Below, piece by piece: positions 1-45,038 of a DNA stretch of 45,038 bases. The DNA comes from Fibrobacterota bacterium (lineage in GTDB: Bacteria > Fibrobacterota > Chitinivibrionia > Chitinivibrionales > FEN-1185). The notes under the pieces were generated by a model that had not been told where the DNA came from, made no database searches, and saw only the letters and a program-made list of their open reading frames with translations. A program made the position numbers and the translations under genes. The stretch spans positions 79,029 to 124,066 of the forward strand of contig PLWQ01000005.1 of NCBI GenBank assembly GCA_003165595.1, written 5' to 3'. The first letter of the stretch is position 1, and each line of letters begins with the position of its first letter.

Positions 1-83
1 AACCCCGAAGCAAGCTTCGGGGACCGCGATTACGACCGGATGTACACCCCAGTGAGCAGCCTGCAATGCGCAAACTTTGGGAT
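1..83. repeat. Structured dispersed repeat, copy A
   Basis: This copy shares about 60 bases with copy B (597-684), including the block ACCGCGATTAC-ACCGGATGTAC and then GTGAGCAGCCTG. It starts with a perfect 9-bp hairpin (3-11 with 14-22). Bases 4-10 can also pair with 75-81 to form an outer stem, as in copy B. It lies just past the 3' end of the minus-strand receiver gene, so on the minus strand it would sit upstream of the next gene to the left, outside the window. It matches no RNA family that I recognise. Confidence 0.6.
3..22 (-). terminator. Hairpin downstream of receiver gene
   Basis: CCCCGAAGC and GCTTCGGGG form a perfect 9-bp stem with a 2-base loop, 62 bases after the receiver stop codon on the minus strand. 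No T-run follows within the window. It may act as a terminator, or it may simply be the inner stem of the dispersed repeat. Confidence 0.35.
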
Positions 84-458
84 TCAGCGAGGACAGATTC
101 TCCTGATGCAATCACCGAATTCGTCGAGTGAAAACGGCTTGGTGAGGACGGCGACCGGCGCCCTGTCCGGTCCGCACGGTTCCTGACCCGCAGTGTCCTC
201 GAGCAGTATCATCTTATCGAGGTGGTCCGGAAATTCATCGCGGACGATGGCGCCTGCAGACTTCCCGGTGCCGTCCAGAAGGCTCGACGCCGCAATGACC
301 AGATCGTAGCGCTGGCGCGCCGTCCCCAGTTTTGCGCGGAGCGTATCCGCATCAAGCACGCGGTCGACCACGACGTCCTTGAAATTGATAAGAAGAATAT
401 CATTCACCAGTTCCTGAACGTCAAGATTATCATCTGCCACAAGCACGCGCACCGGCAT
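84..458 (-). CDS. Stand-alone receiver-domain protein, phospho-acceptor Asp missing
   Basis: A 124-residue protein with the length and fold pattern of a CheY-like receiver and no output domain. The acidic pair is present (Asp9-Asp10) and so is the conserved Lys in LTKPF (Lys107). At the phosphorylation position, however, the strand reads YDLVIAAS, so Ala57 stands where Asp is expected. The switch Thr/Ser after strand 4 is also not obvious (ILLEDTAG). This suggests a pseudo-receiver that signals by protein contact rather than by phosphorylation (inference). An SD-like GGAG lies 8 bases before the ATG. The gene has its own candidate promoter and is flanked by copies A and B of a dispersed repeat. 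Confidence 0.75.
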   Translation of the reverse strand: MPVRVLVADDNLDVQELVNDILLINFKDVVVDRVLDADTLRAKLGTARQRYDLVIAASSLLDGTGKSAGAIVRDEFPDHLDKMILLEDTAGQEPCGPDRAPVAVLTKPFSLDEFGDCIRRICPR

Positions 459-501
459 CTGGTTATCTCCGCAGATTGTTTTTGTCTGTCAAAAGCTTTC
501 T

Positions 502-530
502 AAAATACATCCCCCGTCGCATTGCACCAA
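502..530 (-). promoter_or_regulatory. Candidate sigma70 promoter of the receiver gene
   Basis: On the minus strand, TTGGTG (525-530) and TATTTT (502-507) are separated by 17 bases, with a TG just before the -10. The predicted start of transcription is about 37 bases before the receiver ATG. Confidence 0.4.
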
Positions 531-596
531 TAAATTGCGGAAATGGTTGCGGCGGAGTGCATTCGCAAACGGCGTTTCCTGATCTGCGGATTGAAG

Positions 597-684
597 GACC
601 CCGCAGCAGAGCTGCGAGGACCGCGATTACAACCGGATGTACGCCCCGGTGAGCAGCCTGTAATGCACTCGCTGCGGGATTCAC
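597..684. repeat. Structured dispersed repeat, copy B
   Basis: Same element as copy A, in the same orientation. The inner stem pairs 599-607 with 611-619 (one mismatch). An alternative outer stem pairs CCCGCAGC (600-607) with GCTGCGGG (671-678). A flanking inverted repeat, GAGTGCATT (555-563) with AATGCACTC, could extend the structure. Copies A and B bracket the receiver gene. On the minus strand, copy B lies about 140 bases upstream of that gene. Confidence 0.6.
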
Positions 685-700
685 TTTTACCACGTCCCAC

Positions 701-729
701 TTGGAAATGCGCGTGACGAATCGTAATTT
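701..729 (+). promoter_or_regulatory. Candidate promoter giving a leaderless transcript
   Basis: TTGGAA (701-706) and TAATTT (724-729) have a 17-base spacer. The expected transcription start falls on or next to the ATG at 736, and no Shine-Dalgarno sequence precedes that ATG. Confidence 0.4.
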
Positions 730-735
730 AGTGGC

Positions 736-1101
736 ATGAACCCGATTCTTCGGTCCACGACCCGTTTTTGCACGGCCGCAACAGCTTTTCTGCTCGTGAC
801 GGCGCTTGCCGCCCATGCCGTGGACGACAAATCCGCGTCATCGGCAAAGACCCAGGAAAAGGGCAAGGCCGCAGTTCAGAGGATAATTTTTGAGGAACAG
901 AAGATCGAAGGAAAGATCCGGCGTCCCCAGTTGGTGCTTATCAAGGCGGACCAGCGGCCGAGTTTTCCTCCCATGATCATGCAAAGCGTCGGCAAGAACG
1001 ACAACGTCGCCTCCTTTGTGGACCCGGCGGTTATCGAAAACTCCACCTACCAGAACGCCTTCCAGTTCGAAGGCACTACCATCGTCAACTACGCCCCGTA
1101 A
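736..1101 (+). CDS. Small secreted protein of unknown function
   Basis: A 121-residue protein. Residues 1-28 form a clear signal peptide: basic start, hydrophobic core TAFLLVTALA, and AHA before the likely cut. The mature part is short, charged and contains no Cys. It has a segment around residues 60-85 rich in Lys, Arg and Pro (EGKIRRPQLVLIKADQ, then PSFPPMIM). I do not recognise the family. The protein should be periplasmic or surface-attached. Its 3' end overlaps the 3' end of the convergent alcohol dehydrogenase gene by 17 bases. No ribosome-binding site is visible before the ATG. Confidence 0.65.
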   Translation: MNPILRSTTRFCTAATAFLLVTALAAHAVDDKSASSAKTQEKGKAAVQRIIFEEQKIEGKIRRPQLVLIKADQRPSFPPMIMQSVGKNDNVASFVDPAVIENSTYQNAFQFEGTTIVNYAP

Positions 1102-2113
1102 GTTCCGGTACCATGGTTAGGACAATCGCGCCGTCGGCTGCGCCGGTTCTCAGCATGTCCAGCGCCTTGTTCGCATATCGAAATTTAAGCGTTGTGCAGT
1201 CGGTTTGCACCTGCACCTTCGGCGCGATGGACAGCAACTCCTCTCCGTCGCGCCGGGTAAGGTTCGCTACCGATCGAATGACGCGTTCGCCCCAGAGGAT
1301 GCTGTAGGGAAAGGACGGGATGTCGGACATGTGGATCCCGCCGCACACAACCACGCCGCCCTTTGCGCAGGCGGCCAGTGCGGCCGGAACAAGCGGCCCC
1401 GCCGGAGCAAAGATTATCGCCGCGTCAAGCTCCGCTGGAGGCAATTGCGTGGAGTCGCCGGCCCAACTGGCACCAAGGCGCCTGGCAAATGCCTGGGTCT
1501 TTGCATCGCGGGGCTTTGTAAACGCGAAAACGCGCTTCCCCTCGTGAAGCGCGATTTGTGCGACGATATGCGCCGCGGCGCCGAAACCGTATATCCCGAT
1601 ATCGATCGCGTTTTCAGGAATCATGCGATACGACCGGTAGCCGATGAGTCCCGCGCACAGAAGCGGAGCCGCCGCAACGTCGCCGTACTGCGGCGGCACC
1701 CGAAAGCAATACCGCTGGTCGGCCACCGCGTACTCGGCATAGCCGCCGTTGATTGTGTATCCTGTAAAGCGCGCATTGTCGCACAGATTTTCCTGGCCCT
1801 TTAGGCAATAGCGGCAGGTGCCGCAGGTGGCGCCGAGCCACCCCACGCCCGCACGCTCGCCAACGCTGAACCGGGTCGCACCGGCACCGTTGCCGACCAC
1901 CACGCCGACGATCTCGTGTCCCGGAACAATCGGCAGCGACGGGGCCGCGAGTTCGCCGTCCAGAATATGCAGATCGGTCCGGCACACGCCGCACGCGCCC
2001 ACGCGCAGGAGAACCTCGCCCACGCCCGGCACCGGTACGGGAATTCTCTTTTCGACAAGGGGACCGCCTTGTTTTTCCAGGACCATGGCCGTCATCATGT
2101 CGGGGATGTCCAT
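1085..2113 (-). CDS. Zinc-dependent alcohol dehydrogenase (MDR family)
   Basis: A 342-residue medium-chain dehydrogenase/reductase that should oxidise an alcohol, or reduce an aldehyde, with NAD(P). The N-terminal GroES-like domain carries the catalytic zinc ligands in CGVCRTDLH (41-49) and GHE (His66, Glu67). The structural zinc site has four Cys (97, 100, 103, 111). The Rossmann motif is IYGFGAAAH. The longer reading frame to 2230 has a Cys-rich extension not expected in the family. I chose the ATG at 2113 because GAGG lies 9 bases upstream and the length then fits. The substrate cannot be told. The organisation resembles single-gene ADHs of the AdhA/AdhP type. Confidence 0.85.
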   Translation of the reverse strand: MDIPDMMTAMVLEKQGGPLVEKRIPVPVPGVGEVLLRVGACGVCRTDLHILDGELAAPSLPIVPGHEIVGVVVGNGAGATRFSVGERAGVGWLGATCGTCRYCLKGQENLCDNARFTGYTINGGYAEYAVADQRYCFRVPPQYGDVAAAPLLCAGLIGYRSYRMIPENAIDIGIYGFGAAAHIVAQIALHEGKRVFAFTKPRDAKTQAFARRLGASWAGDSTQLPPAELDAAIIFAPAGPLVPAALAACAKGGVVVCGGIHMSDIPSFPYSILWGERVIRSVANLTRRDGEELLSIAPKVQVQTDCTTLKFRYANKALDMLRTGAADGAIVLTMVPELTGRS

Positions 2114-2449
2114 AGGAAACCGCCTCATTGCAACGTGGTGCTTAAGCTGGACAGGGTACTCAACATCATTACCATAAATACAATCCGGGCAAATGCAGAT
2201 GCACTGGTTTTCCGAATGCGCATTCGCCAATGTGCCGACCGAAAACTATATTAACCTACACAAAGTGGTATTCCGGGATACGGGACACTATTCTCTATAA
2301 TCAATCCAAGCCATGCACAGTGGATAAACAATTTGATTTTGGAGAATGGTTTTAGAGGCCCGGGATTTGGACATTCTGATGGTGCGTTGATGATTTGACG
2401 CTACAACAGGCCTCACCCGGAAGCTTCCGAAAGGAAGATCCTTGTTATG
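2114..2449. other. Intergenic region without a recognised gene
   Basis: No convincing reading frame. A perfect TATAAT is present on the plus strand (2296-2301), but the -35 is poor (TTCCGG at 2271, spacer 19). If it is used, transcription would run through the MITE toward the gene at 2797. Between the MITE and that gene (2594-2796) I see only unstructured sequence. Confidence 0.4.
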
Positions 2450-2588
2450 AGAACCTCTAAATATTCAAAAACACGTTTTGTCATTGCGAGCGAAGCGAAG
2501 CAATCTCGCGTTTTTGTGATGAATTACGGGAGATTGCCGCGTCGCTTCGCTCCTCGCAATGACATATTGGCAATTTTTAGAGGTTCCC
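2450..2588. mobile_element. MITE-like palindromic element
   Basis: A 139-bp near-palindrome. The ends are AGAACCTCTAAA and its inverted partner TTTAGAGGTTCCC. The arms contain GTCATTGCGAGCGAAGCG and, inverted, CGCTTCGCTCCTCGCAATGAC. TTATG occurs directly on both sides (2445-2449 and 2589-2593) and could be a 5-bp target-site duplication. The CATTGCGAG/GAAGCAATCTC core is a palindrome type known from many unrelated bacterial genomes and often mis-annotated as a short protein. There is no transposase in the element, so it would have to be moved in trans. Confidence 0.75.
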
Positions 2589-2796
2589 TTATGTCAACCA
2601 CTCTTCTTAAGATGAGCAGGTATATTGTCCGTATCCCTTATTTGGTTGCACGATCACGTCCGTATCGACTCAAGTCGCGTATTTGCGCTCTTGACCTTGC
2701 CGAATGCAAGAAGGGCTGTCAAACATTACTTCATAATTTAAAAGGAGTTACACAATCCCATACTCATTGGCACGTCCTTTGAGGACTACCTCCAGC

Positions 2797-3681
2797 ATGC
2801 GCACCAACAGACCTTTTCTTATCAGAAGTCTGACCTCACAGGGCTTGGCAGCGGCCGTGTCGATCTGCTTCATTGTTTCGAACGCGATCGCCGACAAGAC
2901 AGAACCGGGGTTGTATTTCAGCCAATCCGTGGGTGCATCGTGGGACCCGCTGGGCGTGATTCTCGACAGCAGGCTGTTCTACAGAAATTCTCTTGTAAAC
3001 AAAAACGGCATTCTCTGGGAATCCACCAAATTCGACGCCGGACTACAGAACGAATGGACGCCAGCCGACAACGTCATCTCTGCCCGGGTCGAAATGGAGC
3101 CGATCGCGGTGTTTTCACTCGTGTGCAAGGCCGGGTTCTACAACATGTACAACGCGCTTGGATACGGCTGTTTCAGGCTCGATTCCCCGAATGAAGCATA
3201 TGGGCCTCAGGCACAAAAATCCATGAAACCGGCCAATGCCCGCGGCTATTGGGTGTCGGCGGCGCCCACCCTCAAGGCAAAGGTGTGGCGTCTGATACTA
3301 ATGAACACCACGACTATAAATCAGCTTGCGCTCAACGGCAGCGGATACTTTCTCGAGGTACGGTCGTACCTTCCCCACCGTACCGTCGACCTCGATATCA
3401 TCAACGACACCTACCTGCTTGCCGAATGCACGCCGTGGCTGATGGCCGGTCTCACGCATCATTATGTGTACGTCAAAGAAACGTCCGTCGTTTCGCAGCA
3501 GGTGTGCGCCATGGGAATCGTCACGCCTACCGCTCCCCGGTTCAAATCCACCTATGCCGCCCTTGACGTCGGCACCTATCTGCGCGACCCGCTGTTTGCG
3601 CGTTCGTTGTACCTGGGGTGCCTCGTGGGCGCCGATTTCCGGATTTGGAATCCGGCGTCCGCCAAGGATGCGAAGAAATGA
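2797..3681 (+). CDS. Secreted, probable outer-membrane barrel protein
   Basis: A 294-residue protein. A signal peptide covers about residues 1-33 (basic start, then LAAAVSICFIVSNAIA). The mature part alternates polar and aromatic/hydrophobic residues in short stretches, as in outer-membrane beta-barrels. I do not recognise a named family. The ATG at 2797 is preferred over an upstream TTG because it starts the signal peptide directly. GAGG lies 12 bases upstream. The stop overlaps the ATG of the symporter gene (ATGA), so the two are probably translated together. The protein may form the outer-membrane entry point for the substrate of the symporter (inference). Confidence 0.7.
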   Translation: MRTNRPFLIRSLTSQGLAAAVSICFIVSNAIADKTEPGLYFSQSVGASWDPLGVILDSRLFYRNSLVNKNGILWESTKFDAGLQNEWTPADNVISARVEMEPIAVFSLVCKAGFYNMYNALGYGCFRLDSPNEAYGPQAQKSMKPANARGYWVSAAPTLKAKVWRLILMNTTTINQLALNGSGYFLEVRSYLPHRTVDLDIINDTYLLAECTPWLMAGLTHHYVYVKETSVVSQQVCAMGIVTPTAPRFKSTYAALDVGTYLRDPLFARSLYLGCLVGADFRIWNPASAKDAKK

Positions 3682-5099
3682 ACGTCAATATTGACACAAT
3701 AGGAAAATCGAAAAAGGTCTCGGCCGGCCTCAAGATTTGCTATGGCTCGGGCGACCTTGTCGCCGGCCTTGCTTTCAACGCGCTCAACTTCTTTTATCTC
3801 TATTTTCTGAACACCGTCGTGGGTATGCCTGCCTACCTTGCCGGGCTTGTGCTGCTCGTGGGCCGGGCCTGGGACGGTGTGATGGACCCGGTGATGGGAA
3901 TGATTGTCGACAGCACAACGTCACAACGGGGCAAGCACCGGTTCTGGATGCTCGTTGCGATCGGTCCGTTCGTCCTTTTCTTCTTCCTGCTGTGGATCAG
4001 GCTCCCCGGAAGTCAATTGACACAATTCATACTATACTCGCTGCTGTTCCTGCTCTTTTCCACCTCATTCACAATGTACAACATTCCCTACGGCAGCATG
4101 ACCGCCGACCTTACCCGGGATTACCACGAACGCACCGGCCTCACCGGCGTGCGCATGGTGTTCTCCCTGTTCGCCATGATTATCGGCGCAGGCGCGACCC
4201 AGGTGCTTGCCGGCATTCCTCAAGTAGGATACCCCGGCATGGCGGCGGTGTTCGGCCTCGTTATGCTCGGAGGCGGCGCCACCGCGATCTTCGCGACCCG
4301 CAATCGCGACACGATTGTTACCAGGCCGGAAGGCATCCATATGCGCATCTGGCTTTCCGCGTTCCGCAACCGTCCCTTCGTGCTGCTGGTATCCTCGTAT
4401 CTGCTCCTTACCGTCGCCACAACCGGCGTGTCGGGCATTTTCATTTACTTTGTGAAGTATTCCCTCAAACTCCGCGGCGATTTCCAGTCGAGCGTCGTCA
4501 TGGGAGTTCTGGTGATGGCCGCCATCGCCGCACTGCCGCTCTGGGCCTGGATGTCGAAGATCGCCTCGAAGAAGATTTCTCTTTTCGCGGGCATGGCCGT
4601 GTTCGCTGCGGGGCTCGTTGCCGTTTCGCGCACCGGGCTGGCGGCTGGCCCGGCTATTTTCTACTCCCTGGCCGTGGTCACCGGCGTTGGGCTGTCGTCG
4701 TTCTTTATCGTGCTGTGGTCCATGATTCCGGACGTGGTGGAATACGGCCAGTTACAAACCGGCCGCCGCAACGAGGGTATTTATTACGGGCTGTGGTTCT
4801 TTGTGCAGAAACTGGGAATGGCCGCCAGCGCGGCGATCAACGGAGCGGTGCTGTCGGCCACGGGATTCAGACAAATGGCGGGCGGCGCAATGCTCGACCA
4901 GCCAAGCGCGGCGCTCCGGGGTATTGGCCTGCTTCTTGCCGGCCTGCCGATCGTGCTCATTGCGGCCGGGCTTGTCGTTCTCGCTTTCTACCCTATTAAC
5001 GCTGCGCGGCACGCAGAAATCAAGAGGCGGCTCGATCTTGCATCCGCAGGCGGCCCCACCGGGTCCGGCGAGTTTGACCAACAACGGGGAGCGTCTTGA
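3678..5099 (+). CDS. GPH-family sugar:cation symporter (MelB-like)
   Basis: A 473-residue inner-membrane protein with about 12 hydrophobic segments, of the glycoside-pentoside-hexuronide:cation symporter family (MFS fold). The family signature is visible at residues 63-89: RAWDGVMDPVMG followed by DSTTSQRGKHRFW. Asp66 and Asp70 correspond to the cation-site aspartates of MelB. The loop ADLTRDYHERTGL is also typical. It should import a sugar or glycoside with Na+ or H+. The substrate cannot be read from the sequence. It is the middle gene of a coupled trio: ATGA overlap with the barrel gene before it, and TGATG overlap with the transferase after it. Confidence 0.88.
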   Translation: MNVNIDTIGKSKKVSAGLKICYGSGDLVAGLAFNALNFFYLYFLNTVVGMPAYLAGLVLLVGRAWDGVMDPVMGMIVDSTTSQRGKHRFWMLVAIGPFVLFFFLLWIRLPGSQLTQFILYSLLFLLFSTSFTMYNIPYGSMTADLTRDYHERTGLTGVRMVFSLFAMIIGAGATQVLAGIPQVGYPGMAAVFGLVMLGGGATAIFATRNRDTIVTRPEGIHMRIWLSAFRNRPFVLLVSSYLLLTVATTGVSGIFIYFVKYSLKLRGDFQSSVVMGVLVMAAIAALPLWAWMSKIASKKISLFAGMAVFAAGLVAVSRTGLAAGPAIFYSLAVVTGVGLSSFFIVLWSMIPDVVEYGQLQTGRRNEGIYYGLWFFVQKLGMAASAAINGAVLSATGFRQMAGGAMLDQPSAALRGIGLLLAGLPIVLIAAGLVVLAFYPINAARHAEIKRRLDLASAGGPTGSGEFDQQRGAS

Positions 5100-5872
5100 T
5101 GAAGAGGATTCTGGCGATTGTCGGCGAATCGGAACTGATCCAGGCGGCCGTCACCCTCGTGGTATATGCGGCCCACGCCGCGGTGATCGGCCTGTCGCTG
5201 CTGCCGTCAATCTATCTCTTGTCGTTTGCGAAAAGGACCTTCCTGGCCGATGGATCGCCGTTGCATGTCGTGGCGTTTTCGGTGGCATGCGGACTGGCGG
5301 TTTTCCTCTACTTTATCACGGGCACGATCGTGATGAGCCTCCTTATCCGGATCATTTCCCTGGGCATGAAAGCTGGCCGGTATCCCATGTACTCATTTAC
5401 CATGGTTCGCTGGCTCATATACAGCGGCATCTACCATCTGGCGGGAAAAACGATCCTCGACTATCTGCCGATGAGTTTTCTGGGCATCCTGTTCTTCCGT
5501 ATCATGGGTGCCAGGATCGGGAAGAATGTGTCGCTTAACACTTGGTTCCTCAACGACGCGTACCTGATGGAGATAAGCGACAACGTGGTAATCGGCGGAA
5601 AGTCGGATATTTCGTGCCACACCTTCGAGAAGGGTTTTCTGCTGTTGCAATCTGTAAAGATAGGCGCCAACACGCTGATTGGCCAGCAATGCTATGTGAG
5701 CCCCGGGGTAACCATAGGCAATAATTGCGTTATCGGACAATACTCGTTTATCCGCAAAAACAAGATTATACCCGACAACTCGGTGATTGCCGCGCTGGGA
5801 GGGTTGCCGATACGGGAGATTACCCGGCTGGAGAAAGGCTCGGCGGAGTCGGACAATGACGGGGCAGCATAG
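5099..5872 (+). CDS. Membrane-anchored hexapeptide-repeat transferase
   Basis: A 257-residue protein. The first half has two or three membrane segments (about 12-50 and 60-90). The second half carries left-handed beta-helix hexapeptide repeats, for example MGARIGKNVSLN, ISDNVVIGGKSD and VKIGANTLIGQQ. Such domains usually transfer acetyl or other acyl groups to sugars or peptides. The arrangement resembles the C-terminal part of large membrane acyltransferase proteins linked to peptide synthetases. The ATG overlaps the stop of the symporter (TGATG), and GGGGAG lies upstream. Co-translation suggests it modifies a sugar taken up by the symporter, or a cell-surface glycan (inference). Confidence 0.75.
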   Translation: MKRILAIVGESELIQAAVTLVVYAAHAAVIGLSLLPSIYLLSFAKRTFLADGSPLHVVAFSVACGLAVFLYFITGTIVMSLLIRIISLGMKAGRYPMYSFTMVRWLIYSGIYHLAGKTILDYLPMSFLGILFFRIMGARIGKNVSLNTWFLNDAYLMEISDNVVIGGKSDISCHTFEKGFLLLQSVKIGANTLIGQQCYVSPGVTIGNNCVIGQYSFIRKNKIIPDNSVIAALGGLPIREITRLEKGSAESDNDGAA

Positions 5873-5882
5873 TGCTCGCGTG

Positions 5883-6320
5883 CTACTTGCCCGACACCTG
5901 CACGGGCTTCCCGTTTTCGTCGTAGAACCGCGGCACGCCGACCTGGACGTCGTCGCCGTATTCTATCCGGGCCTTAAGCATGCCGGTTCGATAGTAGAAC
6001 TTTGCCGTGCCGTGCCGCTTGTCGTTCCGGTAGGTGGTTTCGGTCTTGAGCACGCCGTTTTCGTAGTATTCACGCGCCACACCGTTGAGTTTTCCGTCTT
6101 CGTATTCGTACATCGCCTCCAGTTTCCCGCTCGGGTAATAGGCCCTGATGACTTTCTTGTTGTCCCGGCGGTCCGACGTCATCTGCAAAGAACCGCTCTG
6201 GGAATACCCGCGGAACACCTGCGCCGGCGCGGTAGAAAGGGATCCGATGCACGGCGCGAGACCAACGAGGATCGCGGCGACTATTAGAAATGGCCCGGCG
6301 TGCTGCGCCTTGCTTGTCAT
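5883..6320 (-). CDS. Secreted MORN-repeat protein (YwqK-like)
   Basis: A 145-residue protein with an N-terminal hydrophobic export signal (about 10-34) and four to five tandem MORN_2-type repeats of about 22 residues. The repeats have the pattern YY-x-x-G-x-L-K...Y-x-D/N-G-K-x-x-G, for example YYENGVLKTETTY and YYRTGMLKARIEY. The family includes YwqK, sometimes named an antitoxin, but no toxin partner is nearby and this copy is exported. I chose the ATG at 6320 because it begins the export signal. Its 3' end faces the transferase gene with a 10-base gap. It is divergent from the LytS gene. Its role is probably envelope-related and is unknown. Confidence 0.7.
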   Translation of the reverse strand: MTSKAQHAGPFLIVAAILVGLAPCIGSLSTAPAQVFRGYSQSGSLQMTSDRRDNKKVIRAYYPSGKLEAMYEYEDGKLNGVAREYYENGVLKTETTYRNDKRHGTAKFYYRTGMLKARIEYGDDVQVGVPRFYDENGKPVQVSGK

Positions 6321-6470
6321 ATTCAAAAGACTTCCCGGCGGTATCGCGTTGAGCGGCGAATTATTTTCCTGTCCAGGCGTTGCGCCCCATGTTCCCGACC
6401 GCAACCTCCTGACATACAGGAACGGCGCTCGTGCGGAACACAGGGGCTATTTCACGCATGTACAGGTGGT

Positions 6471-8285
6471 ATGCGCACACCATTTCCTCTGCATTACATT
6501 CTAAATATAGTGATTGTCTGCGGCATTTACGGCATTTGGGAATGCCGCGCCCAGCCCGTCGATTCCACTGCCGTATATCTGTTTCCTCACGAAACGCCGG
6601 TCACCTACCTCGCATTTTGGAAAACCCGCCGCGGAGACGACCCGTTGTGGCGCTCCCCCGTTTACGACGATTCGCGCTGGACGGTGGGCGCCGTGGGAAC
6701 CCTGTGGGCGCGGGACGTGGCCCACGGCACCGGCATTGAGTGGTACCGCCAGACGATTTTCATTCCGGAGCCGATCGACTCGCTCAGGCCATGCGCCCTG
6801 TTTTGCCGGGCCGCCGTGTGCGCCTCGGAATTATACTGGGACGGAATTCTCATTTCGCAAAACGGCAGAATAGCCCGGGATGCTTCGCCGGAAATTCCCG
6901 GCACCTCGGCCGCGCTTGCCATCGTTCCGCGGCGCCTCACCCTGCCGGGCAGACACGTGGTTGCGCTGTGCGTCGGAAACGCCCGCACCTTCTCGGGACT
7001 CGTTGAGGCCCCTTTGCAGATCGGGTACCTCGATGAGATTCTCGGCCGCATGCACCGGACCCAAACGGTCCTGCTGCTGTGCGCCGGCGTCTTCCTCATC
7101 GCAGCCCTGTTCCATTTCGCAGTTATGCTCGGACGTACCCGCGGACCAGCCTATGCTTTGTTCGGCATTCTGTGCCTGTCGTCGGCGCTGTACCTCCTGA
7201 TCGGCGCGCTGGTCAACTACTTTCCCACAAGCCTTTCGTGGTACTATGCGCTCGCGCTTATCAATGATCTTCCGTGGTTCTGCATGATGGTGCTGCTGCC
7301 GGTATTTTTCCTGTTCGAGTTCGAGCTTCCGCTGCGCCTGCAATCGTCGGCGCTCATCGCGGCCGTTGCGCTCGCCTGTATTGTTCCGCCGCGCCTCATC
7401 ATGTTCAACCTGCTGCCTGTAGCCTGGCTCCCGGTATTCGAATCCTTGAACCGGTTCTACATGTACGCTATTACGCTGTTTTCCGCAACAATATCGTTTG
7501 TTAATGTGGTGCGCAAAAAGCAAGGGAGCCTGCTCGCGCTCGCGGGATGCATTGCCCTGTTTGCCGGCGTCTTTGTTTCGTTCCAGCGCGGCGTCGAGTA
7601 CGCCTGGGCGCTGGGGTTCTGCGCGCTCATCGCCCTGCTTACTCTGTCGCTCTCCCGCCAGATGGCCCAACAGAACCGCAAACGCCAGGAAAGCGAATTG
7701 CGCAGCGCCCGGCTCGAACTGGAGCTGCTCAAGAAACACATCCAGCCGCACTTCCTTCTCAACTCGCTCAATTCCATAATTGCATGGCTGGAGGAAAACC
7801 CGGCCACCGCCGTCCGGCTTGTGCAAGCCCTTGCCGAGGAGCTTCGGCTCATCCTCCAGTTTTCAAAGGAGAACCTTGTTCCTGTAAGTGAAGAGCTAAG
7901 ATTGTGCCGCCTGCACCTGGAGGTAATGGGATTACGCCAGGACCGCACCTACTCCCTGCAGGCCGACCCGGCGCCGCAAACGGACCTCGTTCCCCCCCTG
8001 GTGTTTCACACCCTGGTTGAAAACGCCCTCACTCACGGGTTTGCCGGCAAGCAGGGCGGGGCCTTCGTGTTCCGCCGCGAGGCCTCCGGCGGCCGGATAT
8101 GCTACACGCTTTTCAACGATGGCGGCTCGGGCGACCGCGACGGAGTACCGCAACGCGAGGGAACCGGCATCCGGTATGTAAAGACACGACTCGAGGAGGC
8201 GTTTCCGGGCGCCTGGCGCTTGAGCGGCGGGCCGGCGGACGACGGCTGGGAAACCCGGATAGACCTTTTGACCGGAGCGATATGA
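6471..8285 (+). CDS. LytS/YehU-type sensor histidine kinase with extracytoplasmic domain
   Basis: A 604-residue membrane kinase. After a signal/anchor, residues 25-185 look like a beta-sandwich sensor of the kind found before seven-helix DISM regions (DPLWRSPVYDDSRW is typical). About seven transmembrane helices follow (190-395), then a short coiled coil and the His_kinase domain. The phosphorylated His is His427 in KKHIQPHFLLNSLNS. The ATPase N-box is LVENALTHGF. The ATG at 6471 has AGGTGG about 5 bases upstream. Its stop overlaps the ATG of the LytTR regulator (ATGA), so the two form a coupled two-component pair. The signal is probably envelope-related or a carbohydrate (inference). Confidence 0.88.
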   Translation: MRTPFPLHYILNIVIVCGIYGIWECRAQPVDSTAVYLFPHETPVTYLAFWKTRRGDDPLWRSPVYDDSRWTVGAVGTLWARDVAHGTGIEWYRQTIFIPEPIDSLRPCALFCRAAVCASELYWDGILISQNGRIARDASPEIPGTSAALAIVPRRLTLPGRHVVALCVGNARTFSGLVEAPLQIGYLDEILGRMHRTQTVLLLCAGVFLIAALFHFAVMLGRTRGPAYALFGILCLSSALYLLIGALVNYFPTSLSWYYALALINDLPWFCMMVLLPVFFLFEFELPLRLQSSALIAAVALACIVPPRLIMFNLLPVAWLPVFESLNRFYMYAITLFSATISFVNVVRKKQGSLLALAGCIALFAGVFVSFQRGVEYAWALGFCALIALLTLSLSRQMAQQNRKRQESELRSARLELELLKKHIQPHFLLNSLNSIIAWLEENPATAVRLVQALAEELRLILQFSKENLVPVSEELRLCRLHLEVMGLRQDRTYSLQADPAPQTDLVPPLVFHTLVENALTHGFAGKQGGAFVFRREASGGRICYTLFNDGGSGDRDGVPQREGTGIRYVKTRLEEAFPGAWRLSGGPADDGWETRIDLLTGAI

Positions 8286-8998
8286 GCATGGATATACTTA
8301 TTGTTGAGGACGAGGCGCCGGCGGCACGAAGGCTCGAACGAATGACCGCCGAGGTACTCGGCGCGGCTGCCACATCATTAACAATACGGAATTCCCTTGC
8401 CGGCGCCGAAGCCTACCTCGGCGACCATTGCGTGAACCTAGTTCTTCTGGACCTTAACCTGAACGGCGCAGACGGTTTTGAGCTGCTGTCGCGCTTGGCC
8501 GCCGGATCCTTCCACACCATTGTGGTCTCGGCCAGCGTCGACCAGGCGCTCCGGGCTTTCGAGTACGGTGTGCTGGATTTCGTTCCAAAACCGTACGACC
8601 GGCACCGTCTCGCCAAGGCATTCGACCGGCTCCATGCCGGGAGGCCGGCCGAAACTCCCGGCATGAGGGTCCTTTCCGTAAAAAGCATGGGGGCCGTGCG
8701 TCTGGTTCCCGTCGAAACGGTCCGGTTCTTCAAGGGGGCCGACGATTATGTGGAGCTGCACTTGACAAACGGTTCAATCGAACTGTACGGCAAGTCGCTT
8801 GAAGCGCTGTGCCAGCTCCTGCCTCCGCGGTATTACCGCATTCACAAGTCGTACATTGTGGACCTTGCCGCCGCACAACGGATCCACGTGTTCGGCGGCG
8901 GCAAGTACGAACTGGAAATGCGCGACGGCGCCCGGCTTCCCGTGAGCCGCACGCAATACCGGGCTATTCTGGACAAATTGGAGCACGCGCCGGCCTGA
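8282..8998 (+). CDS. LytTR-family response regulator
   Basis: A 238-residue regulator. The receiver domain covers residues 3-120, with the acidic pair near Glu9-Asp10, phospho-acceptor Asp57 in LVLLDLNLNG and Lys103 in PKPYD. A LytTR DNA-binding domain follows (about 130-235), with the typical FFKGADDYVELHL and YYRIHKSYIV segments. It should be phosphorylated by the LytS kinase encoded just before it and bind repeat sites upstream of its targets. Start codons at 8282 and 8288 are both possible. I chose 8282 because it overlaps the kinase stop. The genes from 9242 onward are the obvious candidate targets. Confidence 0.9.
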   Translation: MSMDILIVEDEAPAARRLERMTAEVLGAAATSLTIRNSLAGAEAYLGDHCVNLVLLDLNLNGADGFELLSRLAAGSFHTIVVSASVDQALRAFEYGVLDFVPKPYDRHRLAKAFDRLHAGRPAETPGMRVLSVKSMGAVRLVPVETVRFFKGADDYVELHLTNGSIELYGKSLEALCQLLPPRYYRIHKSYIVDLAAAQRIHVFGGGKYELEMRDGARLPVSRTQYRAILDKLEHAPA

Positions 8999-9165
8999 CC
9001 GACCGGGCTCTTGCCGACGCGGCTCGCTGTGATCGCCCCGATGTTCCGCACGCGCGGCCCAGCCATTTCCCCTCATTGCCCGCTACGATGATTGCCTTTT
9101 GCGCCCGGCCCCGCTGTGCCGGCGATGCAGTTCACCGACCCCGCGTGCGGGTCGCGGATTCCCGG

Positions 9166-9195
9166 TTGCCCGCCGGCTCCGGGGGGGCGTAGATT
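9166..9195 (+). promoter_or_regulatory. Weak candidate promoter before the coiled-coil barrel gene
   Basis: TTGCCC (9166-9171) and TAGATT (9190-9195) have an 18-base spacer, ending 46 bases before the ATG at 9242. The 243-base gap after the LytTR gene is the place to expect a LytTR-regulated promoter. I could not identify clear paired LytTR sites. Confidence 0.25.
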
Positions 9196-9241
9196 ATGGA
9201 ACGTAGCACTCCTTTCACCAGCAACTTCATTGAGGTGCCGC

Positions 9242-10549
9242 ATGACGTCTCTTTCTTCGTTTACTCAAAGAGCGCCCCTTGTCCTGCTCGCGCTGTTTCT
9301 TCCCCTGGGCGCAGCCCAGGACTCCGCGGCAGCCGGAAAGAAAATCACTGCCGGCGTTTCGACGCCCGCGCGCGCAACGGCAGACTCAGGCTCTGCCGTG
9401 GTAAAGCCCATTTCGGAGCCGGGAAACACCGCACCGGCCCAGCCGCTAATTGACACGTCGGAAACGAGCGGCGCTCCGACGGCGGCCTCAAGCCGTGCCG
9501 CGCACGGCGGCGCCGGTGTGGAGAAGCTGCGCGCCGACGCCGGGCGCCTCAAGGCAGAGGCCAAGGCGCTGCGCGATTTGGCCGACACCCTCAACCGTTC
9601 CTCCGACGACGCGGAGAAGCGGGCCGTGGATGCGCAGCAGAAGGCCCAGAAGCTCGGCGAAGAAATCGGCGTGCAGGACATGCGCCATGCCGCCGGCCAC
9701 GTAAGAATGGAAATCGAGCGCATCAAGCGGCTTATCCAGGCCGATGTCGAGCGCATCAAGCGTGCGCACGGCGTCAAGGCAGCCGACGACTCGCTCTACG
9801 AATTGCAGGCCGACAGCCTCGACACCGTTCTTGCCCGCATGTCGGGCGACACTTCGCAAAACCTGGAACAGCAGAAGAAGCTTGTTGAAGAAATCCAGGA
9901 GAACTCAAAGGAACTGCTCGAAAAATCCCGCGAGATGTCGGCCAAGGCCAGAGAACTCGAGGAAACCGCCGGCAAACGCGAGGACCTGGCCGAAGACCTT
10001 TCCGAAAAGGCCGACCGGCTTGCGGAGGATCAGAACACGCTGCCGCTCTCCAAACGCTTTCCCCTGCATTTCGGTTTCCAGCTGCGCATTACCGATGTGG
10101 GCCCATACAATCAGCAGAAACTCGACCTGCTTCTTTTGCACGGCATGTTCCTCACCTACTCGCTCACCAAGAATATGGACGCGGGCATCCAGGACGTTAC
10201 CCTTTATTGGCAGGATACCCCCGACGGTGAGCGGTATGCGATCACCGGCTCCCCGTCGGTGCGCCTGGCATTCTTCCCTGTAAAGAGACTGCAGTTGGGC
10301 GCGGTGGCGGGCGCCGAAGTGCAGGGGCGGGTGGGCGCAAAGCGTTCGGCCAGCGCAAGCGTGGCGCCCTTTGTGGCCCTGTTCAACGAAGTCTGGGTTC
10401 GCAACCATTTCTCACTCAGCCCCATTCTGCGCCTCAACTACGCGGCCTACGGCCCCCTCTATACGGCCGCGCTCAGCCAGCATTCCGGCGTGCTGCCGCA
10501 AGGAGCGCTCTGGCTCGACGTGGGCATGGGCTATACGTTCAACTTCTGA
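9242..10549 (+). CDS. Secreted coiled-coil protein with C-terminal outer-membrane barrel
   Basis: A 435-residue protein. Residues 1-25 are a signal peptide. A Pro/Ala/Ser/Thr-rich linker follows to about 90. Residues 90-270 are a long, highly charged heptad-type coiled coil (KLRADAGRLKAEAKALRDLA; LEKSREMSAKARELEETAG). Residues 275-435 look like a beta-barrel that ends in GMGYTFNF, with the terminal Phe typical of proteins assembled by the Bam machinery. The ATG at 9242 has GAGG 6 bases upstream. The gene follows the LytS/LytTR pair and precedes a DUF4097 lipoprotein. It may link the outer membrane to the periplasm in an envelope-stress module (inference). Confidence 0.75.
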   Translation: MTSLSSFTQRAPLVLLALFLPLGAAQDSAAAGKKITAGVSTPARATADSGSAVVKPISEPGNTAPAQPLIDTSETSGAPTAASSRAAHGGAGVEKLRADAGRLKAEAKALRDLADTLNRSSDDAEKRAVDAQQKAQKLGEEIGVQDMRHAAGHVRMEIERIKRLIQADVERIKRAHGVKAADDSLYELQADSLDTVLARMSGDTSQNLEQQKKLVEEIQENSKELLEKSREMSAKARELEETAGKREDLAEDLSEKADRLAEDQNTLPLSKRFPLHFGFQLRITDVGPYNQQKLDLLLLHGMFLTYSLTKNMDAGIQDVTLYWQDTPDGERYAITGSPSVRLAFFPVKRLQLGAVAGAEVQGRVGAKRSASASVAPFVALFNEVWVRNHFSLSPILRLNYAAYGPLYTAALSQHSGVLPQGALWLDVGMGYTFNF

Positions 10550-10567
10550 CGAAAGGACGCCTTTGCA

Positions 10568-11323
10568 ATGAAGAAGAATATTCCATCAAGAGTCCTCTGC
10601 CTGGCCGTGCTTGCGGCCCTGGCCGCGGGCGGGTGCGTCTTCAACGCCACGCGGATCACTACCCAGCGTAGCGGCCAGGCAACAAGCGACGGCCTCAACC
10701 TGGTGTCGCTTGACACAAGGGACCATTCGGGCAATATTACGGTGAACGGTACCACCGACCCAATCGTGAAAGCCACGGTCACGGTGAGCGAAATCGCGAT
10801 CCAGGGGTCGGGTGAGACGGCGGCCGACCAGCTCACGGTGTCCATTACCCCGGCCGGCGGCGTGGGCACGGTGGGGTTCTCGGTGGCCGACAAGAACGAC
10901 GCGTGGGAGGTGCTGCGGCTGGAAGACGTGACGCTGGTTTCCGACCAGGCGCTTGACGTATGGTCAAAGACCACGTCCGGAAACATCAATCTCACCGGTA
11001 TCAACGGATTCGTGGACCTGGAAACTACGAGCGGCAATGTCACCGCCGACGTTGTACGCGGATGCTATATCGCCGTTACAAGCGGGAACATCGACGTTTC
11101 CCTCAAGCCAGACAGCACCTTTGCAAGCGCGACACTCAAGACAACAAGCGGGAACATAAAGATCACCGTGCCCAAGGGCTTCAAGGCGAACCTGGACCTG
11201 TCCGCCACCAGCGGAAACATTACTGCTCCGGGCGGCAACAAAACCAGCCTCAATGGAGGCAATCCGTCGGCGGTGATCAGCTGTTCCGCCACCAGCGGGA
11301 ACGTGACCGTACAAGAAGATTAG
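10568..11323 (+). CDS. DUF4097-type beta-strand repeat lipoprotein
   Basis: A 251-residue lipoprotein with lipobox LAAGGC (Cys23). The mature part is built of short repeats with the signature TTSGNI/ATSGNV, at least five times (for example KTTSGNINLTG, ETTSGNVTA, VTSGNIDVS). This is the hallmark of the DUF4097 (putative adhesin) family, which folds as a beta-solenoid. In other bacteria the family often sits beside envelope-stress regulators, which matches the upstream LytS/LytTR pair. The gap to the barrel gene is 18 bases and GAAAGGA lies upstream, so it is probably in the same operon. Its molecular role is unknown. Confidence 0.82.
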   Translation: MKKNIPSRVLCLAVLAALAAGGCVFNATRITTQRSGQATSDGLNLVSLDTRDHSGNITVNGTTDPIVKATVTVSEIAIQGSGETAADQLTVSITPAGGVGTVGFSVADKNDAWEVLRLEDVTLVSDQALDVWSKTTSGNINLTGINGFVDLETTSGNVTADVVRGCYIAVTSGNIDVSLKPDSTFASATLKTTSGNIKITVPKGFKANLDLSATSGNITAPGGNKTSLNGGNPSAVISCSATSGNVTVQED

Positions 11324-11358
11324 CGTCGGATTTTTCACGAGGGAAAAGGAGATTGCGT

Positions 11359-11589
11359 ATGAAGAAGCAGAACGACATCGGCATCGACCGGAACACGCGA
11401 TTCGTGCATCAATCGGTGGCGCCGCAGAATATCGACGAGCACAACTGGTACTACGAGGAGAAAGACGGGATTGAGATCATTCACCAGGTGACTGCAGGCG
11501 GCATGGACTGCGTTCGCACCGATTCTATTTTCATTCCCTGGGAGAGACTTACCGACACGGTTCGCAGACACTGGGGGACGTATAACTAG
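11359..11589 (+). CDS. Small cytoplasmic protein of unknown function
   Basis: A 76-residue protein without a signal peptide or membrane segment. It is acidic to neutral and rich in aromatic residues (NWYYEEKDG, WERL, HWGTYN). A strong ribosome-binding site (AAGGAG, 8 bases before the ATG) supports it as a real gene. It follows the DUF4097 lipoprotein after 35 bases and ends before a strong terminator, so it is the probable last gene of the LytTR-linked operon. I do not recognise the family. Confidence 0.65.
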   Translation: MKKQNDIGIDRNTRFVHQSVAPQNIDEHNWYYEEKDGIEIIHQVTAGGMDCVRTDSIFIPWERLTDTVRRHWGTYN

Positions 11590-11652
11590 TTCTTGTTCGC
11601 GATCGCGGTTCGCATCCGCTGGGAACGATCTTGAGCCGGCGGTACCGGTCCG

Positions 11653-11698
11653 AAAAAAGTGAGAGAGGCGCAGGTCCTGCCTGCGCCTCTCTCACTTT
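11653..11698. terminator. Strong bidirectional terminator
   Basis: A perfect 17-bp stem (11658-11674 with 11680-11696) around a 5-base loop lies between two convergent transcription units. On the minus strand the stem is followed by six T. On the plus strand it is followed by only a short T stretch. It should end both the DUF4097 operon and the lipoprotein gene at 11727. Confidence 0.85.
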
Positions 11699-11726
11699 CA
11701 CATCGTGCGATTGTTCCGCCACAACG

Positions 11727-12254
11727 CTATTTCTTGCGAAGAGTTCCTGAGGTGATGTGCTTGACCGTGGCACTGCCACTTGTCGGTCCACCCTGGGCAG
11801 AATACGAAAAGTCAACGGAAATGCTCGTGTCTGTCGAACTGATACTGGCGGAATTTACGGTTCCACGCGCAGAGTCGGAAAACACGGCGCTTGTCCAGCT
11901 GACCGTGCTGCTGGTGTTCCCCTGGTAGTATTTCCCCACGAGGTAGTAAGGGCTGTTGGAGGTGAGCGCTATTGCCTGCGTCACCTTCTTGGGGCAGAGA
12001 AACGTAAGCTCGATGCTTTGGCCCAGCGCCGACGAAGTACCGCCGACGTCAAGCACGCACATAGACGTGTCTCCCGGGTACGCGGTGAGGTTTACGGTAG
12101 CGCCCGCGGAAAACGCGGTGCCGTCAACCGTTGCGTCAAGGCTGTATGCGTAGGTCGGGGTGCCGGTCCCGGGTGACGAAGGAGTCGGTACGCTGCAGGA
12201 AATAATCAGCGCGATAAGACATGCCGCAGCTGCAAACTTTGGTACAAGGTTCAC
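11727..12254 (-). CDS. Secreted lipoprotein of unknown function
   Basis: A 175-residue lipoprotein. The reading frame continues upstream, but a GTG at 12254 with GAGGAGG 6 bases before it starts exactly at a signal peptide (NLVPKFAAAACLIALIISC), giving Cys20 as the lipidated residue. The mature part is Ser/Thr/Gly-rich and probably all beta strand, with two further Cys that could form a disulphide. I do not recognise a family. The product should be anchored in a membrane and face the periplasm or the surface. The gene ends at the bidirectional terminator. Confidence 0.65.
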   Translation of the reverse strand: MNLVPKFAAAACLIALIISCSVPTPSSPGTGTPTYAYSLDATVDGTAFSAGATVNLTAYPGDTSMCVLDVGGTSSALGQSIELTFLCPKKVTQAIALTSNSPYYLVGKYYQGNTSSTVSWTSAVFSDSARGTVNSASISSTDTSISVDFSYSAQGGPTSGSATVKHITSGTLRKK

Positions 12255-12482
12255 GGTGAGCCTCCTCGTTTGGGGGTGGAAGGTTCCAGCTGAAAAATAG
12301 TTTGTTTCCACGGCCAAAGCAGCCATATTTTTCAGGATGCAATTGACGGATGAAGGCGTTACCGGCGTCCGGAAGTACCGTTAAGCAAGAATTTTCGTGT
12401 AGGCCTCCCCTGCAAACAAATATATTCTAAAATTCCTGTTTCGGCAATAGCTGTCTCCATCAATCCCCAAAAGGAGAGGAAC

Positions 12483-14081
12483 GTGACACTCTGGCATTTG
12501 CTGCTCACCCTCTTGCCCATCGTCGTTATCCTGTGCATGCTCATCGGTTTTAGGAAGGCCGCGGACATTAGCGGCATTATCGGATGGGCCGTTATCTCGC
12601 TCGTAGCCCTGCTGTTCTTTGAGACTTCCCTCGGCGTCATCGTACGGTCGACCCTTGCCGGGCTTATCCGGTCGTTTTCGGTTTCCCTCATCGTCGCGAC
12701 ATCCCTATTGCAAATGGCTTTTCTGGAAAAAACCGGCGCCCTCAAGCGAATCATCATCCTGATCAAGACCATCGCAAGCGATAATCGCGCGGTGCAGATC
12801 ATGATGATCAATATCGGGTTCGGCACGCTTATGGTTGCCGTAGGCGCCACGCCGGTTTCACTGTTGCCGCCGATCCTCATTGCGATGGGATACTCCACCT
12901 ACGTCGCCATCGCGCTCCCGGCAATCGGCTACGACTCGCTGTGCACGTATGCCTTGCTCGGGGCTCCCATCGTGGTGTTTGTGGACATTGCCAACAGCTT
13001 CCTGGGAAAAGGAAACGAGATAAGCCTTCACCAGGCCGGGATGATATTCTTCATGTTTCTCCCCGTGGTTTCCACCCTCATCGGGTTCTGCATGCTGTGG
13101 ATCGCGGGAAAATGGCAGGCGCTCAAGGAAGGCTGGCTGCCATGCCTTATCACCGGCGCCGTGATCGGCATCGTGTCCTATTTCACAAACAAGTTCGACA
13201 ACTTCGTAGTGCTCACCGGCGTGTTGTGCGGCATTGCGGTAATTATCGTGATGGCGCTGTATCTTTTGGCAACGGGCAGGAAGATAATAGACAAAAGCAA
13301 GCTTTCCGCCGAAGAACTCGAATACGAGAAAAAATATCCTCTGTGGAAAGCCCTCATGCCCTGGATGCTGCTTGTAGCCCTCATCCTCGCCCTGAACGTT
13401 CCCAAAGACGTATTCAACTACCTGTACCGCACCCTCAAGCTGCCCGTAACCGGGCTCTGCGCAGACGGCAAGCCACTTGACACCCGGGCGCTCTGGCAGG
13501 CCTACACGTGGATTTTCGCGAGCGTCGTGCTGGCAATTCCCTTTATGCGCCCGACAGCCGGCCAGATCAAGGACTCACTTGCGGTGTGGCTCAAGCGTGC
13601 GCCCCGGCCGGTATTTGCCGCCGCGATTTTCTTTGCCATTGGTGAAGTAATGAACATGTCGGGCTACAGCATGGCTGCCAAGCAGTTCGCGGTCCCGAGC
13701 ATGGTAAAGATCCTAGCCGACTACTCCGCGCAGTTCTTTCAGCATTCCTATGGCGGCGTGGTTGCGTTTATCGGGCTTTTCGGCGGGTTCATCACGGGGA
13801 GCGAGGCATCCACCATTGCGATGTTCGCGAAGTACACGTTAACAACTGCGAAGAACCTGCATATGCCTCTTGCCGGCCTCATCATTATAACCGCAGGCCT
13901 GGCGTTCGGCGGCGGGCTGGCGAGCGTGATCTCGCCCGCCAAGCTTCAGAACGCCGCCGCGTCGATCGACAAGATCGGCGAAGAGAACAAGGTGATCCGG
14001 ATCGCGTTCGTGTTCTCGCTGCTGCTCACGATCGTGACGTCGGCATTCGTGGTGATCGTTCTGAAAGTAAAGGGCATTTAA
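12483..14081 (+). CDS. LctP-family (L-lactate permease-like) transporter
   Basis: A 532-residue inner-membrane protein with 12-14 hydrophobic segments. Its architecture and the segment FGGFITGSEASTIAMF resemble the L-lactate permease family, where a TGS-x-x-ST motif is conserved. It probably imports lactate, glycolate or a similar hydroxy-acid with protons. The exact substrate is uncertain because this motif is diverged. The GTG start at 12483 is supported by AAGGAGAGGA directly upstream. The 3' end overlaps the end of the convergent methyltransferase gene by 4 bases. No lactate dehydrogenase gene is nearby. Confidence 0.72.
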   Translation: MTLWHLLLTLLPIVVILCMLIGFRKAADISGIIGWAVISLVALLFFETSLGVIVRSTLAGLIRSFSVSLIVATSLLQMAFLEKTGALKRIIILIKTIASDNRAVQIMMINIGFGTLMVAVGATPVSLLPPILIAMGYSTYVAIALPAIGYDSLCTYALLGAPIVVFVDIANSFLGKGNEISLHQAGMIFFMFLPVVSTLIGFCMLWIAGKWQALKEGWLPCLITGAVIGIVSYFTNKFDNFVVLTGVLCGIAVIIVMALYLLATGRKIIDKSKLSAEELEYEKKYPLWKALMPWMLLVALILALNVPKDVFNYLYRTLKLPVTGLCADGKPLDTRALWQAYTWIFASVVLAIPFMRPTAGQIKDSLAVWLKRAPRPVFAAAIFFAIGEVMNMSGYSMAAKQFAVPSMVKILADYSAQFFQHSYGGVVAFIGLFGGFITGSEASTIAMFAKYTLTTAKNLHMPLAGLIIITAGLAFGGGLASVISPAKLQNAAASIDKIGEENKVIRIAFVFSLLLTIVTSAFVVIVLKVKGI

Positions 14082-15127
14082 GGGCGAACACCCTCGATCA
14101 TGCTGATTCCCGGCGCATGGCGCAGCAGAATTTCGCGCGGCCGCGCGAATCCAGCCTCACGCAACATGATCTGCGCGTCTGTTGCGGAATACGAATGACC
14201 CGGACTCCCGTTGTACAGTTCGAGCAGAATGAGGAACGCGTTGACGCGTGAGAACGGCGTGGGGGTTGTGGAGTTGAACTGGTCGGCAACGAACACCTTC
14301 CCACCCGACCTTAACGCCTCGCGCGTCTTTTTGAGCAGCGATATCGCATCCTTTTCCGGATAAATGCGGATCACGTTGAACAGCAATGCCGCGTCGTATC
14401 CTTCGCCAATGCCGTCCCGGAAAAAATCTCCTTCCTGGAACCGGATTCTTTTCGACATGCCGTGACGTTCGATCGTCTCCTCTGCAGACTTCCGCGCCTG
14501 CGGCCAGTCGAAAATAGCCGCCTCCAGTCCCGGATATTTCTCGCAGAATCTTACGCTGTAAAGCCCGTGGCTGCCGCCGATATCGATGAGCCGTTTTGCG
14601 GTTAAGGGAAGTTTTGCGCGGACGACAATTTCGCCGGAAATCAATTCGGCCACGGCGTAGAGGTTCGCGTGGTACCGCTCCCAGCTCCCCGGGTGGCGGT
14701 CGAGCCAGGCGTCGCACATCTCCGCGGGTTTGCCGTTTCGAATGGAAACGTCGAGCCTCGTCCAGCGATCGCTTGCGTCTTCGAAATACCCCAGCATCTT
14801 GCCGAGATTGACCGGGGAAGAGGCCAGCAGCCATGCACGTGTCATGGCAGAATTGACATAGCGCAACTTTCCGCGTCGGGCAACGTAGCCAAGGCCCCAC
14901 AAGGCGGCAAGAAGAAGGCCAATTCCCCGCTCGCCGGCATTGATCTTTGAGGCAAGGCCTGCCGGTGTTTGGGGCCCGCCGGTCTCAAGCGCCTCAAACA
15001 GGTTGAGCTTGACCGCCGCGCACACAGCCTTGAACCCAAGCGCAGAAAACATGTCCAATATCGGCCCGGGACCCCAGGCGTGCTTCACGAATATCTGGCG
15101 TTCGGCCCAGGTGAGGTCAAGCGGCAT
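14078..15127 (-). CDS. SAM-dependent O-methyltransferase
   Basis: A 349-residue enzyme of the caffeate/hydroxyindole O-methyltransferase type. An N-terminal helical dimerisation domain (about 20-110) precedes a Rossmann methyltransferase domain. The SAM motif is LIDIGGSHGLYS (180-191), the acidic loop is FDWPQ, and GDFFRDG follows. Enzymes of this fold methylate hydroxyl groups of small molecules. The substrate cannot be inferred because there are no biosynthetic neighbours. I chose the ATG at 15127 because AAGGAG lies 8 bases upstream; the longer frame has no such site. It is convergent with the LctP gene (4-base overlap). Confidence 0.82.
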   Translation of the reverse strand: MPLDLTWAERQIFVKHAWGPGPILDMFSALGFKAVCAAVKLNLFEALETGGPQTPAGLASKINAGERGIGLLLAALWGLGYVARRGKLRYVNSAMTRAWLLASSPVNLGKMLGYFEDASDRWTRLDVSIRNGKPAEMCDAWLDRHPGSWERYHANLYAVAELISGEIVVRAKLPLTAKRLIDIGGSHGLYSVRFCEKYPGLEAAIFDWPQARKSAEETIERHGMSKRIRFQEGDFFRDGIGEGYDAALLFNVIRIYPEKDAISLLKKTREALRSGGKVFVADQFNSTTPTPFSRVNAFLILLELYNGSPGHSYSATDAQIMLREAGFARPREILLRHAPGISMIEGVRP

Positions 15128-15295
15128 AGCACAATCTCCTTCTTGTTGGGATAGTAAAATGCGTAATGCGCCTCTCCAGGACAATAACCAGCTGTAACTT
15201 GCCGGGTCCGGAAAGGCGAGTGGACAGAACCGCCAAAGCGTGGTATAATAATCGTTGTCCAAAAGCATTGCATTCTCAACCTTTCGGGAGGTCCC

Positions 15296-16114
15296 ATGCG
15301 CCGCGCACTGCCCTTTATCGCGCTTCTGTCGTGCGTTCTTGTTTCGTGTCTGTTGCCCACAACGCCGTCGGTCAGCACCACCAAACCGACGCCACCCGGC
15401 AGCACCGGCCTCCTAAAATCCTTTTCCTGCGTTCCGCTTACCCCCAATCCCGCAGCCGAAGTGAAAACGTGCTACGTGTGCCGGCTCAGCGAAAACACCC
15501 AGGAAGGTCGGTACATTATCCCTGTTGTCAACAAGAGTTCGCACGATATCACCATGACATCGGTAAATGCGGTCAATTTCTGCGGCGCTTCCGGGCAGAC
15601 CATTTTCAACGGCGCAGTCGTTCTGGCCATGGTGGAAGGCGCCAAACGGAAACACTATGATCAGACGAACAACTGGGTGCCGCTTGCCACCATACTGCCT
15701 GGCGACACCGGCTACGTTCTGTCCTCGCTGCCGGTAGCCTACGACAGCATCGCCTCCGTTACCGCCAGAAGCGTTTCCTACGACACCTCGGGCATCCCGC
15801 TTGCCTCTTTCGGCTCGAACGTCGTTTACACAGGCTATTACATGTCCGGCACCATGCTTGTGGCCAACATCCAGAACACCGGTTCGTCCCAGGGAATTGT
15901 GGCAAGCAGTTGGGCAATGCTCCTTGACAACTCGGACCGACCCTGCGCCTATCTGCTCCTTATGCCGGATTCCAGCGTGCTGGGCACCAGACAATTTGAC
16001 ACCTTGCAGCCCGGAGCAACGGCAAAACTATATGCGTCGGGTTCGCCATTCTCGGGTCAGTTTGCAAATGCGATGGGATTTATTTATTATTGCGACCACT
16101 ACGGTAACAATTGA
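15296..16114 (+). CDS. Secreted lipoprotein of unknown function
   Basis: A 272-residue lipoprotein with lipobox LVSC (Cys18), followed by a Pro/Thr/Ser-rich tether (about 20-37). The mature domain has several Cys (for example in KTCYVCRL and YYCDHY) and looks beta-rich. I do not recognise the family. GGGAGG lies about 4 bases before the ATG. It is a single-gene unit with the methyltransferase gene divergent on its left, and it shares its general type with other lipoproteins in this window. Confidence 0.65.
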   Translation: MRRALPFIALLSCVLVSCLLPTTPSVSTTKPTPPGSTGLLKSFSCVPLTPNPAAEVKTCYVCRLSENTQEGRYIIPVVNKSSHDITMTSVNAVNFCGASGQTIFNGAVVLAMVEGAKRKHYDQTNNWVPLATILPGDTGYVLSSLPVAYDSIASVTARSVSYDTSGIPLASFGSNVVYTGYYMSGTMLVANIQNTGSSQGIVASSWAMLLDNSDRPCAYLLLMPDSSVLGTRQFDTLQPGATAKLYASGSPFSGQFANAMGFIYYCDHYGNN

Positions 16115-16257
16115 GGGAAGAACAAGGCGTGGCGTTGTCTTGAACGCATGCAAAGAAGACGGCGTTTCTGCCGCGGTCCGCTCAAGGGCGCCCATCGTGA
16201 CGGCACCGCGCGAGCCAAAGCAAAGCCTGTGTGAGAAGGACCTGGCTCTGCCATAAC

Positions 16258-16288
16258 TTGACGATAGTACGGATATAGATTCTATATT
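16258..16288 (+). promoter_or_regulatory. Candidate promoter of the RNB-domain gene
   Basis: TTGACG (16258-16263) is followed by an AT-rich stretch with two possible -10 sites: TCTATA (17-base spacer) and TATATT (16283-16288, 19-base spacer). The ATG follows 47 bases later. Confidence 0.45.
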
Positions 16289-16334
16289 TAGGTTGCGTCC
16301 GAGCACGGTACCCACATTTCCGAAAGAGAACCTC

Positions 16335-17813
16335 ATGACAAATTCCAACGACAGCCAGAACCGCTCTTTGCTGCAACGCATAGCCCGCCGGGCGATGCTT
16401 GACAAAGGGCTTGTTCCGGATTTCTCGCCGCAGGCCCTAGCCGAACTCGATGGAATCCGGGAGCCCGTGGCGCTCGCGGGCGGACAGGTTCGCGACCTCA
16501 GGAACCTTGCCTGGTGTTCCATTGACAACGATGATTCCCGCGACCTGGACCAGCTTACGGTCGCCGAGGCAATGCCGAACGGTGACGCAAAGATCCTTGT
16601 TGCAATCGCCGATGTCGATTCGGTGGTAAAGAGCCGGTCGGCAATTGACGAGCATGCGCGGCATAACACGACGTCGGTATACACCGCGGCTCAGATATTC
16701 CCCATGCTGCCGGAAAAGCTTTCCACCGATCTTACGTCTCTTAACTTCGAATCGGACCGGCAGGCCATGGTCATGGAAATGGCGATCGCCGGTGATGGAA
16801 CGCTTCAAGGCTCCGACATCTATCGCGCGGTTGTCAACAACCATGCGAAACTTGCGTACAACGGCGTTGCGGCGTGGCTTGAGAACAGCGGGCCGACGCC
16901 CCGGGAAATCGCGGCCTTCAAAGGACTCGAGGAAAACCTGCGACTCCAGGATTGCATTGCACAAAAGCTAAAAACCGTGCGTCACGTTCATGGCGCGCTG
17001 GACCTCGAAACGCTTGAAGCCCGTCCGGTCTTTGAGGGAGATGAGCTCACGGGGTTGGAGGCTGAAAAGGCATCAAGGGCAAAAAGCATCATCGAAGATT
17101 TCATGATCGCTGCAAACGGGGTTACCGCACGGTTTCTCGCCTCCAAACATCTGCCGTCTCTGCGCCGGGTCGTGCGCACGCCAAAACGGTGGGACAGGAT
17201 CGTTGAACTTGCTTTACAACACGGCTCACGGCTCCCCAAAGACCCGGATTCAATGGCTCTGGAGCAGTTTCTGATAAGAATGAAAGCCGCGGATCCGGTC
17301 CGATTTCCGGATCTCTCCCTTAGCGTCATCAAACTGCTGGGGCCGGGCGAATACGTCGTCGAAATTCCGGGAAACAGCGTTGCCGGGCACTTTGGTCTCG
17401 CAGTCAAGGACTATGCTCACGCCACCGCCCCCAACCGCAGATTCCCCGATCTTGTCACACAGCGTTTGCTGGGAGCGGCGATCGCGGGTCACCCCTCGGC
17501 GTATGCGGTGAATGAACTGGAAGCGCTCGCGAAACACTGCACACAAATGGAAGATGCGGCAAAGAAGGTCGAGCGCCAAGTGGTAAAATCAGCCGCGGCA
17601 CTTTTGCTTGAGTCAAGGATTGGGGAAATGTTCGACGCCCTTGTTACCGGCGCGTCGCAGAAAGGAACGTGGGTCCGCATTGCGAACCCCCCGGTGGAAG
17701 GCAGATTGTCAAGAGGTTTTGAGGGCCTTGACGTCGGCAACCGGCTCCGCGTGAAACTGATGAGCACGAATGTGGATAGGGGATTTATTGACTTTGAAGC
17801 AGTAAGGAAATAA
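16335..17813 (+). CDS. RNB-domain ribonuclease (RNase II/R superfamily)
   Basis: A 492-residue protein made mainly of the RNB catalytic domain, with a short C-terminal S1-like segment (from about 440). It should degrade RNA from the 3' end using Mg2+. The metal-site motif reads SIDNDDSRDLDQ (62-73): Asp64, Asp70 and Asp72 match three of the four RNase II aspartates, and Gln73 replaces the fourth. Gln here appears to be a trait of a sub-family rather than an inactivating change (established in part, partly inference). YAHATAPNRRFPDL is the conserved C-terminal RNB motif. The N-terminal cold-shock domains of RNase R are absent. I chose the ATG at 16335, preceded by GAAAGAG. Confidence 0.85.
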   Translation: MTNSNDSQNRSLLQRIARRAMLDKGLVPDFSPQALAELDGIREPVALAGGQVRDLRNLAWCSIDNDDSRDLDQLTVAEAMPNGDAKILVAIADVDSVVKSRSAIDEHARHNTTSVYTAAQIFPMLPEKLSTDLTSLNFESDRQAMVMEMAIAGDGTLQGSDIYRAVVNNHAKLAYNGVAAWLENSGPTPREIAAFKGLEENLRLQDCIAQKLKTVRHVHGALDLETLEARPVFEGDELTGLEAEKASRAKSIIEDFMIAANGVTARFLASKHLPSLRRVVRTPKRWDRIVELALQHGSRLPKDPDSMALEQFLIRMKAADPVRFPDLSLSVIKLLGPGEYVVEIPGNSVAGHFGLAVKDYAHATAPNRRFPDLVTQRLLGAAIAGHPSAYAVNELEALAKHCTQMEDAAKKVERQVVKSAAALLLESRIGEMFDALVTGASQKGTWVRIANPPVEGRLSRGFEGLDVGNRLRVKLMSTNVDRGFIDFEAVRK

Positions 17814-17863
17814 CTGCATTCCTCACCAAGAGATTTATTCCATTATAAGGACAAGAACCTGGG

Positions 17864-17880
17864 CGCCCCGCGGCGGGGCG
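17864..17880. terminator. GC-rich hairpin between convergent genes
   Basis: CGCCCCG and CGGGGCG form a 7-bp stem with a 3-base loop, 50 bases after the RNB gene and 73 bases after the end of the convergent methyltransferase gene. There is no T-run on either side, so any termination may need Rho. Confidence 0.4.
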
Positions 17881-17953
17881 TCAGGCACCGTCAAGCAGCC
17901 AACCAGAATTTCACCCCAGTCCTTTCACCTGCAACTCGCGGATCCACACGCTT

Positions 17954-18529
17954 CTAGCCCGGCAATCGTCTCAGCCAATACCAATGCGATCTGACGATCC
18001 GTCTGCGGCTCTTTTGAGCCTTCTGCAACTCGAAACCGGGAGCAAACGTTTCTTTGACAATGTCGGGAGAAAGCGGGATATCACTCGGGGCCTTGTCCAT
18101 CGCCCAGATGAGGTGAACGCTTCCGCGTTTGAGAAGCCGGAACACCTCCGATACGTATCCTTGCTGCATGTCTGGAGTAAGGCAATGGAAGCAACCGACG
18201 TCGAAGCAAATGTCAAACGGGCCTTTGAGCGCATCCAGGTGCGTCACGTCGCCGACGAGGAATTCGGGCCGGAGATCGTCCCGGGCGGCTCTTTTGCGAG
18301 CCTTCGCAATTGCGATTGGAGAAAAATCGACTCCTGTCGCGTGCAATCCCTGTTGCGCAAGATAGCGCGAGAACCTGCCGATTCCGCATCCCAGCTCCAA
18401 AGAAGTCCGGTGAGCATTTTGTTGTACCAGCGACTTAAGCTCCACAGGGATTCGAATATCGCCCCAAATGGTGAAAGGAAGACGATAAGCGCAATCAAAA
18501 AAGTCCACGGCAGTACCTGGTCTGCTCAT
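17954..18529 (-). CDS. Class I SAM-dependent methyltransferase
   Basis: A 191-residue protein with the methyltransferase-11/25 fold. Motif I is SLELGCGIGRFSRYLA (43-58), the acidic residue follows in GVDFSP, and FDVGCFHCL and LLKRGSVHLIW are motifs IV-VI. The size and sequence suggest methylation of a small molecule such as a thiol, thiopurine or tellurite-type substrate (TehB/TPMT-like), but nothing nearby fixes it. AAGGA lies 9 bases before the ATG. Upstream is an unusual inverted-repeat region (18552-18677). Confidence 0.75.
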   Translation of the reverse strand: MSRPGTAVDFFDCAYRLPFTIWGDIRIPVELKSLVQQNAHRTSLELGCGIGRFSRYLAQQGLHATGVDFSPIAIAKARKRAARDDLRPEFLVGDVTHLDALKGPFDICFDVGCFHCLTPDMQQGYVSEVFRLLKRGSVHLIWAMDKAPSDIPLSPDIVKETFAPGFELQKAQKSRRRIVRSHWYWLRRLPG

Positions 18530-18551
18530 GACAGTAGATCCTTTGTGTCAG

Positions 18552-18590
18552 GTTGATGTGAGCCCATCGGTTTGCTGGGCTCACATCAAC
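18552..18590. repeat. Perfect 15-bp inverted repeat upstream of methyltransferase gene
   Basis: GTTGATGTGAGCCCA (18552-18566) and TGGGCTCACATCAAC (18576-18590) form a perfect hairpin with a 9-base loop, 22 bases upstream of the methyltransferase start on the minus strand. A second inverted repeat, GCACCATTC (18597-18605) with GAATGGTGC (18669-18677), is adjacent. No T-run follows. It could be an operator, an attenuator-like leader hairpin or a relic of a small element. Confidence 0.6.
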
Positions 18591-18805
18591 TAAGACGCAC
18601 CATTCGGCAAATTATTGCGTTGGGGGTCACCCGCCTCAGCCGACCAGACCCTATTTGATTTGCATTTTGAATGGTGCTTTGCACGGACGCGTCAATAAAG
18701 TGCGGGGGTTATCGTCCGTAGGACAGGGCGTTGCGATGGTCATCGGATTCCGGATTGCAGAGCGGGTGCAGCGTGATGGACCTCTCCCCCGATAGATTCT
18801 TTTGC

Positions 18806-19507
18806 CTAATCCGTGATCTTCATTCCCTTCACTATCCTCTCCCTCACCATTTCCGACAGCGTTGTTTTGTCAAGAGCGGGGAGGTCTGCGGGAAGAATCG
18901 GGTCGCCTATCACGATAGTTGCGGTGCCGGGCCTGAAGGTACCCCGGTGCTTGGGGAGAATGTCGCGCGTGCCGAGGATGGTCACGGGCACCACCGGGAC
19001 GCCGGCCTCGAACGCCAGCGCAAAGCTGCCGCGCTTGAACACGCCCACCTCTCCCGTCACGCTGCGCGTGCCTTCGGGAAAAAGAACGAGCGATATGCCC
19101 TCGCGTTTGAGCTTGTCCGTTGCGCGGGTGATGGACTTGCGCGCGGCACGCGCGTTGTCGCGGTCGATCCAGATGTGGCCGATGGCCGCGATGCCCCAGC
19201 CGAAGAAAGGGATGAAGAACAATTCCTTCTTGGCAATAAAGCTCAGCGAGTACGGCAACCCGGTATACAACACGGGAATGTCGAAGTAGCTCTGATGGTT
19301 GGCGACAAAAACGCAGCGATCCATGCCAGCGAGCTTTCCCGAGCCTTGCATCCTCACGCGGACGCCGCAGAATTTGGTGAGGTTTGCGCACCAGAGGTGC
19401 GCAAAGTACCGCGCCTTCCTGTTGCTGAGCGGGGAAAGCGCCATGGCTGCCGTGCCGTAGATCACTGTGCTTGCGAGCATCCACAGGACGGCTGCAAGGT
19501 TGTGCAT
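18806..19507 (-). CDS. plsC: 1-acyl-glycerol-3-phosphate acyltransferase
   Basis: A 233-residue membrane-bound acyltransferase that adds the second acyl chain to lysophosphatidic acid to make phosphatidic acid. Visible family motifs are NHQSYFD (His71, Asp76; HX4D), FPEGTRS (143-149) and the PVVPVTI region. One or two N-terminal membrane segments precede them. It follows dnaE in the same operon with a 17-base gap to the ATG at 19507. That ATG has no good Shine-Dalgarno sequence. A GTG at 19549, inside the end of dnaE and preceded by AAAGGA, is an alternative start. PlsX, which feeds the same pathway, lies in the fab cluster at 41 kb. Confidence 0.87.
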   Translation of the reverse strand: MHNLAAVLWMLASTVIYGTAAMALSPLSNRKARYFAHLWCANLTKFCGVRVRMQGSGKLAGMDRCVFVANHQSYFDIPVLYTGLPYSLSFIAKKELFFIPFFGWGIAAIGHIWIDRDNARAARKSITRATDKLKREGISLVLFPEGTRSVTGEVGVFKRGSFALAFEAGVPVVPVTILGTRDILPKHRGTFRPGTATIVIGDPILPADLPALDKTTLSEMVRERIVKGMKITD

Positions 19508-19524
19508 GATGTTGAGGGGACCGG

Positions 19525-22500
19525 CTACGCGGCCGCCTTGCTGATCCACACGTTTTCCTTTCCCAGCCGCTTGCGGAGCGCCTCGACGGTATCCTTGGCC
19601 GCATTGACGGTGACACTTCGGGCCTTTACCCGGTATTCGTTTTCTTCCTGCGTCGTGAGGTGGAGAACGAGGCTGCATTCCCCCTGCGTCTTGGCGCAGT
19701 CGTCGTACAGCATCTTGACAAAAGCCTCTTCGAGCCCCTGGGTCTTGAGCCGCACGTGGACGCTCCTGGCGAGTTTCTCGCGCGTTTCCGAAAGGGCGAT
19801 AACGTTGTCCACTTTGAGCTTGGGCTTCTTGTCGCCCTCCCGCACCGACACCTGGCCGCGCACGAGTATCATGGCGTCAAGCGCGAGCAGGTGCTTGAAT
19901 TTCTCGAATGCGTCGCCGAAGGCAAGCAGCTCCATGGAACCGTCGAAATCCTCGATTTCCAAAAACGCCATGGGCCTGCCGTCACGCTGAACGTGGGACT
20001 TGAGCACCGTAATGATGCCGCCCACGGTGAGGTTCTGCCCCTCGCGCACCTTTTCGAGCGATTCCAGCTTGAGCGAAATGTCGGCAAAACCCCGGATTTC
20101 GTCCTGAAAACGTTCGAGCGGGTGCCCGCTCACGTAGAAATTGAGAACGTCCTTTTCTTTTGCCAGCAGCTCGTTGTAGGGCCACGGTTCAACGTTGGCA
20201 AGCGGCGGTTCGGGAGGCGCGCTTTCTTCGGCCGTATTGCCGCCGCCGTCGAACAGGCTCGTCTGGCCGCTCTGGCGGTCTTTCTGGAACGAATTACCGT
20301 AGTCGATGGCCGCGTCGATGCTGGCGAACAACTGGGCGCGCGTGCCCTTGAGGCAGTCGAGCGCGCCGGCATACACCAGCGATTCGAGGCACTTCTTATT
20401 GACAAGACGCAAATCGACAGACGCGCACATCTCGAACAGGCTGGTGAATTTCCCCTTTTTCTTCCGTGCGTCGAGGACCGACTCGGCCGCCTTGCCAACG
20501 TTCTTGATGGTGCCCAGTCCCAGCCGAATTTTCCCCTCGTCGATGGAACATTCAAACTGGCTCTTGTTGACGTCGGGCGGAAGAATCTTGACCCCCATCC
20601 GCTCCGCTTCGTTCTTTATTGTCAATATCTCGTCCTGGTCCGAAAGGACGCTGGAGAGGTTGGCGGTGAGGAACTCGATCGGATAGTGCGCCTTGAGATA
20701 CGCGCATTGATAGGCGACATGGGCATACACGGTGGCATGGGCCTTGTTGAACCCGTACTCCGCGAATTTGGCCATGGTGTCGAACACTTCCTGCGCCACC
20801 TTCGCGTCTATCTTCTGCCGCTGCGCCCCTTCCATGAATTTCTTGCGCATGGCCTCCATTTTTTCCATGTCTTTTTTGCCCATCGCCTTGCGCAGGATAT
20901 CCGCCTGGCCGAGCGTGAACCCGCCCATCACTTGCGCGATACGCATCACCTGCTCCTGATAAATGATGACGCCGTAGGTGATGTTGAGAATGTTCTCAAC
21001 GAGTTTGTGGGGGTAGGAAACTTTTTCGCGGCCGTGCTTGCGATGGATGTAGACGGGAATGTTTTCCATGGGGCCGGGGCGGTACAGGGCATTCATGGCG
21101 ATGAGGTCGTTGATGCCCTCGGGCTTGAGCTTGCGGAGGTTGTCCTGCATGCCCTGCGATTCGAATTGGAACACGCCTACCGTCTCGCCGCGGCCCAGAA
21201 GCTCCATGGTTTTGGGGTCTGCGTCGGGAAGTTTCCAAAAGTCAAGCGCAGGCCCCCCGGCCTCAATGATGAGCTTGAGGCTGTCCTGCAGGATGGTGAG
21301 GGTGATGAGGCCCAAGAAGTCCATCTTGATGAGCCCAACTTCTTCCACGTACTTCATGTCGTACTGGGTCATCACGATGTCGGAATCGGGTTGTTTGAAC
21401 AGCGGAGCCCAGTTGACAACCGGGCCCGGCGCAATGATGACGCCGCCCGCATGCATGCCCGCCTGGCGGGCAAGTCCTTCGAGCACGCGCGCATGCCTAA
21501 AGAGTTCCGCATATTTGGGATTGGCCGCAATTGCCTGCTTGAGTTCACCGTTTGCGGCGACCGAATCGTCGATGTCCTTGTCGACCATGCCCGCGAGCTT
21601 GCCTGCTTCGGCAACCGAAATGCCCATCACCCGCGCCACGTCGCGCACCACCATCTTGGCCTTCATGCGGCCGAAGTTGATGATCTGGCTCACGGATTCC
21701 CGTCCGTATTTTCCGATCACGTAGTCGATGATCTTGTACCGGTCGCGGTCCGCAAAGTCTATGTCCGCGTCGGGCATGGAAACGCGCTCGGGATTGAGGA
21801 ACCGCTCGAAGAGGAGATCGAACTTTATCGGGTCCACGCTGGTAATGCCGATGGAATAGGCAACCAGGCTGCCGGCTGCGGAGCCGCGGCAGCCCGTGAG
21901 CACGTTGAGGGACGCAGCGGCATTGACAAAATCCCGCACCACGAGGAAGTACCCCTCGAACCCCATTTTGCAAATGACGCTCAGCTCGAATTCCAGCCGC
22001 TCGGTGAGCCCCGGCGTCACACGGGCGTATTTTTTCGAAAGCCCTTCGTGCGCAAGGTGGCTCAGGTATTCGGCCTCGGAGGAGAATCCGGAGGGAAACC
22101 CCGGCTTGGGGAGCTGGGCCGGAGCCTTGAGCTCCACGTTACAACGCTCGGCGATTTCCATCGTGTTGGAAAGCGCCTCCGGAATGTCGGGAAACAGCTT
22201 TGCCATTTCGTCGGGCGATTTGAAGTATATCTGGTCGGACCCGAACCGGTACCTCCCGGGGTCGTCCATGGTTGTCTGGGTCTGGATGCACAGCAGGATC
22301 TCGTGGGAGGCGGCATCCTCTTTGTTAAGATAGTGCGCGTCGTTGGCCACGATAAACGGGACGTTCATGCGCCTGCCCAGCTTGATGAGTTCGTCGAACG
22401 CAACGAGTTCCTTGTCGATGCCGTGGTTCTGCAGCTCGAAATAGAAATTCTCTTTCCCGAAAATGTCGATGTATGCCTCGGTAATGGTCTGCGCTTTCTT

Positions 22501-22965
22501 GACGTCGCCGGCGAGCAGCGCGCGCGGTATGGCGCCTCCCACGCAGGCGCTGGTGGCGATGATTCCCGCCGAGTATTTCCTGAGCACTTCCATGTCGATG
22601 CGCGGCTTGTAATAGAATCCTTCGAGGTATCCGATGCTGGAAAGTTGCATGAGATTCTTGTAGCCCTCGTTGTTGCGCGCGAGCAGGATCAGATGATGAT
22701 AATTCTCCTCGCCCGTTTTGGTCTTGTCGAGGCGCGACTGCGGGGCCACATAGGCTTCGAAACCGATGATGGGCTTGATGCCTTCCTTGAGGCAGGTGTT
22801 GTAGAATTCGACCGCGCCGAACATCCCCCCGTGGTCGGTGATGGCAAGGGCGGGCATGCCGAATTCCTTGGCCCTTGCCACGAGGTTCTTGATGCGAATC
22901 GCGCCATCGAGAAAGCTGTATTCGGTATGATTGTGCAAATGGACGAAATGAGACTGTTTGGTCAT
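19525..22965 (-). CDS. dnaE: DNA polymerase III alpha subunit
   Basis: The 1146-residue replicative polymerase of the DnaE1 type, of full length. The N-terminal PHP domain begins HLHNHTEYSFLDGA. The catalytic aspartates are Asp401 and Asp403 in PDADIDF and the Asp in IKMDFLGL. The fingers and tau-binding regions follow, and a C-terminal OB fold is visible near LTVGGIITVLKS and FLEIEDFDGSMELLAFGD. It synthesises the chromosome within the polymerase III holoenzyme. Its ATG overlaps the stop of the upstream XPB-N/WYL-like gene by 4 bases, so the two are translationally coupled. plsC follows after 17 bases. Confidence 0.97.
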   Translation of the reverse strand: MTKQSHFVHLHNHTEYSFLDGAIRIKNLVARAKEFGMPALAITDHGGMFGAVEFYNTCLKEGIKPIIGFEAYVAPQSRLDKTKTGEENYHHLILLARNNEGYKNLMQLSSIGYLEGFYYKPRIDMEVLRKYSAGIIATSACVGGAIPRALLAGDVKKAQTITEAYIDIFGKENFYFELQNHGIDKELVAFDELIKLGRRMNVPFIVANDAHYLNKEDAASHEILLCIQTQTTMDDPGRYRFGSDQIYFKSPDEMAKLFPDIPEALSNTMEIAERCNVELKAPAQLPKPGFPSGFSSEAEYLSHLAHEGLSKKYARVTPGLTERLEFELSVICKMGFEGYFLVVRDFVNAAASLNVLTGCRGSAAGSLVAYSIGITSVDPIKFDLLFERFLNPERVSMPDADIDFADRDRYKIIDYVIGKYGRESVSQIINFGRMKAKMVVRDVARVMGISVAEAGKLAGMVDKDIDDSVAANGELKQAIAANPKYAELFRHARVLEGLARQAGMHAGGVIIAPGPVVNWAPLFKQPDSDIVMTQYDMKYVEEVGLIKMDFLGLITLTILQDSLKLIIEAGGPALDFWKLPDADPKTMELLGRGETVGVFQFESQGMQDNLRKLKPEGINDLIAMNALYRPGPMENIPVYIHRKHGREKVSYPHKLVENILNITYGVIIYQEQVMRIAQVMGGFTLGQADILRKAMGKKDMEKMEAMRKKFMEGAQRQKIDAKVAQEVFDTMAKFAEYGFNKAHATVYAHVAYQCAYLKAHYPIEFLTANLSSVLSDQDEILTIKNEAERMGVKILPPDVNKSQFECSIDEGKIRLGLGTIKNVGKAAESVLDARKKKGKFTSLFEMCASVDLRLVNKKCLESLVYAGALDCLKGTRAQLFASIDAAIDYGNSFQKDRQSGQTSLFDGGGNTAEESAPPEPPLANVEPWPYNELLAKEKDVLNFYVSGHPLERFQDEIRGFADISLKLESLEKVREGQNLTVGGIITVLKSHVQRDGRPMAFLEIEDFDGSMELLAFGDAFEKFKHLLALDAMILVRGQVSVREGDKKPKLKVDNVIALSETREKLARSVHVRLKTQGLEEAFVKMLYDDCAKTQGECSLVLHLTTQEENEYRVKARSVTVNAAKDTVEALRKRLGKENVWISKAAA

Positions 22966-24770
22966 GCCGCCCCCACTCCGATTTTCTTGATCTTCCGTAA
23001 AAGAAACCTCTTCTTCGATTTCTTCGGCCCGATTTCCGCCTCTAGAAACGGTTCTTTCGCCTTGTGCACGGCAAGCGGCCTCACCTCATAGGTGCCCGCC
23101 CGTACATACGGGCTCCCCAGGTATTCAAACGTTGCGCCATGCCCCATGAGTACCGCGTAATCAAGCACGTGCAGCAGGTCGCTCATGTCAAGTTCCTTGA
23201 GCTTTTCCCCGTACTTTCCCGCTTTCACCGGCCGGGGCGGTGCTTCCGAGTCGGGTTCAAACGACACCACCGGCGTTATTTGCCTCGGTTCGGCCGGCGA
23301 CAGGTCGAGGGCCGGCCGATGCTTCTGCGGTTCGTTCTCGCCCGGGCCGCGAGGATCAAACCCCATTGTCACAAGGATTCTCCGCACCTCTTCTTCACTC
23401 CCGCGGCGTATCATGAATATTTTGTGCGGCCGCACCGGCGTCACAAGGTTCGTGAGCGGCGCGTACGAAAGTATCTGCTGTGACGCCTTCTCGTCGAACG
23501 AAACCACACAGCCGTGCGTGATGACACAGACCCTCGAAAACTCGCGGATCCACTCTCGCACCGTCTCCATCACGTTATGAGGCGCCTTCCACGCGGCGAG
23601 CCAATCCACCAGTTTCTTTTCGTCCGTGCCGGCGCTGAGTGAATTATTGATGATGTCGCGTTTGATTATCCCCTTGTAAACCTTATCGAGCGAGGAAACC
23701 TCGCCCACCTTGGTGAACCAGTAGAGTTCTTCCGGCAGAATCTCCTGCGACAACACGGCCGAAAAATCCGGGAGCAGGATAACCCTGGCCACGGGCAAGG
23801 CCTTTACAAGAGAAAGAATATCCTGCCGCCGTGCGGCCGAAAACACAAGGCCCGAGCCGACCTTGCAAACTTCAAGATAGCCGCAATACCACAGGGCGCA
23901 GGCGCTCGCCTCGGCGTCCCGCCGGGCCGCGTCGGGAAATCCGGATGTGCTGAGCCATGGCTTTGTCGGACCTTCAAACAGCTTGTCCATCACCGGCCTG
24001 CGCCACAGCGGTCCCTGCGCAAAGGCGTATTCGCAGAAATCCCCGCATCGGGCTTCCAGGGGAAGAGAAACCCATTCGGCAAGCTTGTCCTGCGCGACGA
24101 GATAGGCATCATTCTCGATCGCAAGGAGTTCGCGCGACACGGCATAGGAAAGCACCAGCGAAATGCAGGCTGCCCTGCCGGCTTCGGCTGCGGCTTCGCC
24201 TGCAGGAAGATCGCGGGAGGCGTGAAGGAATCTCCTGAGCGCAACCTCGGCAGCCTTGGAAAACGTTCCCTTTTTGGTCCTGTCGAGCATGCCGGTGGAG
24301 GCGAGCGTCGCACACATGACAAGGTCTGACAGGCAATACCACGGCATCGGCGCGGAGGTCGGCGCGCAGGCCTTGTTCCCCGCAACCGAAATGAGTGCAT
24401 CCGCGCACAGCAGGGCGAGCTTCGACTCAAACTCGGAGAATCCGTAGTAGGCGGCAACGCCCTTCTCGTCCTTGCCCGCGAAGACCAGAAAGGATGCAAG
24501 CAGCTCGTCGGAAGAAAAGCCTCGGAGTCCGGGCGCGGGAACTCCCATAGCGCCCGCAAGGTACACGGCCGCGCACAGCCGCTGCGCCTGAGGCGATAGG
24601 CGCTTGAACCGCGCCCACAGCGACTTGTCTGCGGCAAACAACCGTGCCGCGTCGTGAATAAGCGACGACGAGAGTATCCTCCGCTTGTGCCCCGCATCAC
24701 CCAAAACATTTTTAAACACGATGTCTGCGGGGAGCAGGCTGAGGTAATCTTCAAACGAGGGAAGAGTCAT
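22962..24770 (-). CDS. XPB/Ssl2 N-terminal-like protein with C-terminal WYL-like domain
   Basis: A 602-residue cytoplasmic protein. Residues around 340-420 match the helicase-associated (XPB/Ssl2 N-terminal, Helicase_C_3) pattern: VARVILLPDFSAVLSQEILP, then ELYWFTKVGEVSSLDKVYKG and SAGTDEKKLVDWLA. No Walker A or DEAD/H motif is present, so it has no motor of its own. The last about 70 residues (ATFEYLGS...YEVRPLAVHKAKEPFLEA...KKRFLLRKIKKI) resemble a WYL ligand/nucleic-acid sensing domain. I chose the ATG at 24770 because the longer frame upstream looks non-coding. The stop overlaps the dnaE start (ATGA). The coupling suggests a role in replication or its control (inference). Confidence 0.7.
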   Translation of the reverse strand: MTLPSFEDYLSLLPADIVFKNVLGDAGHKRRILSSSLIHDAARLFAADKSLWARFKRLSPQAQRLCAAVYLAGAMGVPAPGLRGFSSDELLASFLVFAGKDEKGVAAYYGFSEFESKLALLCADALISVAGNKACAPTSAPMPWYCLSDLVMCATLASTGMLDRTKKGTFSKAAEVALRRFLHASRDLPAGEAAAEAGRAACISLVLSYAVSRELLAIENDAYLVAQDKLAEWVSLPLEARCGDFCEYAFAQGPLWRRPVMDKLFEGPTKPWLSTSGFPDAARRDAEASACALWYCGYLEVCKVGSGLVFSAARRQDILSLVKALPVARVILLPDFSAVLSQEILPEELYWFTKVGEVSSLDKVYKGIIKRDIINNSLSAGTDEKKLVDWLAAWKAPHNVMETVREWIREFSRVCVITHGCVVSFDEKASQQILSYAPLTNLVTPVRPHKIFMIRRGSEEEVRRILVTMGFDPRGPGENEPQKHRPALDLSPAEPRQITPVVSFEPDSEAPPRPVKAGKYGEKLKELDMSDLLHVLDYAVLMGHGATFEYLGSPYVRAGTYEVRPLAVHKAKEPFLEAEIGPKKSKKRFLLRKIKKIGVGAA

Positions 24771-24948
24771 GGTATTTTCCGGAAATTGTTGCACACCCGC
24801 TCCAGCGGCGGCAAAGCGCAAAAATAGTTCATCCTGCAAGAGGCGTGGCGTCCAAACGCCTCGCCGGACATGCAGCTGCTTCAAATCGCGGTTCTCGCCG
24901 GGTTCGCCGTTCTTGTGCGAACGGGGAACGCCTCGTATTTTTGAAGCG

Positions 24949-25695
24949 ATGAACATTCCTCCTTCAAAGCCTTGTCCCTTGCGCGCTGCCCGCCAATCGT
25001 TTGCATCCGTGGTGTTTATTTCGCTGCTGTGCCACCTCGCGTTCCTTGCCCTTATCGTTGCCACAGCGAAGGCCGTTTACAAGTCTCACGAATACGAGCG
25101 TCCGCCCACGTTCGACCTTGTAAAGCTCTCGCAAATCTTTGAAATCCCGGCAGAACCGAAACTGGCCGCAGCGCCCAAGATGAAGTCTGCGGCACCCGGG
25201 CAAGTCGTGCGTCCTCTACCTGCGGTTTCGCAGCCGCAGGCTGCGCCTGTTGAAGAAAGGAATCCCCTTCCGAGCATTACCAAAACGGCTGCTCCCGCGC
25301 CGGCAGAGCCTGTTGCCCCTGCCGCTCCGGCGGCGCCGCAAACCGCAGCTACAGCCACAGCCACGGCCGGCTCGTCGGCCGGCGACGGAGTGTCGACCGA
25401 CAAGGTTTACGAAGCAGGAATGGTGGACGAGCAGCCGGTGGTTGTGAAGAAGATAGAGCCGTTCTACCCGGAATTTGTCAAGGACCAGAACATTGCCGGT
25501 ATCGTACGCGCGCAGGTTACCATAGACGAGAAGGGCAATGTGATGGAGGTAAAAATCCTCAGCTCGCCCCATGAACTTCTTACCAACGAGGTCATGAAGG
25601 CGGTGAGCCGGTGGAAGTACAAGCCGGGCAGGTTCAAGGGTATCGCGGTCAAGGTGCGAAACAGGCCAATCGAAATAGAATTCAAGCTGGAGTGA
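24949..25695 (+). CDS. TonB-family energy transducer
   Basis: A 248-residue protein with the TonB layout: a short cytoplasmic start, one membrane segment (about 18-40), a Pro/Ala/Lys-rich periplasmic span (about 60-140) and a TonB C-terminal domain (about 165-248). The domain has the typical FYPEFVKDQNIAGIVRAQ, DEKGNVMEVKIL and AVSRWKYKPG segments. It should carry proton-motive energy from an ExbB/ExbD complex to outer-membrane transporters. No exbBD genes are in the window. I chose the ATG at 24949 because it starts the membrane-anchor region. It is divergent from the XPB-N/WYL-like gene. Confidence 0.88.
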   Translation: MNIPPSKPCPLRAARQSFASVVFISLLCHLAFLALIVATAKAVYKSHEYERPPTFDLVKLSQIFEIPAEPKLAAAPKMKSAAPGQVVRPLPAVSQPQAAPVEERNPLPSITKTAAPAPAEPVAPAAPAAPQTAATATATAGSSAGDGVSTDKVYEAGMVDEQPVVVKKIEPFYPEFVKDQNIAGIVRAQVTIDEKGNVMEVKILSSPHELLTNEVMKAVSRWKYKPGRFKGIAVKVRNRPIEIEFKLE

Positions 25696-25733
25696 TGCCC
25701 CACTGTCGAGCGCCGCTTTGACGCATGCGCATT

Positions 25734-28700
25734 TCACGGCGCGACAATGTAAAAGTAATCGCTGTAGCCGTAAATCGTGGGGTCGGCTGTGCTCACCACC
25801 TGTATACGGTACCTGCCCGGCGTTTCCCCGGCAGGAACGGTCCATGGACAGCCGCCGGCGGTCGCAATGTAGCTGTTGCTCTGGAGCGCACCCGTTTGCA
25901 ACGAGTCGAAAAGCCAGATGGAAACGAAGCTGGAAGGGACATTGCCGTTGTCCGTCCACGCGATGGATTGCAGCGACCCGGCTTTCCACATGCTACTTGA
26001 CGAAGGCTCCGTCACCACGATTATCGACGGAACAGCAGAGATTGTGAAATAGCCGCTGTAAGCAAACACGGCGTCCCGGTCGGCATCTGCTATACGGATA
26101 CGGTACTGTGGTCCCGAGGTTAGTGTGGAAGGAATTGTCCAGAGGTAGTACCCCATTGACACGGCGGTCCTGGAAACAACGGTTCCGACAAAGTCGGTTG
26201 AATCGTACAGCTCAAGTTTGATATCGCTCACGGGCAAGCCGGTAACCGACCACGACACCTGGTAGGAAAGTCCCGATTTCCACGACATTTCCGAAGCCGG
26301 ATTCTCTATTGCGAACTGCGTCGGAGCCTGAACGACGGTAAAATAGTCGCTGAGCCCGTAGGCGGCGGGATTGCTGATGCTGGATATCCTGATCCGGTAC
26401 TTTGCATCCCCGACCAGCGCGGTCGGAATGAACCACAGGAAGCTCTGGCCGATCACCGACGTGGAAGCGGCTATCGTCTGCGAATACGCCGTGTCGTCGT
26501 ACAGGTCGATTCTTGCATAGGTTCCCACGTTTCCGGAACTCGACCAGTAAATGGGCCAGGCCGCCCCACCGGTCCACGTGGTGCCCTTGGCGGGCGAGGT
26601 GATGGAAAACGTCGACGGGATATTGATTATCCTGAAGGAGCTGCTCATGTTGTAAACCGAGGTATCGGCGGCGCTGGCTATTCGTATGCGATAATTTCCC
26701 GTGCCAAGACCGGACGGAATGGCCCAGGCGTAGGATTGGCTTGTCAGGTAAACACCCAACGAAATGGCAAGCGGTAAAGAGACGCTGTCGTATAAAGTCA
26801 GGTTTACAAACGGCCCCGGACTTCCCGTATAGGTCCAGAGAATCGAGTTGGTAGAGCCGGAGTTCCACAAAGTGGCCGTGTTCGGAGTTGTTATTGTCAA
26901 GGTGGACGGAACATGCGTAATGGTGAACGCGGCGCTGTAGCCGTACTCCGTGGTATCGCTGCTGTTGACGATCTTGATCCGGTATTTGCCCGTGGCGGTG
27001 CTCGCCGGTATGGTCCACGGGTACGAGCCGGACAGCCACAGCGTGCTCGCGGTGATGGTGGAAACCAGCCGGGCGCTGTCGAACAGGGCGAGCGACACAT
27101 AGGATCCCTGGCTACCGGTGGAAGTCCAATACACAGTGTTCACCGTCCCGCTGTTCCAGGCGGTGTACGCGGAAGGTGTTGTAATTGTTAATGTGTTCGG
27201 AGTGTGCGTGATGGTAAACGGCGCGCTGAGGCCGGAGACCGTGGTGTCGGAAGTGCTGGTGATTTTCAGCCTGTATTTTCCCGTGGCGAGCGCCAGCGGG
27301 ATAGACCAGGAATAGTATTCGTTCGACAGATAGGTGCTTTGAATGACGGATGTCGCCTGGGAGAGGCTGTCGATCAGCGAGATGCTCACCATCCCGCTCA
27401 GGTTTCCCGTGTAGACCCAATACACGGAATACGCGGTACCGGAGTTCCACGATGTTGCGGCGGACGGAGTCGTAATAGTCAAGGTGGTCGGCGTATGGGT
27501 GACCGTAAACGGCGGGCTGAAGGCGCTCACCGTCGTATCTCCCGTGCACACGATCCTGATACGGTATTTGCCTATTGCAAGCGTCCACGGCACGTCCCAG
27601 GCGTAGTACTGGTTGGCCAGGTAGGTGCCGCTCGATATCGTCGTTGCCTGCATAGCGCTGTCGTACAGCGTGAGAGTCATATAGGAGCTGGGGTTGCCCG
27701 TGTAGGTCCACGCCACCAAATAGGACGATCCCGTGTTCCACGATGATAGCGCCGAGGGCGCCGTTATCGCCACAGTGGTGGGGACGTGGATGATCGTAAA
27801 TGGCGCGCTCACCCCGGAAACCGTCGTATCGGCCGTGCTGGCGATCCTAATCCGGTATTTGCCCGTGGCCAGCGTCCAGGGCACTGCCCACGTATAGTAT
27901 TGGTTTGCCAGGTATGTGCCGGTCGAAATCGTCGCCACCAGAGAGACGCTGTCGTACAACGCGAGATTCACGTAGGACCCGAGGTTCCCGGTATAGTTCC
28001 AGGCAATGGAATACGAAGAACCCGTGCTCCAGCTTGCCGAGGACGAGGGGGTAGTGACCATGAGACTCGTGGGAACATGCGTTATCGTAAATGCGGAGCT
28101 GTACCCGAACAGCGACGTATCGCCTACGCTGGTGATTCTTATCCGGTACGCACCCGACGAAACAAGCCTGTTGGGGAGCGTCCACGAGTAATAGTCGTTG
28201 GACAGGTAGACACTCGAAGCGATAGTCGAAACCAGCGAGCCGCTGTCGTATAAATCAAGATTCACATAGGAACCGGGATTCCCCGAATAACTCCAATCGA
28301 TCGAATAGGTGCCACCCGTGCTCCAATTGGTGGAACCCGAGGGAACGGTGACGCTCAGGGTGGTTGGTATATGCACAACGGTAAACTGGTCGCTGAAATC
28401 GTGAATGGACGTGTCGTCGCTGCTCACGATTTTGATACGGTAATTCGAAGAACCCGGGAGCGACCAGGGAATCGTCCAGTTGTAAGATCCGTAATATCCT
28501 ACTCCAGTTGCAATGGTGCTCGCAAGCGTGTCGTCCCGGTATGCGTACAGGGAAACGTAACTCCCCGAATTTGCCGAATGCGCCCAAGCGATGTTCATCT
28601 CCTCACCGCTGGAATAGACTTTCGTACCAGATGCGGGAGAAGTCATCACGAGCATTGCGCCGGAAGCATGGACCTCAACCGTGTAGTCGGATGTTGAGGA

Positions 28701-29381
28701 ATAATAATCGGTGGCGGTGACCCGGAAATAATACGTTCCCGAAACGGGACAGGTCCAGATAATCAGGCCGTTGTACCCGGCGCCGCCGTAACTGCTGGAG
28801 GCGAGCATGGTAAACGCGTCGGTGGAAAAGAGCTGCAAATACACTTCGCCGCTCCCGCGCGTCTCGATGCAGTAGGTTCGTCCGGCCGTCGCAGAGAACT
28901 TGAACCAATCGGTGTCGTCTCCGCCGATACGGTGCAGCTGCGGCGTTCCGATGGTGTCGATGAGCGTTGCAAGCCAACTCCAATTGTCGGGCTCATAGGC
29001 GTCGGAATTGTTGACGATAGTAAATCCGCCGCTGAAACCCCGCACCGGGTCGGACCCGGTTCCCGATATCGCGATACAATAGTTGGTCCCTCCGGCCACG
29101 GACGTTGGAATGCGCCATGCGAATGAACCGGTGTTCGGCGCGGACGAAACGATAGGAAGCGTGACGCCGGTGTAATCGTACAAGTCAATTGCGACCGTGC
29201 TGTCGCGCGGGCCCGACCATGTCCACTGCACGGTGCAGGTGCACCCTGCCGTCCAGGAGCTCGACGGCGCGGGCACCGTCACCTGCACCGACGGTGCCGT
29301 TTCGACGCCCAGGTCCCTTGACCCGCACGATGCCACGAGAGCCGCAAGGACCGCGCACAATAATTCCCGCAAGTTTCGCAT
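25734..29381 (-). CDS. Giant repeat lipoprotein with 11 Ser/Thr-rich beta repeats and one PPC domain
   Basis: A 1215-residue lipoprotein with lipobox LVASC (Cys19). After one divergent repeat there is a pre-peptidase C-terminal (PPC)-type domain (about residues 120-235, DAYEPDNW...DTDWFKFSA). Ten more tandem repeats of about 95 residues then run to the end. Each begins with the pattern TPSxxxxWNSGTxYSVxW, passes SYVSLALYDS and YYxWxIP, and ends YRIRIxSTxDTTVxGxSAPFTI. This matches the Ser/Thr-rich (Kre9/KNH-like) beta-sandwich family. It should be a long rod on the cell surface. It is the third gene of a minus-strand group, 45 bases after the PPC lipoprotein gene. The function is probably adhesion or scaffolding (inference). 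Confidence 0.85.
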   Translation of the reverse strand: MRNLRELLCAVLAALVASCGSRDLGVETAPSVQVTVPAPSSSWTAGCTCTVQWTWSGPRDSTVAIDLYDYTGVTLPIVSSAPNTGSFAWRIPTSVAGGTNYCIAISGTGSDPVRGFSGGFTIVNNSDAYEPDNWSWLATLIDTIGTPQLHRIGGDDTDWFKFSATAGRTYCIETRGSGEVYLQLFSTDAFTMLASSSYGGAGYNGLIIWTCPVSGTYYFRVTATDYYSSTSDYTVEVHASGAMLVMTSPASGTKVYSSGEEMNIAWAHSANSGSYVSLYAYRDDTLASTIATGVGYYGSYNWTIPWSLPGSSNYRIKIVSSDDTSIHDFSDQFTVVHIPTTLSVTVPSGSTNWSTGGTYSIDWSYSGNPGSYVNLDLYDSGSLVSTIASSVYLSNDYYSWTLPNRLVSSGAYRIRITSVGDTSLFGYSSAFTITHVPTSLMVTTPSSSASWSTGSSYSIAWNYTGNLGSYVNLALYDSVSLVATISTGTYLANQYYTWAVPWTLATGKYRIRIASTADTTVSGVSAPFTIIHVPTTVAITAPSALSSWNTGSSYLVAWTYTGNPSSYMTLTLYDSAMQATTISSGTYLANQYYAWDVPWTLAIGKYRIRIVCTGDTTVSAFSPPFTVTHTPTTLTITTPSAATSWNSGTAYSVYWVYTGNLSGMVSISLIDSLSQATSVIQSTYLSNEYYSWSIPLALATGKYRLKITSTSDTTVSGLSAPFTITHTPNTLTITTPSAYTAWNSGTVNTVYWTSTGSQGSYVSLALFDSARLVSTITASTLWLSGSYPWTIPASTATGKYRIKIVNSSDTTEYGYSAAFTITHVPSTLTITTPNTATLWNSGSTNSILWTYTGSPGPFVNLTLYDSVSLPLAISLGVYLTSQSYAWAIPSGLGTGNYRIRIASAADTSVYNMSSSFRIINIPSTFSITSPAKGTTWTGGAAWPIYWSSSGNVGTYARIDLYDDTAYSQTIAASTSVIGQSFLWFIPTALVGDAKYRIRISSISNPAAYGLSDYFTVVQAPTQFAIENPASEMSWKSGLSYQVSWSVTGLPVSDIKLELYDSTDFVGTVVSRTAVSMGYYLWTIPSTLTSGPQYRIRIADADRDAVFAYSGYFTISAVPSIIVVTEPSSSSMWKAGSLQSIAWTDNGNVPSSFVSIWLFDSLQTGALQSNSYIATAGGCPWTVPAGETPGRYRIQVVSTADPTIYGYSDYFYIVAP
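25740..28650 (-). repeat. Tandem coding repeats of about 290 bases
   Basis: Ten consecutive repeats in the giant lipoprotein gene. The central copies (about 26,900-28,100) are closest to each other, and the outer copies are more diverged. This is the pattern expected if copies are gained and lost by recombination in the middle of the array. Confidence 0.7.
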
Positions 29382-29426
29382 ACGATCGCATCCTGGAAAG
29401 AGTGGCTCAGCGCCAGGTCTCTCCTA

Positions 29427-30272
29427 TCAATAAGCCGATTCGCGTACCGAAACGGCATACGCGCCGGACGCACCGGGCGTTCCGCCGGTCACGAAGAAAT
29501 AGCACCGCACCGGCGACGTAACGTACGGGCTCGACCACACCAGCTTGGCGTTTTTCCCGCCGCCAGAATTATCATCGCACACGATAGCCGTGTCGCCGCC
29601 GATCCCCGTCAGGCAGAGCTTTGTATCGGGAACTCCAACAGTTCGAATCGTGTAGGTGCGGCTCTTGTTGGGAGAAAACGAGATCCAGTCGGTATCGCCG
29701 GGCGCAAGCCGCCGGAGCTGAAAGAGCTCCGGGCCGTTGCCCGAGCTTATCGGGCAATCTGAGGCCAGCGACCTGGCGTTGTCCGGTTCGAAGCTGTCGA
29801 CGACCGAGCCGTAGGCTGCCCCGAACTTCTTTACGGAAAGGACGAACGTGTCCGCGGAGTAGGACGAATAATAGGGATTAACATCCTTGATCCGCACGTA
29901 ATACGTCCCTGCGCTCCAGCATGTCCAGAGAAGGGGCCTCGCGCCTGCGGAGAAAGTATCGGAACCCGACAGGACCGCGATTCCGATTCCGGAGTCCATA
30001 ATGTCAAGAGTGCCGTCGAATCGCGGGCAAAACGAAACAACATAAGTTGTATCGGTGTTGGCGGAAAAAGAGTACCATTGTACACCCAGGGGGTTCACGG
30101 TTCCAACGACGCTGTCCCCCACCGAAAGCCGCGTGGCATCTACGGGGTACGCCCCCCCGTTTCCGCCATAGGTGTGCTGTTGGAATGCGGACCAAGGCGC
30201 AAAATAATCCGAACAGCCGCATACCGCAAGCGCAACAAGAACTACGAGGCTATACCGTTTCTCCGTGCGCAC
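29427..30272 (-). CDS. Lipoprotein with two PPC-type domains
   Basis: A 281-residue lipoprotein. The GTG start at 30272 has GGGGAG 6 bases upstream and directly begins a signal peptide (SLVVLVALAVCGC, lipidated Cys about 20). Two PPC-like beta domains follow. The first is at about 40-150 (GDSVVGTVNPLGVQWYSFSA; YYVRIKDV). The second is at about 165-280 (DSFEPDNARS; DTDWISFSP; RCYFFVTGG). Both have the EPDN / DTDW pattern also present in the giant repeat lipoprotein next door. It starts 1 base after the stop of the barrel gene (TAAGGTG) and is therefore coupled to it. Confidence 0.8.
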   Translation of the reverse strand: MRTEKRYSLVVLVALAVCGCSDYFAPWSAFQQHTYGGNGGAYPVDATRLSVGDSVVGTVNPLGVQWYSFSANTDTTYVVSFCPRFDGTLDIMDSGIGIAVLSGSDTFSAGARPLLWTCWSAGTYYVRIKDVNPYYSSYSADTFVLSVKKFGAAYGSVVDSFEPDNARSLASDCPISSGNGPELFQLRRLAPGDTDWISFSPNKSRTYTIRTVGVPDTKLCLTGIGGDTAIVCDDNSGGGKNAKLVWSSPYVTSPVRCYFFVTGGTPGASGAYAVSVRESAY

Positions 30273-30273
30273 C

Positions 30274-31512
30274 TTATTCTCCCCGGATTGGGTTTCTCGC
30301 AAAACGCTTCTCGTAACTGTTGCGCAGCAACTCGACGCTGAAGGTAAATCCGATTTGGTAACTGGCGCTGGAAGGTTCAAGGAATGCGATTCTTGACACA
30401 ACAGAGCCGCTTTCCGACGTTGTCTCGAAATCGGAATTACTTCTGCCGAAGCCGTACACCATGCCGAATAACGCAAACCGAAGCGACGCGCGATCGTTCC
30501 TGCGCATCTGGAAAAAGGCCTCAAGCCGGTACGATGCGCGGTTGCCCAGGGTTACAGGAGGGAAGTCGTACGTGACATCGGAGTTCTCCACGCTTTGCAG
30601 CGCCTTCATTTGTCCAAAGAACATCAAATCGATGCGCGGCTCCATGCCGATCAGCACCCCGGAAGAAACGGACCTGGTAAGGATCACGCCGAGGGGGACG
30701 CTTAACCAGCAATAGGTTTCCGACATGTCCACGGTGTAGGCTTCTCCGTAGGGGGTAGTGCCGCTCTGAGACATGTCCCGAATCCACAGCTTTGCATCCA
30801 GACCGCCGTAGGCAACGCATGACCATCGCCATTGGCCAAACCTGTACCCCATGTCGAAGGATCCGAACAGAAAAATGTTTGTCTTTTGCTGTGAGTACGG
30901 CGTAAACTGTATGCCCACCACCGATGAACCGCTGTCGTACGGTTGTCCCTGCGAGGAGCCGTCATAAGTATTGTTGGGACCTAGGAGGAGGGCAAATCCG
31001 GGACGTATGAAGAGGTTCGGGTGCCGCAGGTAATGCGAAATCTGCAGCCGAACGCCGATCAAGGCGCCATATTCCGTGCTCTTGGGAGTCCCAATAATTC
31101 TAGGAGACAAAGAATACTCATCCCTGAACTCCTGGACCAAAGGGCTTATGTCAATGTCTTCGCTGTAATAAAAGTAGCTGAGCCAAGGGCCAATGGAAAT
31201 GATTTTGCCCCAGTCCTGGAGCAGAAAATTTTGAGACGACGCGGGCGGTGTTTCAACCGGTTCAATGGGCCGTGGAGGAGGAGGGTTTGGCGCAGCCTGC
31301 ACCGGCGGTTGGGCGGTGTCGCGCGCCGTTCGCGCTGTCGTAGTGTCTTTTATGGTGTCCGTGACTTGCGACGAGTCGTCTATGATTTCTTCATGAAGAT
31401 TGGTTGGGGCACGGGTTTGCAGGGAATCGTGTGCGGGGGCCTCCTGGGCAAAGCAACTGAACAAACAAGCAACGACCATCGATCCGGCGGCGCCATGGCG
31501 CACAGGGGGCAT
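30274..31512 (-). CDS. Outer-membrane barrel protein with Pro-rich periplasmic segment
   Basis: A 412-residue protein with an N-terminal signal peptide (MVVACLFSCFAQ region). A Thr/Asp-rich and then Pro-rich stretch (about 40-90, NPPPPRPIEP) precedes a C-terminal domain of alternating strands typical of an outer-membrane beta-barrel (for example LFIRPGFALLLGP, FLFGSFDMGYRFGQWRW, YRLEAFFQMRR). The ATG at 31512 has GAGGAAG about 6 bases upstream. It is the first gene of the group with the two PPC/repeat lipoproteins and could export, hold or anchor them (inference). I do not recognise a named family. Confidence 0.72.
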   Translation of the reverse strand: MPPVRHGAAGSMVVACLFSCFAQEAPAHDSLQTRAPTNLHEEIIDDSSQVTDTIKDTTTARTARDTAQPPVQAAPNPPPPRPIEPVETPPASSQNFLLQDWGKIISIGPWLSYFYYSEDIDISPLVQEFRDEYSLSPRIIGTPKSTEYGALIGVRLQISHYLRHPNLFIRPGFALLLGPNNTYDGSSQGQPYDSGSSVVGIQFTPYSQQKTNIFLFGSFDMGYRFGQWRWSCVAYGGLDAKLWIRDMSQSGTTPYGEAYTVDMSETYCWLSVPLGVILTRSVSSGVLIGMEPRIDLMFFGQMKALQSVENSDVTYDFPPVTLGNRASYRLEAFFQMRRNDRASLRFALFGMVYGFGRSNSDFETTSESGSVVSRIAFLEPSSASYQIGFTFSVELLRNSYEKRFARNPIRGE

Positions 31513-31736
31513 AGTTCTTCCTCGGGTGGAAAGCGCCAGGGCAAAAGTGCAGCCTCGTTCGCGCAACCGAGCCGCTGCGGTCCGGCCGGAAATTCTCCTG
31601 CCGCAATCACATATTCCCGGTCTTGACTTCAGAATAATTGTAGGATGGACGCGCTCAAAAAGCAAGGAAAAAGAAGTAGTCGGGAATAGTGCGCAACGGG
31701 ATTCGTGGCTGCGTCCGGTCAGGACGCGAGGGAAGA

Positions 31737-32504
31737 TCAGCTTTTCCTGCAAATGAAAATATCTTCGTCTTGCATCAGTTTATATCTTTGCCGCACCTTT
31801 TCGGGCAATTCTGCTGTGTAGTGCACCGTTTCAACCGCGAACCCCGCGCTTTCCATGCGCAATGGGTAGTCCCTGCCGCAGATTCGCACGTGATCTTCCT
31901 GGCCAAAATGCCGGAGACGTTCGGCCGGCGTAGTTATGAATTGATCCTCATAGGTTGTTTCCCGCGAGTAATCCATGGGCACGAGCACAACGGCCCATCC
32001 GCCGGGGCTCATTACCCGGTACAATTCCGCCAGCGCGCCCCGGTCGTCGGGCACGTGCTCCAGAACGTGGTTGCAGATGACAACGTCAAATGTGCAGTTG
32101 ACAAAAGGAAGGTGTTGGATATCGAGTTTCGCCTCAGACAGGTTCGACAGCAAATCCACGGGGATGTATGTCAGGTTTCTCTGCCGACGGAACTTTTTCC
32201 AGAAAAACGGTTCAGGCGCAAAATGGAGCACGGTGAAATGATCGGTGAACAGGCGGGTTCTTGCATTCAGAAAATGCCAGAGCAGCCTGTGGCGGCTTTG
32301 CGAAGAACAATTGGGACAAACGTAGTTGTCGTCTTTTGGATCGGAAGGATCCCAGCGAATGAACCTGCCGAAATGCCTGTTGCAGCACGGACAATACACC
32401 GAGTTGCCAGGATACCGCATCGACCGGATGAACCATGCCGCCTGCCGGAGCAGATAGCGCTTGCGGGGGGGAATCAGTTGTTTAAAGAACGAGGCGGTCG
32501 GCAT
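31737..32504 (-). CDS. Zinc-ribbon SAM-dependent methyltransferase
   Basis: A 255-residue protein. An N-terminal zinc ribbon has Cys38, Cys41, Cys63 and Cys66 (CPCC and CPNC). A class I methyltransferase domain follows. Motif I is unusual (VLHFAPEPFF instead of the Gly-rich form), but DVVICNHVLEHVPDD and the later GGWAVVLVPMD are standard motifs IV-VI. Similar proteins are often found among sugar- or glycan-modifying enzymes. The substrate is unknown. No strong ribosome-binding site precedes the ATG at 32504. It stands alone on the minus strand between a small secreted protein gene and the surface-protein group. Confidence 0.72.
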   Translation of the reverse strand: MPTASFFKQLIPPRKRYLLRQAAWFIRSMRYPGNSVYCPCCNRHFGRFIRWDPSDPKDDNYVCPNCSSQSRHRLLWHFLNARTRLFTDHFTVLHFAPEPFFWKKFRRQRNLTYIPVDLLSNLSEAKLDIQHLPFVNCTFDVVICNHVLEHVPDDRGALAELYRVMSPGGWAVVLVPMDYSRETTYEDQFITTPAERLRHFGQEDHVRICGRDYPLRMESAGFAVETVHYTAELPEKVRQRYKLMQDEDIFICRKS

Positions 32505-32592
32505 AAAGGGTATGCGAAAAAATACATCACAGGACCGCGAGCGGTGATTGCCTTCATGGAAGGGGAATCACACATCAGGAATTCGCCTTCCC

Positions 32593-33093
32593 CTACTCTG
32601 CCCTCACCTTCTCCCACCATACGCCGGCGAATCCCCAGGCCATTTTCTTATCCTTCACAAACACAAAATGAACCCCTGCCGTCCCGCACAGCGCCTTGCA
32701 CACGATCTCCACCCGGTTCTTCCCTTCGATATTCACCTGCGAGAAATCCGATTCCGCAACCGGATACTTTGTGCGGCTAAAGGACGCACCGCAATCGGAC
32801 GTGAGAAACGACGCCTGATCCCCCGGGGAGAATGTGGCGCGTTTCTTCTCGTACGGGTAGTAGCCGTCTGCCTGCATGGCAAACTTTTTCGGTGACTTTT
32901 GCAATCTCTTGTCGGTTCTGACATCTGCGATAAAATAGCGAAACGACATTCCGGGCAACAGCACCGCGATGCCCGCGGAATCCCGGTTAACGACGCAACG
33001 GATAACCGAACGAGTGATTGTGTCGTAGTTGTCCGATGCAAAGGAGGCCGTTGCCGACACAAGCGCAGCAGCAACAATCAAACGAAAGAGCAT
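32593..33093 (-). CDS. Small secreted protein of unknown function
   Basis: A 166-residue protein with a signal peptide (about 1-19, LFRLIVAAALVSATASFAS). The mature part has four Cys (in RCVV, SDCG, VCKALCG), likely forming disulphides, and a Trp-rich end (MAWGFAGVWWEKVRAE). AGGAGAG lies about 8 bases before the ATG at 33093. I do not recognise the family. It should be periplasmic. The gene is followed after 88 bases by the zinc-ribbon methyltransferase. Confidence 0.6.
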   Translation of the reverse strand: MLFRLIVAAALVSATASFASDNYDTITRSVIRCVVNRDSAGIAVLLPGMSFRYFIADVRTDKRLQKSPKKFAMQADGYYPYEKKRATFSPGDQASFLTSDCGASFSRTKYPVAESDFSQVNIEGKNRVEIVCKALCGTAGVHFVFVKDKKMAWGFAGVWWEKVRAE

Positions 33094-33304
33094 GGCGGTT
33101 CTCTCCTGAAAAAAGGGCGGTTTGCGGGGCGTGGACACCGTCAAGAAGAATAAATGAACGCTCGTCCTGCGCCAACATTTTTCTGGTGCAGGAGGAGGTG
33201 CGGCTATTCTTTATGCAATGGCTTTGTAAGGCCGGCAATTCCGCACGGATAACTGTTGACTTCAAACTTTCGCACACAGCCACCTCTAGCGTACCCTCAA
33301 CGCT

Positions 33305-34216
33305 CTATATTCTCGAACTTGGCATCCCGACCATGCCCGAGCCGGAGCCTGCCCCGAGCCCGAATAGGCTTTCGGCATTTTCCGGGCGCTCGGCACCTGC
33401 GCCGAAGTGCTTCTCACTCGCACCAAGCGGCCGTTTGAGTCCGTCGGCAGACATGCGGATGAGTTCGTCGGTACTGGCGGTTGCCCATTCCTCGTCCTGG
33501 ATAGGGCTCAGGCCAAAGTGGGGAACGTTGACAACATTGGAGCGCACTGCGAGGAAGAATTTTCCATCCGACGTAAGGAGCCCGTATTCAACCACATATG
33601 CCCTTCCGGATTCCGGCACGTGAACGTACCAATTGTTCGCGTAATCGTTTATCTCGATGTCGACATAGTGCTGGGCGTTTGTGCCGTTGTAGTCGATGTC
33701 GGTGACATCACAGAGACGAAGCAGTTTCTTTGCACTTTCGAACGCGGCGTCTCCCATCCTGCTCTTAAGGGAGTTTCGGAACGCTTCGCTGATTTCCCAA
33801 TAAACAAACAGCCATTCGGGATCGCGCGTCATGGCCCGCATGTAGGTATCGTTATAGGAATCGGGAATGTCGGCATGAAAGAAATACTTTGGTCCCGCCA
33901 TGGGAGACCTGGGGGAAATCGGCGTGGGAAATACCGGTGGTTGCTTCCTGCCGTTCGCCTTCCTGGGGGCTGGGGCTGCAGGAGCTGCCGCTTTTCGCGT
34001 GGCCGCGAAAGTAGGTATTATGGGCTTTGCGACCGGCGCAACGGACTTGCGCTGGGTGCCGGCCTTTGCCGTTGAAGGCTTGTGAGTCATTGACTGCTTC
34101 TTCGATCTTGACGTCTTCTGGGGGGGGGGTGCAAACGCCGGTTTCTTTTCAAGAAACTTTGTTATCAGTTTTGCGACACGCTTCACCCGAGAAGTTTTTT
34201 TTGATTTTTCTGCCAT
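33305..34216 (-). CDS. DUF4912-domain protein
   Basis: A 303-residue protein. Residues 1-105 are a basic, Lys/Ala/Pro-rich, probably disordered region that could bind nucleic acid. Residues 108-250 match the DUF4912 pattern (DPEWLFVYWEIS; VDIEINDYANNWYVHVP; YVVEYGLLTSDGKFFLAVRS). The tail is Gly/Ser-rich. The family is found in diverse bacteria and its role is not established. Codons 30-33 contain an uninterrupted run of ten C on the coding strand (34120-34129), where strand slippage would break the frame just after residue 30. Confidence 0.78.
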   Translation of the reverse strand: MAEKSKKTSRVKRVAKLITKFLEKKPAFAPPPQKTSRSKKQSMTHKPSTAKAGTQRKSVAPVAKPIIPTFAATRKAAAPAAPAPRKANGRKQPPVFPTPISPRSPMAGPKYFFHADIPDSYNDTYMRAMTRDPEWLFVYWEISEAFRNSLKSRMGDAAFESAKKLLRLCDVTDIDYNGTNAQHYVDIEINDYANNWYVHVPESGRAYVVEYGLLTSDGKFFLAVRSNVVNVPHFGLSPIQDEEWATASTDELIRMSADGLKRPLGASEKHFGAGAERPENAESLFGLGAGSGSGMVGMPSSRI

Positions 34217-34557
34217 AGCCCTGCCTCCCTGTTTCGATAGGTGACCGAAATCCGCGACATACCCCGAACCATCGGAATGTCCGCAGTCCGCAACGTTTTG
34301 CAGACCTGGGAAACATCAGTAATAGGGCATTTCCGGAAGGCACGGCAGGGACATCCTCCTGTCGTGTGCCCGCTTAGAAATTAAATACAAGCGTGTTGCG
34401 GAACAAAGGCCTATTATGATTGCACGTAAGCAAGAAAGCAACAGGCATGCCAATGGTTTGAAAGCAAAATTCCCTTCACCCTCCCGCCTTGCGCCTCAAA
34501 CGGATGCGGCCGGGCAGGAATCCTGCCCGGCCGCGTAGGAAAAAGCGAACCGGGAGA
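34217..34557. other. Intergenic region between DUF4912 and acyl-CoA dehydrogenase genes
   Basis: No credible reading frame. It holds the upstream region of the DUF4912 gene and, at 34506-34534, the hairpin that ends the fatty-acid gene cluster. I see no other signal. Confidence 0.5.
34506..34534 (-). terminator. Hairpin at the end of the fatty-acid cluster
   Basis: A perfect 14-bp GC-rich stem (GCGGCCGGGCAGGA and its complement) with a 1-base centre lies 23 bases after the acyl-CoA dehydrogenase stop. The following T-run on the minus strand is short. Confidence 0.65.
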
Positions 34558-35715
34558 TTATTCCGCGGTTGCAGCCCCTTTGATAAGCGCAAGCGCGATT
34601 TCGTTGCGCTGGATCTGGTTCGTGCCTTCGTAAATCTGGGTGATCTTGGCGTCCCGCATCCGCTTTTCCATGGGATATTCGCGCATATACCCGTAGCCGC
34701 CCATCACCTGAACCGCATCCACCGTAACCTTCATGGCCGTGTCGGAACAGAAAAGCTTTGTCATTGCGGATTCCCGCGCGAATTTCTTTTCGCCGGCGTC
34801 AATGGTTCTTGCTGTCGCGTACATGAGAGCGCGGCCCGCCTCCACCTGTGTCGCCATGTCGGCCAGCATGTGCTGGACGGCCTGAAACGACGAAATGGGC
34901 GCCCCGAACTGGATTCGTTCGCGCGAATACTTTACGGCATCATCAAGCGCGCCGGCCGCGATGCCCAGCGCCTGCGCTCCCACCCCCGGCCGCGAATAGT
35001 TGAGTGTGTTGATGGTTACAATGGCGCCCATGCCCTCGCGCGACAGCAGGTTGGCCTTCGGAATTCTGCAATCCTGAAAAACGAGTTCGGTGGTGCTCGA
35101 TGCGCGGATTCCCATTTTGTCTTCGTGCTTGCCGAACGTGAATCCCGGCGTTCCCTTTTCCACGATAAATGCGCTTATCCCCCGGGCACCTTTGGCAGGA
35201 TTGGTCTTAGCCATCACCGTATAGATCTCGGCGTTTTCGCCGTTGGTAATCCACTGTTTGGTCCCGTTGAGCACGTACTGGTCTCCGCTGAGAACCGCCG
35301 TGGTCCTCATGCCCAGCGCGTCCGATCCGGCGTTGGCCTCGGTGAGCCCGAACGCCGCGAGCTTCTTTCCCGATGCTATGTCGGGAAGGTATTTCTTCTT
35401 TTGTTCCTCGGTGCCGAACAAGAGAATGGGAAACGTGCCCAGCGCGGTCGCGGCGATGGCCAGGGAAATACCGCCGTCCACCTTGGACAGCTCCTCAATC
35501 GCAAGGCACAGATCAAGTACGCCGCCGCCGAAGCCGCCGTAGGCCTCGGGAATATACAGGCCGCAGAGATCCGCCTCGGCGCATGCCTTTACCACGTCCC
35601 ACGGAAAAATTCCTTCACGGTCGTAGTGCTCGCGAACAGGCAATATCTTTTTCTGCGCCAGTTCGCGCGCAGTTTCGACGATCATCTGCTGTTCCTCGGT
35701 GAGAAACCAGTTCAT
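34558..35715 (-). CDS. Acyl-CoA dehydrogenase
   Basis: A 385-residue FAD enzyme that introduces a 2,3-double bond into acyl-CoA and passes electrons to an electron-transfer flavoprotein. The sequence has the family layout: an N-terminal helical domain, a middle beta domain (FGLTEANAGSDALGM, WITNGENA) and a C-terminal helical domain. The catalytic base is Glu363 in IYEGTNQIQR, as in short-chain enzymes. No etfAB or thiolase is nearby. Its ATG overlaps the rnc stop (ATGA), so it belongs to the fatty-acid synthesis operon, an unusual place for a degradative-type enzyme. Confidence 0.93.
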   Translation of the reverse strand: MNWFLTEEQQMIVETARELAQKKILPVREHYDREGIFPWDVVKACAEADLCGLYIPEAYGGFGGGVLDLCLAIEELSKVDGGISLAIAATALGTFPILLFGTEEQKKKYLPDIASGKKLAAFGLTEANAGSDALGMRTTAVLSGDQYVLNGTKQWITNGENAEIYTVMAKTNPAKGARGISAFIVEKGTPGFTFGKHEDKMGIRASSTTELVFQDCRIPKANLLSREGMGAIVTINTLNYSRPGVGAQALGIAAGALDDAVKYSRERIQFGAPISSFQAVQHMLADMATQVEAGRALMYATARTIDAGEKKFARESAMTKLFCSDTAMKVTVDAVQVMGGYGYMREYPMEKRMRDAKITQIYEGTNQIQRNEIALALIKGAATAE

Positions 35716-36506
35716 GGCGTTGGTGCTCCTTTGCTGAGTGTAATAGTTTCCTTGTTGTAGCTCTTGAGCGCTTCGCGCGCGGCATTCTGCTCGGCTATTT
35801 TCTTGTTGGGCCCTGTGCCTTCGCCGAGCGCGACGCCGCCCACCTCGATGTGTATGGTGAATTCCTTGGCATGCTCGGGCCCCGTCGCCGACACCACCCG
35901 GTACCGGGGAATGCCAAAACCGTCGCGTTGCGCCAGTTCGAGTATCCTGCTCTTGTAATTGATGTTGTTTTCGTCCAGGAGAAACCCGTTTATGCTGCCA
36001 AACAGGAATCGGTTCAGAAACACTCTCGCTTTGTCCAGTCCGCCGTCGAGGAACACGGCGCCCAGCACCGCCTCGAACGCGTTTGACAGAATCGACATCC
36101 GCTGGTTGCCGCCGGATTTGCGCTCCGAGTACCCGAAAATCAAAAAGTCGCCGAGATTGAACGAGTAGGCAATTTCGCCGAGGATTTTGCGGCTCACCAC
36201 CAGGGACTTTACTTTAGACAGCTGGCCTTCCGATCGTGTCGGATACATCTTGTACAGATGTTCGGTGATCAGGCAGTTGAGCACCGCGTCACCCAGGAAC
36301 TCCAGCCGCTCGTTGGACATGAGGCCTTTCTTGTCGTCGGGACCAACGCTTGATTTGTGGGTGAGCGCAAGGGTGAGCAGATCGGGGTCACGGAACACGT
36401 ACCCGATTGTCTTTTCAAACGCCGAAAGCGACGTTCCGGGACGGACTGACTTTCGAAATCGGAAAAGAAACCTGAGGAAATCGCCTGGCTTGCTACGCCG
36501 GTTCAT
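35712..36506 (-). CDS. rnc: Ribonuclease III
   Basis: A 264-residue double-strand-specific endoribonuclease that matures rRNA and some mRNAs. The RNase III signature NERLEFLGDAVL is at 65-76, and the second catalytic region is NAFEAVLGAVFLDGG. A double-stranded RNA-binding domain follows at the C-terminus (ILELAQRDGFGIPRYRV...KKIAEQNAAREAL). I prefer the ATG at 36506 (GGAAAAT upstream); an ATG at 36530 is an alternative. Either start overlaps the end of fabF. rnc next to fabF and acpP is a common bacterial arrangement. Confidence 0.94.
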   Translation of the reverse strand: MNRRSKPGDFLRFLFRFRKSVRPGTSLSAFEKTIGYVFRDPDLLTLALTHKSSVGPDDKKGLMSNERLEFLGDAVLNCLITEHLYKMYPTRSEGQLSKVKSLVVSRKILGEIAYSFNLGDFLIFGYSERKSGGNQRMSILSNAFEAVLGAVFLDGGLDKARVFLNRFLFGSINGFLLDENNINYKSRILELAQRDGFGIPRYRVVSATGPEHAKEFTIHIEVGGVALGEGTGPNKKIAEQNAAREALKSYNKETITLSKGAPTP

Positions 36507-37737
36507 ATTTTCCAGCAACCAGGGACGCATTGTGGCCGCCGAAACCGAAGGAGTTGCTCATGGCGTACCGCACGCTCCGCTTTACGGCCGTGTTCGGAGT
36601 GTAGTTGAGATCGCACTCGGGGTCGGGGTCTTCGTAGTTGATGGTCGGATGTATGAGGTCGTTTTGGATGGTGAGCGCGGTGGCGATAAATTCGACTCCG
36701 CCCGATGCGCCGAGGAGGTGACCGGTCATTGACTTAGTGGAACTCACGTTGACTTTCTGCGCATGCCCGCCGAACACATTTTTGATGGCTAGCGTCTCGA
36801 GCTTGTCGTTGAGATCGGTGGACGTCCCGTGCGCGTTGATGTAATCAACGGCGTCGGGTTTGATCCCGGCCGATACAAGCGACATGGCCATTGCGCGCTG
36901 CGCGCCTTCGCCGTCCGGCGCGGGCGCGGTAAGATGATACGCGTCGCCGGTTGCACCGTACCCGAGGAGTTCGCAGTAGATTGCGGCATTGCGGGCCAGG
37001 GCATGATCGAGTGTTTCCAGCACAACGATTCCGGATCCTTCGCCCATGACAAACCCATCGCGCTTTTTATCGAACGGCGAGCTTGCTTTCTCAGGATGAT
37101 CATTGCGCGTGGACAACGCTTTGAGCGAGCAGAACCCGGCGTAGGACAGCGGCGTAATGGCGGCTTCCGCCCCGCCGCAGATCGCGACGTCCATCATGCC
37201 TGCCTTGAGCATGAGAAACGACTCCCCGATGGAGTGACCTGCAGATGCGCAGGCACTTACCACGCTGAAATTAGGTCCCTTAAATCCATAGCCGATTGAA
37301 ACCCTGCCGGCAGCCATGTCGGTGATCATCATGGGAATAAGAAACGGAGACACGCGTCCGGGACCGCGGGCTATCAGCTTGGAATGCTCGGCTTCCAGGG
37401 TCCTTAGACCGCCGACGCCCGAGCCAATAACTGTACCGATGCGCGTGAGGTCTTCTCGGGCAAGATCGAGTTTGGCGTCCTTAATGGCCTGGTCCGCGGC
37501 GGCAACGGCAAAGAGAATGAAGCGGTCGGTCCTGTTGATTTCCTTGAGGTCGACAAGATCGCCCATTTCGAGAGCCTTGACTTCTCCGGCAATTTTGGAC
37601 GGATAATTCGCGGTATCGAAAGTGGTAATGTAATCGATTCCGGATTTCCCTGCACATAGTGAATCCCAGAATGATTCCACAGTATTGCCTACGGGGCTGA
37701 TTACCCCCAGACCGGTGACCACTACTCTCTTGGACAT
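36493..37737 (-). CDS. fabF: 3-oxoacyl-ACP synthase II
   Basis: A 414-residue condensing enzyme that elongates acyl-ACP with malonyl-ACP. The Cys-His-His triad is Cys163 (SACASAG), His303 (NAHGTSTDLND) and His340 (SMTGHLLGASG), identical in position to the E. coli enzyme. The length is typical. It follows acpP after 28 bases, with only a weak ribosome-binding site (GAAAG), which suggests coupling to the strongly translated acpP. The 3' end overlaps rnc. Confidence 0.97.
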   Translation of the reverse strand: MSKRVVVTGLGVISPVGNTVESFWDSLCAGKSGIDYITTFDTANYPSKIAGEVKALEMGDLVDLKEINRTDRFILFAVAAADQAIKDAKLDLAREDLTRIGTVIGSGVGGLRTLEAEHSKLIARGPGRVSPFLIPMMITDMAAGRVSIGYGFKGPNFSVVSACASAGHSIGESFLMLKAGMMDVAICGGAEAAITPLSYAGFCSLKALSTRNDHPEKASSPFDKKRDGFVMGEGSGIVVLETLDHALARNAAIYCELLGYGATGDAYHLTAPAPDGEGAQRAMAMSLVSAGIKPDAVDYINAHGTSTDLNDKLETLAIKNVFGGHAQKVNVSSTKSMTGHLLGASGGVEFIATALTIQNDLIHPTINYEDPDPECDLNYTPNTAVKRSVRYAMSNSFGFGGHNASLVAGKYEPA

Positions 37738-37765
37738 CACGTATCGACTTTCGTTATTGGATTGG

Positions 37766-37999
37766 TTAGAGTTTCTTTTCAAGATAGTCGACGGCATCCT
37801 TGACAGTACGAAGCTTCTCAGCGTCCTCGTCGGGAATCTCTATGTCGAACGCGTCTTCAAAAGCCATGATAAGCTCGACCTGATCGAGTGAATCCGCGCC
37901 AAGATCTTCGACAAAGGAAGCCTGAGGCGTCACCTTGTCTTCGGATACGCCAAGCTTCTCTGCGATAATCTGCTTAATCTTGGTTTCTTTCTCGCTCAC
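37766..37999 (-). CDS. acpP: Acyl carrier protein
   Basis: A 77-residue acidic carrier. Ser37 in [16 protein letters not shown] is the site for the 4'-phosphopantetheine arm that holds the growing acyl chain. The start is GTG, with AGGAG about 7 bases upstream. It serves FabD, FabH, FabG and FabF, all encoded beside it. Confidence 0.97.
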
Positions 38000-38072
38000 G
38001 CTAAACTCCTTTCGAGAGTGTTAAAGGTACACCTTGTTATTTTTGAGCCCCTATAAAATGATTTCTTCCGCA

Positions 38073-38816
38073 TCACATTACAAGCCCGCCATCAACCGGA
38101 ATTACCTGGCCGGTGATGTAGTCGGCGAGACCGGATGCAAGGAAGAGCACTGCGTTGGCGACATCGAGCGGCATGCCGAGCCGCTGCATCGGGATCTGGG
38201 ATGCCAGCTTTTCCTTGTCTTGCGGCGAGAGTTTTTCGGTCATGGCGGTCTGGATAAAACCCGGCGCAACCGCGTTTACCTGGATGTTGCGGCTTGCAAA
38301 TTCCCGTGCAAGGGTCTTGGTGAGCCCGATGAGACCGGCCTTTGAAGCCGAGTAATTTGCCTGGCCCGCGTTTCCCATGATTCCCACCACGGAAGCTATG
38401 TTGACGATTTTCCCGGTTCTTGCCTTCATCATGAGACGCGCGACTTCTTTGCAACAGAGGAACGCACTCTTGAGGTTGATCGCAAGCACCAGGTCCCAGT
38501 CTTCTTCTTTCATGCGCACGATAAGGCCGTCTCTGGTGATGCCCGCGTTGTTCACAAGGATATCGAGCGTGGGAAATGTTGCGCTGAACGCGGAGACCAT
38601 TTCGGCAATATCCGATGCTTTCGAAACATCGCAGCGAAGCGCCTTTGCGCTGCGGCCCAATGCCTGCACTTCCGCGGCAGTGGATTGCGCGGTAGCCTCG
38701 TCAAGATCACACACCCCGACGTTCGCGCCCGCCTTTGCAAGCGTGAGCGCGATTTCTCTTCCAATGCCTCGTCCCGCTCCGGTCACGAGCGCGTTTCTTC
38801 CTGCAAGTTGGATCAC
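38073..38816 (-). CDS. fabG: 3-oxoacyl-ACP reductase
   Basis: A 247-residue short-chain dehydrogenase that reduces 3-oxoacyl-ACP with NADPH. The nucleotide motif is VTGAGRGIG (11-19), NNAG is at 89-92, and the catalytic residues are Ser142, Tyr155 and Lys159 (YSASK). I chose the GTG at 38816 because GGAG lies 8 bases upstream and the protein then has the usual FabG N-terminus and length. An ATG seven codons earlier is an alternative. The 85-base gap to fabD holds no clear signal. Confidence 0.95.
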   Translation of the reverse strand: MIQLAGRNALVTGAGRGIGREIALTLAKAGANVGVCDLDEATAQSTAAEVQALGRSAKALRCDVSKASDIAEMVSAFSATFPTLDILVNNAGITRDGLIVRMKEEDWDLVLAINLKSAFLCCKEVARLMMKARTGKIVNIASVVGIMGNAGQANYSASKAGLIGLTKTLAREFASRNIQVNAVAPGFIQTAMTEKLSPQDKEKLASQIPMQRLGMPLDVANAVLFLASGLADYITGQVIPVDGGLVM

Positions 38817-38901
38817 CGTAGAGACTCCGCTCCGCATTTCATTAAAAACGAAACCATCAAAACTATATCAGCAGCGCGCAATCCGGGCAAAAAAAACGGG
38901 G

Positions 38902-39816
38902 CTAACGAACCATTGAATATACGTTTTCAACTGTTCCGCATGGAACAATATTCATGGACGAATCGCATTTTTTCACCAGACCCGACAGCACGGTGCCGGG
39001 GCCAACTTCGCAGCATGTTCCGGGATCGTTTGCGGCGATGGTCGCCACCGATTCCACCCAGCGTACGGGCGATGTAAGCTGTTTGACAAGAAGCGCCTTG
39101 ATGGCGGCGGCTGAAGTTTCGCAGTTCGCCGTTACATTCGCCACAAGCGGACACGCAGGATCCTTGAAACCAAACTGTTGCAGAAAAACGGAAAATTCGT
39201 CGGCTGACGGCGCCATAAGCGGTGAATGGAACGCGCCGCTCACCGAAAGCATGAGCGCGCGCTTTGCACCAGCTTTCTTGAGCAGGTCACATGCCTGTGT
39301 CACCGCGGTGACCTCTCCGGAAATAACGGTTTGGTCGGGGGTGTTTTCATTTGCACATACCACAATGCCCGCGACCTGGGCAAGACATTCCTTGATTTTG
39401 GGCTTGGGAAACCCGATTACGGCAGCCATGGTGCCGGGCCTTTTGATACCGGCGGCCGCCATAAGCTCGCCCCTTTTTGCCACAATGGTTAAACCGTCCC
39501 GGAAGGAAAACACTCCCGCGGCATACAGAGCGCTATATTCGCCCAGGGAATGCCCTGCGGCGAGCGCCGGCACAATTCCCTTTTCCCTGAGAACATCGCA
39601 AATTATCGCACCCACGGCAAAAAGCGCCGGCTGCGTGTTCTGCGTTTGCGTCAGGTCCGCTTCGGGACCGTTGAATATGATTGACGTGAGATCGCGGCCC
39701 AGCACCTGGTTGCATTCGTCAAAGCGCCGGCTGGCAAGCTCGAAGGTGTCGTAAAAGTCTTTCCCCATGCCCACCTTCTGGGAGCCCTGACCGGGGAAAA
39801 GAAACGAGTATCGCAT
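38902..39816 (-). CDS. fabD: Malonyl-CoA:ACP transacylase
   Basis: A 304-residue enzyme that loads malonyl groups onto ACP. The nucleophile is Ser90 in GHSLGEY. The N-terminus FLFPGQGSQKVGMG and the downstream SGAFHSPLM (active-site His) are standard. The ATG at 39816 has AGGAG 8 bases upstream; the TTG just before it is unlikely to be the start. It is separated from fabH by 146 bases that contain an AT-rich palindrome. Confidence 0.96.
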   Translation of the reverse strand: MRYSFLFPGQGSQKVGMGKDFYDTFELASRRFDECNQVLGRDLTSIIFNGPEADLTQTQNTQPALFAVGAIICDVLREKGIVPALAAGHSLGEYSALYAAGVFSFRDGLTIVAKRGELMAAAGIKRPGTMAAVIGFPKPKIKECLAQVAGIVVCANENTPDQTVISGEVTAVTQACDLLKKAGAKRALMLSVSGAFHSPLMAPSADEFSVFLQQFGFKDPACPLVANVTANCETSAAAIKALLVKQLTSPVRWVESVATIAANDPGTCCEVGPGTVLSGLVKKCDSSMNIVPCGTVENVYSMVR

Positions 39817-39848
39817 CAATCAATCTCCTGTTCAGTAAGGATGAGGAG

Positions 39849-39919
39849 TTTCAAGTTCAAAGTTTAAAGTGAAAAGTGAACACTTTTCTTCCAACTTGCA
39901 ACTTCAAACTTTCAACCTG
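39849..39919. repeat. AT-rich imperfect palindrome between fabH and fabD
   Basis: A run of AAGTTTAAAGT-like units (GTTTCAAGTTCAAAGTTT and so on) is followed, after the centre GAAAAGTGAACACTTTTC, by the inverted form (CAACTTCAAACTTTCAAC). The composition is much more AT-rich than the surroundings. Similar repeats of the AAGTTTAAAG type occur widely in bacterial genomes. It may be a small dispersed repeat that inserted in the operon, or an mRNA hairpin between fabH and fabD. Confidence 0.6.
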
Positions 39920-39965
39920 CCTGTCCGACCTCCGCAAATCTGCGTTTGGTCTCATCAATGTTCAG

Positions 39966-40928
<963 letters not shown>

Positions 40929-40929
40929 C

Positions 40930-41925
40930 TTATCGTGCGCCTTTCACGAGCATTGTTGTGCCTGCAGCAAGCGCACGCTTCCGCACTGCGGCGATTGCGG
41001 CAAGGATGGCGTTTGCAATGGCCTTTGAGGTGGAGCTGCCATGCGCCTTAAGCACCGCTCCACGGATGCCCAGGAACGGTACGGCGCCATAGTTTTCCGG
41101 GTTGAGCACTCCGTCCATCGCGAGTTCGAATTTCTCCAGAAGCCCCGATTTTCCTCCGAGCATGCCGCAGGCGAGCGAATAAAAGCTCTCGCAGGTTTTG
41201 AGGAGAACGTTGCCCGCAAAACCGTCGCACACGACGACGTCGGCCTCACCCCGAAGCACGCCCGAGCCTTCAATGAATCCGCAGTACCCTTTGCACAGGG
41301 TCTCGAGTTTTTGCCCTGCCTCAAACAGCAGCCGCGTACCTTTGGTGGGCTCCTCTCCTATGTTAAGTAACTTGAGCCTCGGAGAAGGATTGCCGCAGAA
41401 TCTCTTGACATAGGAATACCCCATTTGTCCAAAACACACGAGATGATCCGCCCGACAGTTGAGGTTCGCACCGACATCCAGGAGGAGCACTTGGCCTCTG
41501 CCGGCCGTCGGCAACAGAGCCGCCAAGGCAGGACGCAGGGCGCCCGGCTGGCGTCCAAGAATAAAAAGCGCGGCGCTCATGAGAATTCCCGTGTCGCCCG
41601 CGCTTACCGATGCATCGACTTTGCCCTGCTTCTGGAGCGCAACGATCCGGATAATGGGTGCGTCTGTTTTTGTCTTCCACACGCGAGTCGGGCTCTCGCC
41701 CGGTTGCACGTTGTCGTTGCAGTTTTCAATAATCAGACGGCTGTCGCCGTCCTTTTCTGCGCCTCCGGATTCGCGCAACAGCGCACGAATCTTCTCCCGG
41801 TCACCGCACAGATATGCGACGAACGATTCCTGTGCAAGGCGCTGCGCTTCCAGGACTCCATCGATGATGACCCGGGAGCCCTTGTCACCGCTCATGACAT
41901 CAATGGCGAGGCGGATGGGACGCAT
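40930..41925 (-). CDS. plsX: Phosphate acyltransferase
   Basis: A 331-residue enzyme that converts acyl-ACP to acyl-phosphate, which PlsY uses to start phospholipid synthesis. The N-terminus RLAIDVMSGDKG and the segment VSAGDTGILMSAALFILGR are family hallmarks, as is the C-terminal VVCDGFAGNVLLKTCE. The ATG at 41925 lies 40 bases after rpmF and gives the usual N-terminus. A longer frame would overlap rpmF. It has no strong ribosome-binding site and may be coupled to rpmF. Confidence 0.95.
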   Translation of the reverse strand: MRPIRLAIDVMSGDKGSRVIIDGVLEAQRLAQESFVAYLCGDREKIRALLRESGGAEKDGDSRLIIENCNDNVQPGESPTRVWKTKTDAPIIRIVALQKQGKVDASVSAGDTGILMSAALFILGRQPGALRPALAALLPTAGRGQVLLLDVGANLNCRADHLVCFGQMGYSYVKRFCGNPSPRLKLLNIGEEPTKGTRLLFEAGQKLETLCKGYCGFIEGSGVLRGEADVVVCDGFAGNVLLKTCESFYSLACGMLGGKSGLLEKFELAMDGVLNPENYGAVPFLGIRGAVLKAHGSSTSKAIANAILAAIAAVRKRALAAGTTMLVKGAR

Positions 41926-41965
41926 TGTAGACTTGGCAATGATACGGTTTGCTGCGGTTGTAGTC

Positions 41966-42145
41966 TTAGTCTTCGGGTTGGATTCTTTCAACCCCGGCGT
42001 AGAACCCGCAGTTCTGGCATACGCGGTGGGCCATTTTCGGCTGTTTGCAATGCGAACACACTGTGGGGGCAGTGGGCTTCAGCTTGAAATGCGTTCTGCG
42101 TTTGTCCCTCCGGGTGCTGGATATTCGCCTTTTTGGAAGAGCCAT
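41966..42145 (-). CDS. rpmF: 50S ribosomal protein L32
   Basis: A 59-residue ribosomal protein with the typical start ALPKRRISSTRRDKRR and a zinc ribbon of four Cys (30, 33, 43, 46; CSHC and CQNC). AGGAGG lies about 4 bases before the ATG at 42145. It sits between yceD and plsX, the standard bacterial order, which links ribosome supply to lipid synthesis. Confidence 0.96.
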   Translation of the reverse strand: MALPKRRISSTRRDKRRTHFKLKPTAPTVCSHCKQPKMAHRVCQNCGFYAGVERIQPED

Positions 42146-42184
42146 TATTCCTCCTGTGGATGATTCTGATTTCCAATGTCCTTG

Positions 42185-42703
42185 TTATATTTCTCTGTTC
42201 TTGTCTTTGAGCTTTTCGAGAGCTTTCCACCGCGGATCCGTGGATTTCTGGCGCCCTTCGTATTCCACGGTGACGGCAGGATCGCCTTTCGGCGTGACCC
42301 CCCTGCAATCCTCGGAGCAGAGCGGCTTCATGGGCACCGAGAGCAGGATCTCGTCAAGAATGAACGGCGAGAGATCTACCTCTCCGCTCGCATCGTCAAA
42401 AAAGAGGTCCACTTCATCGTCGGGCAGCATGGTGCGGCCGGACGCGTGGCTCCTTTCCTGCATGACGAGCCGGAATTCACCGCTTACCGGTTGCCGAACC
42501 GGTGCAAGACAACGAGAGCATTCCAATTGCACCACGCATTGATACCGCACCCGCGCATGCACTTGCGCCTGGAGTCGGTCGAGATCGGCAATGCAGGAAA
42601 CGGTCCCTTCCAGAACAAGGCCCTGAGCATCGCCACCGCCCACGGTCATGTCTTGAGAAAGAACGCTGTGCCCTTCCGGAACCCGGCTTATCTTGATTTT
42701 CAT
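42185..42703 (-). CDS. YceD/DUF177-family protein
   Basis: A 172-residue protein of the DUF177 family, whose members lie before rpmF in many bacteria and have been connected with rRNA processing. Family marks are the CSRCLAPV motif (Cys62, Cys65), the CSEDCRG segment and the ending DPRWKALEKLK. Later Cys found in some members are absent. The ATG at 42703 has no clear ribosome-binding site, and the predicted transcript leader is only about 10 bases. It is the first gene of the rpmF-plsX-fab operon. Confidence 0.88.
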   Translation of the reverse strand: MKIKISRVPEGHSVLSQDMTVGGGDAQGLVLEGTVSCIADLDRLQAQVHARVRYQCVVQLECSRCLAPVRQPVSGEFRLVMQERSHASGRTMLPDDEVDLFFDDASGEVDLSPFILDEILLSVPMKPLCSEDCRGVTPKGDPAVTVEYEGRQKSTDPRWKALEKLKDKNREI

Positions 42704-42719
42704 AACAGCAAAGCTTTGA

Positions 42720-42748
42720 AAATAATTCGTAAGGCCGAAAACAGTCAA
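42720..42748 (-). promoter_or_regulatory. Candidate promoter of the yceD-rpmF-plsX-fab operon
   Basis: On the minus strand, TTGACT (42743-42748) and TTATTT (42720-42725) have a 17-base spacer. The expected start lies about 10 bases before the yceD ATG. I saw no FapR- or FabR-type operator. Confidence 0.55.
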
Positions 42749-42894
42749 GGAAACAATGAGGGAATAAAAAGTGGGGCGGAAAGAAGGAACCGCGCAGTTA
42801 CCTTCCCCCCAGCACGGGCCAAGTGAGGTTCCGGGCAATGCGAGATGCGAAGAATTCGGTGATGACGATGCGGAGCCCGACGCTGGCCCGCTAC

Positions 42895-43569
42895 CTATTG
42901 TCCGCTGAGAGACCCAATCAGGCTGCTGGCTTTCTGAAAATTTTCGTGAGCGCTCTTGGCCTTCTGACGCATGATTCGTTCGCGAAGCTCCTCCTGGGCG
43001 GTGTCTTCGGCCTTGTAGTAAAGTACCGCATACTGGGCTGCTTCGGCGAGCGTCTTGAGTCCGTCCTTGATCTGGTTGGCGCATTCGGAAAATGTGTTAC
43101 CGGAAATGGCGATCTTTCCGAATTCCGTGGAGAGGTCGTCGCATTTCCGTTTTGCGTCGGCCGCCCGCCCCGTAAGCGCGTCGAGTTCCAACGACTGGTC
43201 GTGCATGTCCATGCTGGCAAGTTGGGTAGCAATCGCGCTGGCGCCGGTGACGATGGCGGTGAGCTTTCCCGCAATTCCGAGCCGTTCCTTATCTTCCTTT
43301 ATCGTCGACTGGTACTGTTGCTCGCGGGATTGCATCTGTTCTTCGGCTTTCTGCTTTTCCTGCTCGAGGCGTTTGACCTCTTCCCGGTTTTTCATGTTCT
43401 GGTCGTTATTGACATATTGGACAGTGACCCAGACGGTTCCGGCAAGGATCACGGTGGCAATAAGGTAGGAAATAGAAAGTCGCGTTGCCCCGTGCGAATT
43501 GATCGCGACCATGTACGCGAGCAGCGTTATTCCGGCAAGGACCGCAAGAAGAAGTATTTCCACGCTCAT
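42895..43569 (-). CDS. Membrane protein with two helices and a coiled coil
   Basis: A 224-residue protein with two N-terminal membrane helices (about 5-23 and 31-53). A highly charged coiled coil rich in Glu, Lys and Gln follows (about 58-95), then a helical C-terminal half with two Cys. There is no signal for a known enzyme. The coiled coil probably faces one side of the membrane and pairs with itself or a partner (inference). It lies between ssb and the yceD operon, 92 bases from ssb. I do not recognise the family. Confidence 0.62.
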   Translation of the reverse strand: MSVEILLLAVLAGITLLAYMVAINSHGATRLSISYLIATVILAGTVWVTVQYVNNDQNMKNREEVKRLEQEKQKAEEQMQSREQQYQSTIKEDKERLGIAGKLTAIVTGASAIATQLASMDMHDQSLELDALTGRAADAKRKCDDLSTEFGKIAISGNTFSECANQIKDGLKTLAEAAQYAVLYYKAEDTAQEELRERIMRQKAKSAHENFQKASSLIGSLSGQ

Positions 43570-43661
43570 ATCCGGTCAATCCTTTGCAAGGGTTTGGAAC
43601 TCGATGGCTCCAGAAAAATAGAGAAGTTCCGGGATCAGGCGCAAGTCTTTCGCGCAGGCCC

Positions 43662-44117
43662 TTAGAAAGGCAAGTCGTCCGACGCGTTTGCCGGCCCCGC
43701 TGCCGGCGCAGCCTGGTCGAAATCCGGAGTCGGCTCGGATACTATGTCCTGCGTTGGGGACGGTTCCGAAGCGGACGGTCCGCTGCCCGGACCGCCCAGA
43801 AACTGAACCGTGTTTGCAACTATTTCCGTCTTGTATTTCTTGTTGCCGTCACGGTCGTCCCACGAGCGTGTCGTTATTCTTCCTTCGATATAAGCCGAAC
43901 GGCCTTTCTTGAGATATTGATTGACGTTTTCCGCGGACTTGCCGTAGACAACAATGTTGTGCCATTCGGTTCGTTCCTGACGCTTCCCGGTTTTGTCGGT
44001 CCATTTTTCCGTTGTCGCAAGGGAAAACGTCGCCACCGCCTGACTGCTGGGAAGATACTTGAGTTCGGGGTCCTTCCCGAGATTGCCAATGAGGATCACT
44101 TTATTGACGCCAGCCAT
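43662..44117 (-). CDS. ssb: Single-stranded DNA-binding protein
   Basis: A 151-residue protein that coats single-stranded DNA in replication, recombination and repair. The OB fold covers about 1-108 ([40 protein letters not shown]). A flexible Pro/Ala/Ser tail follows and ends in DDLPF, the conserved tip that recruits partner proteins. GGAGG lies about 5 bases before the ATG. It is not linked here with rpsF or rpsR. Confidence 0.96.
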
Positions 44118-44312
44118 AGGTCCCTCCGCAAGAGCAATTTAAAATGCGATGCGCCATGATTCAGTTTTCAATAAACTACATTATGTGCCGTCGGGCGCAA
44201 AGCCGGTTTCTGTCGAGCGGTACAATCGTGTTGCAGCACTGTGTGCGGGTACAAAAATGCGCGCCGGGCGAGCCGCGGAAAAAACAGGAAGAAATGAGAT
44301 TGAGGCTCATCG

Positions 44313-44882
44313 CTACCGGTTGTGATGTCTTCCCTTTTGGAGGCTGCGGTAGCCGGAAAATTTAGTGCCGATTGTAACGCGAAACCCCTTGCCGCCAAGA
44401 ATGTCCACAGAATTGCTCCAGGGAGCTGCACCGGCCTTTGCCCGGTCCAGGGCCACGACAAACCTCGCCTCCGCTCCCGTGAGGGCCATCTTGCTTTCAG
44501 CGGTTGCCGCTCGCAACCTTCTGAAGGGGACGTCCGGAGGAAACCCGGTTTCGAACTCGTCGACACTCGCCTCAAAGAATTCCACAATAACGGCGTTTTG
44601 CAGGCTATCGAAGTAGTACCAGAAGTTTTGGGGGAGGCCTTTGCAAAAACAATGGATGGTAAAAAAGAGGCTGTCGTGCCGGACCATGGAAAGCTTCTCC
44701 ACCTGAACCGAATCGACACGCACTGTTCGCGGCGGTTGCACGGTTCTCGACCCGTCACTTCCATAGGGCGCGGATGCCAAAGGGCTAAAGATCGCCAGAG
44801 AAACCACTGCCACCTTTAGAAACCTACGCGCCGCGTTACGGCGGGCAGGAGAAGTTTTCCACGGGAATGCTGTCATGTTCAT
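44313..44882 (-). CDS. Secreted protein of unknown function
   Basis: A 189-residue protein with an N-terminal basic/hydrophobic export signal (LKVAVVSLAIFSPLASA). The mature domain begins with a Val-rich strand segment (TVRVDSVQVEKLSMV) and has a Phe-rich middle (FWYYFDSLQNAVIVEFFEASVDEF). It resembles the short beta domains (AMIN-like) that bind cell-wall material, but the match is weak. The end is rich in basic residues. The start at 44882 or the ATG two codons later is uncertain; no Shine-Dalgarno sequence is clear. Copy C of the dispersed repeat lies about 75 bases upstream. Confidence 0.55.
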   Translation of the reverse strand: MNMTAFPWKTSPARRNAARRFLKVAVVSLAIFSPLASAPYGSDGSRTVQPPRTVRVDSVQVEKLSMVRHDSLFFTIHCFCKGLPQNFWYYFDSLQNAVIVEFFEASVDEFETGFPPDVPFRRLRAATAESKMALTGAEARFVVALDRAKAGAAPWSNSVDILGGKGFRVTIGTKFSGYRSLQKGRHHNR

Positions 44883-44955
44883 TATCGTGTGCAAGGGAAG
44901 CAATCCTGTTTATCATGGTTCCAGGATACGCGCGAAGTTTGTGGCGCGAGTGGAG

Positions 44956-45024
44956 AACCCCGCAGCACCGCGACTACGACTGTATATTTACCTACAGGAG
45001 CAGCCGCTTTGCGAACCTGCGAGG
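44956..45024. repeat. Structured dispersed repeat, copy C (diverged)
   Basis: It shares CCCCGCAGC and the block ACCGCGA-TAC-AC with copies A and B, then an AGCAGCC segment, but lacks the inner stem. The outer stem pairs 44958-44965 with 45017-45024 (one mismatch). It has the same orientation as A and B and lies upstream of a minus-strand gene, as copy B does. Confidence 0.45.
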
Positions 45025-45038
45025 CATCTTCCATCCCT

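Follow-up and report, generated by a model that had tools for sequence, protein, structure and literature searches.

Organisation of the locus

The window, a stretch of 45,038 nucleotides from a Fibrobacterota bacterium (contig PLWQ01000005.1), carries on its minus strand an operon whose first gene encodes a protein resembling p52/Tfb2, the TFIIH subunit that, in animals and fungi, holds XPB, the motor that opens DNA, in place and activates it. The features of the locus, with their evidence, are the following.

22962..24770, minus strand: gene for the p52/Tfb2-like protein with a C-terminal WYL-like domain, 602 aa, first of the operon (ORF 24770-22965, stop to 22962)
23796..24770, minus strand: N-terminal region, residues 1-325, mainly helical with winged-helix-like hairpins (secondary structure from the model)
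23349..23792, minus strand: predicted clutch domain, residues 327-474, with the fold of the XPB N-terminal domain, PF13625 (profile and fold searches)
23217..23348, minus strand: variable, low-confidence linker, residues 475-518 (pLDDT about 40-65)
22965..23216, minus strand: predicted divergent WYL-like domain, residues 519-602, replacing the p8-binding end of p52 (model, fold search and profile alignment)
22962..22965, minus strand: ATGA stop/start overlap of the p52-like gene with dnaE (ORF coordinates; dnaE ATG at 22965)
19525..22965, minus strand: dnaE, DNA polymerase III alpha subunit, 1146 aa (domain content)
18806..19678, minus strand: plsC, 1-acylglycerol-3-phosphate acyltransferase, likely start ATG 19507 (acyltransferase domain)

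The ORF coordinates agree with the initial annotation, which had described a 602-residue protein ending in a 4-base overlap with dnaE, with plsC following in the operon. The dnaE product is a full Pol III alpha subunit with PHP, NTPase, finger, HHH and OB domains (domain search), and the probable start of plsC lies 17 bases past the dnaE stop. A scan for promoters and terminators gave a chance-level result only.

Distribution and gene neighbourhood in Fibrobacterota

Of 168 Fibrobacterota genomes, 161 have the p52-like gene, each in a single copy. In the first search for relatives, dnaE lay directly downstream of it in all 28 readable loci of the order Chitinispirillales, 24 of which share the same 4-base overlap. 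Across the phylum the gene stands immediately 5' of dnaE in 29 of the 40 genera with readable context. It does so in all readable genera of the Chitinispirillales but two, and in nine genera of the other families (one only in part); 11 genera, the Fibrobacter-like g24 among them, keep the gene apart from dnaE. A 4-base gene overlap is common by itself, but its conservation across an order, together with dnaE adjacency across the phylum, is well beyond chance; the gene's linkage to dnaE is genuine and of ancient date. The homologues are not scattered and unlinked, and the association that the initial annotation had noted at a single locus holds among its relatives.

The linkage to plsC, also remarked upon there, is stable within the Chitinispirillales but is not a phylum-wide pattern (some Fibrobacteraceae have an lpxB-like gene after dnaE), so that plsC seems to be an operon companion and not a pointer to function. 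Directly upstream of the p52-like gene, most Fibrobacteraceae carry a gene for an exonuclease-DinG (XPD-like) helicase, and the order exoDinG, p52-like gene, dnaE occurs in three genera (seven genomes). A tblastn search of plasmids returned no match; genome contigs scanned with a single peptide pattern yielded matches in Fibrobacterota only, a result that says little on other phyla.

An XPB helicase is encoded in 158 of the 168 genomes, and the genome of the window encodes a separate true XPB as well as a DinG/XPD-type helicase; the initial annotation had overlooked the presence of both helicases in the phylum. Co-occurrence of XPB and the p52-like gene is uninformative, both being near-universal. 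The p52-like gene was not seen beside xpb, and in one genome (G019) a distance of about 20 kb separates the two on a single contig. Searches for Tfb4 (p34) and Tfb5 (p8), run without a positive control, gave zero matches across 21 genomes. In M. tuberculosis and other Actinobacteria, a motor-less PF13625 protein, Rv0862c, presumably adjoins xpb, which we take as a lead only.

The strongest context signal is dnaE and not xpb, and within the order the two adjacent genes are mostly translationally coupled. This favours an accessory protein of Pol III that would bind DnaE or the clamp loader and hold fork DNA through its winged helices and WYL-like domain, XPB being uninvolved. We consider such a role unlikely: the 11 genera that keep the gene away from dnaE speak against it, as does the fact that the p52 and XPB-N folds are known mutual partners, in a phylum where XPB is present throughout.

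Predicted fold and sequence profiles

AlphaFold2 models (pLDDT 85) were obtained for the window protein and a Fibrobacteraceae homologue, whose families share 17% identity by profile alignment, and were searched against the PDB with Foldseek. The 16 best matches of the window protein were all p52/Tfb2 chains (8ebs_D, E 4.5e-9, 517 alignment columns; crystal structure 6trs_B, E 1.5e-6), followed by XPB N-domains (about 160 columns, rmsd 3.6-6) and then by the WYL proteins CapW (9c5g, 8e-4) and DriD (about 1e-3), with BrxR also found. For the homologue, p52 chains occupied ranks 1-22 (best E 6e-11). Names were verified for chains 8ebt_D and 7o4i_2 and for entries 7k01, 7ml0, 7zs9 and 6trs; the others were assigned from chain label and length.

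The p52 alignments span about 515-525 columns in both models, covering most of p52, and because this is too long for the clutch alone, the match presumably extends into residues 1-325. Superposition over the full length is poor (TM 0.2-0.3), with a global rmsd of about 20 A; the modelled domains match p52, yet either they are arranged differently or the model places them wrongly. On the strength of these models, the Fibrobacterota protein could be a relative of TFIIH p52/Tfb2 and more than a combination of XPB-N and WYL. The latter content had been proposed initially, and both folds were indeed recovered by structure prediction; what had escaped notice was the full-length resemblance to p52/Tfb2.

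Pfam did not detect WYL (PF13280) in the window protein and matched it weakly in a few relatives (E 0.04-0.13). A WYL fold at residues 519-602 is supported by the matches to DriD, CapW and BrxR and by hhalign, in which the C-terminus is colinear with WYL over 69 columns. The p8/Tfb5-binding C-terminal domain of p52 is missing, and the WYL-like domain appears to stand in its place. The W-Y-L motif is not kept, the p52-like family having P-F-L. Of the two arginines with which PafB binds ssDNA, one is not conserved; as read from the alignments, the residues at these positions are L/Y590 and K593.

The winged-helix-like elements, the C-terminal WYL-like domain and the WYL regulators among the fold matches could also point to a WYL-type regulator that binds DNA and, like PafBC, DriD and BrxR, governs transcription, either of the dnaE operon to which it belongs or of a damage regulon. 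However, the p52-like protein is about twice as large (600-640 aa vs about 300), its entire non-WYL part matches p52 and not an HTH regulator, conservation of the WYL ligand residues is poor, and genomes that lack the dnaE linkage still have the gene; we regard this explanation as improbable.

The domain PF13625 (XPB/Ssl2 N-terminal; Pfam name Helicase_C_3) scored 19 bits in the window protein, below the cut-off of 34.2; it matched 23 of 27 relatives (best 2e-9) and exceeded the cut-off in the homologues L027 (38.0 bits), G167 (41.7 bits) and G166 (47.3 bits). Aligned with the XPB-N profile of the phylum's own XPB, the clutch gave a probability of 95% and an E-value of 3e-8 (hhalign). No helicase motor (RecA domains ResIII and ERCC3_RAD25_C) was found by Pfam in the window protein or its relatives, as the initial annotation had stated. 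Compared with 177,635 PDB sequences, the clutch profile had Tfb2 as its top three matches and p52/Tfb2 as 6 of 15, with no XPB among these 15, at a weak best E-value of 0.07. The clutch end of Pfam Tfb2 (PF03849) matched five relatives weakly (E 0.07-0.18), the best of which, at 12.4 bits, did not reach the cut-off of 34.5 bits. W407 is invariant within the clutch motif NVxETVxEWIREFSR, and this conserved W aligns with Tfb2 PPTVVDQIRLWQLELDR. Sequence comparison thus lends weak support to p52 over XPB-N. Searches of Pfam, NCBIfam and the PDB with single sequences produced weak or chance matches only (PsaE), and the full-length profile gave chance matches against PDB sequences, so that family profiles and a model were needed for the fold signal to emerge.

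The match to p52 might also be a by-product, the protein being a paralogue of the XPB N-domain amid generic winged helices and of no common descent with p52. Structural homology does exist between XPB-N and the clutch of p52 (PMC6422496), Pfam finds PF13625 but Tfb2 weakly, and the global TM is low. We nevertheless hold this to be quite doubtful and reject it as the main reading, because in both models the E-values for p52 are four to seven orders of magnitude better than those for XPB, about 500 columns align to p52 compared with about 160 to XPB, and the clutch sequence profile alone favours Tfb2. A component of phage defence, suggested by the frequency of WYL domains in defence regulators (PMC9122601) and of WYL proteins as markers of defence islands, is rejected as highly implausible for a near-universal, one-copy core gene with stable housekeeping neighbours.

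Proposed role and comparison with known systems

Given the computed p52 fold match, a core gene kept in one copy and long linked to dnaE, and the co-presence of XPB and a DinG/XPD-like helicase, our preferred reading, to which we give an even chance, is that of a bacterial p52/Tfb2 relative that acts as a partner of the cell's XPB and is made with Pol III. The clutch would bind the XPB of the same cell at its N-terminal domain, the pairing that p52 makes in TFIIH, and the protein would stimulate or position the XPB translocase, while the WYL-like domain may sense single-stranded DNA or another ligand. Translation coupled to that of DnaE could match its amount to the replicative polymerase, and XPB might thereby be used at stalled forks or at gaps filled in by Pol III. 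The clamp, sensor or regulator at the replication fork that the initial annotation had suggested is likewise a conjecture. Several observations weigh against our reading: the gene was not seen next to xpb, the full-length superposition on p52 is poor, sequence comparison backs p52 over XPB-N weakly, the p8-binding domain is missing, Tfb4 and Tfb5 gave no match in the searches described above, and neither the WYL motif nor one of the two PafB arginines is conserved. More tentatively, and with a clearly smaller chance of being right, Fibrobacterota may possess a reduced, replication-linked TFIIH helicase core consisting of XPB, the p52-like subunit with its WYL-like sensor, made in step with DNA polymerase III, and the exonuclease-DinG (XPD-like) helicase.

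According to a biochemical study of M. tuberculosis XPB, bacteria had yielded no homologues of p44 and p52, and bacterial XPB probably acts outside any complex resembling TFIIH (PMC3353954). With a p52-like core gene alongside a nearly universal XPB, Fibrobacterota make a TFIIH-like partnership of bacterial XPB directly testable. The protein could reveal a partner of bacterial XPB, and the gene bears on the origin of TFIIH and would link this machine to the replicative polymerase, not to transcription.

Among known systems, TFIIH p52/Tfb2/GTF2H4 (PF03849) is the best fold match of the two models over nearly the whole length of p52 and likewise has a clutch of XPB-N fold; in contrast, the Fibrobacterota protein is bacterial, shares about 11% identity with it, differs in domain arrangement, ends in a WYL-like domain and has its gene linked to that of DNA polymerase III. 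In residues 327-474 its predicted fold is that of the XPB/Ssl2 N-terminal domain; unlike XPB/Ssl2, it lacks a helicase motor and has about 325 extra N-terminal residues. The predicted fold of residues 519-602 is that of the WYL proteins DriD, CapW, BrxR and PafBC, but here the domain is not borne by a small HTH regulator, P-F-L replaces W-Y-L, and of the ligand arginines one is replaced by L/Y and the other corresponds to K593. In the Pif1 helicases TePif1 and DdPif1, a C-terminal WYL domain binds ssDNA and is required for unwinding (PMC9964779), which provides a precedent for WYL on a helicase machine, although their WYL domain resides on the helicase itself, whereas that of Fibrobacterota is attached to a motor-less protein.

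Operon context and distribution

The p52-like gene belongs to a 5.39-Mb genome whose named relatives fall within Chitinispirillales/Chitinivibrionia, phylum Fibrobacterota. In the window, the following features surround it:

24770-22962, minus strand: p52-like gene, 602 aa (ORF)
22962-22965, minus strand: ATGA overlap of p52-like stop and dnaE start (sequence)
19525-22965, minus strand: dnaE, complete Pol III alpha subunit (domain searches)
19507 (best start ATG, 17 bases past the dnaE stop), minus strand: plsC, after dnaE
24769-25695, plus strand: TonB-C protein gene, upstream of the p52-like gene and divergent

The listed ORF start of the TonB-C gene overlaps the start of the p52-like gene, and a later ATG is the more likely start. 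The two genes also adjoin in genome G001, and no tonB match was seen in the loci of Chitinispirillales beyond the window and G001. By eye, the window also contains an ordinary, probable rnc-fabF-fabG-fabD-fabH-plsX fatty-acid cluster (35712-41991, minus strand) and a gene for a 1215-aa secreted-looking protein with about 10 similar repeats (25734-29381, minus strand).

The fold, conservation, synteny and co-occurrence of the p52-like gene were established computationally. Homologues were found in 39 of 41 relatives with a first profile and in 161 of 168 Fibrobacterota genomes (88/89 of those of good quality) with a second; homology between the two profiles extends over their full length (hhalign 100%, E 8e-44, 583 columns). 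The gene is almost always single-copy across the 168 genomes, and where some genomes gave two rows, these were, among the matches listed, pieces of one gene. In G013 it is broken into three overlapping ORFs followed by an intact dnaE (L072:4291-6301), representing either a frameshifted gene or assembly errors.

The first search gave 30 p52-like loci, two of them cut by a contig end. dnaE lies directly downstream in 28/28 readable loci, with a 4-base overlap (24), a 1-base overlap (2), 17 bases (1) or a short gap (1) at the junction. Loci of the remaining groups were fetched afterwards: dnaE directly follows in genera g13, g14, g25, g30, g32, g33, g34, g36, g37 and g41 and in one of four genomes of g38, and does not directly follow in the fetched loci of g5, g8, g24, g26-29, g31, g35, g39 and g40. 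In all, the p52-like gene directly precedes dnaE in 29 of the 40 genera whose context could be read, g23 being truncated at a contig end. These 29 are spread across the phylum, so the linkage is most simply ancestral, with several later losses.

The gene after dnaE is plsC in ten named Chitinispirillales loci, whereas in some Fibrobacteraceae (L063:10039-10501, L183:8747-9501) a different lipid gene, lpxB-like by eye, occupies this place. The gene directly upstream in Fibrobacteraceae is usually exoDinG, encoding a protein of ~910 aa in which an RNase_T exonuclease is fused to a DinG/XPD-type Helicase_C_2:

L060:463-3216; L063:1460-4180; L181:6010-8730; others: exoDinG directly upstream of the p52-like gene

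The order exoDinG, p52-like, dnaE occurs in g30, g33 and g34 (seven genomes), and queA lies upstream in G166 and G167.

Clutch domain and likeness to p52

Pfam detected no helicase motor in the p52-like protein and placed PF13625 below threshold in the window protein; 23 of 27 relatives match PF13625, and homologues L027, G166 and G167 exceed its cut-off. Residues 325-475 align with the N-terminal domain of Fibrobacterota XPB (hhalign 95%, E 3e-8, 110 columns). With the AlphaFold2 model of the window protein (27 sequences; pLDDT 85, pTM 0.73), the 16 best Foldseek matches in the PDB were chains of the TFIIH subunit p52/Tfb2 (best E 4.5e-9, ~515 columns), followed by XPB N-domains (~160 columns) and then CapW, DriD, BrxR and PafBC. 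A homologue from Fibrobacteraceae was also modelled; its 22 best matches were p52 chains (best E 6e-11), and XPB and BrxR came next. Chains 8ebt_D, 7o4i_2 and the yeast entries were confirmed as p52/Tfb2, and 6trs is p52 by title; the others were assigned from label and length, the entries giving titles and no chain names. These matches are local (full-length TM 0.2-0.3, rmsd ~20 Å), so the domain arrangement either differs from that of p52 or is mispredicted.

A profile of the clutch (the XPB N-terminal-domain fold, residues 327-474) was searched against 177,635 PDB sequences. Tfb2 took ranks 1-3 and p52/Tfb2 six of 15 matches, all with weak E-values (0.07-0.96); XPB was absent among the 15. 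The identity of these weak matches agrees with the structure matches, from a search independent of structure. Only W407 is invariant throughout the clutch alignment; it lies within NVxETVxEWIREFSR, which this search aligned with Tfb2 PPTVVDQIRLWQLELDR in a sub-threshold second segment. We call the protein p52-like, not p52, because two p52 features fail, namely the Tfb2 cut-off and the p8-binding domain.

WYL-like C-terminus

Residues 519-602 are modelled by AlphaFold2 as a helix and a five-stranded sheet and were colinear with WYL in a single comparison (69 columns, E 1e-4), which most simply explains the DriD, CapW and BrxR structure matches. This domain occupies the place of the p8-binding end of p52, and the W-Y-L motif of WYL domains is replaced by P-F-L. 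Two arginines of PafB are needed for ssDNA binding (PMC11804915); in alignments read by eye, their positions correspond to L/Y590 and K593. Given this motif and these residues, ssDNA sensing is possible. A WYL domain known from Pif1 helicases binds ssDNA and is required for unwinding (PMC9964779). In g8, g26 and g28 the p52-like protein has only ~490-540 aa (L074, L075, L071, L184, L185, L192) and seems to lack the WYL-like end; the gene is unlinked from dnaE in all three.

XPB and comparison with known systems

XPB is encoded in 158 of 168 Fibrobacterota genomes:

G000:C27, L001:1483-3153, plus strand: true XPB helicase (PF13625, ResIII and ERCC3_RAD25_C)

Because of this distribution, and because the window genome encodes XPB and one DinG-type helicase, we infer that the clutch may pair with the XPB N-domain. 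The p52-like protein would then regulate XPB, and coupling to dnaE could adjust its supply to Pol III, for stalled forks or gaps. Co-occurrence with XPB is weak evidence for this partnership, since both genes are near-universal, and no p52-like gene was seen beside xpb in the loci examined.

A 2012 paper on M. tuberculosis XPB stated that bacterial homologues of p44 and p52 had not been found (PMC3353954), and a 2026 review calls the function of bacterial and archaeal XPB 'more elusive' (PMC13024598). Our literature search, mostly without subscription papers and preprints, found no description of a bacterial p52 and no paper joining XPB with WYL. Actinobacteria presumably also have motor-less PF13625 proteins, among them Rv0862c, which we take to be encoded beside xpb. 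If these belong to the same family, the idea of a bacterial p52 would extend beyond Fibrobacterota, and the WYL fusion and the coupling to dnaE would be the part special to this phylum.
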